A stretch of 64,000 nucleotides of DNA from Corallococcus sp. EGB (lineage in GTDB: Bacteria; Myxococcota; Myxococcia; Myxococcales; Myxococcaceae). Within the stretch, counting starts at the first letter, position 1. Each line of letters starts with the position of its first letter. Under the pieces are notes generated by a model. It was not told the DNA's origin. It did no database searches and saw only the letters and a program-made list of their open reading frames with translations. The position numbers and the translations under genes were made by a program. Positions 1 to 64,000 of the stretch are shown here, piece by piece. The DNA lies in the NCBI RefSeq assembly GCF_019968905.1, contig NZ_CP079946.1, forward strand, positions 7,475,356 to 7,539,355, written 5' to 3'.

Positions 1-61
1 AATCGCACCTCACACAGCCTCTTTGCTTCGCTGACGAAGTGAAGCAGAGGTGGCACAATAG

Positions 62-96
62 ATGGGGTGCCCGGGCATAGTCGGGCACCCCATTTT
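62..96 (+). terminator. Rho-independent terminator, probably of an upstream pilA
   Basis: A perfect 12-bp inverted repeat (atggggtgcccg at 62-73, cgggcaccccat at 82-93, 8-nt loop) is followed by a short T run at 93-96. It lies 15 bases before the first ATG of the window. Bases 1-61 hold no gene but contain a second, bulged hairpin (arms around 18-29 and 42-51). In M. xanthus pilA lies directly upstream of pilG, so this terminator most likely ends pilA; that gene itself is outside the window, so this is inference. Confidence 0.8.
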
Positions 97-110
97 CGTT
101 GGTTGAAGCC

Positions 111-1034
111 ATGATCAAGGTGTTGGACCTGCTGAGATTCGCCCCGGGCCTGCTGCTGCTGGCCACCCTGTCCGCGCCGCCGGGCCGTCCTGCCCAGAAG
201 CAGGGAGGCGGTCCCCTCCTTCCACGCCCCGGCCTGCTCCAGACGCTTTTCAAGTCCCAGCAGGGGCTGGTCACGGACTACTTCTGGATCATGATGATGA
301 ACCGCATCGGCATCGCCGTGCGGCCAGATCAGTACCGGGACGTGTACGACTACGCGGAACTCGTCACCGACCTGGATCCGAAGTTCCGACAGGCCTACCT
401 CTACGGCGGCATCACCATCCCCGTGCACCTGGGGCGTGAGAAGTACGCCAACACCGCGGAGTCGACCCGGTTGCTGCGCAAGGGGCTCCAGCACCTGCCG
501 GACAACGAGCAGATCGCCTTCCAGCTTGCCTACAACCTGATGTTCTTCGACAAGAACTACAAGGAGGCGGCGGACATCATCCAGGAGCTGTCCAAGCGGC
601 CGGACGCACCTCCATGGTACTCGGCGCTCGCCACGCGCCTGTATGCGCAGTCCGGCGACTTCGACAACAGCCTCTCCTTGAGCATGGCCTTGCGCGACGG
701 CGCCCAGGACGAAGAGACGCGCGAGTTCTATGCTCACCGGGTGGAGGAGATCCGCCAGGAGCGGATCCTGCGTGACCTGGATGCGGCCATCCAGCACTAC
801 AAGGCCCGGGAGGGGCACCTGCCCGACGGGCTGGCGGCCCTGGTCACCTCAGGCGACCTGCCCCGGATCCCGGAGGATCCGTTGGGAGGCAAGCTCTTCC
901 TGGGTGAGGATGGCCGCGCGTACTCCGACGCGGTGAAGTTCCGCATGGAACTCATCCAGGACGAGCGCGACGAGAACGGCGAACGCCTGGTGCCCAAGCC
1001 CCGAGTCACGACCCATGACGAATCCCAACCCTGA
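111..1034 (+). CDS. pilG: PilG-like TPR protein of the type IV pilus transporter
   Basis: 307-residue protein with an N-terminal hydrophobic segment (about residues 5-16) and a helical repeat region resembling TPRs (about 70-210). The C-terminal stretch PDGLAALVTSG...IPEDPLGG resembles the C-terminal part of pseudopilins. I chose ATG 111 over TTG 99 because the upstream TTG sits close to the terminator and adds only four residues. The stop lies 20 bases inside the next gene (ABC ATPase), so the two are translationally linked. In M. xanthus pilG precedes the ABC genes pilH and pilI and is needed for pilus assembly. The name rests on position, length and this partnership; PilG has no clear biochemical function. 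Confidence 0.7.
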   Translation: MIKVLDLLRFAPGLLLLATLSAPPGRPAQKQGGGPLLPRPGLLQTLFKSQQGLVTDYFWIMMMNRIGIAVRPDQYRDVYDYAELVTDLDPKFRQAYLYGGITIPVHLGREKYANTAESTRLLRKGLQHLPDNEQIAFQLAYNLMFFDKNYKEAADIIQELSKRPDAPPWYSALATRLYAQSGDFDNSLSLSMALRDGAQDEETREFYAHRVEEIRQERILRDLDAAIQHYKAREGHLPDGLAALVTSGDLPRIPEDPLGGKLFLGEDGRAYSDAVKFRMELIQDERDENGERLVPKPRVTTHDESQP

Positions 1035-1995
1035 AGCCCCGCCCATCCTGGCGCAGGGACTCCACAAGACCTACAAGGTCGGCTTCTGGTTCAACCGCAC
1101 CGTCCGGGCGCTCCAGTCCATGGACCTGCGGGTGGATGCAGGGCAGATCTACGGCCTTCTGGGTCCCAATGGCGCGGGCAAGTCCACGACCATCAAGATC
1201 CTGATGAACCTCGTGCGCCCCAGCGGGGGCACGGCGCAACTCTTCGGCAAGCCCGTGGAGGACGCAGAGACGCGCAGGCTGGTGGGCTTCGTGCCGGAGA
1301 ACCCCGCCCCCTACGAGTACCTCACAGGCCGGGAGTTCGTGACGCTGGCCGGGCAGTTGGCGGGCCTGTCCGGCCAGGAGCTGGACACGCGCGTCACGGA
1401 GGTGCTGGGCGCCGTGGAGATGGCAGGCGCGGAGAAGTTGCAGATCCGCCGCTACTCCAAGGGCATGGTGCAGCGCGTGGCACTGGCGCAGGCGCTGGTG
1501 GGCCGGCCCAAGCTGCTCATCCTGGACGAGCCCACGAGCGGCCTGGATCCCCTGGGACGCCGACAGATGCGCGACCTCATCCTGGCGGAGCGGACCAAGG
1601 GAACCACCGTGCTGTTCTGCAGCCACATCATCCCGGACGTGGAGTCGCTCTGCGACCGGCTGGCGGTGCTGGTGGGTGGACGACGGGTGCGCGAAGGCAG
1701 CGTGCAGGAGCTGGTGTCCGCGCAGGTCCCCACGGTGGAGGTGGTGGTGGAGGGGATGAACTCCGAACAGGTGCGCGGCCTGGGCATCCCCCTGGAGTCG
1801 GTGCAGGCCCTGGACGGACGCGTGATGTTGCAGGTGGCCGACGTGGACAGCCAGCGGCTGTTGGGAGGCGTGCTGGGTGCGGGCGGCCGGGTGAACCGGA
1901 TGCAGCCGGCTCGCTTTTCCCTGGAGCAGCTGTTCATGAACGCGCTGAAGGAATCTGGCCGCGCGACGAGCGTGGGTGGGGAGATCAACACGTGA
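1015..1995 (+). CDS. pilH: ABC transporter ATP-binding protein PilH
   Basis: 326 residues, a full ABC nucleotide-binding domain. Walker A GPNGAGKST lies at about 50-58, the signature segment YSKGMVQRVALAQAL at about 145-159, and Walker B plus D-loop LLILDEPTSGLD at about 167-178, followed by the switch His in FCSH. A regulatory C-terminal domain of about 100 residues follows, as in the CcmA/NatA-type class that pairs with ABC-2 permeases. The start overlaps the end of pilG, and the permease gene starts inside this gene's stop region. Known in M. xanthus: PilH is required for type IV pili. The transported substrate is not established. Confidence 0.85.
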   Translation: MTNPNPEAPPILAQGLHKTYKVGFWFNRTVRALQSMDLRVDAGQIYGLLGPNGAGKSTTIKILMNLVRPSGGTAQLFGKPVEDAETRRLVGFVPENPAPYEYLTGREFVTLAGQLAGLSGQELDTRVTEVLGAVEMAGAEKLQIRRYSKGMVQRVALAQALVGRPKLLILDEPTSGLDPLGRRQMRDLILAERTKGTTVLFCSHIIPDVESLCDRLAVLVGGRRVREGSVQELVSAQVPTVEVVVEGMNSEQVRGLGIPLESVQALDGRVMLQVADVDSQRLLGGVLGAGGRVNRMQPARFSLEQLFMNALKESGRATSVGGEINT

Positions 1996-2759
1996 GCGCC
2001 TTCTCCGCGATGATGTGGAATGGCTTTCGCGAGGCGCGCCGCAACCGGGTGACGGTGGTGGTGGGCGTGTTCGCCGCGGTGGTGCTGCTGTCATCCTCGC
2101 TGGTGACGGAGGTGACGGTCGCGACGTTCGACCGCGTGCTGACGGACTTCGGCCTGGGGATGATGAGCCTCATCCTCGTCTTCCTCACCATCTTCCTGTC
2201 CAGCAGCCTGCTCAGCCGGGAGATTGAACGGCGCACCATCTTCCTGGTGGTGAGCAAGCCCGTATCGCGCCGTCAGTTCCTGCTGGCGCGGCTGGCGGGC
2301 AACATGCTGACACTGGGCGTGCTGCTGGTGGCGATGACGCTCATCTTCCTGGGCGAGTTGCTGCTCTTCGGCGCGGACATCACGTCCACGCAGTTGCTGG
2401 CGAGCGCGGGGCTGTGGTTCGAACTGCTCATCCTCAGCAGCGTGGGCATCCTCTTCTCCAGCTTTGCCGGGCCGGCCGTGTCCGCCATCGCGACCACGGG
2501 CATGTACTTCACCGGACACCTGACGGGGGACCTGTACATGCTCGCCAGCCGTTCGGAGAGCAGCGCGGTCCAGGCGATTGGCAAGACCATCTACTACCTG
2601 CTGCCCAACCTGGAGCGGGTGAACTTCCGCCCCCAGGCCACGTACGCACTGCCTGTGGACGCGGCCACGTTCTTCTCTGGCGTGGGCTACAGCCTGGCGT
2701 GGACGCTGGTGCTCATCACCCTGGCCATCGCCATCTTCGAGCGGCGCGACTTCCGCTAG
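1992..2759 (+). CDS. pilI: ABC-2 type permease PilI
   Basis: 255-residue integral membrane protein with about six hydrophobic segments (for example VVVGVFAAVVLLSS near the N-terminus and LAWTLVLITLAIAIF at the C-terminus). It has the cytoplasmic loop LLSREIERRTIFLVVSKPVSR, the coupling region typical of ABC-2 permeases. The GTG start at 1992 overlaps the pilH stop (GTGA arrangement), so synthesis of ATPase and permease is coupled. Its TAG stop shares the tetranucleotide CTAG with the stop of the convergent gene on the other strand, leaving no room for a terminator between them. Together pilG-pilH-pilI form one operon. Confidence 0.82.
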   Translation: MSAFSAMMWNGFREARRNRVTVVVGVFAAVVLLSSSLVTEVTVATFDRVLTDFGLGMMSLILVFLTIFLSSSLLSREIERRTIFLVVSKPVSRRQFLLARLAGNMLTLGVLLVAMTLIFLGELLLFGADITSTQLLASAGLWFELLILSSVGILFSSFAGPAVSAIATTGMYFTGHLTGDLYMLASRSESSAVQAIGKTIYYLLPNLERVNFRPQATYALPVDAATFFSGVGYSLAWTLVLITLAIAIFERRDFR

Positions 2760-5134
2760 GAGGCCACCGCCCGGCGCCTGGGGATGAAGCGCGTCCCCAG
2801 GCAGGCCAGGAGAAGCCCCAGCCACGCGGTCGCCCCCACGAGGAGCCCTGCCGTCAAGCCGGGCGTGCGGTAGTGGAGTTCCACCACGTGTCTCCCGGCA
2901 GGGACCGCCACCGCGCGGACCGCGACGTTGGCGGGCAGGATGGAGACGTCCTGTCCGTCCAGCGTGGCGCGCCAGCCCGGTTGGAAGGCCTCGTTGACGA
3001 CGAGGACCGCGGGGGCAGGCGCCTCCACCTCCACCGAGAGGTGCTCCGGCGTACCCGGGGACTCACGCACCGTCCCCAGGGACTCCTCCGGCGTGGGAGG
3101 CAGCGGAGCCGAACACTCCACGACAGCAACGTCCGGCGGAGGCAGCGTGGCGGCCGTCATCCGCCGCGCAGCCTCGGCCCGGTCTGCCACGCATTCAGGA
3201 CGGGCCAGGAAGACACGCGGCATGGCGTCCGCGTACTCCACCAGCGTCAGGCCCAACCGCGGGTCCGCAAAGGAGCTCCGCGCGGACAGCTGCGGCCCCA
3301 GCGTCGAGAGCTCCGACGTTGCGCACGCGAGGAACCGGGTGCCCAGCCGAGGCGCGAGCCGCGTGAACCATTGCATCCGGTCCGCCTTGAGCTGGCGCAC
3401 GCGGGGGCTGACGCCGGGCAGGTACTCGTTCGCGCTCTCCATGCCCGATAGCGCCACCATGTCCGGGGCCAGGGCGGACAACAGCATCAGATGCAGGCTG
3501 TCGTTGTAGTTCAGCCCGGGCAGGCGCGGCGGCGCGGTCTCGCGCAGCGACGAGGCCACGCGGATGGGCTCCCCCGGCGGGACCGACGCGCGAATGCGCT
3601 CGACGAAGGCGGGGGGAGTACTCAGCAGTTCCTCCGGGGACAGCTGGTAGAGCGGCTCGTTGGCTCGCATCAGCGAGCCCCACTGGAGGACCACCAGCAG
3701 GGCGCCTTGCAAGGTGGGCCACTCGCGCAGCAGGACCAGCACAGCGCAGGCGAACGCGAGCACCGCCGCGGCCCCCGTGACCGCGACGGCGTTGGTGGAC
3801 AGCCCCTGGAGCACGGGCTCGGGGACGTCCGGCCAACGTACGCGCAACCAGTGCTCGCTCCACCACCGCCCTCTCCATTCGGCCAGCGCGAGCGCCGCGC
3901 ATGGCAGCCCGAGGAGCACCCCCACCCACGTGACGGCCCGCTCCCGGCGCCCCATGCCCAGGCACCGCTTCCACCCCAGACCCGCCGCGATCGCGAGTCC
4001 CAACGACACGAGCGGCACCAGCTTCTCCGGGTAGCGGAAGGGCCTCCAGAACGGCACGAGGTGATAGGCCCAGCCGTACACCGGCAGTGCGTCGCCCAGG
4101 CAGAGCGCGAGCAGCAGCCCCCAGAGCGCCACAAAGGCCCACGCGCGCCATTGCCGGATGGAGGCGACCAGCCCCGCCACAGCCAGCACGCAGGCGGGAG
4201 TTCCCAGGTACACCGAATCCACCCAGACACGGCCGAACCCTCCCGACGGGACCAGGTGCGTCACGACGATGTAGGGGATGCCCTGGGTGCCCTGGGCGTC
4301 CGCCAGAAAGGGGCCCATGAGGAGCTCCCAGAGCCGCAGCGGGTGGAGTGAGAAGCGCTGGGCCTCTCCCAGCGAGCGCGCGCCGGGCTCCGAGGCCGCG
4401 GCGAGCGCCGCGGCTGGCAGGAGCTGCGGCGCGGCCAGCAGGCCCCCCGCGAGAATGAGCAGCGCGCAGGCCCCCACACGTCGGCGCCAAGGTCCGGCGA
4501 GTGGATCCAGGGCCGTCAGGCACACGATGAGCGCGTTGGCCATGACGAAGGCCTGGGCGTCTCCGGCGAATGCCAGCAGGGCCAGCGCCATGCCTGCGAG
4601 AGTCAGCCGGAGGAGACCCGGCTGACGGAGGTAGCGCAGCGTCAGCCAGAGCACCGCGGGGAGCGTGCTCGCCGCCTGGAGGTACTTGGGGTTGCTGGTG
4701 CTGCAGACCAGGTAGCCACAGAACGCGAACGTCACGCCCGCGAAGAGCGCGCCGGCCCGAGGGACGTCCCAGGAGCGGACCAGGGCGTACGTCCCGCCCA
4801 GCGCCACGGGAAAACAGACGAGCAGCGTCACCTTCGCGGCGAGCCCGAGCGGCAATACGAGATGCAGCCACATCGTCGGGTGGAACATCCCGGTGATGAA
4901 GATGCCGGGAAAGGACTGGCCCAGGCCGTCGTAGGGGAGCCAGTCAGGGAACTCGAACGCGGCGACGCGCGAGGCCCAATAGTGCCGCATGGGATAGAAG
5001 TCCCGCAGCGTGTCCCCGCCCATGAAGACGTCGGACGTGGTGAGCGCCCGGAAGAAGAAGAGTCCGAACAAGAGCCCCGCCAGCGCCACCCGCCCCCACC
5101 GCCCGACCGCTGTCCCACGCTCCGCGTCGCTCAT
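2756..5134 (-). CDS. YfhO-family multi-pass membrane protein
   Basis: 792 residues when started at ATG 5134 (MSDAERGT); the open frame runs further upstream but that part is low-complexity and overlaps the neighbouring gene. An N-terminal membrane segment is followed by GGDTLRDFYPMRHYW, the Asp-containing first periplasmic loop typical of the YfhO / GT-C-like family. About a dozen further hydrophobic segments follow. The last 200 residues are a soluble beta-rich domain (EAFQPGWRATLDGQ) closed by a final membrane helix, as in YfhO proteins. Such proteins are thought to transfer sugars from lipid carriers to cell-surface targets. It follows a TMTC-like gene by 50 bases, suggesting a joint role in surface glycosylation, perhaps of pilus components; this last point is speculation. 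Confidence 0.75.
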   Translation of the reverse strand: MSDAERGTAVGRWGRVALAGLLFGLFFFRALTTSDVFMGGDTLRDFYPMRHYWASRVAAFEFPDWLPYDGLGQSFPGIFITGMFHPTMWLHLVLPLGLAAKVTLLVCFPVALGGTYALVRSWDVPRAGALFAGVTFAFCGYLVCSTSNPKYLQAASTLPAVLWLTLRYLRQPGLLRLTLAGMALALLAFAGDAQAFVMANALIVCLTALDPLAGPWRRRVGACALLILAGGLLAAPQLLPAAALAAASEPGARSLGEAQRFSLHPLRLWELLMGPFLADAQGTQGIPYIVVTHLVPSGGFGRVWVDSVYLGTPACVLAVAGLVASIRQWRAWAFVALWGLLLALCLGDALPVYGWAYHLVPFWRPFRYPEKLVPLVSLGLAIAAGLGWKRCLGMGRRERAVTWVGVLLGLPCAALALAEWRGRWWSEHWLRVRWPDVPEPVLQGLSTNAVAVTGAAAVLAFACAVLVLLREWPTLQGALLVVLQWGSLMRANEPLYQLSPEELLSTPPAFVERIRASVPPGEPIRVASSLRETAPPRLPGLNYNDSLHLMLLSALAPDMVALSGMESANEYLPGVSPRVRQLKADRMQWFTRLAPRLGTRFLACATSELSTLGPQLSARSSFADPRLGLTLVEYADAMPRVFLARPECVADRAEAARRMTAATLPPPDVAVVECSAPLPPTPEESLGTVRESPGTPEHLSVEVEAPAPAVLVVNEAFQPGWRATLDGQDVSILPANVAVRAVAVPAGRHVVELHYRTPGLTAGLLVGATAWLGLLLACLGTRFIPRRRAVAS

Positions 5135-5184
5135 CGCGCTCCCTGGCCGCCTGGCCCGCCGCGCCCGACCATAGCGGACCGCTC

Positions 5185-6939
5185 TCAGCGTGGTGGCGAG
5201 GAAGCCGCGGCCCGGGCCTCCGCCAACGCCTTGCGCGCGGGCTCCAGGCCCGGCGACAGGCGAAGGGCCTCCTCCAACGGCGCGACGGCCTCCGCTGCGC
5301 GGCCTGCCCGCACCAGTGTGCGGCCCAGTTCCAGCAATGAATCCACGCGCTGGGGCGACAGCCGGAGCGCGTCCTGGAAGCGTGCGATGGCCGCCTCCAG
5401 GTCCCCCTCCCGGCGGGACACGAGCCCCAGGTTGTGCCACGCGACGGGGTTGGACGGCATGAGCCGCGCCGTCCACTCGAACTCCCGCCGCGCCTCCGGC
5501 ATCCGCCCCGCTTTCGCGTACGCCACCGCGAGGTTGTTGTGGACGCGGAAGTCTCCCGGAAGGAAGCGGGCGGCGAGTTCCAACTCTGGAAGGGCCGCGT
5601 CCAGCCGTCCCGCGTTCAGGTGGAGGTCGCCCAGCTTCACGTGGATGAGGGGCCGGTCCGCTGCATGCGCCTGGACGTAGGTCCAGAGCGACAGCTCATC
5701 GCGCCACGTCGGCACGTACGCCAGCGTCAGCGCCGCGAAGACCGCCAGCACGCCTCCGGACGCGAGCGCCAGCGTCCTCGCGCCTCCGGGCCACTTCCGC
5801 AGTGCCTCGCGCAGGGCCAGGCCCACCAGGAGCACGAAGCCAACCGACGGCAGGTACAGGTACCGCTCGGCATACGCGTCCACACCCCGCGCCTGCAGCA
5901 CCCAGGCGGGCACCAGAGGCACCCCCAGCCACACCAGCCCCGCCCCCGCGATGGCGTGTCTCCTGCGCCAGGCCCAGATGGCCAGCGCCACCAGGCCCAC
6001 GAGGAGCGCACATCCCAGCCCCACGCGGGCATCCAGCAGGGAGCGCACGGGCCCTTCCGGAGACACCACAGCCAATGGCGAGGGCCACAGCAGCTTGCCA
6101 CCCAGGTCCGCGGGAAACGCCAGCAGCCCTCCGAGCCGCGACCCGCCTCCAGCACCGGGAGCCTCCGGCAGCCCCCCGCGCAGGGCCGTCAGCCGCAGCA
6201 CCGCGTACATGCCCCCCCCCACGCACAAGAGCGCGTAACGCCGGGCCTGCGAGCCCAGCCCGCCGCGCTCCAATGGGGAGGCGGTGGCGCGCTCCAGGCT
6301 CCACAGGAGCACGGGCAACACGAAAGCGGTCTCCTTGAGGAGCAGGGCCGCGAGCCACGCCCCCGAAGCCGCCACCGTCCTGAGCGGTGTCGCGGGGACA
6401 GGCAGCCACAACCGCGCCGCCACCACCAGCAGCAGGGCCATGCCCACGTCCATGGCGCCGCTCACCCAGGCGACCGCCTCCGTGTGGACCGGATGAAGCG
6501 CGAAGAGGAGCGCGCCTCCCAGCGAGGCCCAGGCCCCGGCGCCACCATCCTCCACGGGACGAGAGCGAACCAGACACGCGCGCAGCAGCCAGAGCACCCC
6601 CGCCGATACCGCGGCGTGCGCCATCATGAGCGCCAGATGGTGGACCCACGCCGCAGGGCCAGCCATCCGCCGCAGCACGAAGAGGACCACATGCAGCAGG
6701 GGGCGGTAGTAATGGTTCCGGACGTCTTGCGCGGTGGACGACTCGAGGAAGCCGAACAGGGGCTGGCCAAAGGACTCGCGCACCCCCGCGAGCGAGCGCG
6801 GCCACGGGTTCTCCAGCACGAGCTGCACGTCGTCGTAGACGAACCCGTTCGCCAGGGTGCCCGCGAACACGAGCAGCGCGGACAGGGCCACCGCACCGTA
6901 CTGGAGCGAAGGACGAAGAGACAGGGAAGGTGGCGGCAT
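5185..6939 (-). CDS. TMTC-like membrane protein with C-terminal TPRs
   Basis: 584 residues from ATG 6939, preceded by a good GAAGG ribosome site; a GTG at 6960 would also be possible. The first membrane helix leads into FVYDDVQLVLEN and then NHYYRPLLHVVLF, matching the acidic first loop and the YRPL motif of TMTC / GT-C glycosyltransferases. Roughly ten membrane helices follow. From about residue 420 there are four to five TPRs (HVKLGDLHLNAGRLDAALPE, NPVAWHNLGLVSRREGDLEA). The gene begins 21 bases after the pilR stop, so it may be read with the pil operon. A role in O-glycosylation is known for eukaryotic TMTCs; for bacterial members it is inferred. Confidence 0.72.
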   Translation of the reverse strand: MPPPSLSLRPSLQYGAVALSALLVFAGTLANGFVYDDVQLVLENPWPRSLAGVRESFGQPLFGFLESSTAQDVRNHYYRPLLHVVLFVLRRMAGPAAWVHHLALMMAHAAVSAGVLWLLRACLVRSRPVEDGGAGAWASLGGALLFALHPVHTEAVAWVSGAMDVGMALLLVVAARLWLPVPATPLRTVAASGAWLAALLLKETAFVLPVLLWSLERATASPLERGGLGSQARRYALLCVGGGMYAVLRLTALRGGLPEAPGAGGGSRLGGLLAFPADLGGKLLWPSPLAVVSPEGPVRSLLDARVGLGCALLVGLVALAIWAWRRRHAIAGAGLVWLGVPLVPAWVLQARGVDAYAERYLYLPSVGFVLLVGLALREALRKWPGGARTLALASGGVLAVFAALTLAYVPTWRDELSLWTYVQAHAADRPLIHVKLGDLHLNAGRLDAALPELELAARFLPGDFRVHNNLAVAYAKAGRMPEARREFEWTARLMPSNPVAWHNLGLVSRREGDLEAAIARFQDALRLSPQRVDSLLELGRTLVRAGRAAEAVAPLEEALRLSPGLEPARKALAEARAAASSPPR

Positions 6940-6960
6940 CGGGAGAGACCTTCGAACCAC

Positions 6961-8400
6961 TCAGCCCACGCGCGTGTTGCCGGGCTCGTCCAGTTCGTCC
7001 GTGAGGCCGTGCTTCGCCAGCCGGTAGCGGAAGGAGCGGAACGACAGGCCCAGGAGCTCCGCGGCGCGCGTCTTCACCCCCTGCGCCTGCTTGAGCGCGG
7101 CCAGCAGGTGCCGGCGCTCGTGGTCGTCCAGGTGCCGCTCCAGGTTGAAGCCCTGTCCCAGCACCGGCTCGCCGGTGTCACCCGGGCGGGCCTGCGGCTC
7201 CGCCTCTCCGCGCACGGAGGGCGGCAGCGTCGCGGGTGAGAGCACGTCCGTGTCCGACAGCGTGGCCGCGCGCTCCACCATGTTCTGCAGCTGGCGCACG
7301 TTGCCCGGAAAGGCGTAGCGCTCCATCAACGCCAGCGTCTCCGGCGCGAAGCGCAGCCCCGGGCGCCCCAGCTCCTCCGCCAGGCGCGACAGGAAGTGCG
7401 TCGCCAGGGCCGGGATGTCCTCCGGCCGCTCGCGCAGCGGGGGCAGCTCCAGCGTGATGACGTTGAGCCGGTAGAAGAGGTCCTCGCGGAAGCGGCCCGC
7501 CTTCACCTCCGCCTCCAGCCTGCGGTTGGTGGCCGCGATGACGCGCGCCTGGAAGGGGATCTCCGCCGCGCTGCCCACCGGCTTCACCTTGCGCTCCTGC
7601 AGCACGCGCAACAGCTTCACCTGCGTGGCCAGGGGCATCTCCCCCACCTCGTCCAGCATCACCGTGCCCTCGCCCGCGGAGATGAGCAGGCCCTGCCGCT
7701 CGTGCGTGGCGCCGGTGAAGGACCCGCGCATGTGCCCGAAGAGCTCGCTCTCCAGCACGCCCTCGTTGAGGGCCGCGCAGTTGAAGGGCAGGAAGGGCTG
7801 CGCCGCGCGGTGGCCCCGCAGGTGGACGGCCCGCGCCACCAACTCCTTGCCGGTGCCACTCTCCCCCGTCACCAGCACCGTGCTGCGCCCCGGCGCCACC
7901 TTCTCCACCAGCTGCCACACGGCGCGCATGCGGGCGCTGGTGCCCACGAGCAGCCCGCCCAGCCCGGGCAACAGCCGCGCCTTCAGCGTGCTGTTCTCCT
8001 GGCGCAGCGCGCGCTTCTCCAGCGCCTTGTGCACCAGGAGCCGCAGCTCCTCGTTGTCGAAGGGCTTGCAGATGTAGTCGTAGGCGCCCTCGCGCATGGC
8101 CTCCACCGCGGAGGACGGCGTGCCGAAGGCGGTGATGAGCACCACCTCCGGCGGCTCCTTGAGCGCTCTCGCCGCGCGCAGCACGTCCAGGCCGCTGCCC
8201 GCCGCCCCCAGCTTCATGTCGGAGATGACCAGGTCCACCGGATCCCTGGCCAGCACCGCGCGGGCGGGCTCCACGCCGGGCACGCTCGTCACCGCGTAGC
8301 CCTCGCGCACGAGCAATATCTCCAGGTACTCGCGCATGGACAGCTCGTCGTCCACCACCAGCACGTGGCCGCGCGGGCCGCTGTCGTGGGCGAGTGTCAC
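6961..8400 (-). CDS. pilR: Sigma-54-dependent response regulator PilR
   Basis: 479 residues. The receiver domain has the acidic pair D17-D18, phospho-acceptor D61 in VISDMKLG, and the conserved Lys in CKPFD. The sigma-54 AAA+ domain has Walker A GESGTGKE and a GSFTGA loop (the usual GAFTGA with Ser for Ala). The C-terminal Fis-type helix-turn-helix contains AELLGLSFRSFRYRL. The GTG start at 8400 overlaps the pilS stop by four bases (GTGA), so sensor and regulator are coupled. Longer in-frame upstream sequence is shadow of pilS. By analogy with M. xanthus and Pseudomonas it would control pilA transcription from a sigma-54 promoter. Confidence 0.93.
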   Translation of the reverse strand: MTLAHDSGPRGHVLVVDDELSMREYLEILLVREGYAVTSVPGVEPARAVLARDPVDLVISDMKLGAAGSGLDVLRAARALKEPPEVVLITAFGTPSSAVEAMREGAYDYICKPFDNEELRLLVHKALEKRALRQENSTLKARLLPGLGGLLVGTSARMRAVWQLVEKVAPGRSTVLVTGESGTGKELVARAVHLRGHRAAQPFLPFNCAALNEGVLESELFGHMRGSFTGATHERQGLLISAGEGTVMLDEVGEMPLATQVKLLRVLQERKVKPVGSAAEIPFQARVIAATNRRLEAEVKAGRFREDLFYRLNVITLELPPLRERPEDIPALATHFLSRLAEELGRPGLRFAPETLALMERYAFPGNVRQLQNMVERAATLSDTDVLSPATLPPSVRGEAEPQARPGDTGEPVLGQGFNLERHLDDHERRHLLAALKQAQGVKTRAAELLGLSFRSFRYRLAKHGLTDELDEPGNTRVG

Positions 8401-9968
8401 AGCGGCAACCCCACGAGGAACTCGGTGCCGTCCGCCGGGTTGGACGTCACGCGGATGCTGCCGCCGTGCGCGCGGATGATGGAGTGCGCGGTGGACAGCC
8501 CCAGGCCGGTGCCACCGCTGCGGGTGGTGAAGAAAGGCTCGAACAGGTGTCCCATCATCTCCTCCGTGATGCTGCCGGCCGAGTCCCACACGCGAATCTG
8601 CGCCTCCTTCTCCACCCGCGCCAGCGCCACCCGCACCGTCCCCTGGGGACCCGCTGCCTGGAAGCCATTGCGCAGGAGGTTGATGAGCACCTGACGCAGC
8701 TGGTCCGGATCCACCGGCGCCGTCAGGGCCTCCGGCGCGCGCACCTCCATCTGGACCTCGCGCGCCAGGGGGTCCGCGCGCAACATGTCCACCGTCTCCG
8801 ACAAGAGCGTGTCCAGCGCCACCGGCCGGCGCTGCGGCTCCGGCGGCCGGGCGAAGCGCAGGAAGTCCTCCACCAGCCGCGCCAGCCGGTCCGCTTCGCG
8901 CGTGAGGATGCCGGTAAGCTTCATCACCACCACGTCGCGCGACTGCTCCTGCGCCAGCAGCTGCGCGGAGCCGCGCATGGCGGCCAGCGGGTTGCGGATT
9001 TCATGCGCCAGCTGCGCGGACAGCGCGCCCAGGCTGGCCAACCGGTCCGTGCGCTTGAGGTCCTCCTCCATGCGGCGCAGCTCCGTGAGGTCCTGGAAGA
9101 CAATCAGCAGCGCGCCCGCCTCGCCCTCCAGCGGCGACACCGACAGGCCCAGCACCCGGTTGCCTCCGGGCGTCCGCACCCGCAGCTCGCCCCGGGTGGC
9201 GCGCGGCCCCAGCGTGGACACCCCAGGCAATAGCGCTTCCAGGGGGAGCCCCACCACGGACGCGGTGTCCTGGACCTGGAGGATGCCGTGGGCCGCCGTG
9301 TTGAGGAAGGTGACGCGCCGCTCCGCGTCGCAGGTGACGAGCCCCGACGGCATGGAGGACAGGATGAGCTGCTGCAGCCGCCCCAGCCGGCGCAGGTCCG
9401 CCTCGCTCTGTGACAGCGCGCCGCCCGTGGCGGACAGCTGGCGCGACAGGTAGCCGGACAGCACGGCGATGAGCACCAGCGCCAGCGCGTTGCTGCCCAG
9501 CACGAAGAGCACGCGCGCCGGGGGGACCGCCACCGCGTCCACGGGCGTGGTGAGCCGCATCACGAGCAGGAGCGCCGTGAAGACGAACGTGGACACGGCC
9601 GCGGCCACCAGCGCGCCCCGCCAGTCCAGGACCACCGCCGCGCCAATCACGGCCAGGCTGTAGAGGAACGTCAGCGGCGAGTCCGCGCCACCGCTCAGGT
9701 AGACGAGCCCGGTGGCGATGAGCACGTCGCCCGCCACCGTCACCATGGCGTCCAGCCGTCCCGCGGTGCCCCGGCGCAGCCGCAGGCCCGTCACCACCGT
9801 CAGGACGTACGCGCCCGCGATGACCATGAACGACAGCGAGTCCGCCCGGCTGGGCTCCTGCGCGGGCTGCGTCAGGAGCCGGGCCACCGTCACGACGAGC
9901 GACAGGCTCGCCGCGACGGTGCGGAACAACACCAACCACACCAGGCGGGGCCCCAGGCCCGGCGCCAC
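8397..9968 (-). CDS. pilS: Sensor histidine kinase PilS
   Basis: About 523 residues from GTG 9968 (VAPGLGPRLVW); the frame is open further upstream but that part lies inside pilC. There are six N-terminal membrane helices, a PAS-like region around VTCDAERRVTFLNTAAHGIL, then HisKA with the H-box LAHEIRNPLAAM. The ATPase domain has the N box INLLRNGFQAAG and the G box GTGLGLSTAHSI. The kinase senses membrane pilin in well-studied PilS proteins. The gene follows pilC by 28 bases and overlaps pilR. No strong ribosome site is visible before the GTG, so the exact start is uncertain by some residues. Confidence 0.9.
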   Translation of the reverse strand: MAPGLGPRLVWLVLFRTVAASLSLVVTVARLLTQPAQEPSRADSLSFMVIAGAYVLTVVTGLRLRRGTAGRLDAMVTVAGDVLIATGLVYLSGGADSPLTFLYSLAVIGAAVVLDWRGALVAAAVSTFVFTALLLVMRLTTPVDAVAVPPARVLFVLGSNALALVLIAVLSGYLSRQLSATGGALSQSEADLRRLGRLQQLILSSMPSGLVTCDAERRVTFLNTAAHGILQVQDTASVVGLPLEALLPGVSTLGPRATRGELRVRTPGGNRVLGLSVSPLEGEAGALLIVFQDLTELRRMEEDLKRTDRLASLGALSAQLAHEIRNPLAAMRGSAQLLAQEQSRDVVVMKLTGILTREADRLARLVEDFLRFARPPEPQRRPVALDTLLSETVDMLRADPLAREVQMEVRAPEALTAPVDPDQLRQVLINLLRNGFQAAGPQGTVRVALARVEKEAQIRVWDSAGSITEEMMGHLFEPFFTTRSGGTGLGLSTAHSIIRAHGGSIRVTSNPADGTEFLVGLPL

Positions 9969-9996
9969 GCCCGACGGGGAACGACCCGGGCGCGCG

Positions 9997-11253
9997 CTAC
10001 TTGATCGCGCCGGCAAGGTTGAAGATGGGCAGGTACATGGCGATGAGGAAGCCACCCACCACGCCGCCGAGGAACACCATCAGCAGCGGTTCGATCATCG
10101 ACGTCAGCGCGCCAATGGCCGTGTCCACTTCGTCGTCGTAGAAGTCGGCGATCTTGTTGAGCATCGTGTCCATGGCGCCCGTCGCCTCACCGACGCCAAT
10201 CATCTGCACCACCATGGACGGGAACACCTTGGTCTCCAGCAGCGGACCCGCGATGTTCTTGCCCTCGGCGATCTTCCCGCGCACGTAGTAGATGGCCTCT
10301 TCCACCGTGCGGTTGCCGGCCGTCTTCGCCGTGACGTCCAGCGCGTCCAGGATGGGCACGCCGGAGGAGATCATCGTGCCCAGCGTGCGCGTGAAGCGCG
10401 CCACCGCCACCTTGCGAAGCACGTCACCGAACAGGGGCAGCTTGAGGAACGTCTTGTCCCAGAACTTGCGGCCCTTGGGCTGCTTGTAGCTCCAGCTGAA
10501 GGAGAAGACGAGCGCGGCGATGCCGACGACGGCGTGGATGAAGTACGCCTGCGCGAGCTTCGACAGGTCCACCACCACCTGCGTGGGGCCCGGCAGCTGC
10601 GAGCCGAAGTCCGCGAACATCTTCTCGAAGACGGGCGTCACCTTGAGCAGCAGCAGCGCCGTCACGCCGATGGCCACCAGGATGACCACCGACGGGTAGG
10701 TCATGGCGCCCTTGACCTTCGCCTTGAGCTTCTCGTTCTTCTCACGGTAGGCGGCGAGCCGGTTGAGGATGGTGTCGAGGATACCGCCCACCTCGCCCGC
10801 GGCGCACAGCTGCACGTAGAGCTCGTCGAAGACCTTGGGGTGTTCCTTGAGCGCGTCCGCGAAGGTGCTGCCCTGCTCCACCTTGCCCTTGATGGCGAAC
10901 ACCACCTTCTTGAAGGCGGGGTTGTCCATCTGGCTGGCGAGGATGTCCAAGCACTGCACCAGCGGCAGGCCCGCGTCGATCATCGTCGCGAACTGACGGG
11001 TGAAGATGAGGATGTCCTTGCCGGTCACGCCCTGGAGGCCCGGCAGGGCCAGCTCCATGTCGAGCGCGCCCTTCTTGCGGACCTTGGTCGGGTTGAGCCC
11101 CAGGGACTTCAGGCGCGCGTTGACGGCCTCGATGTCCGAGGCCTCCATCTCACCCTTCTTGTTCTCCCCGCTCTTGGTCTTCGCCTCCCAGAGGAACTGG
11201 GCCGTGTTCTTCTTGGACGCTGTCGCCTTCTGCTGCACTGCCGGTGCTGCCAT
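9997..11253 (-). CDS. pilC: Type IV pilus inner-membrane platform protein PilC
   Basis: 418 residues with two GspF/T2SF domains (about 80-200 and 280-410), each followed by membrane helices, and three to four hydrophobic segments overall (VVILVAIGVTALLLLKV, FIHAVVGIAALVFSFSW, a last one near the C-terminus). The ATG start has a clean GGAGG site seven bases upstream. PilC forms the platform turned by the ATPases PilB and PilT. It lies between pilT and pilS as in M. xanthus. Confidence 0.94.
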   Translation of the reverse strand: MAAPAVQQKATASKKNTAQFLWEAKTKSGENKKGEMEASDIEAVNARLKSLGLNPTKVRKKGALDMELALPGLQGVTGKDILIFTRQFATMIDAGLPLVQCLDILASQMDNPAFKKVVFAIKGKVEQGSTFADALKEHPKVFDELYVQLCAAGEVGGILDTILNRLAAYREKNEKLKAKVKGAMTYPSVVILVAIGVTALLLLKVTPVFEKMFADFGSQLPGPTQVVVDLSKLAQAYFIHAVVGIAALVFSFSWSYKQPKGRKFWDKTFLKLPLFGDVLRKVAVARFTRTLGTMISSGVPILDALDVTAKTAGNRTVEEAIYYVRGKIAEGKNIAGPLLETKVFPSMVVQMIGVGEATGAMDTMLNKIADFYDDEVDTAIGALTSMIEPLLMVFLGGVVGGFLIAMYLPIFNLAGAIK

Positions 11254-11308
11254 GACGGGACCTCCGGGGAGGGCGAGGAGTCTAACCTGTGATTTTCATG
11301 CCCCAAAA

Positions 11309-12421
11309 CTAACGGGCGCCCGCTCCCCCGGCCGGCCGCTGGGCTCCCCCTGGCGCACCGCCCGTGGCGAGGATGTTGCGCAGTTCCTCCGGGTCGGAGG
11401 AACGGCCGAAGGCCTCGTCCTGGGAGATGAGCCGGCGCGCCAGGAGCGCGGCGAGCGCCTGGTTGAACGTCTGCATGCCGTACTTCGCCTGGCCCACCTG
11501 CATGGAGGAGTAGATCTGGTGGACCTTGTCCTCGCGGATGAGGTTCCGGATGGCGGGGTTGGGCACCATGACCTCCAGGGCCAGCACGCGGCCCGGGGCG
11601 CCCTGCTTGGCGACGAGCGCCTGGCTCATCACGCCCTCCAACACGAAGGACAGCTGCGCGCGCACCTGGGGCTGCTGGTACGGCGGGAAGACGTCCAGGA
11701 TGCGGTTGATGGTCTGCACCGCGCTGTTGGTGTGCAGCGTCGCGTAGCAGATGTGGCCCGTCTCCGCGATGGTGAGCGCCGCTTCAATGGTCTCCAGGTC
11801 GCGCAACTCGCCGACGAGCACCACGTCCGGGTCCTGGCGGAGGATGTACTTGAGGGCCGTCTTGAAGTTGCGTGTGTCCGCACCGACCTCGCGCTGGTTC
11901 ACCAGGCAGTTCTTGTGCGGGTGCAGGTACTCGATGGGGTCCTCGATGGTCATGATGTGCTCATGACGCTCGGTGTTGATCTTGTCGATCATCGAGGCCA
12001 GCGTGGTGGACTTGCCGGAGCCCGTGGGGCCCGTCACCAGGATGAGGCCGCGCGGCTTCTTCACCAGCTCCGCCACCACCGGCGGCAGGCCCAGCTCCTG
12101 GAAGGTCAAAATCTTGAAGGGAATGGTCCGGAACGCGCCGGCCACCGCGCCGCGCTGCATGAAGATGTTCGCGCGGAAGCGCGACAGGCCCTTCACGCCG
12201 AACGACAGGTCCAGCTCGTTCTCCTCCTCGAACTTGTGCTTCTGGGCGTCCGTGAGGATGGAGTAGCAGAGCTGCTTGGTCTCCACGGGCGTGAGCGGCG
12301 CCGTCTTGAGCGGGACGAGCTCACCGTCCACGCGCAGCTGCGGCGGCGAGCCGGTGGTGATGTGGAGGTCGGAAGAGCCCTTCTCGACCATCGCCTTGAG
12401 GAGCTGGTGCAGGTTGGCCAC
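11309..12421 (-). CDS. pilT: Pilus retraction ATPase PilT
   Basis: 370 residues, GTG start. The secretion-ATPase core has Walker A GPTGSGKST at about 131-139, an Asp-rich region around TIEDPIEYLH, Walker B VVLVGELRDLETIE and the His box TGHICYATLHTNSA. The motif AIRNLIRE at about 288-295 is the hallmark of PilT retraction ATPases and separates it from PilB. The last 30 residues are Gly/Ala/Pro-rich. PilT powers pilus retraction and hence S-motility in myxobacteria. It lies 48 bases after pilB. Confidence 0.95.
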   Translation of the reverse strand: MANLHQLLKAMVEKGSSDLHITTGSPPQLRVDGELVPLKTAPLTPVETKQLCYSILTDAQKHKFEEENELDLSFGVKGLSRFRANIFMQRGAVAGAFRTIPFKILTFQELGLPPVVAELVKKPRGLILVTGPTGSGKSTTLASMIDKINTERHEHIMTIEDPIEYLHPHKNCLVNQREVGADTRNFKTALKYILRQDPDVVLVGELRDLETIEAALTIAETGHICYATLHTNSAVQTINRILDVFPPYQQPQVRAQLSFVLEGVMSQALVAKQGAPGRVLALEVMVPNPAIRNLIREDKVHQIYSSMQVGQAKYGMQTFNQALAALLARRLISQDEAFGRSSDPEELRNILATGGAPGGAQRPAGGAGAR

Positions 12422-12469
12422 GGATGCGTGTCCTGTCGGGGGAGAGGTGGGGTGGAGGAAGTGGGGTGA

Positions 12470-14170
12470 TTAGAAGCGGTCCGGCGCGGTGTTGCCCACG
12501 ACCTCTTCCAGGGTGGTCATGCCGTCCATGAGCTTCTTGAGCGCGCTCATGCGCAGGCTGCTCATGCCCAGCCGGATGGCCTCCTGCTTGAGCTCCGCGG
12601 CGGAGGCGCCGTTGATGACCAGCTCCTTGAGGCCGTCCCAGAAGGGCATGACCTCGTAGATGGCCACGCGGCCGCGGTAGCCGCGGTCGTTGCACTCGCG
12701 GCAGCCGACCTTCTCGTACATGGTGAAGGTGCCCATCTTGTCCGGCGGGATGCCCGCGTCGATGAGGGCCTGCTCGTCCACCTTCTCCGCGGGGCGCTTG
12801 CAGGCCGGGCACAGGCGGCGCGCCAGACGCTGGGCGAGGATGAGGTTGAGCGACGCCGTCACGAGGAACGGCTCGATGCCCATGTTGAGCAGACGGCTGA
12901 CCGTGCCCGGGGCGTCGTTGGTGTGCAGCGTGGAGAGCACCAGGTGGCCCGTGAGCGCCGCCTTCACGCCGATCTCCGCCGTCTCGAAGTCGCGGATCTC
13001 ACCGATCATGATGATGTCGGGGTCCTGGCGGAGGAAGGAGCGCAGCGCGGCCGCGAAGTTCAGGCCGATGTCGTCGTGCATCTGCACCTGGTTGATGCCG
13101 GCGAAGTTGAACTCGACCGGGTCCTCCGCGGTGCAGATGTTGGTGCCCACGTCGTTGAGGCTGGAGAGCGCGGAGTACAGCGTCGTCGTCTTGCCGGAGC
13201 CCGTGGGGCCCGTCACCAGCACCATGCCGTAGGGCCGGTCGATGGCCTCCTTGAACCAGGCCAGCGGCTGCGCGTCGAAGCCCAGCTTCGTCATGTCCAG
13301 CTGCAGGTTGCTCTTGTCGAGCAAGCGCATGACGACCTTCTCGCCGAAGAGCGTGGGACACACGCTCACGCGGAAGTCCATCTCCTTGCCGCCGCCGATC
13401 TTGATCTTGATGCGGCCGTCCTGCGGCAGGCGCCGTTCGGAGATGTCCAGCGACGCCATGATCTTCAGACGGCTGGTGATGGCGTTGCGCAGCTTCATGG
13501 GCGGGCGCATCACCTCGTACATCACGCCGTCGATGCGGAAGCGGACCCGGAAGTCCTTCTCGTACGGCTCGATGTGGATGTCGGACGCGCGCTTCTTGAT
13601 GGCGTCCATGAGGATGAGGTTCACCAGCTTGACCACGGGCGCGTCGTCCGCGGCCTTGGCCATCTCATCCAGGTTCTCCTGCTCCTCCTTGGCGACCTCG
13701 ATGTCGTCGCCCACGTCGCCGACGATGTCCTCCAGCGAGGGGCCCTTCTCCGCGTAGTACCGCTCGATCGATTCGCGGATGGAGATTTCGGACGCGACGA
13801 CGGCTTCGATGTTGTAGCCGGTGAGGAACTTCAGGTCGTCCACGGCGAAGATGTTGGACGGGTCGCACATGGCCACGATGAGCGAGGGCCCCGCGCGGTT
13901 GACCGGGATCACCAAGTGCTTCTCGGCCACTTCCTTGGGCACGAGCTTGATGATGTCCGGATCAATGTCGAAGTCCTTCAGGTTGATGGCCGGCACGCCG
14001 TACTGCTTCGACAGGAAGTCGGTGAGCTTCGACTCCTCGATGGCGCCCGTCTTGATGAGCGCCGTGCCGATGCGCGCGCCACTCTTCTGCTGCTCCTCCT
14101 GCGCCTTGCGGAGTTGCTGGACGGAGATGAGGTTCTCGCGCACCAGCAATTCACCGAGTCGACCGGACAT
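12470..14170 (-). CDS. pilB: Pilus extension ATPase PilB
   Basis: 566 residues. The N-terminal MshEN domain (about 1-150, beginning RLGELLVRENLISVQQL) is known in this family as a c-di-GMP-binding module. The GspE-type ATPase core has Walker A GPTGSGKTT at about 320-328, the Asp box, Walker B IIMIGEIRDFETAE and His box TGHLVLSTLHTNDA. A four-Cys zinc site (CPAC around 457 and CREC about 30 residues on) is typical of PilB. A GAGG site sits about eleven bases before the ATG. It is the first gene of the minus-strand pil operon. The receiver-GGDEF protein encoded nearby could supply c-di-GMP, but that link is speculative. Confidence 0.95.
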   Translation of the reverse strand: MSGRLGELLVRENLISVQQLRKAQEEQQKSGARIGTALIKTGAIEESKLTDFLSKQYGVPAINLKDFDIDPDIIKLVPKEVAEKHLVIPVNRAGPSLIVAMCDPSNIFAVDDLKFLTGYNIEAVVASEISIRESIERYYAEKGPSLEDIVGDVGDDIEVAKEEQENLDEMAKAADDAPVVKLVNLILMDAIKKRASDIHIEPYEKDFRVRFRIDGVMYEVMRPPMKLRNAITSRLKIMASLDISERRLPQDGRIKIKIGGGKEMDFRVSVCPTLFGEKVVMRLLDKSNLQLDMTKLGFDAQPLAWFKEAIDRPYGMVLVTGPTGSGKTTTLYSALSSLNDVGTNICTAEDPVEFNFAGINQVQMHDDIGLNFAAALRSFLRQDPDIIMIGEIRDFETAEIGVKAALTGHLVLSTLHTNDAPGTVSRLLNMGIEPFLVTASLNLILAQRLARRLCPACKRPAEKVDEQALIDAGIPPDKMGTFTMYEKVGCRECNDRGYRGRVAIYEVMPFWDGLKELVINGASAAELKQEAIRLGMSSLRMSALKKLMDGMTTLEEVVGNTAPDRF

Positions 14171-14249
14171 TTCTGGGATGCCTCTTTGAGCGTGAGGAGG
14201 AAACAGCCAGAGCCCCGGCTGTCAGCGGGACCCGAGGGGGGATAGGATG

Positions 14250-14281
14250 CCGTGCGCCAGGGGCCTGAAGCCCTGGCACGG
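14250..14281 (-). terminator. Strong hairpin between ribF and pilB
   Basis: The arms ccgtg-(cg)-ccaggg (14250-14262) and ccctggcacgg (14271-14281) form an 11-bp stem with a two-base bulge and an 8-nt loop. It lies about 100 bases after the ribF stop and 80 bases before the pilB start, both on the minus strand. There is no T run on the minus-strand side. It could terminate ribF transcripts, protect an RNA end or sit in the pilB leader. A smaller 6-bp hairpin lies at 14203-14222. Confidence 0.45.
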
Positions 14282-14379
14282 ATCCTCCCGGATTAGAGGA
14301 AACCGATGCGCAGCCTGTCAAGGCGCCCTGGCGTGCTCCCTTGCTGCCCCAGGCCCTGTGGGGAAGGCGCGTGAAGGCC

Positions 14380-15306
14380 CTACCCGTCGCCGCGCGCCAC
14401 CACGGTGCGGGCGGCTTCCACGTCGCGTTTGATTTGACCCACCAGCTCGGCGGCGGAGCCGAAGCGCTGCTCGGGCCGCAGCCGCTCCAGGAACTGCACC
14501 CGCAGCTCCTTTCCGTAGAGGTCCCCCGTGAAGTCCAGGAGGTGCGCCTCGATTGTGACCTCCGTGCCACCAAAGGTGGGCTTCACGCCGATGTTGGCCG
14601 CCCCCGGCCGCCACGGCCCGTCCGCTTCGGACAGGAGGCGCACGCGGATGGCGTACACACCGGGCGCGGGCCGCAGCTCGTTCTGCGTGTCCACGTTGGC
14701 GGTGGGAAAGCCGATGGTGCGCCCGCGGCCCGCGCCGGACACCACCGTGCCGTCCAGGTCGAACGGGCGTCCGAGCAGGCGCCTGGCGGCGCCCACGCGG
14801 CCCTCCAGGATGTACTCGCGGATCCGCGACGAGGACGCGACCACGCCGTCCACGTTCACCGCCTGCACCACGTGCACCTGGGCCCCGCGCTTCGCCGCGG
14901 CGTCGCGCAGCGTGGAGACGGTACCGGCGCGCTGGGCGCCATAGGTGTAGTCGCTGCCCACGACGACGTGGCCCACGCCCAGGCTGTCGAAGAGGGCGGC
15001 CTCGAAGTCCTGGGGCATGGAGCGCGCGTAGTCGCGGGTGAAGGGCTGCACCACCACGTGGGACAGGCCGCACGCGGCGAGCAGCTCCAGCTTGCGCGGC
15101 AACAGGGTGATCAGCTTGGGCGCCAGGTCCGGCTGGAGCACCTTGCCCGGGTGGGGCTGGAAGGTGAGCGCGTTCGCGGGGGCGTGGCGCAGCGCTTCCG
15201 CGAAGAGGGCCTGGTGGCCCACGTGCACCCCGTCGAAGTTGCCCAGCGCGAGAGCCTGCCCCTGCAGCTGGCGGCCCGCCTCGGTCACGGACTGGAAGAC
15301 CTTCAT
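14380..15306 (-). CDS. ribF: Bifunctional riboflavin kinase / FAD synthetase RibF
   Basis: 308 residues, the normal length. The N-terminal nucleotidyltransferase domain carries LGNFDGVHVGHQ (the HxGH-type ATP site) near residue 22 and SSRIREYILEGRV later. The C-terminal flavokinase domain carries GRGRTIGFPTANVD, the Thr/Asn pair that binds Mg-ATP. It makes FMN and FAD from riboflavin in the cytoplasm. It is divergent from trmB across 81 bases, which must hold both promoters; I see no clear promoter motif there. Confidence 0.95.
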   Translation of the reverse strand: MKVFQSVTEAGRQLQGQALALGNFDGVHVGHQALFAEALRHAPANALTFQPHPGKVLQPDLAPKLITLLPRKLELLAACGLSHVVVQPFTRDYARSMPQDFEAALFDSLGVGHVVVGSDYTYGAQRAGTVSTLRDAAAKRGAQVHVVQAVNVDGVVASSSRIREYILEGRVGAARRLLGRPFDLDGTVVSGAGRGRTIGFPTANVDTQNELRPAPGVYAIRVRLLSEADGPWRPGAANIGVKPTFGGTEVTIEAHLLDFTGDLYGKELRVQFLERLRPEQRFGSAAELVGQIKRDVEAARTVVARGDG

Positions 15307-15387
15307 GGCCCTTCCCTATACCACCCCGCGCGCTTTTGCCCTGGCCAACCCACGCGGCTCCATGGTTAGAGGCCCCCCGTCCCCGCC

Positions 15388-16008
15388 ATGCGCCCTGCCC
15401 TGCTCCCTGATCCGGTCGGCCTCAAGTTCGTCCCCCTGGATGCGCCCCCGGACTGGGACGCCGAGTTCGGCTTCACCGGGCCGCTGGAGCTGGAGATCGG
15501 CTCCGGGGCGGGCGGACACGCGCTGGAGTACTGCCGCAGAAACCCCGGCGTGCGCTTCGTGGCCTTCGAGTGGCGCAAGAAGTACGCGCGCGACACGCAG
15601 GCGCGCGCGGAGAAGGCGGGCATGAAGAACCTGCGCGTCATCGAATCCGACGCGCGCTTCGTGGTGCCGCGCATCTTCGCGCCCGGGTCCCTGGACGTCA
15701 TCCACCTGCAGTTCCCCGACCCGTGGTGGAAGCGCTCGCACGCCAAGCGGGCCGTCGTGCAGCCGCAGTTCGCGAAGGTGATGCTGGGGCTGCTCAAGCC
15801 CGGCGGCCGCTTCGACATGCGCACCGACGTGCAGGACCGCGCGGTGGCCATGCTGGAGATCCTCGAAGGAGCGGGCTTCCACAATCCGCTGGGCGCGGGC
15901 GTGTTCCACCCGTACGACCCGGAGGAGGTGCCCTCCACCCGCGAGCGCCGCTACCTGGCGTCCGGAGAACCCGTCTACCGCGCACGACTGGTGAAACCCG
16001 CGCCGTAG
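15388..16008 (+). CDS. trmB: tRNA (guanine-N7)-methyltransferase TrmB
   Basis: 206 residues with a Rossmann SAM-binding core: motif I LELEIGSGAGGHALEY, then VAFEWRKKYARD and IESDAR. The family-defining motif FPDPWWKRSHAKRAVV contains the catalytic Asp. It makes m7G46 in the variable loop of tRNAs. The C-terminal end is short and keeps the STRERRYLASGEPVYR tail. Start ATG 15388; single gene divergent from ribF. Confidence 0.94.
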   Translation: MRPALLPDPVGLKFVPLDAPPDWDAEFGFTGPLELEIGSGAGGHALEYCRRNPGVRFVAFEWRKKYARDTQARAEKAGMKNLRVIESDARFVVPRIFAPGSLDVIHLQFPDPWWKRSHAKRAVVQPQFAKVMLGLLKPGGRFDMRTDVQDRAVAMLEILEGAGFHNPLGAGVFHPYDPEEVPSTRERRYLASGEPVYRARLVKPAP

Positions 16009-16182
16009 TCCCGCGGTCGCGTGTCAGGCCGTGGACGTCGGGGGCCTTCCGCGCCCTCCGGCGTCCGGGTGGGCCCTTGGCAGCGCCCCTCACCCGGAGG
16101 AGAATCCACCCACAGGGTTCCCGCTACGGGGGACACTCGTGACGTTGGCCACGACCGCATCCTGTTGGGGGGTGGGCGCCTC

Positions 16183-17226
16183 ATGCCGGAAGCCGAAAGG
16201 AAACGGACGCCGGAGGGCGCGCGCCGAAGCGGCCCCGCGAACGACTTCGCCGGGCGCACCGTGCTCATCGTGGATGATGATCCGGCGCAGATCCGCCACG
16301 TGCGCGAGGGCCTGGCCCCGCACGGCTACGTCTTCAAGGAAGCGCTGGACGGAGCGCAGGCGCTGTCCGCCATCCGCGCCGGGAGGCCGGACCTCATCGT
16401 GATGGACGTGGAGATGCCGGGCCTGGGCGGCGTGGAGGTGTGCCGCATCGTCAAGGCGAACGCGGGCGAGGGCGGCTTCGGCTTCATCCCGGTCATCCTG
16501 ATGACGGCCCGGCAGGCGGCGGGCAAGGTGGAGGGGCTGGAGCTGGGCGCGGACGACTACCTGGTGAAGCCCTTCGACATGCTGGAGCTGGGCGCGCGCG
16601 TGAAGTCCATGCTGCGGCTCAAGGCGCTGCAGGACGCGCTGCTGGAGAAGAACCGCGAGCTGGAGTGGGCCAACCGGGAGCTGGACCGCCGCCGGCAGGA
16701 GCTGCTCGCGCTCAGCCGCACGGACGCGCTCACCGGACTGTTCAACCGGCGCTATTTCGAGGAGCGGCTGAGCGAGGAGTTCATGCGCTCGCGCCGGTAC
16801 CGCTCGCCCCTGTCGCTGGTGATGCTGGACATCGACCACTTCAAGCGCATCAACGACACCTTCGGGCACCCTTTTGGTGATGAGGTCCTGCGCGCGGTGG
16901 CGCAGACGGCGCGCGCGACGCTGCGGGAGGTGGACCTGCTGGCCCGCTACGGCGGCGAGGAGTTCATCGCGCTCCTGCCGGAGGCGGCCCCCCAGGACGC
17001 GCTGCGGGCATGCGAGCGGGTGCGCGAGGCGATTGAGCGGCTGGAGTTGACGTGGAAGGCGCCGGACGGAATGTCGCAGGAGGTGCGGCTGACGGCGTCC
17101 CTGGGCGTGGCGACGGTGCCCGCGGACGACCTGCAGGGTACGGAGGCGCTGCTGCGCGCGGCGGACGCGAGCCTGTATTCGGCCAAGGGGACGGGCCGCA
17201 ACCGCGTCCACCAGCACGCGGCGTGA
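16183..17226 (+). CDS. Receiver-GGDEF response regulator (diguanylate cyclase)
   Basis: 347 residues from ATG 16183; the longer frame from 16021 adds 54 residues with no homology-like features. The receiver domain (about 25-145) has the acidic residues IVDDD, phospho-Asp in LIVMDVEMPG and the conserved Lys in YLVKPFD. A short coiled linker (ALLEKNRELEWANRELDRRR) connects to a GGDEF domain (about 180-345). Its active-site motif is GGEEF and an RxxD inhibitory site (REVD) lies five residues upstream, so it should be an active, product-inhibited c-di-GMP synthase. Similar PleD-like proteins are common in myxobacteria; I do not assign a name. Confidence 0.88.
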   Translation: MPEAERKRTPEGARRSGPANDFAGRTVLIVDDDPAQIRHVREGLAPHGYVFKEALDGAQALSAIRAGRPDLIVMDVEMPGLGGVEVCRIVKANAGEGGFGFIPVILMTARQAAGKVEGLELGADDYLVKPFDMLELGARVKSMLRLKALQDALLEKNRELEWANRELDRRRQELLALSRTDALTGLFNRRYFEERLSEEFMRSRRYRSPLSLVMLDIDHFKRINDTFGHPFGDEVLRAVAQTARATLREVDLLARYGGEEFIALLPEAAPQDALRACERVREAIERLELTWKAPDGMSQEVRLTASLGVATVPADDLQGTEALLRAADASLYSAKGTGRNRVHQHAA

Positions 17227-17276
17227 CGTACCTCCCGCTTCCCCACGGCGGCGGTTTGACCTAAATCGGAGCCCCC

Positions 17277-17690
17277 ATGCGCCCGCTCGCGATGACGACC
17301 TGGCTGCTGTTTGCCCTTCTTGCCCTGGGCGGCTGCAATCGGATTCAGCCGGATACCCCCGTGGGGGCTTACCAGACGTTCCACCGGCACGTGCAACGTG
17401 GAGAGTGGCCCAAGGCCTACGCGGGGCTGTCCCAGCAGACTCAAGAGGGCCTCAAGACGCGGGCCCAGCAGGTGAGCGATGCGTCAGGGGGCATGGTGAA
17501 GGCAGAGCCGCTCGCGCTGTTCTTCGCGAATGTCCCGGCACCGGCGGATGTTCAAGAGGTTTCGCTGGTCCGGCAGGAGGGCGACGTGGCGACCGTGGTC
17601 GTGCGCTCGGCGGGAAGGTCGGGCGAGGTCCGGATGGTGAGGGAGCCGTCCGGGTGGAAGGTGGACTTTTCAGCATCCCCCCAGCCGTGA
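17277..17690 (+). CDS. Small lipoprotein of unknown function
   Basis: 137 residues. Signal peptide with lipobox LALGGC gives a mature lipoprotein starting at Cys 20. The rest (AYQTFHRHVQRGEWPKAY, then a beta-rich second half ending GWKVDF) has the size and layout of NTF2-like DUF4878-type lipoproteins, a weak resemblance only. A GGAG ribosome site lies just before the ATG. Cellular role unknown. Confidence 0.75.
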   Translation: MRPLAMTTWLLFALLALGGCNRIQPDTPVGAYQTFHRHVQRGEWPKAYAGLSQQTQEGLKTRAQQVSDASGGMVKAEPLALFFANVPAPADVQEVSLVRQEGDVATVVVRSAGRSGEVRMVREPSGWKVDFSASPQP

Positions 17691-17733
17691 GCCCTGGCAT
17701 GCCCGGGCCCCGCGCATCAGGTAACGTACAACC

Positions 17734-19026
17734 GTGAACGACAGGAAGACACGGCGGGTGGCCCCCGCAGTCGAAGTCATCCGGAGGCCGGGCACGACGC
17801 CCGGCGCCCCGGTGGCTCCGTCCTCGGCCGCCCCCACCCCCTCCCCCACGCCGAGGCCCACGCCCCGGCCCACGCCGGTGGCGCCCTCCGCCCCCGCCGC
17901 GGAAGCCGCGCCGCGCGCGACGCCCGCGCCCCGTCCCACCCCGGGCGTGGCGCCCACGCCCCGGCCCGGTGGCCTTTCCCCCATGCCGCCCCGGCCGTCC
18001 ATGCCCGTGGCGCCCACGGGTGCGTCCGCCGCCCCGCCCCGCCCGGCTCCGAGTCCGGCGGGCCCCGCGACGACCCCCGGGGTTCCACCCCGGCCGTCCG
18101 GTGCGTCCGCTCCGGGCTTCACGCCGGGCGCGTCGCGTCCGCCGCCCCGGGGTCCTGGCGTGGGTGGGCCTCCGCGCTCGGGCGGGCCTCCGGGCCGCTT
18201 CGCGCCGCGCCCGAGCACGCCGCGTCCGCCGCCCACGCCGGAGCAGATCCTGGCGCTGGCCACGCGCGAGCACGTGCCGGCGCGCATCGCCAAGGGTGAG
18301 CTGGAAGGGAAGATGAAGGCGCGCATCTGGCGCAAGCTGCACGCCGAGGAGGCGAAGCGCTTCGACCAGGTGTACGAGCTCATGGGCCAGACACCGGGCC
18401 TGTCGCTGGGCGACGCGTTCGGCATCCTGCAGAGCGGCCTGACGGTGCAGGAGTTCATGGCGCGCAAGGAGCGCAGCCAGCGCAAGGCGGCCATCAAGCA
18501 GGCGCGCGGCCAGGTGGACAACGCGCTCGTCGCGGACTTCCTGGGCGCCTTCATCGAGCAGAAGACCGAGCTGTCAGTGGTGCTGGCGGAGCGGTCGCTC
18601 CTGGACACGCTGCTGGCGGAGGAGGCCATCGCCTTCACCTTCGAGCGCACGGGCCGGCTGGAGAAGCTCCAGGTGGTGCTCATCGCGCGCAGGGGTGACT
18701 GGGAGCGGCTGATGCCGAACCTGGAGCGCGACGCGAAGCTCACGCAGAAGCCGGCGCAGGTGGCGCGGCAGCCGGACAAGCGCCCCTACTCGGACCCCCG
18801 GCCGTTCCTGCCGCACATCGGGCAGACGGTGAAGCTGGTGCTGCGCAACGGCATCACGGTGGAGGCGCCGCTCTTGCGCGTGGGCCGCTTCGACGTGCTC
18901 CTGGGTGAGCCCGGGCACGAGCTGTTCATCCCGCTGCACGCGCTGCTGCGCTTCGACGCGCCCCCGGCTCCGGCCGAGGCCGCCTCCGGCGACGCCGCGG
19001 AGTCGAAGCCCGACGCCGCGGGCTGA
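17734..19026 (+). CDS. Pro/Ala-rich protein with a C-terminal Sm/Hfq-like domain
   Basis: 430 residues, GTG start 43 bases after the previous gene. Residues about 20-165 are an extended Pro/Ala/Gly/Arg-rich low-complexity arm. Residues about 170-340 are helical and charged (RIAKGELEGKMKARIWRKL, DFLGAFIEQKTELSVVL). Residues about 350-410 contain HIGQTVKLVLRNGITVEAPL followed by VGRFDVLLGEPG and IPLHALLRF. That is the strand pattern of an Sm1/Sm2 (Hfq) fold, with NG in the first loop and a hydrophobic final strand. RNA binding is therefore suggested but not shown. The basic disordered arm fits a nucleic-acid-binding protein. A terminator follows directly. Confidence 0.7.
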   Translation: MNDRKTRRVAPAVEVIRRPGTTPGAPVAPSSAAPTPSPTPRPTPRPTPVAPSAPAAEAAPRATPAPRPTPGVAPTPRPGGLSPMPPRPSMPVAPTGASAAPPRPAPSPAGPATTPGVPPRPSGASAPGFTPGASRPPPRGPGVGGPPRSGGPPGRFAPRPSTPRPPPTPEQILALATREHVPARIAKGELEGKMKARIWRKLHAEEAKRFDQVYELMGQTPGLSLGDAFGILQSGLTVQEFMARKERSQRKAAIKQARGQVDNALVADFLGAFIEQKTELSVVLAERSLLDTLLAEEAIAFTFERTGRLEKLQVVLIARRGDWERLMPNLERDAKLTQKPAQVARQPDKRPYSDPRPFLPHIGQTVKLVLRNGITVEAPLLRVGRFDVLLGEPGHELFIPLHALLRFDAPPAPAEAASGDAAESKPDAAG

Positions 19027-19070
19027 AAACGGCGCGCGGTGCCGTTACCTCCGGGCGGCCTTCGCCTTCA

Positions 19071-19089
19071 CGGGCGGGCCGCCCGTTTT
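19071..19089 (+). terminator. Rho-independent terminator after the Sm-like gene
   Basis: Stem cgggcg (19071-19076) and cgcccg (19080-19085), three-base loop, then TTTT. It lies about 45 bases after the stop of the preceding gene and 26 bases before the cupredoxin start, so the two genes are probably separately transcribed. Confidence 0.75.
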
Positions 19090-19114
19090 CCTTCCTCCCC
19101 CTGGAGCCCCACTC

Positions 19115-19528
19115 ATGCGCCCCTTCTTCTCCCGCATCATCAAGCCCTGGCTCGCGCTCACCGCGGCGGCGGTCCTCGCGGGGGCCTCGCAGCAGGCGTG
19201 CTCGAAGGAGTCCTCCGCGAAGGAGTCCGGCACGCAGGAGGTGGGGCGGCGGGAGAACGGCGTGCACGTGGTGGACCTGGCCGTCACGGAGAAGGGCTTC
19301 GAGCCGTCTCCGGTGCAGCTCAAGAAGGGCGAGCCGGTGAAGCTGGTGGTGACGCGCAAGACGGACCTGACGTGCGCCACCGAGTTGGTGATGGACGAGT
19401 ATAGAATCGACGCGAAGCTGCCCCTGGACACGCCGGTGGAGATTGCCTTCACGCCGAACCAGTCCGGGACGCTGAAGTACGGCTGCGCGATGGGGAAGAT
19501 GATCGCCGGCACGTTCATCGTGGACTGA
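19115..19528 (+). CDS. Secreted cupredoxin-domain protein
   Basis: 137 residues from ATG 19115, with a GGAG site nine bases upstream. Signal peptide MRPFFSRIIKPWLALTAAAV. A Cys follows at QQAC but the lipobox is not standard, so lipidation is uncertain. The mature part is one cupredoxin domain: GFEPSPVQLKKGEPVKLVV, LTCATELVMDEY, then the C-terminal ligand loop YGCAMGKM. The Cys/Cys/Met arrangement matches the cupredoxin_1 group often found near copper-exporting ATPases. It probably binds copper in the periplasm. No other metal genes are adjacent. Confidence 0.78.
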   Translation: MRPFFSRIIKPWLALTAAAVLAGASQQACSKESSAKESGTQEVGRRENGVHVVDLAVTEKGFEPSPVQLKKGEPVKLVVTRKTDLTCATELVMDEYRIDAKLPLDTPVEIAFTPNQSGTLKYGCAMGKMIAGTFIVD

Positions 19529-19585
19529 GCGCGGGCGCTCGTTAACTGGCGATGTCCGGCCGGGCGGGTAGGCTCGCGCGCCTGC

Positions 19586-22516
19586 ATGGGCAGCTCGGAG
19601 CTCTTCACCCGGCACGTCTTCCTGGACCTCGAAACGACGGGGCTCGACCCCCGCGTGGACGAGGTCATCGAGGTCGGGTGCCTCTTCTTCGAGCATGGCC
19701 GGGAGGTGGACCGCTTCTCCCGGCTGTATTCGGCCTCCCGCCCGCTGAACCTCACCATCCGCCGGCTCACCGGCCTCTCCGACGCGCAGCTCGCCGGGCA
19801 GCCCCGCTTCGACGCGGAGCGCGGTGAGCTTCGGGAGCGGCTCAAGGGTTGGACGGTGGTGGCGCACAACGCCCCGTTCGAGAAGGGCTTCCTGCCGGAC
19901 GTGCTCGGTGGGGTGCCGGTGCTCGACTCGTGCGAGCTCATGCACTACCTGCACCCGGAGCTGCCCAGCCACTCGCTGGAGTCGCTGATGCGGTGGGCGA
20001 AGCTGGGCTCGCAGCAGCCGCACCGCGCGCTCCATGACTGCGTGGCGGTGCACGCGGTGCTGGTGCACGCGCTGGACGGCTGCGCGCGTGACGGTCGCGC
20101 GGAGGACGTGGCGGACCTGCTGTCCACCATGGACCCTCGGGCCCGCGCGGCGCTGGGGCCCACGCCGCTGCTGGACGCGATGTCGGAAGAGGATGCTCGC
20201 GACCTGGCGATGGACGCGGAGGCGCGGCCCCTCCTGGAGCTGCTCTCCCGGCTGTGGGAGGTGTGCCGGGCCACGCCGGTGCCGCTGAACCTGGAGGCGA
20301 CGGGCGGCTTCCTGCGCGCGCGGCCGGAGCGCAAGCGCGCGAATGGCGGCAGGCCGCCTCCGGAGCCCGAGCTGGACGCGACGCCGCTGCCGGTGCGGCC
20401 GGAGGAGGTGGCGCAGATCCTGGGGCCGGGCGGCGCGCTGGAGCGGAGCGGCGGGTTCCTGTCCCGGCCCGCGCAGCTGGAGATGGCGCAGGCGGTGGCG
20501 CGCACGTTGTCGGACGGCGGGCAGGTGGCGGTGGAGGCCGGCACGGGCACGGGCAAGTCGCTGGCGTACCTCACGCCCGCGGCGCTCTTCGCCGCGCGCA
20601 ACGGGCTGAAGGTGGGCGTGGCACCCCACACGAAGACGCTCCAGGACCAGCTGCTGGAGAAGGACCTGCCCCGGCTGCACCAGGCCACGGGCGGCGCTTT
20701 CGGCTACGCGCTGCTCAAGGGGCAGACGAACTACCTGTGCCGCCGCCGCGCGCTGGAGGCCACGCGCGTGGAGCCGGGGATGAACCACTCGGCGCGGGCG
20801 CCCCGGGCCTATGTGCGCGCGTACCTGCGCCGCAGCGTGGACGGGGACCTGGACCGGCTGAGCCACTGGTTCCGCGAGCGCTTCCCGGGGATGCACGGGC
20901 TGGTGCCGGCGGTGCGCTCCGAGGCGGCGACGACGCTGGGCGAGCGGTGCCCGCATCACCACAAGTGCTTCTACCACTCGGCGGTGGCGCAGGCGCGCGA
21001 GGCGGACGTGCTGGTCATCAACCAGTCGCTCGCGTTCGCGTGGCCCGCGCGCTACGGGCGCCTGGACCACCTGGTGCTGGACGAGGCGCACGAGCTGGAG
21101 GACGTGGCCACCACCGCGCTCACGGTGGAGCTGTCGGACCTGGCCTTCCTGCGCCTCACGGAGCGGCTGCACGGGCGCGACGGGCGCCGGGGCCTCTTCG
21201 CGGAGCTGCGCCGGGCGCTCGCCGCCACGCGCCGGGACGAGTCCCGCGTGCTGATGTCCGAGGTGGACGACAGCCTGCGCGCGCTGCTCCAGGAGGCGCG
21301 CGTGCTGGGCGAGCAGGTGACGGCCCTCTGCGAGCCCGCGGCGGCGATGCCCGGTGAGGATGCGGACGACGCGGCCTACGCGCCGGAGCTGCGGGTGACG
21401 GACGCGGTGCGCGCCCTGCCCGCCTGGGAGCCCGTACGCGAGGGACTGGTGGCGGTGCGCACGGCGCTGCAGCGGGTGCACACGCTCTTGTCGGTGCGCG
21501 TCCTCGCGGCGCTGCCGGAGCTGGCGGTGAAGCAGCCGTCGCTGGAGCGGGAGCTGGCCGGCGCCACCACGGAGCTGGGCGAGCTGTCGGTGCTCGCGGG
21601 AGAGCTGGCCGGAGACGCGGACATCAAGCGCTGCTACGCGGCGCGGGCGGAGCCTCGCAAGGGCCGCTGGAGCGTGGGCGCGCAGCCGGTGGACGTGTCG
21701 GAGTCCGTGGCGAAGGACTTCGCCGCGAACAAGCGCGCGCTGGTGATGGCGTCCGCCACGCTGGGCACCGGGGACGGCGTGCCCTTCGTGCTGAAGCGGC
21801 TGGGGCTGAGGCCGCCGCTGATGCGCGCCCCCTCGCCGTTCCACCTGGGACAGCAGGCGCTGGTGGTGCTGGTGACGGACGCGCCGCGCGCACATGAGGA
21901 GCCGTTCATCGACTGGGCCTCCGGGCGCATCTCCGGCCTGGCGCAGGTGATGGGCGGACGGGTGCTGGGCCTGTTCGCCTCCACGCGGCGGCTGGAGCGC
22001 GTGGCGCGCGAGGTGCAGGCACGGCTGGAGCCGCACGGCATCGAAGTGCTGCGCCAGTCGCGCGGGCACGGCCGTTCGCTGGCGGCGCGGCAGGAGCGCG
22101 ACACGGGCACGGTGCTCTTGGGCACCAAGAGCTTCTGGCAGGGCGTGGACATCCCCGGGCGCGGCGTGGGGTGTGTCTTCATCGACAAGCTGCCGCTGGA
22201 GCCGGCGTCCCGGCCGCTGGTGGCCGCTCGCGAGGAGCCGCTGGCCAAGGCCGGCAACGAGTACCTGGGCTTCCTCCAGTACCGGCTGCCGCGCGCGCTG
22301 CTGCTGCTGCGCCAGGGCGTCGGGCGGCTCATCCGCTCCACCACGGACCGGGGCATCGTCGTCATCGCCGACCCCGGACACGCGAGCTACCGGCCGCTCT
22401 TGCTCCAGGCGCTCGCGGGCTACCGCGTCGTCGCGCTGCCGTGGGCGCAGGCGCGGCTGATGCTCCACTCGGAGCTCTTGCAGATGGGGCTCACCGCGGA
22501 CACCGCTCGGGTGTGA
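19586..22516 (+). CDS. Exonuclease-DinG helicase fusion protein
   Basis: 976 residues. The N-terminal DEDDh exonuclease domain (about 8-170) has FLDLETTGLD (D14, E16), HNAPFEKGFL, where Glu replaces the usual Asp of the second motif, and HRALHDC (final His/Asp). The C-terminal XPD/DinG-type helicase (about 280-970) has Walker A EAGTGTGKS near 317, DEAH in VLDEAHELED, and GTKSFWQGVDIPG plus RQGVGRLIRS in the second RecA fold. Cysteines of the iron-sulfur region are visible in NYLC (~385), GERC (~454) and HKC (~459); the fourth usual Cys (often CLG before the RC) is Thr here. This architecture resembles exonuclease-helicases of the B. subtilis DinG type. Likely DNA repair or R-loop work. Confidence 0.88.
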   Translation: MGSSELFTRHVFLDLETTGLDPRVDEVIEVGCLFFEHGREVDRFSRLYSASRPLNLTIRRLTGLSDAQLAGQPRFDAERGELRERLKGWTVVAHNAPFEKGFLPDVLGGVPVLDSCELMHYLHPELPSHSLESLMRWAKLGSQQPHRALHDCVAVHAVLVHALDGCARDGRAEDVADLLSTMDPRARAALGPTPLLDAMSEEDARDLAMDAEARPLLELLSRLWEVCRATPVPLNLEATGGFLRARPERKRANGGRPPPEPELDATPLPVRPEEVAQILGPGGALERSGGFLSRPAQLEMAQAVARTLSDGGQVAVEAGTGTGKSLAYLTPAALFAARNGLKVGVAPHTKTLQDQLLEKDLPRLHQATGGAFGYALLKGQTNYLCRRRALEATRVEPGMNHSARAPRAYVRAYLRRSVDGDLDRLSHWFRERFPGMHGLVPAVRSEAATTLGERCPHHHKCFYHSAVAQAREADVLVINQSLAFAWPARYGRLDHLVLDEAHELEDVATTALTVELSDLAFLRLTERLHGRDGRRGLFAELRRALAATRRDESRVLMSEVDDSLRALLQEARVLGEQVTALCEPAAAMPGEDADDAAYAPELRVTDAVRALPAWEPVREGLVAVRTALQRVHTLLSVRVLAALPELAVKQPSLERELAGATTELGELSVLAGELAGDADIKRCYAARAEPRKGRWSVGAQPVDVSESVAKDFAANKRALVMASATLGTGDGVPFVLKRLGLRPPLMRAPSPFHLGQQALVVLVTDAPRAHEEPFIDWASGRISGLAQVMGGRVLGLFASTRRLERVAREVQARLEPHGIEVLRQSRGHGRSLAARQERDTGTVLLGTKSFWQGVDIPGRGVGCVFIDKLPLEPASRPLVAAREEPLAKAGNEYLGFLQYRLPRALLLLRQGVGRLIRSTTDRGIVVIADPGHASYRPLLLQALAGYRVVALPWAQARLMLHSELLQMGLTADTARV

Positions 22517-22532
22517 GCCCCGCGGCCCTGCC

Positions 22533-23270
22533 CTACCGCGCCAGCCGCTCGCGGTAGCGCGCCTCCAGGGCGCTCAGCTCGTCCACCCAGGGGCCCGTGG
22601 CGCCGCTCGTCTTCGCCTGGGCCAGGGCCTCCGACAGCGCGCGCGCATCCTCGGTTTGCTGCGCGCGCAGCCGCTGGGTCATGTCCCGCGCGGCCTCGAA
22701 GACGTCCTGCAGCTCGTCGCCTTCGCGCAGGCCGTGCTGCGGCGGGTTCAGGCGGCCCTCCGCCACCTCGCGCATCATGCGCTTGATGCGGAAGAGCGGG
22801 CCCGCCATCCGGTGCGTCACCACGATGGTCGTCAGCGCCACCACCACGATGAACGTCACCAGGCAGCCGCCCAGCACCCACCACGTCAGGTGCTGGTGAC
22901 GCTCCAGCTCCGCGCGCTGCGCGACGATGGCCGCGCGCTCCTCCTCGTACTGGGCGTCGATGGCCTGCGCCTGCTCGCGGAACTGCTTCTCGAACGCCGG
23001 GTCGTTCATGTGGGCCATCAGCTCGTTGGAGAGCGTGGCTCCGGACAGCTCGCGGCTCACCTCCGCCGCGCGCGAGCGGGCGTCCACCGCCGTCGCCGTC
23101 TCGTGCATCAGCGAGTTCGCCGCGCGCACCAGGAAGATGCCCAGGAGCGCCGCCAGCACCAGCGACACGCCGACGATGTACGCGGTGAGCTTCAGCTGGA
23201 AGGGCGCGTCGAGCAGGAAGTTGCGCCAGCGGCGCTTCGTCGTCGGGGCCTGGGCCGTGGTCGTCGTCAT
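22533..23270 (-). CDS. HAMP-domain membrane protein without output domain
   Basis: 245 residues from ATG 23270. First membrane helix about 26-48 (LTAYIVGVSLVLAALLGIFLV), an extracytoplasmic helical region of about 85 residues, second membrane helix about 135-158 (WWVLGGCLVTFIVVVALTTIVV). A HAMP domain follows (HRMAGPLFRIKRMMREVAEGRL) and then a coiled coil that ends without kinase, methyl-accepting or cyclase domain. Its ATG overlaps the stop of the preceding gene (ATGA), so the two are translated together. It may pass a signal to a partner. The gene ends 16 bases from the convergent exonuclease-helicase gene. Confidence 0.75.
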   Translation of the reverse strand: MTTTTAQAPTTKRRWRNFLLDAPFQLKLTAYIVGVSLVLAALLGIFLVRAANSLMHETATAVDARSRAAEVSRELSGATLSNELMAHMNDPAFEKQFREQAQAIDAQYEEERAAIVAQRAELERHQHLTWWVLGGCLVTFIVVVALTTIVVTHRMAGPLFRIKRMMREVAEGRLNPPQHGLREGDELQDVFEAARDMTQRLRAQQTEDARALSEALAQAKTSGATGPWVDELSALEARYRERLAR

Positions 23271-24016
23271 GTCTCGCTGCTCCAGTCGAAGGTCGCGGCG
23301 GCTTCCTCGATGGCTTTGGGGATCAAGGCCTTCAACAGGTCCGCGGGCGGAGCCCCCGCGGCGTTCACTTCCACCTGTCCCATCAGGGACTGCTCCGGAT
23401 ACGTCATGCACAGGATGGCCAGGCGCAGGCCTCCGCTGGCCGTCGCCTGGATCTCCGCCGTGATGCGGTAGCCGTGGACGCCCAGCTTCTTGAGCGCGCC
23501 CTTCGCCGCCGCCTTCGACTCCTTCTCCGGCGCCATCATCGCGCCCCGGCGCACCAGCTTGGAGCGGAGCCGCGCCTCCGTCACCTTCACCAGGTCCGCG
23601 GGCACGGTGCCCGTCTTGTCCTTCAGCGCGTCCAGCGCGAGATAGAAGCGCGGCCGGCGCGCCTGGTACGCCTTGATGGCCTTGATGGACTCGGCCACCG
23701 CCGCCTGCACCGCGGCGTCCGCCTCCCCCTGCACCGCCTGGAGGCAGTCGAGCCCCTTGGGCTCCAGCAGCGCGCCCAGCCCCTTGGCCACCGCCGCGCG
23801 CACCAGCTCGCTGGGGTCCTTGAGGCCGCCGCACAGGGGCGTCACCGCTTCAGGGTCCTCGGTGGCGCCGAGCACCAGCGCGGCCTGGGAGCGCGCACGC
23901 GGATCCTTCCCCTTCTCCAACTGACGACCCAGGAAGGTGATGCGCGAGTCCCCCTGCGCCAGCGCGGCGCACGGCAGCAGGAGGAGGAAGGGCAGGAGGA
24001 CTGTCGGCAGCCGCAT
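23267..24016 (-). CDS. Secreted HEAT-like repeat protein
   Basis: 249 residues from ATG 24016. Signal peptide MRLPTVLLPFLLLLPCAALAQG. Residues about 30-130 form three HEAT-like helical pairs (RSQAALVLGATEDPEAVTPL, ELVRAAVAKGLGALLEPKG). The second half is mixed and ends in a small beta-rich domain (YRITAEIQATASGGLRLAI). The function is not recognised. It is coupled by a four-base overlap to the HAMP membrane protein, so it may be its periplasmic sensory partner (inference). Confidence 0.7.
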   Translation of the reverse strand: MRLPTVLLPFLLLLPCAALAQGDSRITFLGRQLEKGKDPRARSQAALVLGATEDPEAVTPLCGGLKDPSELVRAAVAKGLGALLEPKGLDCLQAVQGEADAAVQAAVAESIKAIKAYQARRPRFYLALDALKDKTGTVPADLVKVTEARLRSKLVRRGAMMAPEKESKAAAKGALKKLGVHGYRITAEIQATASGGLRLAILCMTYPEQSLMGQVEVNAAGAPPADLLKALIPKAIEEAAATFDWSSET

Positions 24017-24119
24017 GGGGATGGGCAAAGAAGTGCCAACAGTGTAGCCGCGATTTACCTGTCCACGACAGTTGCCTCTCAGGGCAATCGCGCACACCTT
24101 GCAGGCGCACAAGGGGCGA

Positions 24120-24138
24120 CGTCCTCAGGAAGAGGACG
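24120..24138. other. Seven-base-pair hairpin in divergent promoter region
   Basis: Arms cgtcctc (24120-24126) and gaggacg (24132-24138), loop aggaa. It lies about 48 bases before the protease gene, in the 170-base divergent region between the HEAT-like gene and the protease. No clear -35/-10 pair was seen here. It may be an operator or leader hairpin. Confidence 0.3.
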
Positions 24139-24186
24139 GCTGGGGTGCGGGGGACCCGAGGCGGGTCACTCCAGGCTGGGGGAGCC

Positions 24187-25950
24187 ATGAAGCGCGGAGT
24201 CATCCTGACGGGTGTTCTTCTGCTGGCGGGGTGGTTGAGCGGATGCCGCGACTCGGACCGGCTGGCGTCGGTGGGCAAGCCGCGGCCTCCCGGGCCCGCG
24301 CCGGTGGAGGGCGCGCCCACCCTTCCCGACTCCGATACCGCCCGGCCTCCGCCCGGAAGTCCTCCGCCGGAGCCCGAGGTGGTGGAGCCGCCGCCGGATC
24401 CGGAGGCGGAGGTGCTGGACCCCACGCCCATCCCGACGACGGACGGCGTCCCGGCGCCCCTGCCGGGTGTCTACACGGACAAGGGCGAGGCGCCGGAGAC
24501 GGACCTCATCCGGGGGCTGGTGTCCTTCCCCATCCGCGACGAGCGCGCGCTCGAGCAGCGCATCGCGGACATCTACAAGCCGGGCGGCTCCGGCTTCCGC
24601 AAGTACATGACGCAGTCCGAGTGGATGGCGAAGCACGCCCCGCGGGAGAAGGACGTCACCCTCGTCACGGACTGGCTGAAGACCCAGGGCATGCAGGTGC
24701 CCTTCGTCGCCACCAACCGGCTGCTGGTGCAGTTCGTGGGGACGGTGGGCCAGTTCAACAAGGCCTTCGGCGTGAAGCTGCGCATCCTGGAGCGCAAGTC
24801 GCCCCAGGGCGGGAATGATCCGCACGACGTCTACGGCCTCACGGAGACCCTCAAGGCCCCCACGTTCGTGCAGCAGCGCATCCACGCCCTCGTCGCGCTG
24901 GACCTGCCGGCGGAGACGGGCGCGATGCCGGGCGAGTTCGGCCAGCCGTCCACGGACAAGCCGGACCCCGTCAGCAAGGGCCTCACGCCGCAGCAGGTGG
25001 CGCGCGCGTACAACGTGGACTCGCTCTACGCGCAGGGCCACCAGGGCCAGGGCACGAAGCTGGGCGTGGTGATTGGCGCCGGCTTCCGGTGGAAGGACGT
25101 GCGCGCCTTCTGGAAGATGTGGGGCATCGAGCGCGAGGACCCGAAGGTCATCCAGACGATGGAGCCGCCCGTCACGCGCTACCGAGAGGGCACGCTGGAC
25201 GTGGAGTGGGCCGCGGCGATGGCGCCCAAGGCGGACGTCCTCGTCTACATGGGCCCGGACGCGCGCAACACGTCCATGCTCTTCACCTTCAACGAGGCCA
25301 TTGGCCGCGGCGAGGTGTCCGTCATCACCACGTCCTTCGCCCACCGCGAGGACTCCGAGCCGCGCGCCGTGCACGAGCAGTACAGCGCGTCCGGCATGAT
25401 GGCCGCCGCCCTGGGCATCACCGTCACCGCCGCGAGCGGCGACTCCGCGGGCGTGGACACGCCGGGCTCCAGTCCGTACGTCACCGCCGTGGGCGGCACA
25501 CAGTTGAAGATGAACGGCATGACGGTGACGGGCGAGAAGGCCTGGTACTACTCCGGCTCCGGCATCAGCCGCTCCTTCACCACGCCCGAGTGGCAGAAGG
25601 GCCTCGTCCCGCTGCCCGCCAAACGCGCGGTGGTGGACGTCGCGCTCAACGCGGACACGGGCTACTGGTACACGTGGCTGGGCGTCACCTCGCCCAACAC
25701 CGGCACGTCGTTCGCGTCGCCCATCTTCGCGGGGCTCGTCGCGGTGGTGAACGGCGCGCGCTCGGAGGAGGCGAAGCCGCCGGTGGGCTGGCTCAACTCG
25801 CAGCTCTACACGCTGCCCACCGTCCAGAAGACGTTCCGCGACATCACGGAGGGCTACACCGACAAGCAGTACGAAGCCGGGCCGGGCTGGGACATCCCCA
25901 CCGGCTGGGGCGCACCCGACGCGGAGGGACTGCTGCGGACCCTGCCTTGA
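24187..25950 (+). CDS. Sedolisin-family (S53) serine-carboxyl protease, lipoprotein
   Basis: 587 residues from ATG 24187, preceded by GGGGGAG. Lipobox WLSGC, then a Pro/Glu-rich linker (about 30-95). The pro-kumamolisin activation domain (about 100-245, VTDWLKTQGMQV, FNKAFGVKL) is followed by the catalytic domain. The Ser-Glu-Asp triad is visible: Glu and Asp in REGTLDVEW (spacing E-x3-D, about 333-337) and Ser in GTSFASP (about 508). The oxyanion Asp is in ASGDSAG. The C-terminal calcium site fits DITEGYTD...GWDIPTGWGAPD. An active secreted acid-type protease is expected. It is tethered to a membrane, probably the outer one. Confidence 0.92.
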   Translation: MKRGVILTGVLLLAGWLSGCRDSDRLASVGKPRPPGPAPVEGAPTLPDSDTARPPPGSPPPEPEVVEPPPDPEAEVLDPTPIPTTDGVPAPLPGVYTDKGEAPETDLIRGLVSFPIRDERALEQRIADIYKPGGSGFRKYMTQSEWMAKHAPREKDVTLVTDWLKTQGMQVPFVATNRLLVQFVGTVGQFNKAFGVKLRILERKSPQGGNDPHDVYGLTETLKAPTFVQQRIHALVALDLPAETGAMPGEFGQPSTDKPDPVSKGLTPQQVARAYNVDSLYAQGHQGQGTKLGVVIGAGFRWKDVRAFWKMWGIEREDPKVIQTMEPPVTRYREGTLDVEWAAAMAPKADVLVYMGPDARNTSMLFTFNEAIGRGEVSVITTSFAHREDSEPRAVHEQYSASGMMAAALGITVTAASGDSAGVDTPGSSPYVTAVGGTQLKMNGMTVTGEKAWYYSGSGISRSFTTPEWQKGLVPLPAKRAVVDVALNADTGYWYTWLGVTSPNTGTSFASPIFAGLVAVVNGARSEEAKPPVGWLNSQLYTLPTVQKTFRDITEGYTDKQYEAGPGWDIPTGWGAPDAEGLLRTLP

Positions 25951-26058
25951 GCAGGCAGGCGACCTAGGGCGGACGGGCACTCGAGCCCCGCTCCGGCTGT
26001 CATCCCGGATTGACGGGATGCGAATGCATGCGCAGGGCGTGCTGTTCGGGAGAGGACC

Positions 26059-27282
26059 ATGTCCTTGTCCCCTCCCCTGCGCATGTCCTTGTCCTGCCTC
26101 CTGCTCCTCGCGGCCGCTTGCGGCAATGCCGGCCCGGGAACGAGCACGGCCGTGGCGGAGTCTCCCTCCGCGTCCGCTCCGGGGACCTCTGTCCAGACGC
26201 CTGCTTCGCCCGCGCCCGTGGAGGACGTGAGCCAGACCCCCACGACCGGGACGCCGGTCGTCACCACGCCCGCTCCCTCGACGAGCGTGTGCTCACCGCT
26301 CAGCTCGCTGACCAGCCTGGCGGGCAACCTGACGACGTGGCTGCAGACGGCCCCCATCACCGCGGCCAACAGCGGCGGCTTCAAGGAGCCGGGCGGCACG
26401 GAGCTCGCCGCGTTCGAGGGCGCCTTCCGCGCGCTGCTCACCGAAGGCCCGACGGCGCAGGGGGTGCAGGACCTGGCGAAGCTGGGCTACGGCGTTTCCA
26501 CCTTCCGCAACGACACGGGCGGCGGCTGGCTGGTGGTGCGCGAGCTGGGGCTGCTGTCTCGCGGCGGCGGCACCTTCATCGTCAACCTGTTCCCCGCGCG
26601 CGACCTGTGGCTGGAGGCGCCGCACGCGGACTCTGATGAGGGCACGCTGCGTCAGACGGCCTCGCAGCTGGTGACGCTGGGCGCTCGCGCGCTGCTCATC
26701 ACCGGCAGCAACCGCTGCGCCGTCACCACCGCCAGCCCGTGCAGCGGCACCACCAGCGTGTGCGGCACGAAGGGCCTGCGCATCTCCGACGCCGCGCACT
26801 ACGGCAACAACTTCTTCACCGCCGCGCACCGCGCGCTGCGCGCCACCTACCCGGACGCCATCGCCGCCAGCATCCACGGCATGGACGCGGGCGATGGCCC
26901 CGAGGCCGCCGTGGTGAGCGACGGCACCAGCGTGCTGCGCCCGGACGCGCTCTCCAACCGCCTGCGTGATGCGCTCAACGCCCACCTGACGGGCACCCGG
27001 AAGGCCTTCTCCTGCAACTCGGCGGAGGACGAGGGCAAGCACCGCACGCTGTGCGGCACCAGCAACGTGCAGGGCCGCATCGACAACGGCGCCGCGGACG
27101 CGTGCTACGCGGAGGCCACCACCGCGTCGGGCCGCTTCGTCCACCTGGAGCAGTCCTCCACGCTGCGCGGCACCGGCGCGTCGTCCAGGGCCGTCATGCA
27201 GGCGCTCGCGGACACCGTGCCCTGCACGCTCGGGGGCACCGGCCTGGGCTGCCCCGCGGTGGTCGCGCAGGACTGTCCGTAA
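26059..27282 (+). CDS. Lipoprotein with putative FGase/PGA-hydrolase-like fold
   Basis: 407 residues; GGAG/GAGG site before the ATG. Signal peptide ends LLLLAAAC (probable lipobox), followed by a Ser/Thr/Pro-rich linker to about residue 75. The enzymatic-looking part contains EAPHADSDEGT (~185), LLITGSNR, AHYGNNFFTAAH, SIHGM (~270), VVSDGT, CGTSNVQGR and FVHLEQSS (~360). The order PH-D-GT, HG, VHLE resembles N-formylglutamate amidohydrolase and phage poly-gamma-glutamate hydrolase metallopeptidases, but I cannot confirm the family. The same pattern recurs in the protein encoded at 33355-34518. It ends 266 bases before the CapC-like gene and may belong to that system. Confidence 0.6.
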   Translation: MSLSPPLRMSLSCLLLLAAACGNAGPGTSTAVAESPSASAPGTSVQTPASPAPVEDVSQTPTTGTPVVTTPAPSTSVCSPLSSLTSLAGNLTTWLQTAPITAANSGGFKEPGGTELAAFEGAFRALLTEGPTAQGVQDLAKLGYGVSTFRNDTGGGWLVVRELGLLSRGGGTFIVNLFPARDLWLEAPHADSDEGTLRQTASQLVTLGARALLITGSNRCAVTTASPCSGTTSVCGTKGLRISDAAHYGNNFFTAAHRALRATYPDAIAASIHGMDAGDGPEAAVVSDGTSVLRPDALSNRLRDALNAHLTGTRKAFSCNSAEDEGKHRTLCGTSNVQGRIDNGAADACYAEATTASGRFVHLEQSSTLRGTGASSRAVMQALADTVPCTLGGTGLGCPAVVAQDCP

Positions 27283-27364
27283 GATGACTCCGCACCCCGG
27301 GCCGCCTCCGCGCGACCTGGGGCCGTGACGCGCCACGCAAGCCGCGTCCACACGGGAGGTCGAG

Positions 27365-27391
27365 CCCGGCTTCTCTTCGCGTGAAGCCGGG
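27365..27391 (+). terminator. Hairpin after the hydrolase-like gene
   Basis: Perfect 9-bp stem cccggcttc (27365-27373) and gaagccggg (27383-27391), 9-nt loop, 83 bases after the stop. No T run follows, so its strength as a terminator is uncertain. Confidence 0.45.
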
Positions 27392-27437
27392 GGCTGATCC
27401 AGGCTGAAGGTCGGAGACCACTGTCCTTGGTTGGGCA

Positions 27438-27452
27438 TTCAGTGACACTGAA
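27438..27452. promoter_or_regulatory. 15-bp perfect palindrome, candidate operator
   Basis: ttcagtg-a-cactgaa is a perfect inverted repeat with one central base, 97 bases before the ATG of the CapC-like gene and inside its only upstream intergenic space. Such symmetry suggests a dimeric regulator site for the whole operon that starts at 27549. No regulator gene is adjacent, so the binding protein is unknown. Confidence 0.4.
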
Positions 27453-27548
27453 GGCTCGGATCATCGGTTGGACAGCGGACGCTTCTTACCCGGTGAGAGG
27501 CCCGACCCTGGTCGCAGAGGAGTGTCTCCCTAGATTCGAGCAGCCACC

Positions 27549-30500
27549 ATGGCGCTCTTTTCGACCCTGACACTCTTCCCGGCCTACTCCCTGGACACCT
27601 CCATCCTGGTGGCGGTGCTCGTGGGTGTACTCATCCTGGCACTCCTGACGGAGACGCTCGGGTGGGTCTTCGTGGGTCTCGTCGTCCCCGGCTACCTGGC
27701 CTCGGTGTTCGTCATCCACCCGGAGGCGGGTTGCACCGTCGTCGCCGAGTCGCTGCTCACGTACGGCGTGGCGCTGGCGTTCTCCAGCGGACTCTCCCGC
27801 ACGGGAGCGTGGAGCGAGTTCTTCGGCCGCGACCGCTTCTTCGCCGTGGTGCTCGCCAGCGTCGTGGTGCGCGCCGTCAGCGAGACGTGGCTCCTGCCCG
27901 TGCTGGGGCACTGGATGGACGAGCGCTGGGGCACGTCCTTCATCGTGGACCGCAGCCTGCACAGCATCGGCCTGGTGCTGGTGCCGCTCACCGCGAACGC
28001 CTTCTGGAAGCTGAAGCTGCGGCGCGGCCTGTGGCAGGTCGCCGTGCCGGTGGCGCTCACGTACGTCATCCTGCGCTTCGTGCTGCTGCCCGGCACCAAC
28101 CTGTCCTTCTCCAGCCTGGAGCTGATGTACGAGGACGTGGCGCAGGACTTCCTGTCCAGCCCCAAGGCCTACATCATCCTGCTGACGACGGCGTTCCTCG
28201 CCGCGCGCTTCAACCTCAAGTACGGCTGGGACTTCAACGGCATCCTCGTGCCCGCGCTGCTGGCGCTCACGTGGCTGGAGCCCTTGAAGCTCGTGGCCAC
28301 GATGGCGGAGGTGCTGCTGCTGGTGCTGGCCGCGAAGGCCGTGCTGTCCGTGCCGGGGCTGCGCACGCTCAACCTGGAGGGCCCTCGCAAGACGGTGCTC
28401 GTCTTCTGTCTGGGCTTCCTCGTGAAGTGGTGCGTCGGGTGGGCCATGGGCGGCCGCATCCCGGGCCTGAAGGTCACGGACCTGTTCGGCTTCGGGTACC
28501 TGGTGCCCACGCTGCTGGCGGTGAAGATGCTGCAGAAGCAGGTGATTGCCCGCGTGCTCCTGCCCACGCTGCACACGTCGCTGGCGGGCTTCCTCATTGG
28601 AAGCCTCGCGGGCTTCGGGCTGTCGCTCATCGAGCCGCGTCCGGCCACCGCGCTCACCGCGGAGGCGCCGCGCGAGCACGTGCCCGGGCTGGGCCTGGAC
28701 CAGTCTCCGCTGGGCCTGATGGTGCTGGGCCGCGCCACCGCGCGTGAGAGCGACGTGGGCGGGCAGTCGCTGCGGCTGAAGCACGGCGACCTGCGCGAGT
28801 ACAGCGCGCTGTGGAACGGGCTGGACGCGTGGCTGGAGTCCGGCCGCGCGGAGAATCCGCACGCGCTGCGCACGCAGGCGGTGGCGCTGGGGCTGGAGCT
28901 CCGCGAGTTGCCGAAGCAGGACGGTGCGCCCGCGCGCTACGCGCTGGTGGAGCGCGTGGAGGGTGACGGCAAGGCGGGCTGGGACACGTCGCTGCTCGTG
29001 CCGGGCGCGAGGGGCCCCATCCTGGAGGTGCCGCGCCCCCTGACGGAGGCGCCGAGCGCCGAGGCCGCCGCCCTCCTGTGCGAGCGCGTGGATTGCCGCG
29101 CCATCATCGTGAGCGGCGTGGACTCCCACCGCGCGGGCCTGGTGCTGGGCGACGCGCTGGCGCAGTCGGAGACGCCGCTGCGCCACGCGCACGACGCGCT
29201 GTCCTCGCGCGAGCGGGTGCAGCTGCGCATGGATCCTTCGCTGAAGCCGGGCCAGGTGGTGCTGCACACGCCGGAGGGCAAGGCGCCGCGAGGCCTGGAC
29301 ACGCTGTGGCCGGGCGCCGAGGTGACGTCGAATCCGCCGCCGGAGCCCGGGGGCAACTGGGGCGAGTCCCGGGTGAGCGTGCTGCGCGCGGGCCCCTTCG
29401 ACCTGGCCTCGCTGGTGGTGGAGCGCGCCCCGGCGCTGGCCGGGTCGATGACGGAGCGCGACGCGCTGGGCACGCTGATGGTGACGCCGGAGGGCGCGCG
29501 CGTGCCGGCGGTGCGGCCGTCGGACGCGGAGCTCCTGGTGCTGGAGCGGCACGTGGCCTCGCCGCTGTTGGGCGGCGGTCCGGCGGACGTGCCGCGCGAG
29601 CTGCGCGTGCGCTGGGCCCACGCCATGGCCTCGTTGATGGGCCTGCGGGTGCGGCCGGTGACGGGGTGCGAGGGCGCGCCCGGGTGCTGGTGGGTGACGG
29701 ACGCGGAGGCGACGCCGGGCCGGCTGGGCGCGGGGCTGCTGGTGCGTCAGGGCGGCTCTCCGCTGGCGCTGGAGGTGCCGTCTCCGGCGCGCGAGGCGGG
29801 CACGCTGCCGGTGGCCGCGGAGCTGTGGCACGAGTCCCGCTCCACCGCGCTGGTGTTCGCCACCGCGTCCGGCGACATGCCCCACCCCGCCACCTTCGGC
29901 GAGCTGCGCACGAGCTTCCAGGCGTTCCATCAGGCGGTGCACCGCGCGCTGCCGAAGGAGCAGGGCTGGGTGCTGCACCTGCGCGGCTTCTCCAGCCGGC
30001 CCTCCGTGGACGCGGACGTGCTGGTGGACGTGGGCAACCCGGTGCTGACCCCGGCGCAGCGGCCGGCGGACCTGGAGCGGCTGTTGTCGCAAGGCGGCCC
30101 GCTGGGCTGGCTGGGGCAGCGCGTGCGCTACCATGACGGCTCTGCGGAGCTGACGGGCCTCAACGACGCGAGCCCGCAGCAGGTCTTCTCCCGCACCTTC
30201 GGCGGGGCGCGGCTGGCCACGCTGTGGCTGTCCGAGCCGCTGCGCGGAGCCTTCGTGGGCCCGCGGCTCGCGGTGGAGGAGCTGGCGCTCACGGGCCTCC
30301 TGCCCGAGGAGCCGCGCGAGTCTCCCGAGCGCGCGCTGCTGGCGGACCGGCTGGTGGCGCCGACGCAGCCGGTGTCATCCGCGCTGAAGGAGCACTTCGC
30401 GGAGCTGACCACCAGCGCGGAGCGCTACGTGGCGCAGCAGAACGTGCATGACCTGCGCGCGCTGGCGCAGACGAAGCGCGTGGGCAACGTGACGCGCCAG

Positions 30501-30734
30501 GTGAAGGCCGGCTTCAGCGCCGAATACGGCCTGCCCTTCCTCCTGGTGGAGGCACGGCAGGGCAAGCAGGTGCTGCGCGCCGTCTATTTCCTTCAGCAGC
30601 AGCCTTCGCCGGCGAAGCGCGCGGAGCTGACCGCGGGTGACGCGGAGCTCGCGAGCACGGTGGACCTGGCGCTGCGGCACCGCCGGCCGGTGGTGTTGAC
30701 CGGGGAAGTCTCCCGCGAAGAGGCCCGTCGATGA
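27549..30734 (+). CDS. PgsC/CapC-like double-domain membrane protein with long tail
   Basis: 1061 residues; PgsC/CapC is normally about 150. The first CapC-like unit (about 15-190) has LTETLGWVFVGLVVPGYLAS, then FGRDRFFAVVLASVV, then SIGLVLVPLTANAFW, matching the order of B. subtilis PgsC motifs. The second unit (about 215-365) repeats it: WDFNGILVPALLALTW, GPRKTVLVFCLGFL, FGFGYLVPTLLAVKML. The remaining ~690 residues are soluble and contain two degenerate copies of the putative hydrolase pattern seen in neighbouring genes (VPRPLTEAPSAEAA near 490 and VPSPAREAGTLPVAAELWH near 740), with the metal-type His replaced. The known PgsC role is partner of the ligase PgsB in poly-gamma-glutamate synthesis. 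The stop overlaps the next start (ATGA). Confidence 0.82.
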   Translation: MALFSTLTLFPAYSLDTSILVAVLVGVLILALLTETLGWVFVGLVVPGYLASVFVIHPEAGCTVVAESLLTYGVALAFSSGLSRTGAWSEFFGRDRFFAVVLASVVVRAVSETWLLPVLGHWMDERWGTSFIVDRSLHSIGLVLVPLTANAFWKLKLRRGLWQVAVPVALTYVILRFVLLPGTNLSFSSLELMYEDVAQDFLSSPKAYIILLTTAFLAARFNLKYGWDFNGILVPALLALTWLEPLKLVATMAEVLLLVLAAKAVLSVPGLRTLNLEGPRKTVLVFCLGFLVKWCVGWAMGGRIPGLKVTDLFGFGYLVPTLLAVKMLQKQVIARVLLPTLHTSLAGFLIGSLAGFGLSLIEPRPATALTAEAPREHVPGLGLDQSPLGLMVLGRATARESDVGGQSLRLKHGDLREYSALWNGLDAWLESGRAENPHALRTQAVALGLELRELPKQDGAPARYALVERVEGDGKAGWDTSLLVPGARGPILEVPRPLTEAPSAEAAALLCERVDCRAIIVSGVDSHRAGLVLGDALAQSETPLRHAHDALSSRERVQLRMDPSLKPGQVVLHTPEGKAPRGLDTLWPGAEVTSNPPPEPGGNWGESRVSVLRAGPFDLASLVVERAPALAGSMTERDALGTLMVTPEGARVPAVRPSDAELLVLERHVASPLLGGGPADVPRELRVRWAHAMASLMGLRVRPVTGCEGAPGCWWVTDAEATPGRLGAGLLVRQGGSPLALEVPSPAREAGTLPVAAELWHESRSTALVFATASGDMPHPATFGELRTSFQAFHQAVHRALPKEQGWVLHLRGFSSRPSVDADVLVDVGNPVLTPAQRPADLERLLSQGGPLGWLGQRVRYHDGSAELTGLNDASPQQVFSRTFGGARLATLWLSEPLRGAFVGPRLAVEELALTGLLPEEPRESPERALLADRLVAPTQPVSSALKEHFAELTTSAERYVAQQNVHDLRALAQTKRVGNVTRQVKAGFSAEYGLPFLLVEARQGKQVLRAVYFLQQQPSPAKRAELTAGDAELASTVDLALRHRRPVVLTGEVSREEARR

Positions 30735-33358
30735 AGACCCGCAGCCGCGCCCTCGTGGCGCTCCTTGGCCTGATGGTGGGCCTGGCCCTCATCTGGGCCG
30801 CGAGCCTCGCCGTGCTGGGCAACACCGACACGCCCACCGCGCGGCGCGACGCGAAGTACATCAACGCCGAGCGCCTCATCTTCTACCGCCTGGAGCCGGG
30901 CCGGGAGATGCGCGTGCGCATCCCCGAGGACGCCGAGGAGCTGCTCATCGTCACGCACGAGCTGCTCCCGGACGGCACGCCCTACGCGCCGGAGAAGCAG
31001 TACCAGTACGGCCTCAAGGCGGTCCTGCGCGGGCCCCAGGGCATCCTGCTGGAGCGCGCCATCTTCACGCGCACGCGCCAGAGCAAGGGCCAGCCGCAGG
31101 AGGACGGGACGTTCCTGCAGGAGAGCGCCTTCACCACGCACGCGGATCAACAGGTGACGGACGAGCGCGAGTTCGTGCTGCGCCTGCCCGCGGAGCGTCC
31201 GGAGTACTCCGTGCTGTACCTCCAGCCCGCGAGCACGAGCGACACGCTGCTCGCGCGGGTGTACGTCCGCGCGCACCGCACGCTGCCGCTGCTCGCGTCG
31301 CAGAAGCTGGCGCAGGCCCGCGCGGAGGTGCGCGCCGGGCGTGCCACCTTCGAGCCGTTCGAGAAGCTCTCCTCCGACACGCGCCGCTGGCTCGCGGAGG
31401 AGCACTGGGAGCGCCTCAACGCGGAGGGCGAGGCGGGCACCGACTACCAGATTGAGCCCGTCTACCGCACCGCGTACCGGCTGCCGCTGGTGGAGGCCAC
31501 CGAGTCCGTGCAGGAGCGCCTGGGCTCCGGCCGCGCCGTGGCGCTCAACGTCACCGGCCCCGCGAAGCCGGTGCTGTGGCTGTGGAGCGACGCGATGGAC
31601 GCGCATCCCCAGCCGCACGGCCCGGTGACGGTGCAGACGCTGTCCTCGGACGGCACGGCGCACACGCTGGAGCTGCCGGGCCCCGTGGCGGGCTCGCCCA
31701 TGTCGCATCCGCTGGAGCTGCCGGAGGGCGTGCACACGGTGATGGTGCGCAACGACGGCCAGGAGGACCTGCGCTACACGGTGGAGGGCCCGTACGAGTC
31801 GTGGCTGCTGCCCGCCGAGTCGCGCCCGCAGCCGGGCGCCGCGTCCGAGGGCCACGTGGCCTTCCTGCCGGACACGCGCCGCACGGAGGCGTTCGCCACC
31901 GGCCCCGCGTGCGAGGCGCTGGAGGTGGACATCGATCCGCGCATGGACGCGGTGGGACGGCTGGTGCGCATCGACGCGCGCACGCTGGACCGCGCGCCGT
32001 CGCACGAGCCGCTGCACCTGGGCCTCACGGTGCTGGATGGCCAGGGCCAGTCCCTGGGACAGGCTTCACTGGACGCGACGCCGGAGCCCGCGCCGTTCGA
32101 GAGCGCGGCCCTGCCCCCGCAGCCCGGAGGCGCGCTGCCGTGCACGCCGCTGGCGACGGCGGCCCAGGACGCGGGCTCGGGCGAGGTGACGGATTTGCCG
32201 GCCTGGGTGTCGGGTGCGGCGAGCGCCCGGGTGTTCCTGCCCATGGGGGCGCGCAAGCTGCGCGTGGAGGCGCCGCGCGCGACCCTCCTGCAGTTCTACA
32301 GCTTCCTGTCGAACGGCCAGTCCGTCACGGCGGCGGCGCCGTACACGAACGACGCGCTCACCGGCGTGCGCTGGCGCAACGCGCCCGTGGAGCAGCGCAC
32401 GTGGTACCCGCTGCGCCCGTCGAACCTGGACGCGCTGATGAAGGGCGGCGCCCGTGTGGAGCTGCTCAGCCAGGTGCGCCTGGAGCCCGTCACCCCGGAG
32501 GAGGAGACGCCTCCGCCGTCGGGCGACGCGGTGGTGGTGCGGCCCTACGGCGCTCCCGCGGTGGTGGAGGTGCTCGAGTCCGCGCAGCCGGACACGGTGG
32601 ACCTGGTGAAGGCGCTGTCCACGATGCTGGAGCCGGGCCGCGCGGTGCGTGCGCGCTTCGACTCGCGCACGCCCACCCGTCCGGAGGTGCGCCTGTCGCT
32701 GAAGGACGCGGCGGCGCTGGGCAACGAGGTGGAGGTGCTGCTCGACGGAGCGCCGCTGCACCGCTTCACCGTGCGGTCCACGCGGACGCGGGAGCTGTTG
32801 CCGCCGCTGCCACCGGGTGAGCACGAGGTGCTGCTGCGCTCTTCCGCGCCGGGGCTGACGGCGCTGCTCAACCGGCCTCCGGCGGCGGGCAACGGCCTGC
32901 GCTCGCGCACGGTGTATCCGGTGAGCCAGGGCGGCCTGCGCGTGCCGGTGCGCAAGACGGGCCCGGGCGCCGTCACGCTCAACGTGGTGGTCTACACCCC
33001 GGAGGCGGGGGGCACGACGGTGCCCCAGCTGGCCGTGACGGTGGATGGTGGCAACCCCGTGCGCCGCGCCAGCGTGCTGGTGCCGCACGTCACGCGCGCC
33101 GAGCGCACGGTGGCGCTCCCCGCCTCCGAGCGCGAGCCGGCGACGCCGGTGGGCCGCCCGGGCGTGAAGTGGTACGCGCGCGCGGTGCCGGTGACGCTGG
33201 GAGAGGACATCGCGCCGGGCGTGCACACCGTGCGCATCCAGGCGCTGGGCTCCGGGCCCATGTGGGCGCGCTTCTTCGTCTTCGGCCAGGCCGTGGAGGA
33301 CACCGCGCCGCGCATGTGGAACCGGGGAGGCTGGCAGCCCGACGAGGACCGGTTGTGA
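30731..33358 (+). CDS. Membrane-anchored beta-rich periplasmic protein
   Basis: 875 residues with one N-terminal membrane anchor (about 7-28, ALVALLGLMVGLALIWAA) and a large extracytoplasmic part. No family is recognised. The pattern is beta-sandwich-like with repeated PG-turn strand motifs (LELPEGVHTVMVRNDG, LPPGEHEVLLRSS, IAPGVHTVRIQALG), like carbohydrate- or polymer-binding modules. The start overlaps the stop of the CapC-like gene and the stop overlaps the next GTG, so it is locked into the operon. A plausible job is a periplasmic adaptor holding the polymer or bridging the inner-membrane synthase and the barrel protein (inference). Confidence 0.7.
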   Translation: MKTRSRALVALLGLMVGLALIWAASLAVLGNTDTPTARRDAKYINAERLIFYRLEPGREMRVRIPEDAEELLIVTHELLPDGTPYAPEKQYQYGLKAVLRGPQGILLERAIFTRTRQSKGQPQEDGTFLQESAFTTHADQQVTDEREFVLRLPAERPEYSVLYLQPASTSDTLLARVYVRAHRTLPLLASQKLAQARAEVRAGRATFEPFEKLSSDTRRWLAEEHWERLNAEGEAGTDYQIEPVYRTAYRLPLVEATESVQERLGSGRAVALNVTGPAKPVLWLWSDAMDAHPQPHGPVTVQTLSSDGTAHTLELPGPVAGSPMSHPLELPEGVHTVMVRNDGQEDLRYTVEGPYESWLLPAESRPQPGAASEGHVAFLPDTRRTEAFATGPACEALEVDIDPRMDAVGRLVRIDARTLDRAPSHEPLHLGLTVLDGQGQSLGQASLDATPEPAPFESAALPPQPGGALPCTPLATAAQDAGSGEVTDLPAWVSGAASARVFLPMGARKLRVEAPRATLLQFYSFLSNGQSVTAAAPYTNDALTGVRWRNAPVEQRTWYPLRPSNLDALMKGGARVELLSQVRLEPVTPEEETPPPSGDAVVVRPYGAPAVVEVLESAQPDTVDLVKALSTMLEPGRAVRARFDSRTPTRPEVRLSLKDAAALGNEVEVLLDGAPLHRFTVRSTRTRELLPPLPPGEHEVLLRSSAPGLTALLNRPPAAGNGLRSRTVYPVSQGGLRVPVRKTGPGAVTLNVVVYTPEAGGTTVPQLAVTVDGGNPVRRASVLVPHVTRAERTVALPASEREPATPVGRPGVKWYARAVPVTLGEDIAPGVHTVRIQALGSGPMWARFFVFGQAVEDTAPRMWNRGGWQPDEDRL

Positions 33359-34518
33359 GGTCCCTCGGGAGGACCGGGTCGTGGCGCCCGCTGGTGGCAG
33401 CGGGAGTGCTGTCCGTGCTGGGCGCGGGCGTGAGCGCCCGCGCGCAGGCCGCCCCGACCGCTGAAACGGCCACGAGCGCAGAGACAGCATCGAGCGCTGC
33501 GGCGATTTCGAGCGCCGCGACGGTCGCGAAGCCCTCGAAGCAGGACGAGCGTCGCTCCGGCAAACGCGCGAAGGCGACGCCGCGCTCGGCTCCGGAGCGC
33601 GTGCCCCAGGAGGACCCCACCGTGAACGTTCCCGAGCAGTCGGGGTGCCGCGTGGACGCGCGCTTCTCCGGGCTGTGGCCCCGCGTGGACGCCGTGACGT
33701 TCCACCCCACCACGCTGGAGGAGCGGGCCGCGTTCACGAAGCTCGTGCCCGCGCTGCTGGCCGCCGCGCCGAAGCAGAAGGACGTGCCGCCGGAGCTGAC
33801 GAACGTGGCCGCGGCCGTGGGCTTCTTCCTGGAGACGTGGACCACGCCGCGCGACACCTTCTGGGTGCTGCGGGAGCGGCCGGACCGCTACCACGGCGCG
33901 GGCGCGTATGTGATCCGCACGGGCGCCGCCACGGACGACGTGGTGCAGGTGCCCCACCCCTACTTCGACATCGGTACGGAGGACATCGGCTCCGCCATCT
34001 TCACCTGCCCACCGGAGGGCCGCGCGCCGCGCCTGTTCATGACCGCCACCGCGCACCGCTACAAGGCCGCGCCTGATGAGACGCAGGAGACTCCGGAGCA
34101 CCCGGCGGACGTCGCGCACAACCCGGAGCACCTCTTCCAGACCGTGACGGACCTGGCCGCGCGCCAGCTCCCGCACATCCGCGTGGTGCAGCTGCACGGC
34201 TTCGGCGAGACCAAGGTCCAGAAGGGCCGCACGGAGACGCTGGCGGCGGTGGTCAGCGACGGCACACGCAAGCCCGGCACGTGGGCGCGCAAGGTGGCCG
34301 CACCGCTGGAGGAGGCGCTCGGCCCTGGAGTGAAGCTGTTCCCGACCGGGGCGCAGGTGCTCGGAGGGACGCAGAACGCGCAGGCCCGTCTGCTCCAGGC
34401 GTACCCGCAAGCCCGCTTCCTGCACCTGGAAATGTCATCCCGTACGCGCAAAGCGCTGGCGAGCCCGGCGCAACTCGCCCTGCTGGCCCAGATTCTGTTC
34501 GCACCCTTGGAGGACTGA
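33355..34518 (+). CDS. Secreted putative polymer hydrolase (FGase/PGA-hydrolase-like)
   Basis: 387 residues from GTG 33355, overlapping the upstream stop (GTGA). Signal peptide ends SARAQA, followed by an Ala/Ser-rich linker to about residue 80. The catalytic-looking part has QVPHPYFDIGTED (~196), FMTATAHRY, DVAHNPEHLFQ, QLHGFGET (~280), VVSDGT, LGGTQNAQ and FLHLEMSSR (~355). This parallels, block by block, the lipoprotein at 26059-27282. The His/Asp/His/Glu order suits a metal-dependent amidohydrolase. In a polyglutamate-type system it could trim or release chains, as PgdS, CapD or PghP do elsewhere; substrate is inferred from context only. Confidence 0.65.
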   Translation: MRSLGRTGSWRPLVAAGVLSVLGAGVSARAQAAPTAETATSAETASSAAAISSAATVAKPSKQDERRSGKRAKATPRSAPERVPQEDPTVNVPEQSGCRVDARFSGLWPRVDAVTFHPTTLEERAAFTKLVPALLAAAPKQKDVPPELTNVAAAVGFFLETWTTPRDTFWVLRERPDRYHGAGAYVIRTGAATDDVVQVPHPYFDIGTEDIGSAIFTCPPEGRAPRLFMTATAHRYKAAPDETQETPEHPADVAHNPEHLFQTVTDLAARQLPHIRVVQLHGFGETKVQKGRTETLAAVVSDGTRKPGTWARKVAAPLEEALGPGVKLFPTGAQVLGGTQNAQARLLQAYPQARFLHLEMSSRTRKALASPAQLALLAQILFAPLED

Positions 34519-34524
34519 GCGCCG

Positions 34525-37500
34525 ATGTTTCCTGTTCGACGCCGCGCCCGTTACACCCTGCTCGTGGGAGCGCTCGCGGCGCTGCCCGTCATCGCGCAGC
34601 CCGCCGTTTCGCAGCCGTCCGTCATCGCCCGCAGCGAGGAGGGCATGACCTGGCAGCCGCGGGCCATCCGCGGTCCGGTGGCGCTGGCGGAGCTCCAGGG
34701 CCACGCGCCCTATGTGCCCGGCGGCGTGCCGCAGGCGACGGGGGCCATGGAGGTCACGCCCCAGAAGGGCGCGGCCGTGTGGCTGGGCCCGCTGGACGTG
34801 GTGCGCGTCACCGGCCCCGCCGGAGCGCTGCGCTTCACCCGCGTGCCGCTGTCGGAGGGCGACGAAGCACCCGAGCTGCGCGTCGAGGAGGAAGGCGTGC
34901 CCGAGCGCCCAGGCCGCTGGTACCTGGCCGAGCCCATGGGCGCCGGCAGCATCTGGTGGGTCACGGCGACGAAGAACGCCCGCATCCTGGTGGAGCGCCC
35001 CACGCACACGTCCACGGCGCGCACCGAGGAGCGGATGCGCGACGCGATCCTCCAGTGGGTGGACGGCAAGGGCCCGCGCCCGGCGCTGGCGTTCGACGCG
35101 GCCACGCGCGCGCGGCTGGACGTGGACGCGGCGCTGGAAGCGGAGCTCGTGAAGGACGAGCCCGAGTCCTCGCCCTTCCGGACCGCGGTGCGCAACTGGC
35201 GCAAGGCCTCCGCGCTGCGCGAGTGGGCGCTGGTCTCTCCGCTCTACGGACAGGCGGTGCGCGTGGAGCGCCCGCGTCCCGCCGGCACGGAGGTGGTGCT
35301 GGAGGGAATGGATTCGCCCTGGTTCCGCCCGGAGGTGAAGGGTTCGGTCTGGGCCTTGGAGCTGGAAGGTCCGGGCGTGCTGTCGCTGGAGGCGCGCGCC
35401 GTGCTGGGCAATGGCGCGCCGGCGGAGATGCCGACGCTGGAGGTGTACGGCGTGGGCGGGGTGCTCGCGCAGGCGCAGCTCACGCCGCAGCCCGCGTGGG
35501 CGGAGGCGCCCGAGGGCGCGGCGCTGCCGGACGCGCGCACGGCGCGGGTGCTCGCGTCGGGCGAGCGCGTAGGCATCGCGGAGGAGCTGCGCGTGGCGCT
35601 GCCTCCGGGCAAGCACAACTACCGCGTGAGCTGGAAGGGAGCCGCGCCGCTCGTGCGCGCGCGTGTCGCGTCCCGCCGCCCGACCCTGTCCGAGGCGCTG
35701 TCGCACCAGACGCACTGGACGGAGCTGGCGGAGACGGCGTGGGAGGTGGTGAAGCAGGACCCCGCCGCCCGTCCTTCGCTGCTGCGTCAGCGGCTGGTGA
35801 TGCTGATGCCGGACCTGGCACGCGGCACGTACGGCCGCATCAAGACGGAGGGCCTGTCGCCGCTGCTGACGGCGATGGCGGCGCTCGGTGACAAGGACAC
35901 GGACGTGGCGGTGCATGCGCTGAAGGGCGCGGACGCATCGCCGCTCGCGTGGCACCTGCGGCTGCTCACCGCGAAGCAGTTGTTGGACGCGAACAAGCCG
36001 GACGTCGCGCACGCGCTGCTGGGTACCGCGCCCGCGCTGCCGGACGCGGGCTTCCTCACCGCCGAGGCGTCGGAGCTGGTGGCCCGGCTGCCGCTGGGGG
36101 ACCCGCTGCGCAGCCGCGAGCTGGCCGCGCTGGAGCTGGCGTGGCGCGCGGAGCCACTGTCAGAAGACATCCGGCGCAGCTACCGCGCCGCGTGGTGGCG
36201 TGCGAGCCGCTGGTCGCAGGTGACGCCCGCGCCCCGTGATGACGGGACCGAGGTGAAGGCCTCGCAGTGGCTGGACCTCCAGGGCATGGAGGCCGACGCG
36301 TCGATGGCGGCCAGCGCGCTGTGGCCGCTCGCCGCGGGAGGCACCACGCGCGTGCAGGCCACGGGGCTCGCGGAGGCCCCCACCCTGCTGCGCGCCTACG
36401 TGATGACGCCGCCGGGCGCGAAGGTGAACCCGGTGCTGCGCGTGGGGAACAGCACGTTCCCGCTGCTGCCGCTGTCGGCGGTGGAGCCGGTGGAGATTGC
36501 GCTGCCTCCGGGCGAGCACGCCCTGAAGCTGGAGGGCGCGGAGGGCACGCGCGCGTTCCTGTCGCTCGCGCCCGCGCGGATGGATGGGACGCCGGGCGAA
36601 GTGGGCTACGTGCGCTCGCAGTGGCCGGTGAAGGTGGAGAAGAAGGCGGTGCGCTTCCGGGTGCCGGACGCGAAGCTGCCCTCGCCGGTGCGCGTGCAGC
36701 TGCGTCCGTTGAACGCCACCGCGGGCAAGCCGCTCGTGGTGCGCATGAACACCGACGTGGGCCATCCGCGCCGGCTGGTGCTGATGCCGGGCGCCGCCAG
36801 CTCGCGCCACGTCGCACTGGAAGGTGCGAAGGGCATCTCGTCCGCGCCGGTGTCCGCGGTGGTGACGCTGCCCGCGCAGGCCCGCGAGGTGTGGTTCGAG
36901 CCCGAGGACCCGAAGGCCCAGGTCGCCGTCTCGCTGGCGGTGCGCCGTGCGGAGGTGGCCACGCCCGAGACGTCCCCCGACGCACGACAGCCCCAGCAGG
37001 CAGGCACCGCCTACGAGACGCTCCAGGCGCTCTCCCGCACGCTGCGCGCGGAGCCCGGTGAAGTCGAGCCGCGCCTCACGCGCGCGGAGCTGCTGTCATC
37101 GTTGCAAGAGGACGGCTTCGCCCGCGCGGACGTGGGCCGGCTGCTGGACACGCAGGCGAAGCTGACGCCGGAGCAACAGCGGCGCCTGCTCGCGCTGATG
37201 GACCGCCTGGCGCAGGTGTCCCCGCGCACGGTGCGCTTCGCGCAGGCCATCACGCAGCCCACGCTCGTGGCTCCCGCGTTCCCGGCGCTGAACGTGGACG
37301 GGGCAACTGCCGCCAACGGCGCCTCCGCGCGCAGTGGCGCCACGCAGGGTATCGGCGCGACCCGCGACTGGCCGCAAGACAACAGCACGGCCACGCAAGG
37401 CGACGCGGCGGATGCCCGCTCCGCGGAGCTTGGAGCCACGTCCCTCGCCTCGCTCAGCGCCCTGGTGCGCGACGGCCATGGAGACGCGGCGCTCGCGGCG

Positions 37501-39654
37501 GTGTCGGGCGACAAGAGCCTCGCGGGCCGCTACCTGCGCACCCGGCTGCTGTCCGCCTCCGGTGAGGACGCGGCGGGAGCGCTGGCCATGGCCGCGCTGT
37601 ATCGAGAGACGGGCCTGCCGCAGGTCGGCCTGGAGGCGCTCGGCATGCTGGCGCGCCTCCAGGACTCGCCACAGGCGTGGAAGGACGGCGGTGCGCCCCT
37701 GGGCGCGGCGCTCGCGAGCCAGCTCCAGACGTGGGCGGACCACCCGGACGTGCGCCGCATGCGCTTCGCCGCGGGCCGCTGGACGCGCTGGGAAGGACTG
37801 CGCGACGCGGAAGAGGCCGCGGGCTCGCTCGTCGCCACCTCCGAGGCAGCAGCGGACGACGAGGACGTCGCCATGGCTGTCCGCAAGGCGCTGCTCGCGC
37901 CGCCGTGGAAGCTGTCCGAGGCGAAGCTGCTGCCCGCCGGTGCCTCGCGAGTCATGAGCCTGGTGGTGAAGCAGCCCCGGCCCCTGGGCGCGGAGGTCCT
38001 CTGCGGCACCACGCCGCGTCCGGGCGTGGACGCCGCCGGCACCTGCGCCTTCGCGCTCCGCGTGGATGGCCGCGTGGTGCGCGAGCTCCAGGTCGCCGAA
38101 GGCGAGACCGCCATCCTGGGCACGCGCCTGGACGTCCCCGGGCGCCACCAGGTGGAGGTCGTGATGGCGCGCGCCGACACGCAGCAGACCGGCCTGGTGC
38201 GCTTCGTGGACTCCGAGGACGCCAGCGCCACCGCGCGCGTCGTGGCCGCCCCGCAGCCCCTCTCCCTCCTGCGCAGCCGTCCGGGCGCGCCGGTGGTGAT
38301 GACCGTGCTGGGCCCCACCGCGCTTCGCGTGCGCGCCACCGCCCTGGCCCCCACCGCGGGCCGCGAATTGCTCGTGCGCAGCACGCCGCTGCCCTTGGGT
38401 GAGGGCACGGGCGGCTCCAGCGCGGAGGAAGGCCCGCTCATGCACCTGGGGCTGCCCGAGGACGCCGACCCCAGCCTCCAGGGCGCGCCCCAGCCGCTGG
38501 GGCGCATGGGTGAGACGTGGCTGCTCCTGCCCTCGCGCGGTCCGCACCGCGTGAGCCTGGAGTCCCCCAAGGGTGAAGCCCTGGTGCAGGTGCAACTGGG
38601 TGTCGCCTCGGATCCGAGCGCGCTCGCGGCCCCGACGTGGGCCCAGGGCACCACGGGCCTGGAGCCGCTGCCCTGGCCCGCGCTGCCTCCGGGCCTGGCG
38701 CTCCTGCCGGAGGGCATGCCGCCCGAGGCGCGCACCGGCGGCCTGGGCATGGTGTCCGCGGAGCTGGGCTACCGCAGCGAGGACGTGCAGGAGGGCGAGC
38801 TGCTCAACCGCCCGCTCCAGACAGGCCTGGAGGTCCGCCTGTCCCTGCGCCGCGAGCTGTCCCCGGGCCGCGCGTGGCTGCGCTTCACGCCCGAGGCGCG
38901 CTACCCGCTGAACCAGACCGCCGTGCTGGGCGGCACCGTCGCGGCGTACGTGAACCAGCTCCCCGGCGACCTGCGCCTGTCCATGCAGGGCTCCGTGTTC
39001 TCGCAGACCATCGACGGCGCGATGCGCTGGAGCGCGCGAGGCCACGTGGGGGCGGACCGCTACGTGCGCCTGTCCCCGGACGTGGGCCTCATCCCCGGCC
39101 TGGGCCTGACGCTGGAGTCCATGCAGGGCGGCCACGCGGTGGAGGCCAGCCGCTACGACCAGAACGTCTACTGGCTCTACGGCAAGGACCACCCGAGGCG
39201 CCTGTCGCCCCGGCTGTCCCTGCGCTGGCAGCCCTTCCAGGACCACGTGGCCACGCTGGGCATGTCCGCGACGAGCAACGCCAACATCTACACCGTGGAC
39301 AACGCGGGCGCGTACGCGAGCTGGGCGGCGCTCCTGGGCGGAAGACTCCAGGGCACGCGCGTGGAGCTGGGCTACGGCGCGTCGCAGCGCTTCCAGGATG
39401 AGCACCGCGCCACGGCCTACCTGCGCCACCGCGTGTCGGGCCGGCTGGATTGGAACCTGTGGATGGGCAAGGGCGGCAACCGCCTCATGCTCTTCGCCGA
39501 GGACCGCGCGTTCCTCTCCGGCCCGTACGGGATGCAGAACGTGTTTTCACTCGGAGCGCGGTGGGATTGGACGGGTGGACGTGGGTTGCAGGACGTCACG
39601 CCCACCGAGGAGGAATTCGAGGAGCTGCTGGATGAACGACGTTTGCAGCCCTGA
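34525..39654 (+). CDS. Giant outer-membrane beta-barrel protein, candidate polymer exporter
   Basis: 1709 residues with signal peptide (LLVGALAALPVIAQPA). A very long periplasmic part (about 30-1400) mixes beta-sandwich strands (VVLEGMDSPWF, LPPGKHNYRVSW) with helical repeat stretches (about 390-560 and 850-1080; ALSHQTHWTELAETAWEVV, LLRDGHGDAALAAV-type). The last ~300 residues (from about 1405) alternate hydrophobic and polar residues in short strands (TGLEVRLSLRREL, WLRFTPEARYPL, TRVELGYGASQRF) and end near FSLGARWDW, like the closing strands of an outer-membrane barrel. No family recognised. It begins six bases after the hydrolase-like gene. The size and layout recall BcsC/PgaA exporters (helical repeats plus barrel), so it may export the polymer (inference). 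Confidence 0.7.
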   Translation: MFPVRRRARYTLLVGALAALPVIAQPAVSQPSVIARSEEGMTWQPRAIRGPVALAELQGHAPYVPGGVPQATGAMEVTPQKGAAVWLGPLDVVRVTGPAGALRFTRVPLSEGDEAPELRVEEEGVPERPGRWYLAEPMGAGSIWWVTATKNARILVERPTHTSTARTEERMRDAILQWVDGKGPRPALAFDAATRARLDVDAALEAELVKDEPESSPFRTAVRNWRKASALREWALVSPLYGQAVRVERPRPAGTEVVLEGMDSPWFRPEVKGSVWALELEGPGVLSLEARAVLGNGAPAEMPTLEVYGVGGVLAQAQLTPQPAWAEAPEGAALPDARTARVLASGERVGIAEELRVALPPGKHNYRVSWKGAAPLVRARVASRRPTLSEALSHQTHWTELAETAWEVVKQDPAARPSLLRQRLVMLMPDLARGTYGRIKTEGLSPLLTAMAALGDKDTDVAVHALKGADASPLAWHLRLLTAKQLLDANKPDVAHALLGTAPALPDAGFLTAEASELVARLPLGDPLRSRELAALELAWRAEPLSEDIRRSYRAAWWRASRWSQVTPAPRDDGTEVKASQWLDLQGMEADASMAASALWPLAAGGTTRVQATGLAEAPTLLRAYVMTPPGAKVNPVLRVGNSTFPLLPLSAVEPVEIALPPGEHALKLEGAEGTRAFLSLAPARMDGTPGEVGYVRSQWPVKVEKKAVRFRVPDAKLPSPVRVQLRPLNATAGKPLVVRMNTDVGHPRRLVLMPGAASSRHVALEGAKGISSAPVSAVVTLPAQAREVWFEPEDPKAQVAVSLAVRRAEVATPETSPDARQPQQAGTAYETLQALSRTLRAEPGEVEPRLTRAELLSSLQEDGFARADVGRLLDTQAKLTPEQQRRLLALMDRLAQVSPRTVRFAQAITQPTLVAPAFPALNVDGATAANGASARSGATQGIGATRDWPQDNSTATQGDAADARSAELGATSLASLSALVRDGHGDAALAAVSGDKSLAGRYLRTRLLSASGEDAAGALAMAALYRETGLPQVGLEALGMLARLQDSPQAWKDGGAPLGAALASQLQTWADHPDVRRMRFAAGRWTRWEGLRDAEEAAGSLVATSEAAADDEDVAMAVRKALLAPPWKLSEAKLLPAGASRVMSLVVKQPRPLGAEVLCGTTPRPGVDAAGTCAFALRVDGRVVRELQVAEGETAILGTRLDVPGRHQVEVVMARADTQQTGLVRFVDSEDASATARVVAAPQPLSLLRSRPGAPVVMTVLGPTALRVRATALAPTAGRELLVRSTPLPLGEGTGGSSAEEGPLMHLGLPEDADPSLQGAPQPLGRMGETWLLLPSRGPHRVSLESPKGEALVQVQLGVASDPSALAAPTWAQGTTGLEPLPWPALPPGLALLPEGMPPEARTGGLGMVSAELGYRSEDVQEGELLNRPLQTGLEVRLSLRRELSPGRAWLRFTPEARYPLNQTAVLGGTVAAYVNQLPGDLRLSMQGSVFSQTIDGAMRWSARGHVGADRYVRLSPDVGLIPGLGLTLESMQGGHAVEASRYDQNVYWLYGKDHPRRLSPRLSLRWQPFQDHVATLGMSATSNANIYTVDNAGAYASWAALLGGRLQGTRVELGYGASQRFQDEHRATAYLRHRVSGRLDWNLWMGKGGNRLMLFAEDRAFLSGPYGMQNVFSLGARWDWTGGRGLQDVTPTEEEFEELLDERRLQP

Positions 39655-39706
39655 GCTGTCCTGATCCGAACGCGGGTCTGGCGCGCCCGGGCAGCTTGCT
39701 CAAGCA

Positions 39707-42700
39707 ATGAATAGCTCTGGCCGCGACATGCACCTGGCGAACGAATCTCTCGAGGCCCAACTGCTGGAAGCCCTGCCCCCGCTGCACCGCCGCGTGCGCG
39801 GGGCCTCGGTCGAAGCCCTGGCCCGGCGGCTGTTGGAGTCGTGCCCTCGCCCCGCGGGACTGGAAGGACTGGCGCCGTGGCTGGGCGTGGCCCTGGAGGC
39901 GCTGGAGGCGGAGCTGGCGGCCATCCACGCGGAGATCGTCCAGTTCACGCGCCAGCACAACGACGCGCACGATGACGCCGCGCGCCGCCAGGTGCTGGTG
40001 GATCATCTCAAGGCCACGGTGAAGGACCGCAAGGACCGCAAGGAGGACCTGCGCGCCCTGGACCGGTGGATGGGCTTCGACGCCCTGCGCGAGCGCCAGG
40101 AGAAGCGCCGCCACAAGCTGCTGATCGAAGAAGAGACCGCGCTCCGAGCGCTGGCGGGGGTGCTCGCGAAGGCCTCCGCACGGGAGCTCCAGCCCGCCGC
40201 CGTGCCGCTGGCGAGGCAGCTGCTGGACCGCGCCGTGGACGCGCCCCGGGCACAGAACCGCTTCGCCGCGCTGGAGGCGTTCCGGCAGCTCGCGCAGACG
40301 GTGCCGGGCGTCGCCGCGTCGCTGCCCGAGGTGGAGCCCACGCTGACGAGCCTCGCGGGCCAGGAGGACGTGAGCCCGTTCTTCCAGGCGGAGGCCCTGC
40401 GCGCGCTGCTCACGGTGGACGCGCTCACGGGCCTGGCCCTGCTGCGCCAGCGCCTGCGCGCGAAGGCGCCGTCGGAGAAGGACTTCCTCTTCCGCCGCCA
40501 GGTGCTGGACCAGTGCGCGCCGCTCCTGTCGGAAGAGCACCGCATGCCGCTGCTCACCGAGGTCGCGCACCACGACCCGAGCGAGTACGTGCGCATGGGC
40601 CTGTGCGCCCTCATCGCGCAGCGTCCGGACGGACAGCCGCTGCTGCGCCGTCTGGCGGGCCTGGAGTCGATGCCGGCCGTCGCGGGACAGCCGCCGTCGG
40701 AGCCCAGCCCGCGCGTGCGTACCGCCGCCGTGCTGGCCGCGGTGGAGGCGGCGCTCGCCGCGCCGAGGGTGAAGGCCGCGGCGCTCCAGGTGCTGGTGGA
40801 CGTGCTGGGCCGGGACACCTCGCCGCTCGTGTTGCGAGTGGCGTGCGAGCGCGCCGCCGCGCTGGCGGAAGCGCTGGGCGCAGCCGGTCTGGGCCCCGCG
40901 CACGCGGCGCTGCTGGACGCGGTGGAATCACTGACGACGCAGCCGGGCGCCATGGGCCCGGTGGTCGAGGCCGCCGCCGCTGCCGCGCAGGTGCTGCGCC
41001 GGGTGAAGGACCCCGTGCGTCAGGCATGGACCGCGTTCCTCGCGGGCCGCGTCTCCAGGCTCCGCCCGGGCAGCCGTACGCGCATCCCGCTCCAGCCCAC
41101 GCCGGAGAACCTGCCGCCGCTGCCGGAGGGCCCCGCGTGGCTGGGCGCCATCCTCGCGGACCTGTCACAGGACGGGCACGGCCTGTACGCGGAGCGCACG
41201 GACAAGACGCTGACGCTGTGGCACGGCGACCGGCAGGAGCGCCGCCTGTGGCGCATGTGGCACGAGTGGGGCCGCCCCGCGCCGAACAAGCGCCAGGCGT
41301 TCCTGCACACCACCGGCCGCGTGATGTCCGGCACCCTGCGCGCGCACCCGGGCCACCTGGACGAAATCACGGAGACGCTGGTCCCCGGCGAGCGCGTTCA
41401 CGTGGCCAGCCAGGGCAGCTGGGGCCGTCACCTGCCCACGGTGGATGACCTGCTGGACATGCCGCTGTCGAAGGACGGCAAGGTGCATCTGTTCAGCAGC
41501 CACGGGGAGACGGTGCTGGTGCCGCCCGCCTCACGCCTGCGCCGGCTGACGAACCGCCTCAAGGTGTCGAAGGACTACCGGAAGCTCGCGTCGCTGCGGC
41601 TGGACTCGCTGGGCGGCGAGGAGCCCCGCGAGCGCCGCCGCTTCGTGGAGCAGGTGGAGCGCGAGCTGGGCGTCCAGGTGCGCTTCACGCCCTACGGCCA
41701 GAACAAGCAGGTCCCTTCTCCGCTGGCCACGCTCTTCCACGAGCCCGAGGCCGCGCCGAAGCCCACGTCCACGCTGCACTCGCCCGCGGTCGTGGGCCTG
41801 CAGAGCGGATTCCTGGCGCTCCTCACCGAGCGCATCATGGAGAACGAGGGCTACTTCCTGGGGATGGGAGGCAACGGCATCGCGGCGCTGGGCCTCTTCA
41901 CCGCGGCGCTCTTCTCCATCTTCCTGGGCGACACGTACGTGAAGCGCCAGAACGTGCGCAAATCGCGGGAGAAGATTCCGCTGGTCATCGGCGGCTGGGG
42001 CACGCGCGGCAAGTCCGGCACGGAGCGCCTGAAGGCGGCGCTCTTCTCCGGCATGGGCTTCGAGGTGTTCGCGAAGACGACGGGCTCGGAGGCGATGTTC
42101 GTGCACAGCGCCCCGGGCGCCGGGCCGTCCGAGTTCTTCATCTTCCGCCCCTACGACAAGGCCACCATCTGGGAGCAGAAGGACATGGTGGAGCTGGGCG
42201 CGCGCCTGGGCACGGAGGTCTTCCTCTGGGAGTGCATGGCGCTTCAGCCCAACTTCGTGGAGCTGCTCCAGAACGACTGGATGAAGGACGACTTCGCCAC
42301 GTTGACCAACGCCTATCCGGACCACGAAGACATCCAGGGCCCGGCGGGCATCAACGTCGCGTCCGTCATCACCAACTTCATGCCCAGGGGCGGCCGGGTG
42401 GTGACGACGGAGGACCACTTCCTCCCGCTCTTCAAGCAGGCGGCGAAGGAGAAGGACACCACGCTCCTGCACAGCGCCTGGTGGGAGGCGGAGCTCATCC
42501 CCGAGGAGTTCCTCGCGCTGTTCCCCTACCGCGAGCACCCGCGCAACATGGCGCTGGTGGCGACGCTGGCGGAGCAGCTGGGCGTGCCGCGTCCGTACGC
42601 GTTGGCGCTGATGGCCGAGCACGTGCAGCCGGAAATCGGCGTGTTGAAGGTCTTCCCTCCGGCGAGGGTGCGCGGGCGGCAGCTCACCTTCATCAACGGA

Positions 42701-44332
42701 CACTCGGCGAACGAGCGCACGGGCTTCATGAACAACTGGATCCGCACGGGCCTGGGGGACGTGGATCCGGACGCGCATCCGGAGCGCGCGGTCATCACGG
42801 TCATCAACAACCGGTGGGACCGCGTGTCGCGCTCGGAGGTCTTCGCGCGCATCATGGTGGAGGACGCGCCCGCGGACCGGCACGTGCTCATCGGCACGAA
42901 CCTGGAGGGCCTCCAGAAGTACGTGCGCGACGCGCTGGACCGGCACCTCTTGAGCACGGAGGTCGTCGCGGCGGAGGAGGTCTCCAGCCCCGAGGGCCAG
43001 GCCCGCGCGGAGGCACGCCTCGCGAAGGAACTGGCGAAGCTGAAGGTGCCGCGTCCCACGACGGCCACGTTCATGGACCGGCTGGAGCGGTACGCGGCCG
43101 GCGCGGGCCTCCAGGCGACGCCCACGCTGGCGCTGACCGCGGCCGTGGAGAAGGCGCTGAAGGGCGGGGATGACGACGTGGGCGTGGAGAAGCTCCGCCG
43201 CGCGCTGGAACGCGAGGTGGGCCCGCTCATTGATAAAGCGCTGTCGCCGGCGACGCGCATGCCGCCCCAGGCGCCGCCGGAGGTGCTGACGGCCGCGACG
43301 AAGGACGAGGTGCGCGAGCACGCGCTGTACCTGCTGGCGCGCATGGCGGTGCACGCACGGCTGAAGGCGATGCTGCCCCGAGGTGAGGCGGATGCGCAGG
43401 GACGCGTGAAGGCGTTCCACGCGAAGTTCCGCGACGCGTACCGGGCGATGATGCTGGAGCAGCTGGTGCCGGTGTCCGACTCGCAGGCGACGGGCGACCA
43501 GGTGGTGGACGCGTGCGCTCGCGCGGTGGCGCCCGGGATGCAGGTGAGCATCATGGGCGCGCAGAACATCAAGGGCACGGGCCTGGATTGGGTGTACCGC
43601 TGGATGGCGCTGGACCGCGTGACGACGGCGCTGAAGGCGCTGGAGGGCACGTCGGTGGAGGCGCGGCGGCGGGCGCTGGAGTCGCTGGAGACTTTCGACG
43701 ACTCCGGCTTCGTGGACGCGGGCCTGGCGCGCACGGTGCTGCCGGGGCTCGTCAGCAAGGCCGCGTCGGCGGATGAAGCGGACCGGCTGCGCAAGCTGGC
43801 GGAGCGCGCTCGGGCGAGGCACGAGCTGAAGGTCCACGCGCTGACGCACACGGCGGCGGGCGGCGCGACGCAGGTGGTGGTGCGCAAGCTGGAGAAGGTG
43901 TTCGACTACCTGGACAGCGTGACACGCCGCCGGCTGAGCGAGATGTTGCTCGAGGACCTGGAGTCGGGCCGCGTGTCGCACGCGCGGGCGGCGGTGGAGA
44001 CGCGCAAGCTGTACGAGCGCCAGAAGGGCGGCTGGCTCTTCCGCGGCCTCAAGAAGCAGCCGAAGCGGCTCGCGCCGGTGGAGGTGCCGGCGGTGGCGAC
44101 GCCCGAGCCCGCCATGGACCTGGCGCCACAGCCCGCGCCCGCGGAGGTGGTGTTCAAGACGACGGTGGAGCTGTCTGGCACCAGGGTGCCGGTGCACCAC
44201 GTCTCCCTGGACACCAACGCGCTGAAGAAGCTCGAGGGCCCGGTGCTGTCACGCGACGAGCCGCTGAAGAGACAGGGACCGGACGTGCCGGGTCCCGAAG
44301 CCGCGGATGACGCAGGCGAGCCCTTGTCCTGA
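39707..44332 (+). CDS. PgsB/CapB-type amide ligase embedded in a 1541-residue protein
   Basis: 1541 residues; CapB/PgsB is normally about 400-460. Residues 1-~545 are helical and Ala/Leu-rich, resembling HEAT/ARM repeats. A membrane helix lies at about 719-743 (NGIAALGLFTAALFSIFLG). The Mur-ligase-like domain follows: P-loop GGWGTRGKSGT (~762-772), AKTTGSEA, WECMALQPNF, LTNAYPDHEDIQGP and FINGHSANERTGF, all in the PgsB order. The last ~450 residues are helical. In Bacillus PgsB ligates glutamate through gamma-amide bonds using ATP. A start at ATG 39728 is also possible; neither has a strong ribosome site. Substrate here is unproven. Confidence 0.85.
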   Translation: MNSSGRDMHLANESLEAQLLEALPPLHRRVRGASVEALARRLLESCPRPAGLEGLAPWLGVALEALEAELAAIHAEIVQFTRQHNDAHDDAARRQVLVDHLKATVKDRKDRKEDLRALDRWMGFDALRERQEKRRHKLLIEEETALRALAGVLAKASARELQPAAVPLARQLLDRAVDAPRAQNRFAALEAFRQLAQTVPGVAASLPEVEPTLTSLAGQEDVSPFFQAEALRALLTVDALTGLALLRQRLRAKAPSEKDFLFRRQVLDQCAPLLSEEHRMPLLTEVAHHDPSEYVRMGLCALIAQRPDGQPLLRRLAGLESMPAVAGQPPSEPSPRVRTAAVLAAVEAALAAPRVKAAALQVLVDVLGRDTSPLVLRVACERAAALAEALGAAGLGPAHAALLDAVESLTTQPGAMGPVVEAAAAAAQVLRRVKDPVRQAWTAFLAGRVSRLRPGSRTRIPLQPTPENLPPLPEGPAWLGAILADLSQDGHGLYAERTDKTLTLWHGDRQERRLWRMWHEWGRPAPNKRQAFLHTTGRVMSGTLRAHPGHLDEITETLVPGERVHVASQGSWGRHLPTVDDLLDMPLSKDGKVHLFSSHGETVLVPPASRLRRLTNRLKVSKDYRKLASLRLDSLGGEEPRERRRFVEQVERELGVQVRFTPYGQNKQVPSPLATLFHEPEAAPKPTSTLHSPAVVGLQSGFLALLTERIMENEGYFLGMGGNGIAALGLFTAALFSIFLGDTYVKRQNVRKSREKIPLVIGGWGTRGKSGTERLKAALFSGMGFEVFAKTTGSEAMFVHSAPGAGPSEFFIFRPYDKATIWEQKDMVELGARLGTEVFLWECMALQPNFVELLQNDWMKDDFATLTNAYPDHEDIQGPAGINVASVITNFMPRGGRVVTTEDHFLPLFKQAAKEKDTTLLHSAWWEAELIPEEFLALFPYREHPRNMALVATLAEQLGVPRPYALALMAEHVQPEIGVLKVFPPARVRGRQLTFINGHSANERTGFMNNWIRTGLGDVDPDAHPERAVITVINNRWDRVSRSEVFARIMVEDAPADRHVLIGTNLEGLQKYVRDALDRHLLSTEVVAAEEVSSPEGQARAEARLAKELAKLKVPRPTTATFMDRLERYAAGAGLQATPTLALTAAVEKALKGGDDDVGVEKLRRALEREVGPLIDKALSPATRMPPQAPPEVLTAATKDEVREHALYLLARMAVHARLKAMLPRGEADAQGRVKAFHAKFRDAYRAMMLEQLVPVSDSQATGDQVVDACARAVAPGMQVSIMGAQNIKGTGLDWVYRWMALDRVTTALKALEGTSVEARRRALESLETFDDSGFVDAGLARTVLPGLVSKAASADEADRLRKLAERARARHELKVHALTHTAAGGATQVVVRKLEKVFDYLDSVTRRRLSEMLLEDLESGRVSHARAAVETRKLYERQKGGWLFRGLKKQPKRLAPVEVPAVATPEPAMDLAPQPAPAEVVFKTTVELSGTRVPVHHVSLDTNALKKLEGPVLSRDEPLKRQGPDVPGPEAADDAGEPLS

Positions 44333-44367
44333 GTCCCCGCGAGCCCGAGACCCGAGGAGAGACGTTC

Positions 44368-45561
44368 ATGGAGGAGAGTCCCATTACGGACGCGGCGCTC
44401 GGGGACCGCGTCCCCTCCCGCCCCCGCCCCACCGCGGTGGAGGCCGTGACGCGCGGGCGCGTGGAGCCCCTGCGCGTGGAAGAGATCCGCGGGCTTCCCG
44501 CCTTCGACGCGCTGGCGGCGGAGTGGAACGCGCTGGTGAAGCGCGTGGACGACCAGGTGTTCTACCGGCACGAGTTCGTGCGCTGCTGGATTGAGAGCTT
44601 CGCGCCCGGCGCGGCCCTGCGCATCCTCGCGGCAAGGAACGCGATGGGCACGCTGGTGGCGGTGCTGGGGCTCCAGGAGGAGCAGGGCCACCAGTACGGC
44701 GTTCCGGTGCGGCAGTTGTCGTCGCTGACGAACAAGCACTCCTGCCGCTTCGACCTCGTGGCGGACGAGCCGAAGCGGGCCGCGGTGGCCTTCCTGTCGC
44801 ACCTGATGGGAGACCCGAGCTGGGAGGTGCTCCGGCTGTCGGACGTGCCGGAGGGCGGCGCGGCATGGGAGCTGCTCCACGCGGCAAGAGGCGCGGGGAT
44901 GCCCTGGGGCGCGTGGCCGAGCGCGCGCTCACCGTACCTGGTGCTGCCATCCACGGTCGCGGCGTGGACGAAGGGACGGAGCAACGCGAAGCCGCTGCGG
45001 CGCAGGCGCAGGCGTCTGGAGGAGAAGGGCCGCGTGGAGGTGGAGCGCGTGTCCGGCGTGGAGGGGCTGGACCCGAAGCTGGAGGAGGCCTTCACCCTGG
45101 AGCAGAGCGGCTGGAAGGCGCAGGAGGGCACGGCCATCGCGCAGGCGCAGCACCGTCGGGTTTTCTACACGGGGCTCGCGCGCACGGCGGCGGAGCGCGG
45201 CTGGCTGGGGTTGTACTTCCTGCGACTGGACGCACGTCCGATTGCGTTCCAATACGGGCTGCAATACGCCGGTCGTTATCTCGCGATGAAGCCCGGCTAT
45301 GACGAGGCGTTGGCGGAGGTCAGTCCGGGCCAACTTCTGACCGAGAGCCTTGTCCAGGACTGTATTGCAAGGGGCCTGAACGAGCTGGACTTGTTGGGGG
45401 ATGACGCCCCTTACAAGCGCGAGTGGACAGAGCACGCGCGGCAGCATCATTGGCTGTTCATCTACCGTGATACGTGGATGGGGCAGACGCTGCAACGTTC
45501 AAAGTTCCGCTGGGCTCCAGTGGCGAAAAGGATGGTGGGCAGATGGGTCCGACGGCGCTGA
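44368..45561 (+). CDS. FemAB/BcsL-like GNAT acyltransferase
   Basis: 397 residues; GAGGAGAG ribosome site before the ATG. The second half has the Acetyltransf_6 (CelD/BcsL, BioF2-like) pattern: KPLRRRRRRLEEKG, LEQSGWKAQEGTA, RRVFYTGLA, LDARPIAFQYGL, MKPGYDEALAEVSPGQLL and DLLGDDAPYKREWTE. Relatives transfer acyl or aminoacyl groups during polysaccharide or peptidoglycan modification. It starts 35 bases after the ligase gene and overlaps the next gene by 19 bases. A tailoring role on the operon's polymer is inferred. Confidence 0.82.
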   Translation: MEESPITDAALGDRVPSRPRPTAVEAVTRGRVEPLRVEEIRGLPAFDALAAEWNALVKRVDDQVFYRHEFVRCWIESFAPGAALRILAARNAMGTLVAVLGLQEEQGHQYGVPVRQLSSLTNKHSCRFDLVADEPKRAAVAFLSHLMGDPSWEVLRLSDVPEGGAAWELLHAARGAGMPWGAWPSARSPYLVLPSTVAAWTKGRSNAKPLRRRRRRLEEKGRVEVERVSGVEGLDPKLEEAFTLEQSGWKAQEGTAIAQAQHRRVFYTGLARTAAERGWLGLYFLRLDARPIAFQYGLQYAGRYLAMKPGYDEALAEVSPGQLLTESLVQDCIARGLNELDLLGDDAPYKREWTEHARQHHWLFIYRDTWMGQTLQRSKFRWAPVAKRMVGRWVRRR

Positions 45562-45980
45562 CGTTCTACCGGGCCGCGAAGCGGCTCCAGGTGATCCCGA
45601 GGCTCGCGAACGTGGTGGCCACCCTGGGAGACTGCATCCACCACAGCCACGTGGACACGAAGGCCGTCCTCCACCCCACGGTGGAGCTGGGCTACGGGGG
45701 CATCGGCGTCATCATCGCGCCGGGGGTGGAGATTGGAGAGAAGAGCTTCATCTCCCAGAATGTGAGCCTGCAACCCCTGCCTGGCGTCGTGGGAGTGCCC
45801 CGCGTGGGCCGCAACGTCTACATCGGCGTGGGCGCCCAGGTTCTGGGCCCGGTGGTGATTGGGGACGGCGCGAAGATTGGCGCCAACGCGGTCGTGATGG
45901 AGGACGTGGCGCCGGGGACCACCGTGGCGGGGATTCCGGCCCGTGAGCTCAAGCGCCAGGTGCCGCCCACGGGGACGTGA
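45543..45980 (+). CDS. Hexapeptide-repeat serine acetyltransferase-like protein
   Basis: 145 residues from ATG 45543. An N-terminal helix precedes the left-handed beta-helix hexapeptide repeats: VLHPTVELGYGGIGVIIAPGV, EIGEKSFISQNVSLQ, RVGRNVYIGVGAQVLGPVVI, GDGAKIGANAVVMEDVAPG, VAGIPAREL. This is the CysE/WcaF-like acyltransferase layout, but the protein is much shorter than CysE (about 260 residues). It is more likely to O-acetylate a surface polymer or sugar than to make O-acetylserine. Last gene of the putative operon. Confidence 0.8.
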   Translation: MGPTALTFYRAAKRLQVIPRLANVVATLGDCIHHSHVDTKAVLHPTVELGYGGIGVIIAPGVEIGEKSFISQNVSLQPLPGVVGVPRVGRNVYIGVGAQVLGPVVIGDGAKIGANAVVMEDVAPGTTVAGIPARELKRQVPPTGT

Positions 45981-46056
45981 GGCTTCCGGAGCCACGAGGT
46001 CAAGCATCCGCGTTCAGGGGGTTGCCGTCCTTCCTCAATCGCATAGCCTCGTCCGG

Positions 46057-47208
46057 ATGCGATGCGGATCCCATCGGTGGACGGCCGCCGGCCCGAACCT
46101 GACCATTGAACATGAGGTGTCTCACTTCGAGAGATGGGCGTGGAGGATTGCGCTGCTCGCGGCGCTCGCGTTCCCCGGCGTTGCCTTCTTCGTGCCCTTC
46201 CTCTGGAGGAGCCAGCCGGCGTGGTCCATGGCGCTACTCATCGGCACATGGGCGGTCCACCAACTGACGTCCGCATGGAAGGCGCAGCTCAACAAAGACA
46301 CACACACCTTGAAGCTGCGGTCCGGCTTCAGCCGGTTTCTCTCCTCGAGCACGCATCCGCTCGAGTCCTTCACGTCCGTGGCGCTCTCCCCCCACGGCAG
46401 AGGGGCCGGAGATAACTCCAGGTTCTGGGGATACTATTCCGTGGAGTTGAAGTCCCCGACACGAACCGTGCGGGTGTCTGGCAGTGACGACCGGGAAGAG
46501 GCGCTCGAGCTCGCTCAAGCCCTCTCCCGTTTCATGGGCGTTGATCTGAGCGTGGATGGCGGGCATGCGCGCCCCGCGGATGCGCGTCTCGCAGCAGAGC
46601 CACTGGACAGCCATCAGGCGCCGCCCTCACTCCCACCCGGCAGCCGTATCCAGTTCCACCAGGGGGAACGGGAGTTGGTGTTGCGGTTGCCCGGCTGCGG
46701 CTGGAAGCCTTTCTTCGTAGCGAAGGCAGGCATCGCGCTGCTAATCGCCGGAGGTGGACCTGCTGCCTTCGCGGTGGCCTGGGCGCGCACGTACGGCCTC
46801 CGACACCTCGCCTCCAGGGAACTGCTGATGGTCCTCGGCGTCTTCCTCTTCCTGGGAGGACTCCTTCTATGGAGTGTCATTCGGGAGGTCACGATGGGGT
46901 GGTCCCTCACCGCCTCTTCGCGAGGGATTGAGTATTCGCGCACCGGGCCCCGGAAGCCGCGAGAAGTCACACGAATCCCGGCGACGCAGCTCGAGGACAT
47001 CGACCTCCGTGAGACGGGGGGAAAGGACTTCCGGCACCTGACCGTCGTCATCGAGCACAGGAAGGGCTTCGTGTGTATCGGGGCGGGTCTGTCCCGACAA
47101 GAGCTCGAGTGGACGGAGACCATGCTGCGCCGGGCGCTCGCAACCCACGGAGTGCCGCACGACGGAGCCGACGCCTCAGCGTTGAGGAGGGCCTCGACGA
47201 GGACCTGA
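46057..47208 (+). CDS. Four-helix membrane protein of unknown function
   Basis: 383 residues from ATG 46057. Two membrane helices near 30-75 (IALLAALAFPGVAFFVPFLW, AWSMALLIGTWAVHQL), a soluble insert to about 220, two more helices near 230-290 (FFVAKAGIALLIAGGGPAAFAV, LLMVLGVFLFLGGLLLWSVI), then a small beta-rich C-terminal domain. The two halves look like a duplication of a bacterial PH-like (two-helix plus beta domain) unit. The family is not recognised. Its codon use is less GC-extreme than that of the operon before it, and it is separated from it by 76 bases. It converges with the lipase gene across 28 bases. Confidence 0.65.
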   Translation: MRCGSHRWTAAGPNLTIEHEVSHFERWAWRIALLAALAFPGVAFFVPFLWRSQPAWSMALLIGTWAVHQLTSAWKAQLNKDTHTLKLRSGFSRFLSSSTHPLESFTSVALSPHGRGAGDNSRFWGYYSVELKSPTRTVRVSGSDDREEALELAQALSRFMGVDLSVDGGHARPADARLAAEPLDSHQAPPSLPPGSRIQFHQGERELVLRLPGCGWKPFFVAKAGIALLIAGGGPAAFAVAWARTYGLRHLASRELLMVLGVFLFLGGLLLWSVIREVTMGWSLTASSRGIEYSRTGPRKPREVTRIPATQLEDIDLRETGGKDFRHLTVVIEHRKGFVCIGAGLSRQELEWTETMLRRALATHGVPHDGADASALRRASTRT

Positions 47209-47236
47209 AGCGGGCCCCCGACGAGGACTCGAGGCG

Positions 47237-48316
47237 TCAGCCGCCCTTGGGCATCTTCAGCGCCATCGCGACCAGTGAGAGGGTCAGGTCCTCGGGCTGG
47301 TAGGGCTTGAACGGGTTCAGCGTGGTGCCGGTGGAGTCCAGGTGATCCAGCCCGGACAGGGTCACGGACTTGGAGCCGGGGATGAACGCGTCCTGCGGGA
47401 GCACCAGGCCGTCTGACTTCACGCCGTAGCGCTGCTGCATGTACTCCTCCATGACGAACAGCGGCGACGTGGGGTTCACCGTGGTGGAGGCCATGCACAC
47501 AGCGGGGATGTCCGAGGGCATCGGGTGCTTCGCGAGGAACTCCTTGCGCGAGTCGTACGTCAGGTCCTCACCGGCCTGGATGCTGCCGCCCAGCGCCTCG
47601 ACAGCGCCGCCCACGCCGTAGCGCACGAGCGGGTTGTCCAGCAGGTCCTGCGCCATCGGCGAGCCGCCGTAAGGCGACTGGATGGTGACCAGGGCGCGCA
47701 CGTGGTCCTTCAGCTCCGGGTACATGGACAGGGCCGCCGCGGAGTCCAGTCCGCCCTTGCTGTGCCCGATGAGCACCACCTGCTTCCCGTTCTTGGAGGC
47801 CTCGAGCACGGCCTGACGGACGATGGCCGCGTTGTGCTCCACGCCCATGTCCGTGTCGACGGGAACGCGGCCCACCTGCAGGCCCTGCGCTTCCAGCGCG
47901 TCCAGGTTCCGGTCGAAGTAGAACTGCTTGGGCGCCGCTTCGGAGAGCAGGCCGCCCACGGCCAGGAACACGCAGTCCTTGGCCTCGGGGGGCATCACGT
48001 TCTGGCCCGCGCGCACGGCCTGGTCGAGCTTCATGAACTCCGCGGTGGAGTCCTTCGCGGGCGGATACGCCTTCTGGATCCAGCCGATCTTGTCGGCCTC
48101 GCCCTTGCCGGGCCAGGGGATGGGAAGGCGAAGGGCATTGGCCTGAGCCAGCGCGTTGTTCTGCTGCGCGCCCGCCGGAGCGGCCGACGTGAAGCTGTCC
48201 CCCTTCACGATGGCGTTGAAGCCCTGCGGCCCCTTGGCCCGGGCAGGAGCCTCAGGCGTGGCCCGCGTCGTCTGCGTGGACGGCGTGAGGCTGGAAGGAC
48301 GCGTGACCTGGACCAT
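47237..48316 (-). CDS. Alpha/beta-hydrolase (lipase-like)
   Basis: 359 residues; GAGG site eight bases before the ATG. There is no classical signal peptide; the first ~75 residues are Ser/Thr/Ala-rich and probably disordered. The hydrolase domain has the nucleophile elbow GHSKGG (~183-188, Ser catalytic), the Asp candidate in LPQDAFIPGS and the His in LSGLDHLDS. Its layout (LAVGGLL oxyanion region, IQSPYGGSPMAQDL after the elbow) resembles triacylglycerol lipases or PGAP1-like esterases. Stands alone, divergent from the histidine kinase gene. Confidence 0.8.
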   Translation of the reverse strand: MVQVTRPSSLTPSTQTTRATPEAPARAKGPQGFNAIVKGDSFTSAAPAGAQQNNALAQANALRLPIPWPGKGEADKIGWIQKAYPPAKDSTAEFMKLDQAVRAGQNVMPPEAKDCVFLAVGGLLSEAAPKQFYFDRNLDALEAQGLQVGRVPVDTDMGVEHNAAIVRQAVLEASKNGKQVVLIGHSKGGLDSAAALSMYPELKDHVRALVTIQSPYGGSPMAQDLLDNPLVRYGVGGAVEALGGSIQAGEDLTYDSRKEFLAKHPMPSDIPAVCMASTTVNPTSPLFVMEEYMQQRYGVKSDGLVLPQDAFIPGSKSVTLSGLDHLDSTGTTLNPFKPYQPEDLTLSLVAMALKMPKGG

Positions 48317-48499
48317 GAGGAGACCTCGGAAGGGGGAGCCGAGTTGAGCAGCAGGGAGGCTTGCCTACATTGTCGGCAAATGGCGCCGGAAGTTGCGCAC
48401 CCGTTCCAAGTCCGTGAGAAGCCCAGACTCCAGGCGCTTGGCGCAGCGCGGCAAGAATGACCTCCCAGAATGGGGCCGGTCGCATGCTGCCCGGGCATA

Positions 48500-48517
48500 C
48501 CGTTCAGCGCTGAACGG
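48500..48517. promoter_or_regulatory. 18-bp perfect palindrome upstream of the MEDS histidine kinase
   Basis: ccgttcagcgctgaacgg is fully self-complementary. It lies 32 bases before the likely kinase start (48549), in the 232-base divergent space shared with the lipase gene. It could be an operator for either gene. The rest of that space shows no clear feature. Confidence 0.45.
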
Positions 48518-48548
48518 ATTTGGAGTGTCGCGGTGTTGTTGGGGCCTC

Positions 48549-49940
48549 ATGCACAAGGTACCAAGTCCCATGACTCCCCCCCTGCGTCCGAGTGGCATTC
48601 CTGCGGTGGGGGATCTGCCCTGGGGCTCCCATTTCTGCCAGTTCTACGGCGATCGGGAAGACCTCGTGGACTCGCTGGTCCCCTACTTCAAGGCGGGCCT
48701 GGAGAACAACGAGCACTGCCTGTGGGTCACATCCGAGCCATTCGGGGCCGCGGATGCCCGGACGATGCTACGCAACGCCGTGCCGGACCTGGATCAGCGG
48801 ATGTCTCGGGGGCAGATCGAGATCATCGACCACCACGACTGGTACATGCGGGCCGGAGGCAAGAGCGCGGACGAAGTGCTCCAGGGTTGGGTGTACCGGT
48901 ACGAACGTGCGCTCGCGCAGGGCTACGCCGGGCTGCGCCTGACAGGGAACACCTACTGGCTGGAGCGTCAGGACTGGTCCGGCTTCGTCGAGTACGAAGC
49001 CCGCGTTACCGACACCTTCAAGAGCCACAACATCCTTGGGCTGTGCAGCTACTGCCTGGGCCGCTGCGCCCCGATGGATGTGCTCGACGTGGTCCGCAAC
49101 CACCAGTTCGCGCTCATCCGGCAGGCGGGCGACTGGGAGATCATCGAAAGTGCGTCGCTGAAGAGCGCGAAGGCGGAGCTGCACAAGCTCAACACCGAGC
49201 TCGAGCAGCGCGTCCGGGAGCGGACGGCGGAGCTCCAACACGCGCTCCAGATGCGCGAGGAGTTCCTCTCCGTCGCGTCGCATGAACTGAAGACGCCCAT
49301 CACCTCGCTCCAGCTCTACATGGAGAGCCTGCTGCGCGCCAACCAGCGAGGCACGCTGACGCCTGACCAGGCGACGCCCAAGCTCCTCAAGGCCAAGGAG
49401 CAGTGCGGGCGGCTGGAGAACCTCATCAACAAGATGCTCGACGTCTCGCGGGCCTCCGCGTCGGATGAGCCGCTGCCCATCGAGCCAGAGGAGGTGGACC
49501 TCGCGGATGTGGTAAGGAGCGTGGGCGAGGTTTTCGCGGAAGGGCTCCAGCGCGCGGGCTGTGAGCTGCGCTTGCGAGCGGACCACCCCGCTGTCGGCCA
49601 CTGGGACCGGATGCGGCTGGAGCAGGTGGTGACGAACCTGCTGTCCAACGCCATCAAGTACGCCTCCGGGACCCTCGTGGAGATGGAAGTGCGGTCCAGG
49701 GAGGACCGCGCGACGCTGGTCGTCCGCGACGGTGGACCGGGCATCCCCGAGGAAGCGCAGCAGCGCGTCTTCGAGCGGTTCGTGCAGCTGTCGCCGAAGT
49801 CCCACGCCGGAGGCTTCGGGCTGGGGCTGTGGATCGTCCGGAGCATCGTAGACGCGCACGGCGGGAGCATTGCTCTGGACAGCAAGCCGGGAGAGGGAAC
49901 GACCTTCAAGATCGTGCTCCCGTCCCGTCGCGGCCTGTAG
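48549..49940 (+). CDS. MEDS-domain sensor histidine kinase
   Basis: 463 residues from ATG 48549; a second ATG at 48570 is equally likely and I cannot decide. The N-terminal MEDS (DcmR-type sensory) domain (about 15-180) has HFCQFYGDREDLVDSLVPYF, LWVTSEP, LRLTGNTYWLE and LCSYCLGR. A coiled coil (LNTELEQRVRERTAELQHAL) leads to HisKA with the H-box ASHELKTPITSL, then the ATPase domain with NLLSNAIKYASG, DGGPGIPEEAQQRVFERF and GFGLGLWIVR. No membrane helix, so a cytoplasmic kinase. A response-regulator remnant follows 18 bases later. Confidence 0.88.
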   Translation: MHKVPSPMTPPLRPSGIPAVGDLPWGSHFCQFYGDREDLVDSLVPYFKAGLENNEHCLWVTSEPFGAADARTMLRNAVPDLDQRMSRGQIEIIDHHDWYMRAGGKSADEVLQGWVYRYERALAQGYAGLRLTGNTYWLERQDWSGFVEYEARVTDTFKSHNILGLCSYCLGRCAPMDVLDVVRNHQFALIRQAGDWEIIESASLKSAKAELHKLNTELEQRVRERTAELQHALQMREEFLSVASHELKTPITSLQLYMESLLRANQRGTLTPDQATPKLLKAKEQCGRLENLINKMLDVSRASASDEPLPIEPEEVDLADVVRSVGEVFAEGLQRAGCELRLRADHPAVGHWDRMRLEQVVTNLLSNAIKYASGTLVEMEVRSREDRATLVVRDGGPGIPEEAQQRVFERFVQLSPKSHAGGFGLGLWIVRSIVDAHGGSIALDSKPGEGTTFKIVLPSRRGL

Positions 49941-49958
49941 GCCCCGGGAAGCTGGCGT

Positions 49959-50240
49959 GTGCCGTCTCACACGATCCTCCTGGTCGACGATGACGCGGCC
50001 ATCGCCAATGCCCTGAGCGAGCTCCTCGTGGACGAGGGCTACGCGGTGGTTGTCGCGCAGAGGGGGCCGAGGCCCTGGGCTACCTCCGCGCGAACGCGGC
50101 GCCCTCGCTCATCCTGCTGGACCTGATGATGCAGGTAATGGACGGCTACGCACCCCGCGAGGTCCAGCGCGAGGATGCGGCGCTGCGCCAGATCCCCATC
50201 TTCATCCTGAGCACGGCGAACTGGGGCGTTCCGTGCGTTC
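49959..50240 (+). pseudogene. Broken response regulator receiver domain
   Basis: From GTG 49959 the frame reads HTILLVDDDAAIANALSELL...DEGYAVVVAQ, a normal receiver start with its acidic residues. Around 50062 the frame shifts: the continuation GAEALGYLRANAAPSLILLD and DGYAPREVQRED is in the next frame. Phospho-Asp is in LILLDLMM, with Gln where Pro is usual (MMQVMDGY). After PIFILSTANWGV, near 50230, the similarity stops and the DNA runs into a gene on the other strand. The frameshift and lost C-terminus mean it is not functional as written. It was probably the partner of the kinase just upstream. Confidence 0.75.
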
Positions 50241-50480
50241 TCAGGCAGGTACCACATCTCCTGGATCGACCATCTGGATATGGCGATGGCCGCCGAAGCG
50301 AGGCACAGCGACCGAGGATACATTCAACACCAGCACGCCCTCGCGCTCGGTCTCTTCGATTGGAAAGACGCTCCCAAGGCACACCATGAATACATCCCTC
50401 GACTCCTCCGGTAACTGGCCCAGCCAGATTGGGACCGAGGCGATGCGGACCTGCTGACCAACACGAAAGAGCGTTTTCAT
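50241..50480 (-). CDS. Small hypothetical protein
   Basis: 79 residues from ATG 50480: a beta-rich, balanced composition (KTLFRVGQQVRIASVP, GSVFPIEETEREGVLVLNV, HIQMVDPGDVVP) that reads like a real small protein, unlike the frames around it. No family recognised. No strong ribosome site is seen. It ends exactly where the broken response regulator loses similarity, so it may have arrived by recombination. Confidence 0.5.
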   Translation of the reverse strand: MKTLFRVGQQVRIASVPIWLGQLPEESRDVFMVCLGSVFPIEETEREGVLVLNVSSVAVPRFGGHRHIQMVDPGDVVPA

Positions 50481-50594
50481 TGAGTCATTATCACGGCGAC
50501 AAAAGCAGTGCCGAGTCCGACTGTCTCTCCGCCGTAGTCGCGTGCACCCACGCTCCACGAGGGTCGTCGCCGAGCCACTATGCAACACGGCACG

Positions 50595-50975
50595 TCAGCG
50601 GTTCTCATCGCTGATCCGGCGGCATTCATCCGCTTGAAGAACGCGGCGCTCTCCCCCAGGTCCGTCCCATTCACGGCTGCATTCGATTCGCCGGACGGCG
50701 TACCAGGTCCGCCGGACGAATCCATTCGAGAACTGCTCTTCAAGCAAGATGGCGCCATCCGCGCCGATGCCGCATTGACGCGTGCGAACTCCAGCGTCGT
50801 CGCGTACCTCGCACCCATAAAGGCCGCGAGGTACGCCCAAGTCGTTCCGGCTCAGCAGAAGCCAATGCGCCCGGAAGGAGTGCGCCAGCACGACAAAGGC
50901 CGCGCATCCAGCCAGGAGCCACAACGCGATGCTTCTCGCTGCCGGAGGAGCCACGTCAGAACGCTGGTTTTTCAT
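50595..50975 (-). CDS. Small membrane-anchored hypothetical protein
   Basis: 126 residues. One N-terminal membrane helix (about 15-33, SIALWLLAGCAAFVVLA), then a small beta-rich extracytoplasmic part with three Cys (YGCEVRDD, RQCGIGADG, RIECSREW). The ATG lies 20 bases inside the end of the upstream minus-strand gene, so the two are coupled. No family recognised; the base composition is lower in GC than the bulk of the window. Confidence 0.55.
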   Translation of the reverse strand: MKNQRSDVAPPAARSIALWLLAGCAAFVVLAHSFRAHWLLLSRNDLGVPRGLYGCEVRDDAGVRTRQCGIGADGAILLEEQFSNGFVRRTWYAVRRIECSREWDGPGGERRVLQADECRRISDENR

Positions 50976-51447
50976 GCCAGGGACGCTGAATTGGACGACG
51001 CTTCGACCAGAGGTGCCATGCGAAGTGGTTCTTCGGTCCAGCGGTCCATCGATAGTGCACGCGGAATCCTACGGACAGCGTCTTCCAGTAGGTGGCGTCC
51101 CAAGGTTGCAAGCCCGTCCACGCCTCGCTCCCAGGCAGCAAGGTTTTCGACGGGTCCGTGGACCACCAGGCGAACTCCGCCTCCGCGCATTCACGACTCC
51201 CCGCTTCGATGAAGCTTTCTTCCTCTTCACGCCGGCCCTTGGAGTAGCGGCCCCAATCTGGCCGGGCCAGCGACTCCCACATGGCCCCGCCCTTGTCTGT
51301 CAGGTGGTACCAGAAGCCCGAGTAGTGCGCTGGCTTGCACGAGTTCATCGCTAACGCGCGTTCGATCTCCTGATGCGACCGGGCGAGAGCACCTGTTTCA
51401 ATGTGCTGCACCTCGATGAGCCCGGCTTCGCACAGGGAAGCCAGCAT
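50956..51447 (-). CDS. Hypothetical protein, probably truncated at its N-terminus by the IS element
   Basis: 163 residues if started at ATG 51447; the frame continues into the transposase region, where it is only shadow. The protein-like part includes LASLCEAGLIEVQH, FWYHLTDKGGAMWESLARPDW and EFAWWSTDPSKTL, with many Trp and Tyr. The first visible residues look like the middle of a helical domain, so the true N-terminus was probably lost when the adjacent IS inserted. Function unknown; such acidic Trp-rich proteins near RHS genes are sometimes orphan immunity proteins (speculation). Confidence 0.5.
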   Translation of the reverse strand: MLASLCEAGLIEVQHIETGALARSHQEIERALAMNSCKPAHYSGFWYHLTDKGGAMWESLARPDWGRYSKGRREEEESFIEAGSRECAEAEFAWWSTDPSKTLLPGSEAWTGLQPWDATYWKTLSVGFRVHYRWTAGPKNHFAWHLWSKRRPIQRPWHEKPAF

Positions 51448-52776
51448 GGGCGCCTCCCTTGAAGAGATGGTCGCCGGCATGGGGCGGCTGGAGAGACGAC
51501 GCGCCATGGAGGCCTACGTCACGGGCCTGCTGCTGGATGGAGAGCGCAAGAGCATTGAGCCGATGGCGGCCCGGCTGGTGGAAGACGCGGGCGAAGTCGA
51601 GGCGATGCGCCAGCGACTACAGCAGTGTGTGTCGCAAGGGACGTGGAGCGACGAAGCACTGAGGGAGCGCCTTCCGCGGAAGCTGGAAGCGCGGCTGCCG
51701 GAAGTGGAATCTCTGGTGGTGGACGACACGGGCTTTTCAAAGAAGGGACAGCATTCGGTGGGCGTCGCCCGGCAATACTCGGGGACACTGGGACGCACGG
51801 ATAACTGTCAGGTGGCCGTCAGCCTGCACCTGGCTGGGACACGTGGTAGCGGATGTATTGGCATGCGGCGGTACCTGCCCGAGGAGTGGGCGACGGACGC
51901 AGCCCGGCGTAAGGCGGCGGGTGTCCCCGAGACAGTAGGGGCCTTGCGCAAATGGGAATTGGCGCTGGCGCAGTTGGACGACGCGCTGAAGTGGGGCGTG
52001 CGCAAGCACGTCGTCCTCGCGGATGCGGGGTATGGAAACTGCCGGGAGTTTCGAGAAGGACTCACGGCTCCCTGCCTGCCCTACCTCGTCGCGGTGCCAG
52101 GGCAGCACAAGGTGTGGCCTCCGGGAGCGACGCCGCACCTGCCGGTGAAGAAGGCGGGCGCGTACGGATGTCCCCGAACGCGCTTCGTCGATGACACACA
52201 GGCGTGCAGTCCTGGACGATTGAAGAACTGGCGCGCCAGCTGCCTGAGGAGGAGTACCGCCGCATCAGCCGGCGCGAGGGCAGCCGCGGCACGCAGTCCT
52301 CCACCTTCGCCGCGGTGAGAATCCAGGTGGCTGAAGGCCATGTCGTGCGCAAGGCCCCCGGAGCTCCCGAATGGCTCTTGTGCGAGTGGCCGCTAGGGGA
52401 GGCCGCGCCAACGAAGTACTACCTCTCGTCTCTGCCGGAAGACACGCCCCTCAAACGCCTCGTCACGCTGGCGAAGCTGCGCTGGCGCATCGAGCGCGAC
52501 TACCAGGAGATGAAGGGCGAAGTCGGGCTGGACCATTTCGAGGGCCGCACCTGGAGAGGCTTTCACCACCACGCCACGCTCTGCATGGTGGCCCACGGCT
52601 TCCTCGCGCTCCGTCGAGCGCTTTTCCCACCGGAGGAGGATTCCTTGGACACTTCCCCAGGTGCGTCGGCGGCTTCAACATCTGCTGCTGCGCCGCCTCG
52701 GCCATTGTCCGCTGTGCCTCCGCAGACTCGGCTCTCGCGCTTCTCCTCGCGGACCATCACGCATCTGTTCAGGTAG
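51446..52776 (+). pseudogene. Doubly frameshifted IS701-type transposase
   Basis: Fragments in two frames together make one DDE transposase. Frame one (from about 51446) has LLLDGERKSIEPMAARLVED and the first catalytic Asp region VVDDTGFSKKG, then the second Asp in VLADAGYGN. At about 52203 one base is missing after RFVDDTQA, and the next frame continues QSWTIEELARQLP to the catalytic Glu region RWRIERDYQEMKGE. Near 52645 the original frame returns (WTLPQVRRRLQHLLLRRLGHCPLC). Two frameshifts make it inactive. Terminal inverted repeats and target duplications could not be located, so the IS boundaries are approximate. Confidence 0.85.
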
Positions 52777-53046
52777 TATTAATCGATGGGCCCTGGCACG
52801 CGATCGCTACTGCGCTCAAGGTGCTGGCACGCACCCTCCGGCGCTCAGCGGAGCAAAAACCCGACCTTACACCCAGCGGGGTGAGTTACTCGGAGCAGTT
52901 GGGTGGGGCAGAACCTTGCGGTTGTGCCTTTTGGTCAGCCTTTCGTCCACGGGATATCGGTGGCCAACCCGCCCGGCTCAGCTGGTCTGCGACAATTCGT
53001 AATGAACAGAACCCCTTGGCGCGTGGGCTCACGATGGAGGCACAAG
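52777..53046. other. Intergenic remnant between IS and RHS module
   Basis: About 270 bases of mixed composition with no credible gene on either strand; short open frames here have no protein-like features. It probably holds the right end of the IS and recombination debris. No clear terminator or promoter was seen. Confidence 0.5.
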
Positions 53047-53433
53047 TCAGATGAATGCTGGTGGAGAAGGGCTCGCCACGAGAAGTAGCACGACCAGCAC
53101 CGCCGTTGCGATGGCAGCAATCGCCACCGCGGCCCAAAGTGGGCCGCGCTTCTTTCCACGCACCAAGTCCGGGATACAAACGAGCGCACCAACCAGGCCG
53201 GCAAGCTCGAGTTCCCACATGTTTCCCGATGTTTTCCCGAGACGATTGGCGAACAGACTCCAAAGAACTACGGCCACCGGTGCTGGGGCCAAGCCGATTG
53301 CCAGGAGTCGGAACAATTCAGCGGCGCGCCAACGCACCCGCCACCAACCGAGTGCGATTAGGACAGCGAACATTATGACAAGCGGAACTACGTAGAAGTA
53401 CGCAAGCCAGTACCAACGCCAGTCTTGTTTCAT
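53047..53433 (-). CDS. Small multi-pass membrane protein, probable RHS immunity protein
   Basis: 128 residues from ATG 53433 with four hydrophobic segments (YFYVVPLVIMFAVLIALGWW, LLAIGLAPAPVAVVLWSLF, LAGLVGALVCI, LWAAVAIAAIATAVLVVLLL). The ATG overlaps the stop of the RHS gene by four bases (ATGA), so the two are translated together. Immunity genes of polymorphic toxins sit directly after the toxin tip; a membrane-embedded immunity protein would suit a toxin acting at the membrane or periplasm. No family recognised; the role is inferred from position. Confidence 0.6.
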   Translation of the reverse strand: MKQDWRWYWLAYFYVVPLVIMFAVLIALGWWRVRWRAAELFRLLAIGLAPAPVAVVLWSLFANRLGKTSGNMWELELAGLVGALVCIPDLVRGKKRGPLWAAVAIAAIATAVLVVLLLVASPSPPAFI

Positions 53434-56400
53434 CGTCGATACCCCGGCGCATTTAGCGGGGGCAGCGCCGTGATGCCACACGCACGCAAAATATCCCCGG
53501 CAAAGGTGTTGCTGTTCGGCCCAAAGGCATCATATGGCGGCAGCGTCCCTGCATGAATCCTGAACTGCTGAAGGACACAGTCCTCAAGCGAGCCGTCTGC
53601 GGAGGAGCGCGGCCAGAGCGGTGGACTCACCGTCCAAAACGCAGAATTACGCTTCGGATTATTTGGCTGCTCGATCGGCCAGCCGCGCTGCGGATTGTTG
53701 CAGGAATTGGTCACCTCGTCCCGCGAACCCGGGCCGTAGATTTCGACGGTCAGGTCGTACTCTCCCGGAATCATGGTCCTAATGTAGCAGTGTCGTGCCA
53801 AGCCATGGAGTCCGTGACCCCAAATTGGTTCGCAGTGAAGCTCTACGAGCAAACCAGTCGGATCCGCAAAATGAACAGGGTTGTTCAGAGCATAGGCATA
53901 CGTTGGCATCGACTGACCTTGGAGGGCCGCACTGCGAATAATGTTCGGGTCCTCCAACATCGGTTCCGGCTGAAGGTACCGCCCGATGCTCGGGTCGTAG
54001 TAGCGGTTCCAGTTCTCGAAGAGGTCGGTCTCAGCATCGTGGTACTGCCCGGGAAGCCTCAGTGGCATCCAGAAAGGATGTCCGGCTTGCTGGAATCGCT
54101 GGTACTCGTATCCTTCTGCTACGACTCCCGCAGAAGCAAATGTCCCTGCCGACCCTGATGTCACAACGACAATAGAAGCACGCCCCTGAGCAGGCGTTAT
54201 CCACGACGACCACACCTGTCCCCCCGCCGTGGCAGCCAGCCCACTCAAAAGAACCCCACCATCCGTCTGGTTGCGCAACTCGACCTGCGAATCACTGCCT
54301 GTATCCAGCAAGTGGAAGAGCGTGCGTTCGCGAATGACCACGCCACCGTCCTCCGGAACCGGCTGGCTCAATTCGGCAAGGAGAACTTCCTGTGCGGCGC
54401 CTCCAACCGTCCCAGTAAGCGGGTGGGGTGAATCCTGGTCTAGCGATACCCGGTTAACATGACCAAACGGGTCATAGTCTGCGACACCTGCAACCTTGGC
54501 CGAGGAGTCGAACAACACAATCGCCTTGCCAAGAGCATCGGCCACCGGAAAATACACACCGCATGTCGCAGGCGCGCCATTTCGGGCGCAATCACCACTT
54601 AGCGTTGCGACCCGGGCCATTCCTGACGTCAACTGCCCGCGCACCACCATGATTGGCCGATTGTCCAGCCACACGAAGGTGTCATCCACATACTGGGTGA
54701 ATCCTCCCACCGGCGGTACCACAGAAGAGTTGCCCCGGTCCACGAGCAGCGAGTGGCCCATGTCATAGAAGAATTCGTCTTCCACCGTGGTCGGATAGCG
54801 CTTGAGCCGCCGCCGGTTCATCGCGTCGTAGAAGTACTCGTAGGTACTTCCATTGACATCCACGGAGCGGAACACCGTCTCCGATGCACCTCCAACAGAC
54901 GCGCCGTGATTGAACTGCAATTGGTACACGGGCGCCCCTGCGACCTCCACCCAGCGCTTCCCCGTGGCGCGGCCATCCAGGTCATACGAATACTGGTAAT
55001 CCAGCATTGAACCAGCCGAGCTGCCCTGCCTACGCTCAAGCCGGTCGACCAAGGCCCCCGTACCGTGAGTCAAAGTCAACGAGGTTCCGTCCTCGACCTG
55101 ACTGATCCGGTTCCCACGTCCGTCATACCCGTAGCTACGGGAGCTGACCGTCCCGCCCACCGCAGCGACATTCCCCGCTGGACGGGTGACGTTCTTGAGC
55201 CGCCCGAGCCCATCGTACTCATACTTCACGGTCGTCGGAGTCGGTCCCCCCAAGAGGCACGTGTCCTCCTGGATGATTTCATCCCCCTTCCACGTATACA
55301 CCCGGCGGTACAGGTTCCCATGGCCGCCCGACCAGGAAAAGCCTGCTGACGAAACCCAAACACTGCGCTGCCGCCCAGTATAATCCGGGGCAGAAGTGAT
55401 TCCTTCTGTGCACGGCGAGGTAGGGGGCGCACTGGTGTTGTCGCCGAGCGAGTACTCCACATACAGAGGATTCGCAGCTCCAGGAGAGTTGATCTTGTAT
55501 GACCGAAGGCCGCCGTAGGGCTCCCACAGGATGTCCGACACATTGGCAAGTGCTGTCCACGATGTTCCATTCCAGCGTTCAACCGTGACAGTTCCAATCC
55601 GGTCCGACGGTACGGAGGAACTGGGGTGATTTCGATACCCGTATGAGACACGATGCCCATAGGGGTAGGTCACGGACAGCAAGTCACCTGACGTGGAATA
55701 CGCGTAACTCGTATGCAGCGTGGTCGCCGGAGTATCACTCGGACAAGTGAACGTGTTCCCAGCAGAGCGTCGCACCCGGATCTCCTTCGTCACCCGTCCC
55801 CAGGCGTCGTACGACAGCCACGTCTGCCCGAAAGAATCGTTTCGGAAGAGCATCCGTCCACGGGTATTCACGGGCTGCGGACAGCTGGAATCGGGGGCCG
55901 CGGAGTTGTCGTAGCCCAGCGTGTAGAGAGTCTCCGTGAGCGGCGAGGCCCCCCCCACGATGCGGGTCGCGGACAAGCGCCGTCCCAGCGAATCATAGGC
56001 AAAGGCCAGATGCTCCCCATCCGCGCGCATCTGCGGCGTCTGTTTCGCCAGGAGATTGCCAGCAGCGTCATAGTCGTAACGCGTCCATCCATCGCCGCCC
56101 TGCCAGGGCAACTTGACTGCGACAAGTCGCCCGAAGTCATCGTATCGATAGGTGGATTCAGGTTGGCTGCAAGCAGTACAGTCCGCGACGGCTCCCGTCG
56201 CCGGGCACCCCGTGCGCACCGTCGCCATGTTCCCGTGCGCGTCGTAAGACATGCACGTCCGCGTGCCTCCCGTCCGCGTTCCGATCTCCGGATACTCATC
56301 CACCCCGGTCAGCCGATCCGCCCGATCATAACTCATCGCATTGCAGAGCGGTGACACAGGCCGGCCATCCACATTCAGCCCACCGCACAAGGCGGGAGGC

Positions 56401-59400
56401 GAATTGTAGGCGAGGCCCACGCCTACCAGGCGGCTGGCCCCGTCAAACAACTTGGGACGCACGTACCAGGAAGGATTGCCGTACCGCCCCCCGGCCAGCT
56501 CGTAGGCAGGGTTCCCGTTCGTGTCTGCCTCAATCAAACGCTGCCGACGCACTTTATCCGAGTCATCATTGCCCTCGAACGTCTCCGTCTTGGGCTTCCG
56601 GTCCTTCCCGTAGTCGTAGTGAACTTCCTCGCTCCAGGTGTAGCTGTCCAGAAACGCCTGCTTGGCTCGCAGTGTGAGCTTCCCCATCCAGGCGCTCGTG
56701 CAATGACCGTATCCTGAACCGCGATAACAGAAGCGCTCGTAATCCCCACGGGGGAAGTGGATGGCTGTCATCATTCCATTGTCGTAGAGGTATTCCCAGG
56801 TTGAGCCTTGGGTCGCAATGGAGGTGACCCGGTCCTCCTGATATGTGTATGTCGTTGCAATGCCGTTGGAATCCGTGACGCTTCGCGGATTTCCCCGCAC
56901 GTCGTAATCAGCGTAATGAACTTCCAGTGCCGTCTGCCCCGCGCATCCTGTCACGGAGGTCAATTGTGGATAGCGGGAGACTTTCTTCAGGCGATTCGCA
57001 TTCGGAGTGCCTGCCCCGGCCGACCAGTACTCGTACTGGGTGACCGGAATCGTCGTGTTGAGCGTTTCGGAGCACTCCGTGGCCGTCGGTCCGCCGACCC
57101 AGCATGGACCATGAACCTCCAGGACACGTCCCAGGGCATCATCGGTAGTGCCCCCAGAGCATACCTGTCGCGTGAAATAGAAAGTCGCTTGGTGCTTCAA
57201 CGTAGGCACCGGAGCCGCGCCACCCGAGCCGAGCCCTTCTGTGTAACCGCTGCGAATGACCGCCTGAACGCGATTGGTCAAGGGGTCGTACACATTTCGC
57301 TGGACGGTGTCTGCGCCGCTTTGGAGGAGTGATACCTTTTTCTCCTCGACTCGCAGGCGCTCTCCCAGCACGACTCCGGTTCCAGCTGTGCTTTCCGCAT
57401 AACTATACCGGGTGGTCTTCAAAGCCCCCGAACCGTCCGCGGCTGTCGCACCAACAGCCACGGAGCGCAGTTCCGGCAGCGTGGAAGCAGTGGCTCCAGT
57501 GGGGACCACCCAATCGCGGGCCGTCCAGCCGCCACTCCATTCCTTCTTGGCGCGGTTGACGGTCATGCCATTGGACAACGTGCTCCAGACGTACTCCTGC
57601 ATCCGGGTACAGCTCGTCCCCGAGCATCCAATCCCAATGCTCTTCACTCGCGGGCCCTTCGCGAAGGTCGTCCGCTCCTGGACATAGCTCACCGACTCGT
57701 ACCCGTACCCGCCAGCATTCCCAAAGTAGCCATACTTCGACACGGTGGACATCACACGCTCAAGACATTCAGGCGACGAGCTTGTGTCACATGCTCCAGT
57801 CGTCCGATCCACCATTTGCACGTTGGGCTCGAACCCGCCTATCAGGGACTCACTGTCAAACGTGACGTAGCCCTTCTGATAATAGTGAGCGGTCTGGGGG
57901 GAATTTCCTCGGATGACCTTCCAGACAGGAGTGCCCAAGGAGTCTTTATACTCATACTTCTCGGTCATCCCGCCCCGCTGTGGCCACAGAGCCTGAGCAA
58001 GACGTCCGCCCACCTCACTGACGGCTCCCGTGGGGGCATAGGTGTACTCCACGAGCGATGTTGTCGTTCCGGTGGCACCTACCAACGAGACACTCGCGAG
58101 CACACACTCCTCACCGACTTCCGTACGCGCGCTTGGCAGTTTCTTGTAGGTGAATCTCAAACGCGTGCCTTCGGCAGAGCTGACCTCGTAAAGAAAAGGT
58201 ACGCCAGGCGTCGGCCCAGCCCCCAATCCCGGACACGTCAAGCCAGCAGGCGAGGCATAGCTCAAGGTCGCGCGGGTCCGAGCGAGCCCCCCCGGGGCCG
58301 CGTGCTGCGTGTCCTCGATTCGCGTGAGGAAATAGCGCGTCTCGGATGAACCAGCGCTGCCCGTCGGACTCCAGACTGCTTCAAAGAAGAGGCGACCCTC
58401 GCCAGGCTTGTGCAAGACAAAATATCCAGTTCCTGGACCCGTGCTCTCCCATACGAGGCGTGCCGCGGTCTCTCTGGAGCGCGCCCCTGGCTGAGCCAGG
58501 CAGGATGTCGCGGAACGAGCACACCCTGTAAACTCAAGCAACCTTCCACTTCCCTCACGTACCTGCCAGACCTCGCTTCCACCACTCACAACAGGCAGGA
58601 CGAAGCTGTAGAAATTATGCCACCAGTGCAGGGATTCGCGGCTTTCCGCGGCAGCTCCGAAGGGGCGCGCAAGGTAGGCCCCTCCTGAAGTGCCCAGGCT
58701 GTGCTGAGAGGCCCAAGTCCGTTCAGAAGAAACGTAGACGCGTTCCAGGGCAATCCCCCCCACTGAGCTCTGGATCTCTACGTCCGTGACGGGATGACGC
58801 GTACTCCGTGCTCCGACAAGGACTGGATCACCTACAAGTCCGGGACCTCCCACGCCGCATGCGTCGCCATCTTCATCATCGCACGCAGAGTACGGATTGA
58901 GAACGCATTCAGACTTCGCATTGATCGGCTCGCCCTCCTCGGTGACGTCATCCAGGCTCGCCTTACACGTCCCGGTTTTACAAATATCATCGGGTGCAGT
59001 GCATTCGTCCCCCAGCTTACACGGCCAGTTCTCACCGGAGCAGGTGTCACTCGTAATCTTGAATGCTTCCGCTGACGACCCGCAAGTCGTGCTGGATGGA
59101 CAGCAGGGATAGTAGCCGATCTCCGTCTGACTTCCATTCGGCGGGTAGAGGCAATCACTTGTATGACATGACTTGTTTGGATCGTTTCCGTTGCAGAACA
59201 GCAGTTCGGAACCGCCATCCGCGCCTGAGCAGGCGCACGTCCACTGCACCAATCCCGGGCTCCCGCTTGGACGGGGACCACAAAATGAGAAGTAACCGGA
59301 TGCCTGCGCAGCCGTGGGAGTGAGTAAGAGCCAGATCAGGCTCACAGCATAAAGGCCGTATTTGTGCATCTGGACTTGTGAAATGGCACGAGCAGTAGGT

Positions 59401-59408
59401 CGAGACAT
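53430..59408 (-). CDS. RHS-repeat polymorphic toxin
   Basis: 1992 residues from ATG 59408, chosen for its AGGA site; ATG 59426 and 59369 are possible. Signal peptide (LYAVSLIWLLLTPTAAQA), then a Cys-rich region (about 40-190). A DUF6531-like entry (DPVLVGARSTRHPVTDVEI) precedes dozens of YD/RHS repeats (YDNGMMTAIHFPRGDYERF, YDAAGNLLAKQ, YDGLGRLKNVTRP). The core ends with YDPSIGRYLQPEP...YALNNPVHFADPTGL. The last 139 residues (53433-53849) are a separate tip domain with ARHCYIR and GPNSNTF. Composition is visibly less GC-rich than elsewhere in the window. The RHS cage normally encloses the toxin. Sec-type export is suggested by the signal peptide. Confidence 0.9.
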   Translation of the reverse strand: MSRPTARAISQVQMHKYGLYAVSLIWLLLTPTAAQASGYFSFCGPRPSGSPGLVQWTCACSGADGGSELLFCNGNDPNKSCHTSDCLYPPNGSQTEIGYYPCCPSSTTCGSSAEAFKITSDTCSGENWPCKLGDECTAPDDICKTGTCKASLDDVTEEGEPINAKSECVLNPYSACDDEDGDACGVGGPGLVGDPVLVGARSTRHPVTDVEIQSSVGGIALERVYVSSERTWASQHSLGTSGGAYLARPFGAAAESRESLHWWHNFYSFVLPVVSGGSEVWQVREGSGRLLEFTGCARSATSCLAQPGARSRETAARLVWESTGPGTGYFVLHKPGEGRLFFEAVWSPTGSAGSSETRYFLTRIEDTQHAAPGGLARTRATLSYASPAGLTCPGLGAGPTPGVPFLYEVSSAEGTRLRFTYKKLPSARTEVGEECVLASVSLVGATGTTTSLVEYTYAPTGAVSEVGGRLAQALWPQRGGMTEKYEYKDSLGTPVWKVIRGNSPQTAHYYQKGYVTFDSESLIGGFEPNVQMVDRTTGACDTSSSPECLERVMSTVSKYGYFGNAGGYGYESVSYVQERTTFAKGPRVKSIGIGCSGTSCTRMQEYVWSTLSNGMTVNRAKKEWSGGWTARDWVVPTGATASTLPELRSVAVGATAADGSGALKTTRYSYAESTAGTGVVLGERLRVEEKKVSLLQSGADTVQRNVYDPLTNRVQAVIRSGYTEGLGSGGAAPVPTLKHQATFYFTRQVCSGGTTDDALGRVLEVHGPCWVGGPTATECSETLNTTIPVTQYEYWSAGAGTPNANRLKKVSRYPQLTSVTGCAGQTALEVHYADYDVRGNPRSVTDSNGIATTYTYQEDRVTSIATQGSTWEYLYDNGMMTAIHFPRGDYERFCYRGSGYGHCTSAWMGKLTLRAKQAFLDSYTWSEEVHYDYGKDRKPKTETFEGNDDSDKVRRQRLIEADTNGNPAYELAGGRYGNPSWYVRPKLFDGASRLVGVGLAYNSPPALCGGLNVDGRPVSPLCNAMSYDRADRLTGVDEYPEIGTRTGGTRTCMSYDAHGNMATVRTGCPATGAVADCTACSQPESTYRYDDFGRLVAVKLPWQGGDGWTRYDYDAAGNLLAKQTPQMRADGEHLAFAYDSLGRRLSATRIVGGASPLTETLYTLGYDNSAAPDSSCPQPVNTRGRMLFRNDSFGQTWLSYDAWGRVTKEIRVRRSAGNTFTCPSDTPATTLHTSYAYSTSGDLLSVTYPYGHRVSYGYRNHPSSSVPSDRIGTVTVERWNGTSWTALANVSDILWEPYGGLRSYKINSPGAANPLYVEYSLGDNTSAPPTSPCTEGITSAPDYTGRQRSVWVSSAGFSWSGGHGNLYRRVYTWKGDEIIQEDTCLLGGPTPTTVKYEYDGLGRLKNVTRPAGNVAAVGGTVSSRSYGYDGRGNRISQVEDGTSLTLTHGTGALVDRLERRQGSSAGSMLDYQYSYDLDGRATGKRWVEVAGAPVYQLQFNHGASVGGASETVFRSVDVNGSTYEYFYDAMNRRRLKRYPTTVEDEFFYDMGHSLLVDRGNSSVVPPVGGFTQYVDDTFVWLDNRPIMVVRGQLTSGMARVATLSGDCARNGAPATCGVYFPVADALGKAIVLFDSSAKVAGVADYDPFGHVNRVSLDQDSPHPLTGTVGGAAQEVLLAELSQPVPEDGGVVIRERTLFHLLDTGSDSQVELRNQTDGGVLLSGLAATAGGQVWSSWITPAQGRASIVVVTSGSAGTFASAGVVAEGYEYQRFQQAGHPFWMPLRLPGQYHDAETDLFENWNRYYDPSIGRYLQPEPMLEDPNIIRSAALQGQSMPTYAYALNNPVHFADPTGLLVELHCEPIWGHGLHGLARHCYIRTMIPGEYDLTVEIYGPGSRDEVTNSCNNPQRGWPIEQPNNPKRNSAFWTVSPPLWPRSSADGSLEDCVLQQFRIHAGTLPPYDAFGPNSNTFAGDILRACGITALPPLNAPGYRR

Positions 59409-59451
59409 GACTTCCTGAATCAGCAAGCGAAGAATGTTTTAAATCAACGCT

Positions 59452-59832
59452 CTACCTGGCGTCCGCACGCGGAAGGCAGAGGCGAGCCGAAGGGTCGCTG
59501 GGATGAACCTGCCCGCACCGCCATCCTTCAGGGCACGGGCTTGCAGGACTACAGTGCTCGGTGCAGACGTAGCCCGCGCTGCGCTGCGGGCCAACGTGAA
59601 CACACAGCCCTGATTCACACTCGGAGTTTCCTCCCGCCGAACAATCCTGGCCGAATGGCAAGCGGAGGGTCCCCTTGCTCTGGAACTGATGCTCTGACAG
59701 CACGGCGACCGTGGCCGGGGAGTTAGAGTGAGAGGAGGGCTTTGATTCCTTTTCGCCACACCCCGCTAGCACGGCCACCGCCAGGCCAATGGAAAGCCCT
59801 TGCCGCCGTCCGAGAAAATTCCAGCCAGTCAT
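59452..59832 (-). CDS. Cys-rich lipoprotein upstream of the RHS gene
   Basis: 126 residues with lipobox LAGC (Cys 25). After a Ser-rich linker, the C-terminal ~70 residues carry ten regularly spaced Cys (DCSAGGNSECESGLCV, VCTEHCSPASPCPEGWRC), a disulfide-rich module common in myxobacterial surface proteins. It ends 43 bases before the RHS start on the same strand, so they probably form an operon with the membrane protein. A role in surface display or release of the RHS protein is only a guess. Confidence 0.65.
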   Translation of the reverse strand: MTGWNFLGRRQGLSIGLAVAVLAGCGEKESKPSSHSNSPATVAVLSEHQFQSKGTLRLPFGQDCSAGGNSECESGLCVHVGPQRSAGYVCTEHCSPASPCPEGWRCGQVHPSDPSARLCLPRADAR

Positions 59833-60638
59833 TCTCTATCCCCAAGGGATTTCCCGCCGCCTGCCGCTCTGGCAGCGAATAGGAGGTCCCTCAAGTTCAA
59901 CTACCGCACACGCACAAGCTTTTCTAGCTTGCAAATGCCACAAGTGCGCTCATGCGCCCTGAGTCTCGATTTACTCCAGAAAGGCGTTGCCTTCTCCCGC
60001 ACGGGCTCCTAACCCCAGTTGAGCCTCCGTGCTGACAGGTACGTCGCCAAGTCACACTGCTCACCGGCAATGCCTGCTCGCGGCAACATCAGCTCGCCCA
60101 TTCCCCTTCGATGCACCTGTGGTAGCCGGTAAATGATCCAGATGCCCGTTGCCCTTTCGTGTCTGGGCAGGCGGGCTCGCGGAGATGATGAGGGTGAGAA
60201 GTGGACCTTGGCGAAAGGGCTCCACCGCGCCAGTGACCGACGGAGGCTCCGGACGGGCCATCGGGTCCTGAGTTGCTGGAACGAGAGCGGCCTGATGCAG
60301 TGGGTAGCGAGCATGCTTGCCACCGCCATCAAGCAGGCCTCTCCGGCGCAGACGTAAGGATGGCGGCGCACATCAACAAGAACGGCGCAAGGCTATTCGT
60401 AGGGGCGAGCAGGCATCCCGGAGGAACCACCGCAGATTGGCTTCGAGCAGTTCGTCCCCCCACACTGAGGTCTCATACCGGAGGGTTCGGACGCGCCCCT
60501 TCGAAGCAGGGCACCCACCCTGGCCCCGGCCGCTCCCCTGCCCTCCTGACGTCAGCCGTGCCTACATGCTCCGTCCGCCTCGGGATGACCCGTCCAGGAA
60601 CTGCTGCGCCCGGCCCTCTTGTGGCATATACCCACACC
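59833..60638. other. 806-base region without a convincing gene
   Basis: Both strands were read. The open frames at 60009-60371 (minus) and 60133-60357 (plus) look non-native. The plus-strand stretch ending WNESGLMQWVASMLATAIKQA is faintly reminiscent of a decayed transposase but cannot be assigned. Small inverted repeats exist: caagct/agcttg at 59915-59931, ctgacgtcag at 60546-60555, and gtgg/ccac just before alaS. The promoters of alaS (plus) and the RHS operon (minus) must lie here. Confidence 0.5.
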
Positions 60639-63332
60639 ATGCCTTCCGCCCTCACCGCCTCCCAGATTCGCGAGGCGTTCCTCCAGTTCTTCGAGGAGCG
60701 CGCCCACCGCCGCGTGGCCTCCTCCTCGCTGGTGCCCGTTGGCGACCAGACCCTGCTGTTCACCAACGCCGGCATGGTCCAGTTCAAGGACGTCTTCACC
60801 GGCCGTGAGCAGCGCGAGTACCGCCGCGCCACCACCTCGCAGAAGTGCGTACGCGCGGGCGGCAAGCACAACGACCTCGACAACGTGGGCTACACCGCTC
60901 GCCACCACACGTTCTTCGAGATGCTCGGCAACTTCTCCTTCGGCGACTACTTCAAGGCCGACGCCATCGCGTTCGCCTGGGAGTTCGTGACGAAGCGGCT
61001 CGGCCTGTCCATCGACCGGCTCGCCGTCACCGTGTTCAACGGCGAGAACAACATCCCCTGGGACGAGGAGGCCTTCGAGCTCTGGGCGAAGCAGGGCGTG
61101 TCTCGCGACCGCATCCTGAAGCTCGGCTACAAGGACAACTTCTGGGCCATGGGCGACACCGGCCCGTGCGGCCCCTGCTCTGAAATCCACTACCACCAGG
61201 GCGACGACATCCCCTGTGTGGAAGAGGCCGCGGGCAGGAAGTGCCAGGGCGTCGCGTGTGATTGCGACCGGTGGCTCGAGATCTGGAACCTCGTGTTCAT
61301 GCAGTTCGAGCGCAAGGAGAAGGACGCCCCGCTCATCCCGCTACCCAAGCCGTCCATCGACACCGGCGCCGGCCTGGAGCGCATCGCGTCCGTCGTCCAG
61401 GGCAAGCGCTCCAACTACGACACCGACCTCTTCCAGGACATCCTCGCCACCGTCAGCCAGCTGTGCGGGAAGCCCTATACGCAGGAGACCGGTGCTTCGC
61501 AGCGCGTCGTCGCGGACCACGCGCGCGCCACCGCGTTCCTCGTGGCGGACGGCGTCCAGCCGTCCAACGTGGCACGCGGCTACGTCCTGCGCCGCATCAT
61601 GCGCCGGGCCATCCGCCACGGTGACCAGCAGTTGGGCATCAAGGAGCCCTTCTTCTACAAGGTCGTCGACCGCGTCATCGAGCTCATGGGCGACGCCTAC
61701 CCGGAGCTGCGCGATGGCCGCACCTTCATCCTCGAAGTGGCCAAGCATGAGGAGGAGGGCTTCCGCCGCACGCTCGACCGCGGCCTCAAGCTGATGGACG
61801 AAGAGCTGTCCAAGCTCCAGGCCTCCGGCGGCAAGATCCTCTCCGGCGACGTCGTGTTCCTGCTGCACGGCACCTACGGCTTCCCGTGGGACCTCACGCA
61901 GATCATCGCGCGCGAGCGCGGCTACGACGTGGACCTGGAAGGCTTCAACACGCTCAAGGACCAGGAAGCCGCCAGCCAGGACTTCCACGGCGAGAAGAAG
62001 TCCACCACGGACATCTTCCAGAGCGTCCTGTCGCGCACCGCGCCCACCCAGTTCCTGGGCTACGAGGGCGAGGGCCACGAGGGCGAAGGCAGCGTCATCG
62101 CGTTGGTACAGGACGGCGTGGAGGTGCCGCAGGTCTCCGCGGGCGCCACGGCGGAAGTCGTGCTGGACCGCACGCCCTTCTACGGTGAGTCCGGCGGCCA
62201 GCTGGGTGACACGGGCCGCATCGTCGCTCACGGCGGAAAGACCGTCGTGGCGGTGAAGGATGCGCAGCGCCCGGTGCAGGGCCTCATCGTCCACAGCGTG
62301 GAGGTGAAGGACGGCACGCTGAAGGTCGGCGACATGGTGCAGACGGCCGTGGACGTGGAGCGCCGCAAGGCCATCCGCGCGAACCACTCGGCCACGCACC
62401 TGCTCCACAAGGCGCTCAAGCGCGTGCTCGGCGAGCACGTGAAGCAGGCGGGCTCCGTCGTCGCGCCGGACTTCCTGCGCTTCGACTTCTCGCACTTCTC
62501 CCCCGCCACCCAGGAGCAGTTGGAGCAGGTGGAGGACCTGGTCAACACGTGGGTGCGTGACAACGCGGATGCCCTGACGCGGGTCATGAACCTGGACGAC
62601 GCGAAGAAGTCCGGCGCCGTGGCCATGTTCGGTGAGAAGTACGGCGAGACCGTGCGCGTCGTCACCGTGCACCCGGAGTCCACGGAGCTCTGCGGCGGCA
62701 CGCACGTGCGGCGCAGCGGCGACATCGGCCTGTTCAAGATCACCAGCGAGAGCGGCGTCGCGTCTGGCGTGCGCCGCATCGTGGCGGTGACGGGCGTGGG
62801 CGCGCTCCAGTTCGTTCGCGAGCAGGAGCACGAGCTCAAGAAGGTCGCGGCGCTGTTGCGCACGAACCCGAAGGAGGTCGCCACCCGCGTCGAGGCCACC
62901 CAGAAGCGCGTGAAGGAGCTGGAGCGCAAGGTGGAGGAGGTCGCGGTGAAGGCCCAGACGGCCTCGCAGAAGGACCTCCTGGACCAGGCGCGCGAGGTCA
63001 ACGGCATGAAGGTGCTGGCCACTCGCGTGGACCCGGCGGACGACAAGGTGTTCCGCGGCATGGCGGATCAGCTGCGCGATCGCATCGGCTCGGGCGTCAT
63101 CGCCATTGGCGGTGAGAAGGACGGCCGCGCGGTCATCCTCGTCGCGGCCACGAAGGACGTCGTCGCCAAGGGCATCAGCGCGGGCAACCTGGTGCGCGAG
63201 ATGGCCAAGGAAGTCGGCGGCAAGGGCGGCGGCAAGCCGGACATGGCGCAGGCCGGTGGCCCGGAAGCGGACAAGCTGCCCGTGGCGCTCGAGAAGCTCT
63301 ACGAGCTGGTGAAGGGCGCGAGCCCGGCGTGA
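60639..63332 (+). CDS. alaS: Alanyl-tRNA synthetase
   Basis: 897 residues from ATG 60639 (MPSALTASQIREAFLQFF); the longer upstream frame is not protein-like. The class II catalytic domain has FTNAGMVQFKDVFTG, VRAGGKHNDLDNVG and GDTGPCGPCSEIHY. The editing domain has the zinc residues HSATHLLH and CGGTHVRRSGDIG, used to clear Ser- and Gly-tRNA(Ala). The C-Ala (DHHA1) domain ends with GGGKPDMAQAGG. Full family length. It shares a GTGA overlap with the following lipoprotein gene. Confidence 0.97.
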   Translation: MPSALTASQIREAFLQFFEERAHRRVASSSLVPVGDQTLLFTNAGMVQFKDVFTGREQREYRRATTSQKCVRAGGKHNDLDNVGYTARHHTFFEMLGNFSFGDYFKADAIAFAWEFVTKRLGLSIDRLAVTVFNGENNIPWDEEAFELWAKQGVSRDRILKLGYKDNFWAMGDTGPCGPCSEIHYHQGDDIPCVEEAAGRKCQGVACDCDRWLEIWNLVFMQFERKEKDAPLIPLPKPSIDTGAGLERIASVVQGKRSNYDTDLFQDILATVSQLCGKPYTQETGASQRVVADHARATAFLVADGVQPSNVARGYVLRRIMRRAIRHGDQQLGIKEPFFYKVVDRVIELMGDAYPELRDGRTFILEVAKHEEEGFRRTLDRGLKLMDEELSKLQASGGKILSGDVVFLLHGTYGFPWDLTQIIARERGYDVDLEGFNTLKDQEAASQDFHGEKKSTTDIFQSVLSRTAPTQFLGYEGEGHEGEGSVIALVQDGVEVPQVSAGATAEVVLDRTPFYGESGGQLGDTGRIVAHGGKTVVAVKDAQRPVQGLIVHSVEVKDGTLKVGDMVQTAVDVERRKAIRANHSATHLLHKALKRVLGEHVKQAGSVVAPDFLRFDFSHFSPATQEQLEQVEDLVNTWVRDNADALTRVMNLDDAKKSGAVAMFGEKYGETVRVVTVHPESTELCGGTHVRRSGDIGLFKITSESGVASGVRRIVAVTGVGALQFVREQEHELKKVAALLRTNPKEVATRVEATQKRVKELERKVEEVAVKAQTASQKDLLDQAREVNGMKVLATRVDPADDKVFRGMADQLRDRIGSGVIAIGGEKDGRAVILVAATKDVVAKGISAGNLVREMAKEVGGKGGGKPDMAQAGGPEADKLPVALEKLYELVKGASPA

Positions 63333-63994
63333 GTCCTCGCGTCTCCTCCCGTTCCCTGGCGTTCCTGACGGCGGCCCTCCTCCTGGGGGGCTGCACGAAG
63401 GAGACCTCCACGCCTGAAGGCGGCCCGGAGGCCGACGCGCGCACGCTCGAGAAGCTGCGCGCGGAGGCGGACCGGGTGAAGCAGGGTGGCGCGCCGGCCA
63501 GGCGTCCGGTGCCGCCGCCGGAGCCGGAGGAGTCGAAGCTGGCGGGCCTGGCCGCGGGCATGGGCGACCACGGCCCTCGCAAGCTGCGACTGCCCGAGCA
63601 CAACGACACCGTGCACGTGGACACGGTGGCGATGAAGGTGACGGGGTTGGAGGCGTCGCACTCTGTGAAGGGCGGCTCCAGCAAGGTGGGGCTGGGACTC
63701 ACGACGGAGGACCTGTTCCTGCGCGTGGAGTTGATCACCCAGAACGTGGGCGGGATGCCCGCGCCGCTGACGTTGGATGGCGCGAAGCTGACGGACGCGA
63801 AGGGGCAGACGTATCCGCTGGCGCGTGACGCGCAGGCGGTGGCCGGCACGAAGCCCCTGCCCTCCACCTGGGCGCCCGAACAGCGCACGGAAGTGGTGCT
63901 GTTCTTCGAGGTGCCGCCGGACGCCGTGCAAGACGATGGGCTGGCGCTCGTGGTGCGGGGCTCCGGCGGGGACGTGCGGATTCCCCTGCGATGA
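63329..63994 (+). CDS. Lipoprotein with a possible DUF4352-like domain
   Basis: 221 residues, GTG start overlapping the alaS stop by four bases. Lipobox LLLGGC, a charged Pro-rich linker (residues 25-70), then a beta-sandwich-like domain: VHVDTVAMKVTGLEAS, LFLRVELITQNVG, LTDAKGQTYPLARD, EQRTEVVLFFEVPPDA. The pattern (stranded domain with a VTNVG-like turn and a surface-exposed DAKGQTY loop) resembles DUF4352 immunoglobulin-like lipoproteins. Function unknown. Co-translation with alaS is probably just economy of layout. Confidence 0.75.
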   Translation: MSPRVSSRSLAFLTAALLLGGCTKETSTPEGGPEADARTLEKLRAEADRVKQGGAPARRPVPPPEPEESKLAGLAAGMGDHGPRKLRLPEHNDTVHVDTVAMKVTGLEASHSVKGGSSKVGLGLTTEDLFLRVELITQNVGGMPAPLTLDGAKLTDAKGQTYPLARDAQAVAGTKPLPSTWAPEQRTEVVLFFEVPPDAVQDDGLALVVRGSGGDVRIPLR

Positions 63995-64000
63995 CCGGGC

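Follow-up and report, generated by a model that had tools for sequence, protein, structure and literature searches.

The gamma-PGA hydrolases PghP and PghL (YndL) belong to family PF05908 and occur in phages. In PghL, H41, E46 and H102 bind zinc, E165 is catalytic and R171 holds the polymer; the R171S variant is inactive (PMC6506827). N-formylglutamate amidohydrolases (FGases; PF05013) are cytoplasmic catabolic enzymes. In the gamma-PGA synthase of Bacillus, PgsC/CapC contributes a PF14102 membrane domain beside the PgsB ligase. The Corallococcus locus described here also places a PF14102 protein beside a PgsB-type ligase domain, but the PF14102 domain is present twice and continues into a tail of about 700 aa that carries two putative pseudo-hydrolase modules, m1 and m2, and capA/pgsA is missing from the locus. 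Two further genes encode the predicted hydrolases HydA and HydB, and sequence comparison supports HydA, HydB, m1 and m2 as four copies of one hydrolase-related domain. A literature search of open-licence papers found no paper on a CapC-pseudo-hydrolase fusion.

The source genome is a single contig of 9.43 Mb, and the window, which is the whole 64,000-nucleotide stretch analysed, lies at 7475356-7539355. Judged by the locus, its nearest named relatives are Corallococcus species. The genes are ordered as kumamolisin-like protease, HydA, CapC-like P0002, P0003, HydB, P0005, PgsB-like P0006 and GNAT P0007, with the following features in window coordinates:

26059..27282, + strand: HydA (P0001, 407 aa), predicted exported hydrolase, from the BLASTP/profile match to HydB and invariant orthologue residues
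27549..30734, + strand: CapC/PgsC-like P0002 (1061 aa), CapC membrane part in duplicate, followed by the tail (PF14102, E 2e-45)
27549..28631, + strand: CapC membrane part, P0002 aa 1-361 (two PF14102 matches; hydropathy)
28776..29498, + strand: putative pseudo-hydrolase module m1, P0002 aa 410-650 (hhalign, in register)
29499..30323, + strand: putative pseudo-hydrolase module m2, P0002 aa 651-925 (hhalign; residue table)
30324..30731, + strand: tail end m3, P0002 aa 926-1061, hydrolase relation not detectable (P 0.32)
30731..33358, + strand: P0003 (875 aa), N-terminal membrane anchor, without known family
33355..34518, + strand: HydB (P0004, 387 aa), predicted exported hydrolase (AlphaFold2 model, structural matches, invariant columns)
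34525..39654, + strand: P0005 (1709 aa), exported syntenic partner, Pfam match absent
39707..44332, + strand: P0006 (1541 aa), PgsB-type amide ligase domain (TIGR04012) at aa 734-1082, with long extensions at both termini
44368..45561, + strand: P0007, GNAT-fold acyltransferase (PF13480)

Gene order between the protease and P0006 is the same in 9/9 Corallococcus-group regions fetched and in a second genus of Myxococcaceae (G027); Pyxidicoccus keeps it from HydA to P0006. The position of P0003 between CapC and HydB is conserved. The GNAT gene of G027 stands upstream of the protease, unlike in the Corallococcus group. No relatives of HydB were found in 24 other genera sampled within the family. 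The kumamolisin/S53-like protease gene (24145-25950) lies directly upstream of HydA and accompanies the cluster in both Corallococcus and G027. P0006 is PgsB-like, matching positions 5-340 of 380 in TIGR04012 (E 3e-63) with 213.8 bits, below the equivalog cut-off of 222.7. Its PgsB domain is located mid-protein; another myxococcotal locus (L080) has the N-terminal part and PgsB as separate genes, and a gene of size similar to P0005 at the equivalent place. By eye, the C-terminal 250-300 aa of P0005 resemble an outer-membrane barrel, a feature that an exporter might have.

The initial annotation described an ordered set of blocks shared by the proteins at 26059-27282 and 33355-34518. Open reading frames with these ends are present and both carry the blocks, although the block given as THR reads TAHRY in HydB. 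By sequence, HydA and HydB are homologues (BLASTP E 9e-8 over 277 aa; orthologue profiles prob 97.8, E 9e-13). HydB starts at a GTG (33355) that overlaps the stop of the preceding gene and is ATG in most orthologues. The N-terminus of HydA is lipoprotein-like, with a lipobox-like motif (LLLLAAACGN), and that of HydB has a signal-like sequence. The predicted zinc and catalytic residues of HydA are H189, D193, H273, E364 and R370; in HydB H201, D205 and H281 are predicted to bind zinc, E359 to be catalytic and R365 to contact substrate. The Glu-Arg pair (E359/R365 in HydB, E364/R370 in HydA) is conserved in all full-length family members. Near-invariant in 24 diverse members, taken from Myxococcota, MAGs of Planctomycetota, Deltaproteobacteria and Xenococcaceae, and an Erythrobacteraceae genome, are PH...D..T, R, D.AH, F, HG, S.G, L.GT.N.Q, H.E and R. 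Members in Streptomyces clavuligerus, S. finlayi and Corynebacterium ureicelerivorans were added by tblastn of plasmid records. The family occurs in at least the Myxococcota, Alphaproteobacteria, Planctomycetota, Cyanobacteria and Actinomycetota, and most members found lie next to pgsB/capC.

Pfam, NCBIfam and PHROGs gave no meaningful match for any member scanned, PDB sequence searches with HydA and HydB returned chance matches only, and a viral scan for PghP found nothing. PF05908 matches 0/24 members at E<=1, none of them reaches the Pfam cut-off for PF05013, and both families are absent from the source genome. Assignments to MelC1, DDAH and SslE were rejected, the hmmscan rows being weak and at chance level.

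The AlphaFold2 model of HydB aa 95-387 (pLDDT 90.3, pTM 0.92) is predicted to have the fold shared by N-formylglutamate amidohydrolase, PghP and zinc carboxypeptidases. Its closest structural matches in VIA-align are the FGase-family structures 2odf (Z 14.5) and 2q7s (Z 13.2), followed by PghP 3a9l (Z 12.4), YndL/PghL 5onj (Z 12.2) and 21dc (Z 11.9); the rmsd to 3a9l and 5onj is 3.3-3.6 over 171-176 residues. M14-type carboxypeptidases rank lower, with Z near 11. HydB H201, D205, H281, E359 and R365 follow the residue order of PghL with an identical Glu-Arg spacing of +6, an equivalence taken from motif order and a weak local profile alignment. Profile comparison with PghP, proposed in the initial annotation, aligns LHG, N and LE...R at matching positions; the match is local and weak (P 0.063 to 0.005), and membership in PF05908 was not adopted on that account. 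Fold, His...His zinc pattern, LHG motif and a QLE/HLE with Arg at +6 are common to PghP/PghL and the HydB family. PghP/PghL have H-x4-E where the HydB family has H-x3-D, and the latter shows no Pfam score, has extra N-terminal helices and is encoded beside synthase genes, with degenerate fused copies. Its putative zinc pattern is His-x3-Asp plus His, D205 being Glu in one member (L079), and differs from the classical M14 motif His-x-x-Glu. Unlike the FGases, HydB is predicted to be exported, and it lies in another gene neighbourhood.

The membrane part of P0002 (PF14102, 154.3 bits, cut-off 27) is a tandem of two PF14102 units (E 4e-24 and 7e-23). Such tandems also occur in relatives from Alphaproteobacteria, other Myxococcota and Xenococcaceae. 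By hydropathy the transmembrane segments precede residue 361. The loop at 326-335 carries positive charge and precedes a single helix, suggesting a periplasmic tail. In one myxococcotal locus (L082:7806-10357, G126), CapC and tail are two overlapping ORFs, reflecting a split gene or else a frameshift in the assembly.

Two blocks related to the hydrolases had been noted in this tail near residues 490 and 740, with the His lost; they were located at 493-507 (EVPRPLTEAPSAEAA) and 742-760 (EVPSPAREAGTLPVAAELW), where Arg 496 and Ser 745 both map to HydB H201. Direct BLASTP of the tail against HydA and HydB gave nothing significant, only a weak in-register segment (E 0.49), and shallow genus-only profiles gave a suggestive but weak match; deeper sets settled the question. 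Module m2 matches the hydrolase profile in hhalign over its full length (230 columns, prob 97.0, P 1.2e-10), and more strongly with the bridge sequence L088 added (prob 98.8, P 1.2e-16). This partial Planctomycetota CapC tail (499 aa) scores up to 75 bits against hydrolases and up to 61 bits against the P0002 tail in BLAST, and its blocks LEVPYPVTD, GASRYAN, LQLRGF and CWLSREVR are intermediate at every block. Module m1 matches about 110 columns in its N-terminal half (prob 52-69, P 4.6e-5 to 1.4e-4) and also m2 (prob 74, P 2.7e-5). The register agrees in three pairings (496 with H201, 496 with m2 745, 745 with H201). Among the controls, 33 decoy segments gave a best P of 0.044 against the hydrolase profile, reversed profiles 0.29-0.64 and, for each module, 100 shuffles of its columns a best of 0.019-0.044; all controls together, including decoys from neighbouring proteins, stayed at P 0.011 or worse. 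The expected relation of the four segments is supported for HydA with HydB, over full length for m2 and over the N-terminal half for m1, in which a whole hydrolase fold is probable. Treating m3 as a fifth copy was rejected.

A shared fold in predicted structures, also anticipated, is well modelled for HydB (pLDDT 90), and the tail model (pLDDT 61.7) is consistent with it for m2, weakly so at such low confidence. Foldseek found no match for this model; VIA-align gave Z 5-6.6, nearly all to zinc-carboxypeptidase-like structures and on m2, as supporting evidence only.

The tail modules had been described as apparent pseudo-enzymes, and the replacement of zinc His and catalytic Glu proved alike across phyla. 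In m2 of P0002, H201 is replaced by S745, H281 by R812 and E359 by W893, with G813 and R899 retained. The H201 position holds S, T, A, V or Y in Myxococcaceae and Planctomycetota tails, the second zinc His is Arg in 14/15 sequences (a gap in the remaining one), the catalytic Glu is Trp in 15/15 and the substrate Arg is kept in 12/15. The m1 zinc-His position is Arg 496 in 11/11 tails of the Corallococcus/Pyxidicoccus group, the second half of m1 being unaligned. In the tree, m2 copies from Myxococcota, Alphaproteobacteria and Planctomycetota group in a single clade with support 98.9/100, and the HydA-like and HydB-like proteins encoded by these genomes fall outside it, which indicates that the dead copy is ancient rather than a product of recent decay. 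m2 and HydB are under selection of similar strength (dN/dS 0.25-0.72 and 0.29-0.67, respectively, rough as absolute values owing to codon bias). Sequence comparison supports m2 as a pseudo-enzyme, a homologous domain in which the loss of catalytic residues is shared across lineages.

In other lineages, hydrolase genes adjoin CapC and/or PgsB-like genes in Erythrobacteraceae (L075), Myxococcota (L078, L080, L082) and Xenococcaceae (L077), the last with the order HlyD-PgsB-CapC-hydrolase and a CapC without tail. In S. finlayi the family gene adjoins a CapA family protein, with an annotated pgsB two genes further, and in S. clavuligerus a PgsB-like ORF lies <6 kb away. No pgs-type neighbours were seen for L076, L079, L081, L083 and the Corynebacterium protein.

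On balance, the cluster probably encodes extracytoplasmic gamma-glutamyl-type hydrolases that act with a PgsB/PgsC-type synthase, and pseudo-hydrolases, fused to CapC, that would bind or guide the chain. The data show homology, catalytic-residue loss, conservation of these losses and synteny; the polymer chemistry, the hydrolytic activity of HydA and HydB, the periplasmic side of the tail and the chain binding are inferred. In such a trans-envelope poly-gamma-glutamate-type system, PgsB-like P0006 would join amino acids and the duplicated CapC would move or expose the chain. HydA and HydB would, as zinc amidohydrolases with the FGase/PghP/M14 fold, cleave a gamma-linked polyamide, setting its length, releasing chains or clearing misplaced polymer. 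Modules m1 and m2 would be ancient degenerate copies that lost the zinc and general-base residues and kept the fold and the glycine that neighbours the second metal ligand; m2 would also have kept the arginine position that anchors the substrate. This retention without catalytic residues makes it most likely that the tail binds the emerging chain, uncut, or partner hydrolases. The source genome has six CapA-family genes, 0 of them in the locus, and CapC at this locus only. Taken with the export signals of HydA and HydB and the probable periplasmic side of the tail, this favours cutting by HydA/HydB with holding by the tail. That the dead depolymerase copies in CapC are a polymer-gripping or length-sensing device replacing CapA/PgsA in at least three phyla is a tentative extension, itself rather doubtful. 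Against the main reading are the H-x3-D third ligand, the weak PghP profile match, the low-confidence tail model that Foldseek could not match and the members with no pgs genes seen nearby; PgsB-like ligases could also use other substrates.

Pairing of a dead with an active paralogue is a common pseudo-enzyme role. The tail might accordingly be a scaffold only, dimerising with or docking active HydA/HydB at the synthase without touching the polymer, much as inactive paralogues can regulate an active partner; active and dead copies do occur together in every tail-bearing locus read whole. Ligand binding would instead fit the R899 position, which the tails of Myxococcaceae and Planctomycetota keep, though it is Ala/Ile in the two alphaproteobacterial tails and so not decisive, and we regard a pure scaffold as unlikely. 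Somewhat less likely still is a polymer other than gamma-PGA, with HydA and HydB acting as peptidases or as peptidoglycan amidases that share this fold. The HydB model does match M14 carboxypeptidases and the MpaA amidase (Z 10-11), but FGase and PghP rank higher, the Glu-to-Arg distance of +6 is that of PghL, and a PgsB/CapC/CapA neighbourhood recurs in several phyla. Least probable is a chance match of m1 as an unrelated alpha/beta module, with m2 the sole hydrolase relative: the short alignment and modest hhalign probability of m1 would allow it, but 100 shuffles reached 0.019 and decoys 0.011 at best, far above the P values of m1, its register agrees with m2, and its predicted helix-strand order resembles HydB in the low-confidence model.

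The chain-binding reading suggests that dead enzymes are reused to hold or guide a growing chain. A domain that descends from a cutting enzyme, sits on CapC and has been inactivated by identical substitutions in several phyla is a candidate chain-binding element open to experiment, relevant to PgsC/CapC chain handover across the envelope and to the setting of chain length. The unannotated, putatively active HydA/HydB family marks probable polyamide clusters in Gram-negatives, cyanobacteria and actinomycetes.

Within this family, HydA at 26710-26715 has Asn in most Corallococcus/Pyxidicoccus sequences (SNRC) where most members have His (THRC), and one HydA orthologue (L029) has His before the invariant Arg. 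G027 carries a third, stand-alone HydA-type copy (L083:8723-10027), with pgs genes absent from the 20 kb read. In the 738-aa plasmid protein of Corynebacterium ureicelerivorans (L094:834-3050), the hydrolase domain follows a long Ala-rich coiled region.

Follow-up and report, generated by a model that had tools for sequence, protein, structure and literature searches.

What is a CapC protein of 1061 residues doing in a diderm bacterium? The question is raised by one gene, here called capC2-tail, in Corallococcus sp. EGB, and it touches on a wider one, since to our knowledge the mechanism by which gamma-PGA passes across the periplasm and the outer membrane of Gram-negative bacteria has not been worked out. 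The window, i.e. the whole stretch of 64,000 nucleotides analysed here, covers positions 7475356-7539355 of a complete genome of 9.43 Mb. A preliminary description had proposed that the gene encodes a tandem-duplicated CapC domain, a built-in dimer, fused to a long extracytoplasmic module, and that this would be a new architecture for the family. The features discussed below are collected in Table 1.

Table 1. Features of the capC2-tail locus, in positions of the window
Feature	Position	Strand	Remarks
S53-type (pro-kumamolisin) peptidase gene, upstream of capC2	24145-25950		
Lipoprotein, second stand-alone copy of the hydrolase family	26059..27282	+	lipobox-like LAAAC
capC2-tail, 1061 aa, two CapC and two degenerate hydrolase-like domains	27549..30734	+	PF14102 in two stretches; AlphaFold pLDDT 84
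CapC repeat 1, residues 12-185, helices a-f	27582..28103	+	motifs VVPGY, FGRDRFF, IGLVLVPLTAN
CapC repeat 2, residues 200-362, helices a'-f'	28146..28634	+	motifs GWDFNGILVPALLA, EGPRK, FGFGYLVPTLLA
Tail domain T1, residues 436-640	28854..29468	+	hydrolase-like fold; R496 and R560 at the zinc His positions
Tail domain T2, residues 685-905	29601..30263	+	hydrolase-like fold; S745 and R812 at the zinc His positions, L894 at that of the catalytic Glu
C-terminal strand-rich extension, residues 975-1061	30471..30731	+	strands assigned by DSSP in the AlphaFold model
875 aa protein, conserved partner; a single transmembrane helix at the N-terminus, periplasmic body	30731..33358	+	hydropathy
Putative secreted gamma-PGA hydrolase	33355..34518	+	AlphaFold pLDDT 93.4; invariant His/Asp/Arg/Glu set
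Exported protein of 1709 aa; large N-terminal region, C-terminal region putatively barrel-like	34525..39654	+	signal-like N-terminus
Long PgsB/CapB, about 1540 aa	39707..44332	+	TIGR04012 217.7 bits
PgsB amide-ligase core inside the long CapB	41906..42955	+	

Two CapC domains in one chain

The reading frame of capC2-tail starts with ATG, holds zero internal stops and ends on a stop codon that overlaps the start of the next gene as ATGA. The protein belongs to the CapC family, PF14102 matching it twice (E 2.2e-45; summed score 154 bits, gathering cut-off 27) and the two copies scoring 87.9 and 84.0 bits when taken singly in a whole-genome search, and CapC is the only Pfam family found in it. 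The PgsC equivalog model TIGR04011 also matches twice, at 57.1 bits, which lies below its cut-off of 96.45 and leaves the chain outside that equivalog.

The yardsticks for CapC were the profiles of Pfam and NCBIfam, together with the single CapCs of other Myxococcota. Profiles of the halves, built from 74 relatives, align with each other over 159 columns (probability 94%, E 2e-8); as single sequences, the halves give a z of 3.1, and 28 of 2000 composition-preserving shuffles reach their score. This single-sequence signal being modest, the support for the duplication comes from the profiles rather than from one pairwise alignment. The tandem duplication put forward in the preliminary description is thereby borne out, the alignment of the halves and the helix count by which it could have failed having given aligned profiles and six helices on each side. 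The departure from a normal PgsC is equally real, a two-domain chain of 1061 aa standing against single-domain proteins of typically 155-213 aa, as the single CapCs of other Myxococcota are.

PDB sequence searches with the whole capC2-tail protein and the downstream hydrolase as queries returned nothing relevant, Foldseek gave no significant match to the whole CapC model and none to its transmembrane part, for which the structure search yielded no solved relative, and a viral structure library gave only a weak match to N-formylglutamate amidohydrolase. Besides, no solved structure of PgsC was found.

Membrane topology

In the AlphaFold model of capC2-tail (pLDDT 84, pTM 0.66), each CapC half comprises six helices in identical order, so that both halves would lie in the same orientation, which makes the proposed built-in dimer plausible. 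Along the CapC part, loops rich in Lys and Arg alternate with acidic ones, and this charge pattern fits a predicted topology with the N-terminus out, 6+6 helices and the C-terminal tail outside. The long soluble tail is real and, by the same charge argument, probably periplasmic.

The tail consists of two degenerate hydrolase-like domains

The tail, of about 690 residues, is itself a tandem duplication, a feature that escaped the preliminary description: its domains T1 and T2 match each other in profile-profile comparison at 99.7% (E 2.9e-25). Both are homologous to the hydrolase encoded further downstream in the same operon (hhalign against its family: T1 98.9%, E 1.7e-17; T2 99.5%, E 9.8e-23), CapC as a control giving no match. 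In the other direction, the profile of the downstream hydrolase matches the CapC tails in 49 loci, with E down to 1e-28, and in the 27 best loci it does so in two stretches, one or two of them weak. In addition, T2 as modelled in the CapC protein finds 2odf (Z 10.2), 2q7s (Z 9.6) and 3a9l (Z 8.0) as structural matches. Instead of the new module that had been supposed, the tail is thus a pair of degenerate gamma-PGA-hydrolase-like domains.

The zinc-binding His pair and the catalytic Glu that mark an active enzyme are missing from T1 and T2. Among the relatives, at least 69 of 74 tail rows have another residue at the first His position, and the second is Arg in 55/74 T1 rows and 49/74 T2 rows, both positions being mostly occupied by Arg or Ala; the position of the catalytic Glu holds another residue, and a His persists at one of the two His positions in 3-5 of the 74 tails. 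An Arg at position 899 is kept in 66/74. In view of this loss of zinc ligands and catalytic Glu, T1 and T2 are most likely inactive pseudo-hydrolases, and the arginines at the former metal positions suggest that the tail may bind an anionic polymer. In alignments A1 and A2, divergence is much faster in the tail than in the CapC part.

By comparison, the stand-alone hydrolase of the operon is apparently an intact copy of the fold of the tail domains. Its gene starts with a GTG that overlaps the stop of the gene for the 875 aa protein as GTGA, and the model of the protein finds 2odf (Z 14.4), 2q7s (Z 13.2), 3a9l, which is PghP (Z 12.3), 21dc (Z 11.4) and 5onj (Z 11.3). All 59 homologues share H116, D120, R150, D167, H196 and S216; conservation is almost as strict at N256, H272, E274 and R280. 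In PghL, zinc is held by His41, Glu46 and His102, Glu165 is catalytic and Arg171 contacts the substrate (PMC6506827); H116, D120, H196, E274 and R280 of the hydrolase appear to parallel these five residues in order, with the same Glu-to-Arg spacing of six. The family nevertheless remains under the cut-off of the Pfam gamma-PGA hydrolase model PF05908 (Gamma_PGA_hydro), which matches 4 of the 59 members (best E 0.011) and not the protein of the window. The lipoprotein encoded before capC2-tail has close homologues, seen only in part of the Myxococcota, for which the hydrolase profile gives E values of 1e-29 to 1e-34.

A conserved five-gene operon with a long PgsB

In the window, capC2-tail is followed by the genes for the 875 aa protein, the hydrolase, the 1709 aa exported protein and a long PgsB. 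This order is kept in all six relatives, from three phyla, whose loci were traced as far as PgsB, a protein of about 1400 residues there, the fourth gene being split in one of them. Homologues of the 875 aa protein occur in 70 of 80 loci, and counterparts of the 1709 aa protein are alike in position and size. Pfam and NCBIfam assign no family to these two proteins or to their relatives. In the 1709 aa protein and its relatives, the C-terminal sequence reads like an outer-membrane beta-barrel, judging from its alternating strands, but in a count of strand amphipathicity the difference between this region and controls was not clear-cut. A common short segment resembling G-RG-x-D-x-x-P lies just past the last predicted strand in the relatives of this protein.

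The long PgsB is laid out as a helical-repeat-like N-terminal part of about 690 aa, a membrane segment, a Mur-ligase-like core and a C-terminal part. Its score against the PgsB model TIGR04012 falls below the cut-off (217.7 against 222.7 bits); it shares with classical PgsB the motifs GTRGKS, KTTG, ECMALQP, TNAYPDHED and EHPRN (TN.YPDHED and EHP.N) as well as related ones, so that its catalytic motifs are intact as far as the sequence tells. A search for CapA/PgsA (PF09587) gave no match within the window and six places elsewhere in the genome.

Several neighbouring genes deserve mention. Corallococcus, Sorangium, Polyangium, Plesiocystis and Enhygromyxa all carry an S53-type peptidase gene immediately before the tandem capC, and this recurrent position makes the peptidase a possible functional partner in Myxococcota. 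The long pgsB is followed by a PF13480 GNAT-type acyltransferase-like gene and a hexapeptide-repeat gene (window 44368-45980). In two gammaproteobacterial loci, a PF02518 histidine-kinase-type ATPase gene directly precedes capC2 (16931-17974, minus strand, in L162; 9-581, plus strand, in L163), an adjacency which suggests regulation of capC2 by a sensor there. Further away in the window, at 53433-59438 on the minus strand, lies an open reading frame of about 2000 codons whose third-position GC of 0.67 is atypical for the genome and whose start is like that of a secreted protein.

Distribution and phylogeny

A pattern scan of about 85,000 species genomes, one genome per species, recovered 113 relatives in several phyla, so that the architecture is no one-off; 80 of them, some being metagenome bins, were kept. 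A single chain of more than 800 residues with the tail is found in 73 of these 80 loci. The taxa include Myxococcota, Planctomycetota, Campylobacterota, Proteobacteria and others, with examples in Pseudidiomarina, Zhongshania and Methylococcaceae (Gammaproteobacteria) and in Massilia, Erythrobacter and Sulfurovum. In two metagenome contigs, the tandem CapC and the tail lie in separate overlapping reading frames (L066 7887-10435, where the tail is weakly recognisable, and L132 9944-13244), which reflects a genuine split of the gene or else a frameshift in the assembly.

PgsB is present in 28/28 tandem genomes, mostly as a reading frame of 1360-1930 codons, and in 26 of them it lies on the contig of capC2, 24 times at a distance of 7-16 kb (once on the opposite strand) and twice at 35-40 kb. 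Three tandem genomes (G213, G214 and G218; loci L152-L154) also possess a classical PgsB adjoining a single CapC. Among 369 gammaproteobacterial genomes, CapC was detected in 11, as tandem chains of about 1080 codons in six and as single domains in five; among 195 Myxococcota genomes, it was detected in 42.

In a CapC tree with 65 sequences each for the first and the second halves and 18 for the single domains, these three sets form exact groups (support 0.98, 1.00 and 0.97, respectively). Since first and second halves fall into separate clades, the CapC duplication is, to judge from this tree, a single event that took place long ago. In the tree of the hydrolase fold, T1, the stand-alone hydrolases and the lipoproteins each form a clade, and T2 nearly does (six misplaced).

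Literature searches dealt with CapC/PgsC of myxobacteria and of Gram-negatives, with its duplication and with the Pfam name, and in the open-licence PMC text thus covered no description of the tandem CapC with tail or of the five-gene operon was found. The domains were already known; their combination and the operon may be new.

Proposed mechanism and its alternatives

Taken together, these data make it fairly probable, in our opinion, that capC2-tail is the inner-membrane subunit of a diderm PgsB/PgsC-type machine for gamma-PGA synthesis and export, with the route and the tail clamp described here. Joined in one chain, the two CapC domains would make up the membrane-bound partner of the long PgsB, which is cytoplasmic and Mur-ligase-like, and by homology CapC2 and the long PgsB would act as their counterparts do in B. 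subtilis (cited in PMC10090944). The polymer would reach the periplasm by way of the CapC pair, either through it or along it. There T1 and T2, former gamma-PGA hydrolases with arginines in the lost zinc site, might hold on to the polyanion and steer it while leaving it uncut; charge and homology are what lead us to guess at this clamp role. Next, the anchored 875 aa protein and the exported 1709 aa protein, the latter through its supposed barrel, would take the polymer to the outer membrane and through it, while trimming or release would fall to the intact secreted hydrolase. We infer the periplasmic steps of guidance, transfer and trimming, as well as gamma-PGA as the polymer, from homology, predicted location and operon context. 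Several points weigh against this scheme, namely the pTM of 0.66, the search for solved relatives of the transmembrane part that found none, the barrel reading drawn from sequence only, the PF05908 score under its cut-off, the window without PF09587 and the fact that the closest folds of the hydrolase include amidohydrolases acting on other substrates.

The last of these points bears on the identity of the product: in place of plain gamma-PGA, the same machine could make another amide-linked polymer or a polyglutamate that is modified. Such a product would agree with the scores of the long PgsB and of the tandem CapC (57 bits) below the NCBI equivalog cut-offs, with the rank of N-formylglutamate amidohydrolase and unassigned enzymes above PghP among the folds of the hydrolase, and with the acyltransferase-like gene after the long pgsB; we hold it to be rather unlikely, given that the PgsB catalytic motifs are kept and that the hydrolase appears to retain the residues matching the gamma-PGA site of PghL. 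A little less doubtful is the idea that the tail is a structural scaffold docking the 875 aa and 1709 aa proteins, with no contact to the polymer, as its faster divergence relative to the CapC part would be expected of a docking surface; the Arg at the second zinc position of both domains and Arg 899, on the other hand, suggest a conserved cleft.

Activity of the tail domains with a rearranged metal site seems very improbable, despite the preserved fold of T2 (Z 8-10) and the His remaining in a few members, because the protein of the window has R, S, R and L where practically all stand-alone homologues have H or E. Finally, a chance resemblance or an artefactual fusion in one assembly, to which the modest single-sequence z might have pointed, is refuted by the relatives, the long tandem chain recurring in most loci along with a conserved operon and clean clades, and we attach next to no probability to it.

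If the preferred reading as a gamma-PGA machine is true, a degrading enzyme has been turned into a carrier of its former substrate. More broadly, we find the case evenly balanced for a widespread and undescribed class of envelope-spanning polyglutamate machines in diderms, in which duplicated, dead gamma-PGA hydrolases, fused to a duplicated CapC, would serve as the periplasmic polymer-handling part. The conserved five-gene set provides named candidates for each step of gamma-PGA passage, and since the fusion sets how many PgsC units there are and how they are oriented, the oligomeric state of PgsC becomes testable. Besides, the genomes with both a tandem system and a classical PgsB/PgsC pair are useful for a comparison inside one cell.

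Comparison with known systems

With the PgsC/CapC of Bacillus (PF14102, TIGR04011), the partner of PgsB, capC2-tail shares the PF14102 match in both of its halves, and in the capC2 operon, as in classical PgsBCA, a PgsB-type ligase with seemingly intact motifs is encoded together with PgsC. The differences lie in the architecture: classical PgsC is a single-domain protein of about 150-200 aa, whereas capC2-tail adds a long periplasmic tail to two CapC domains; PgsA/CapA belongs to the classical cluster and is absent from the window; and the PgsB of the capC2 system, encoded four genes downstream of capC2, is about three times longer than classical PgsB.

The N-formylglutamate amidohydrolase-like proteins 2odf and 2q7s are the top structural matches of both the hydrolase and T2. 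These proteins are stand-alone, and we know of no link between them and polymer export. The gamma-PGA hydrolases PghP and PghL (MEROPS M86, PF05908; 3a9l, 5onj, 21dc) have their fold in common with the downstream hydrolase (Z 11-12) and with T2 (Z 7.5-8); they keep the zinc ligands and the catalytic Glu, which the tail copies have lost. The operon hydrolase itself differs from them in its PF05908 score and in its setting, being encoded with the synthase and not by a phage.
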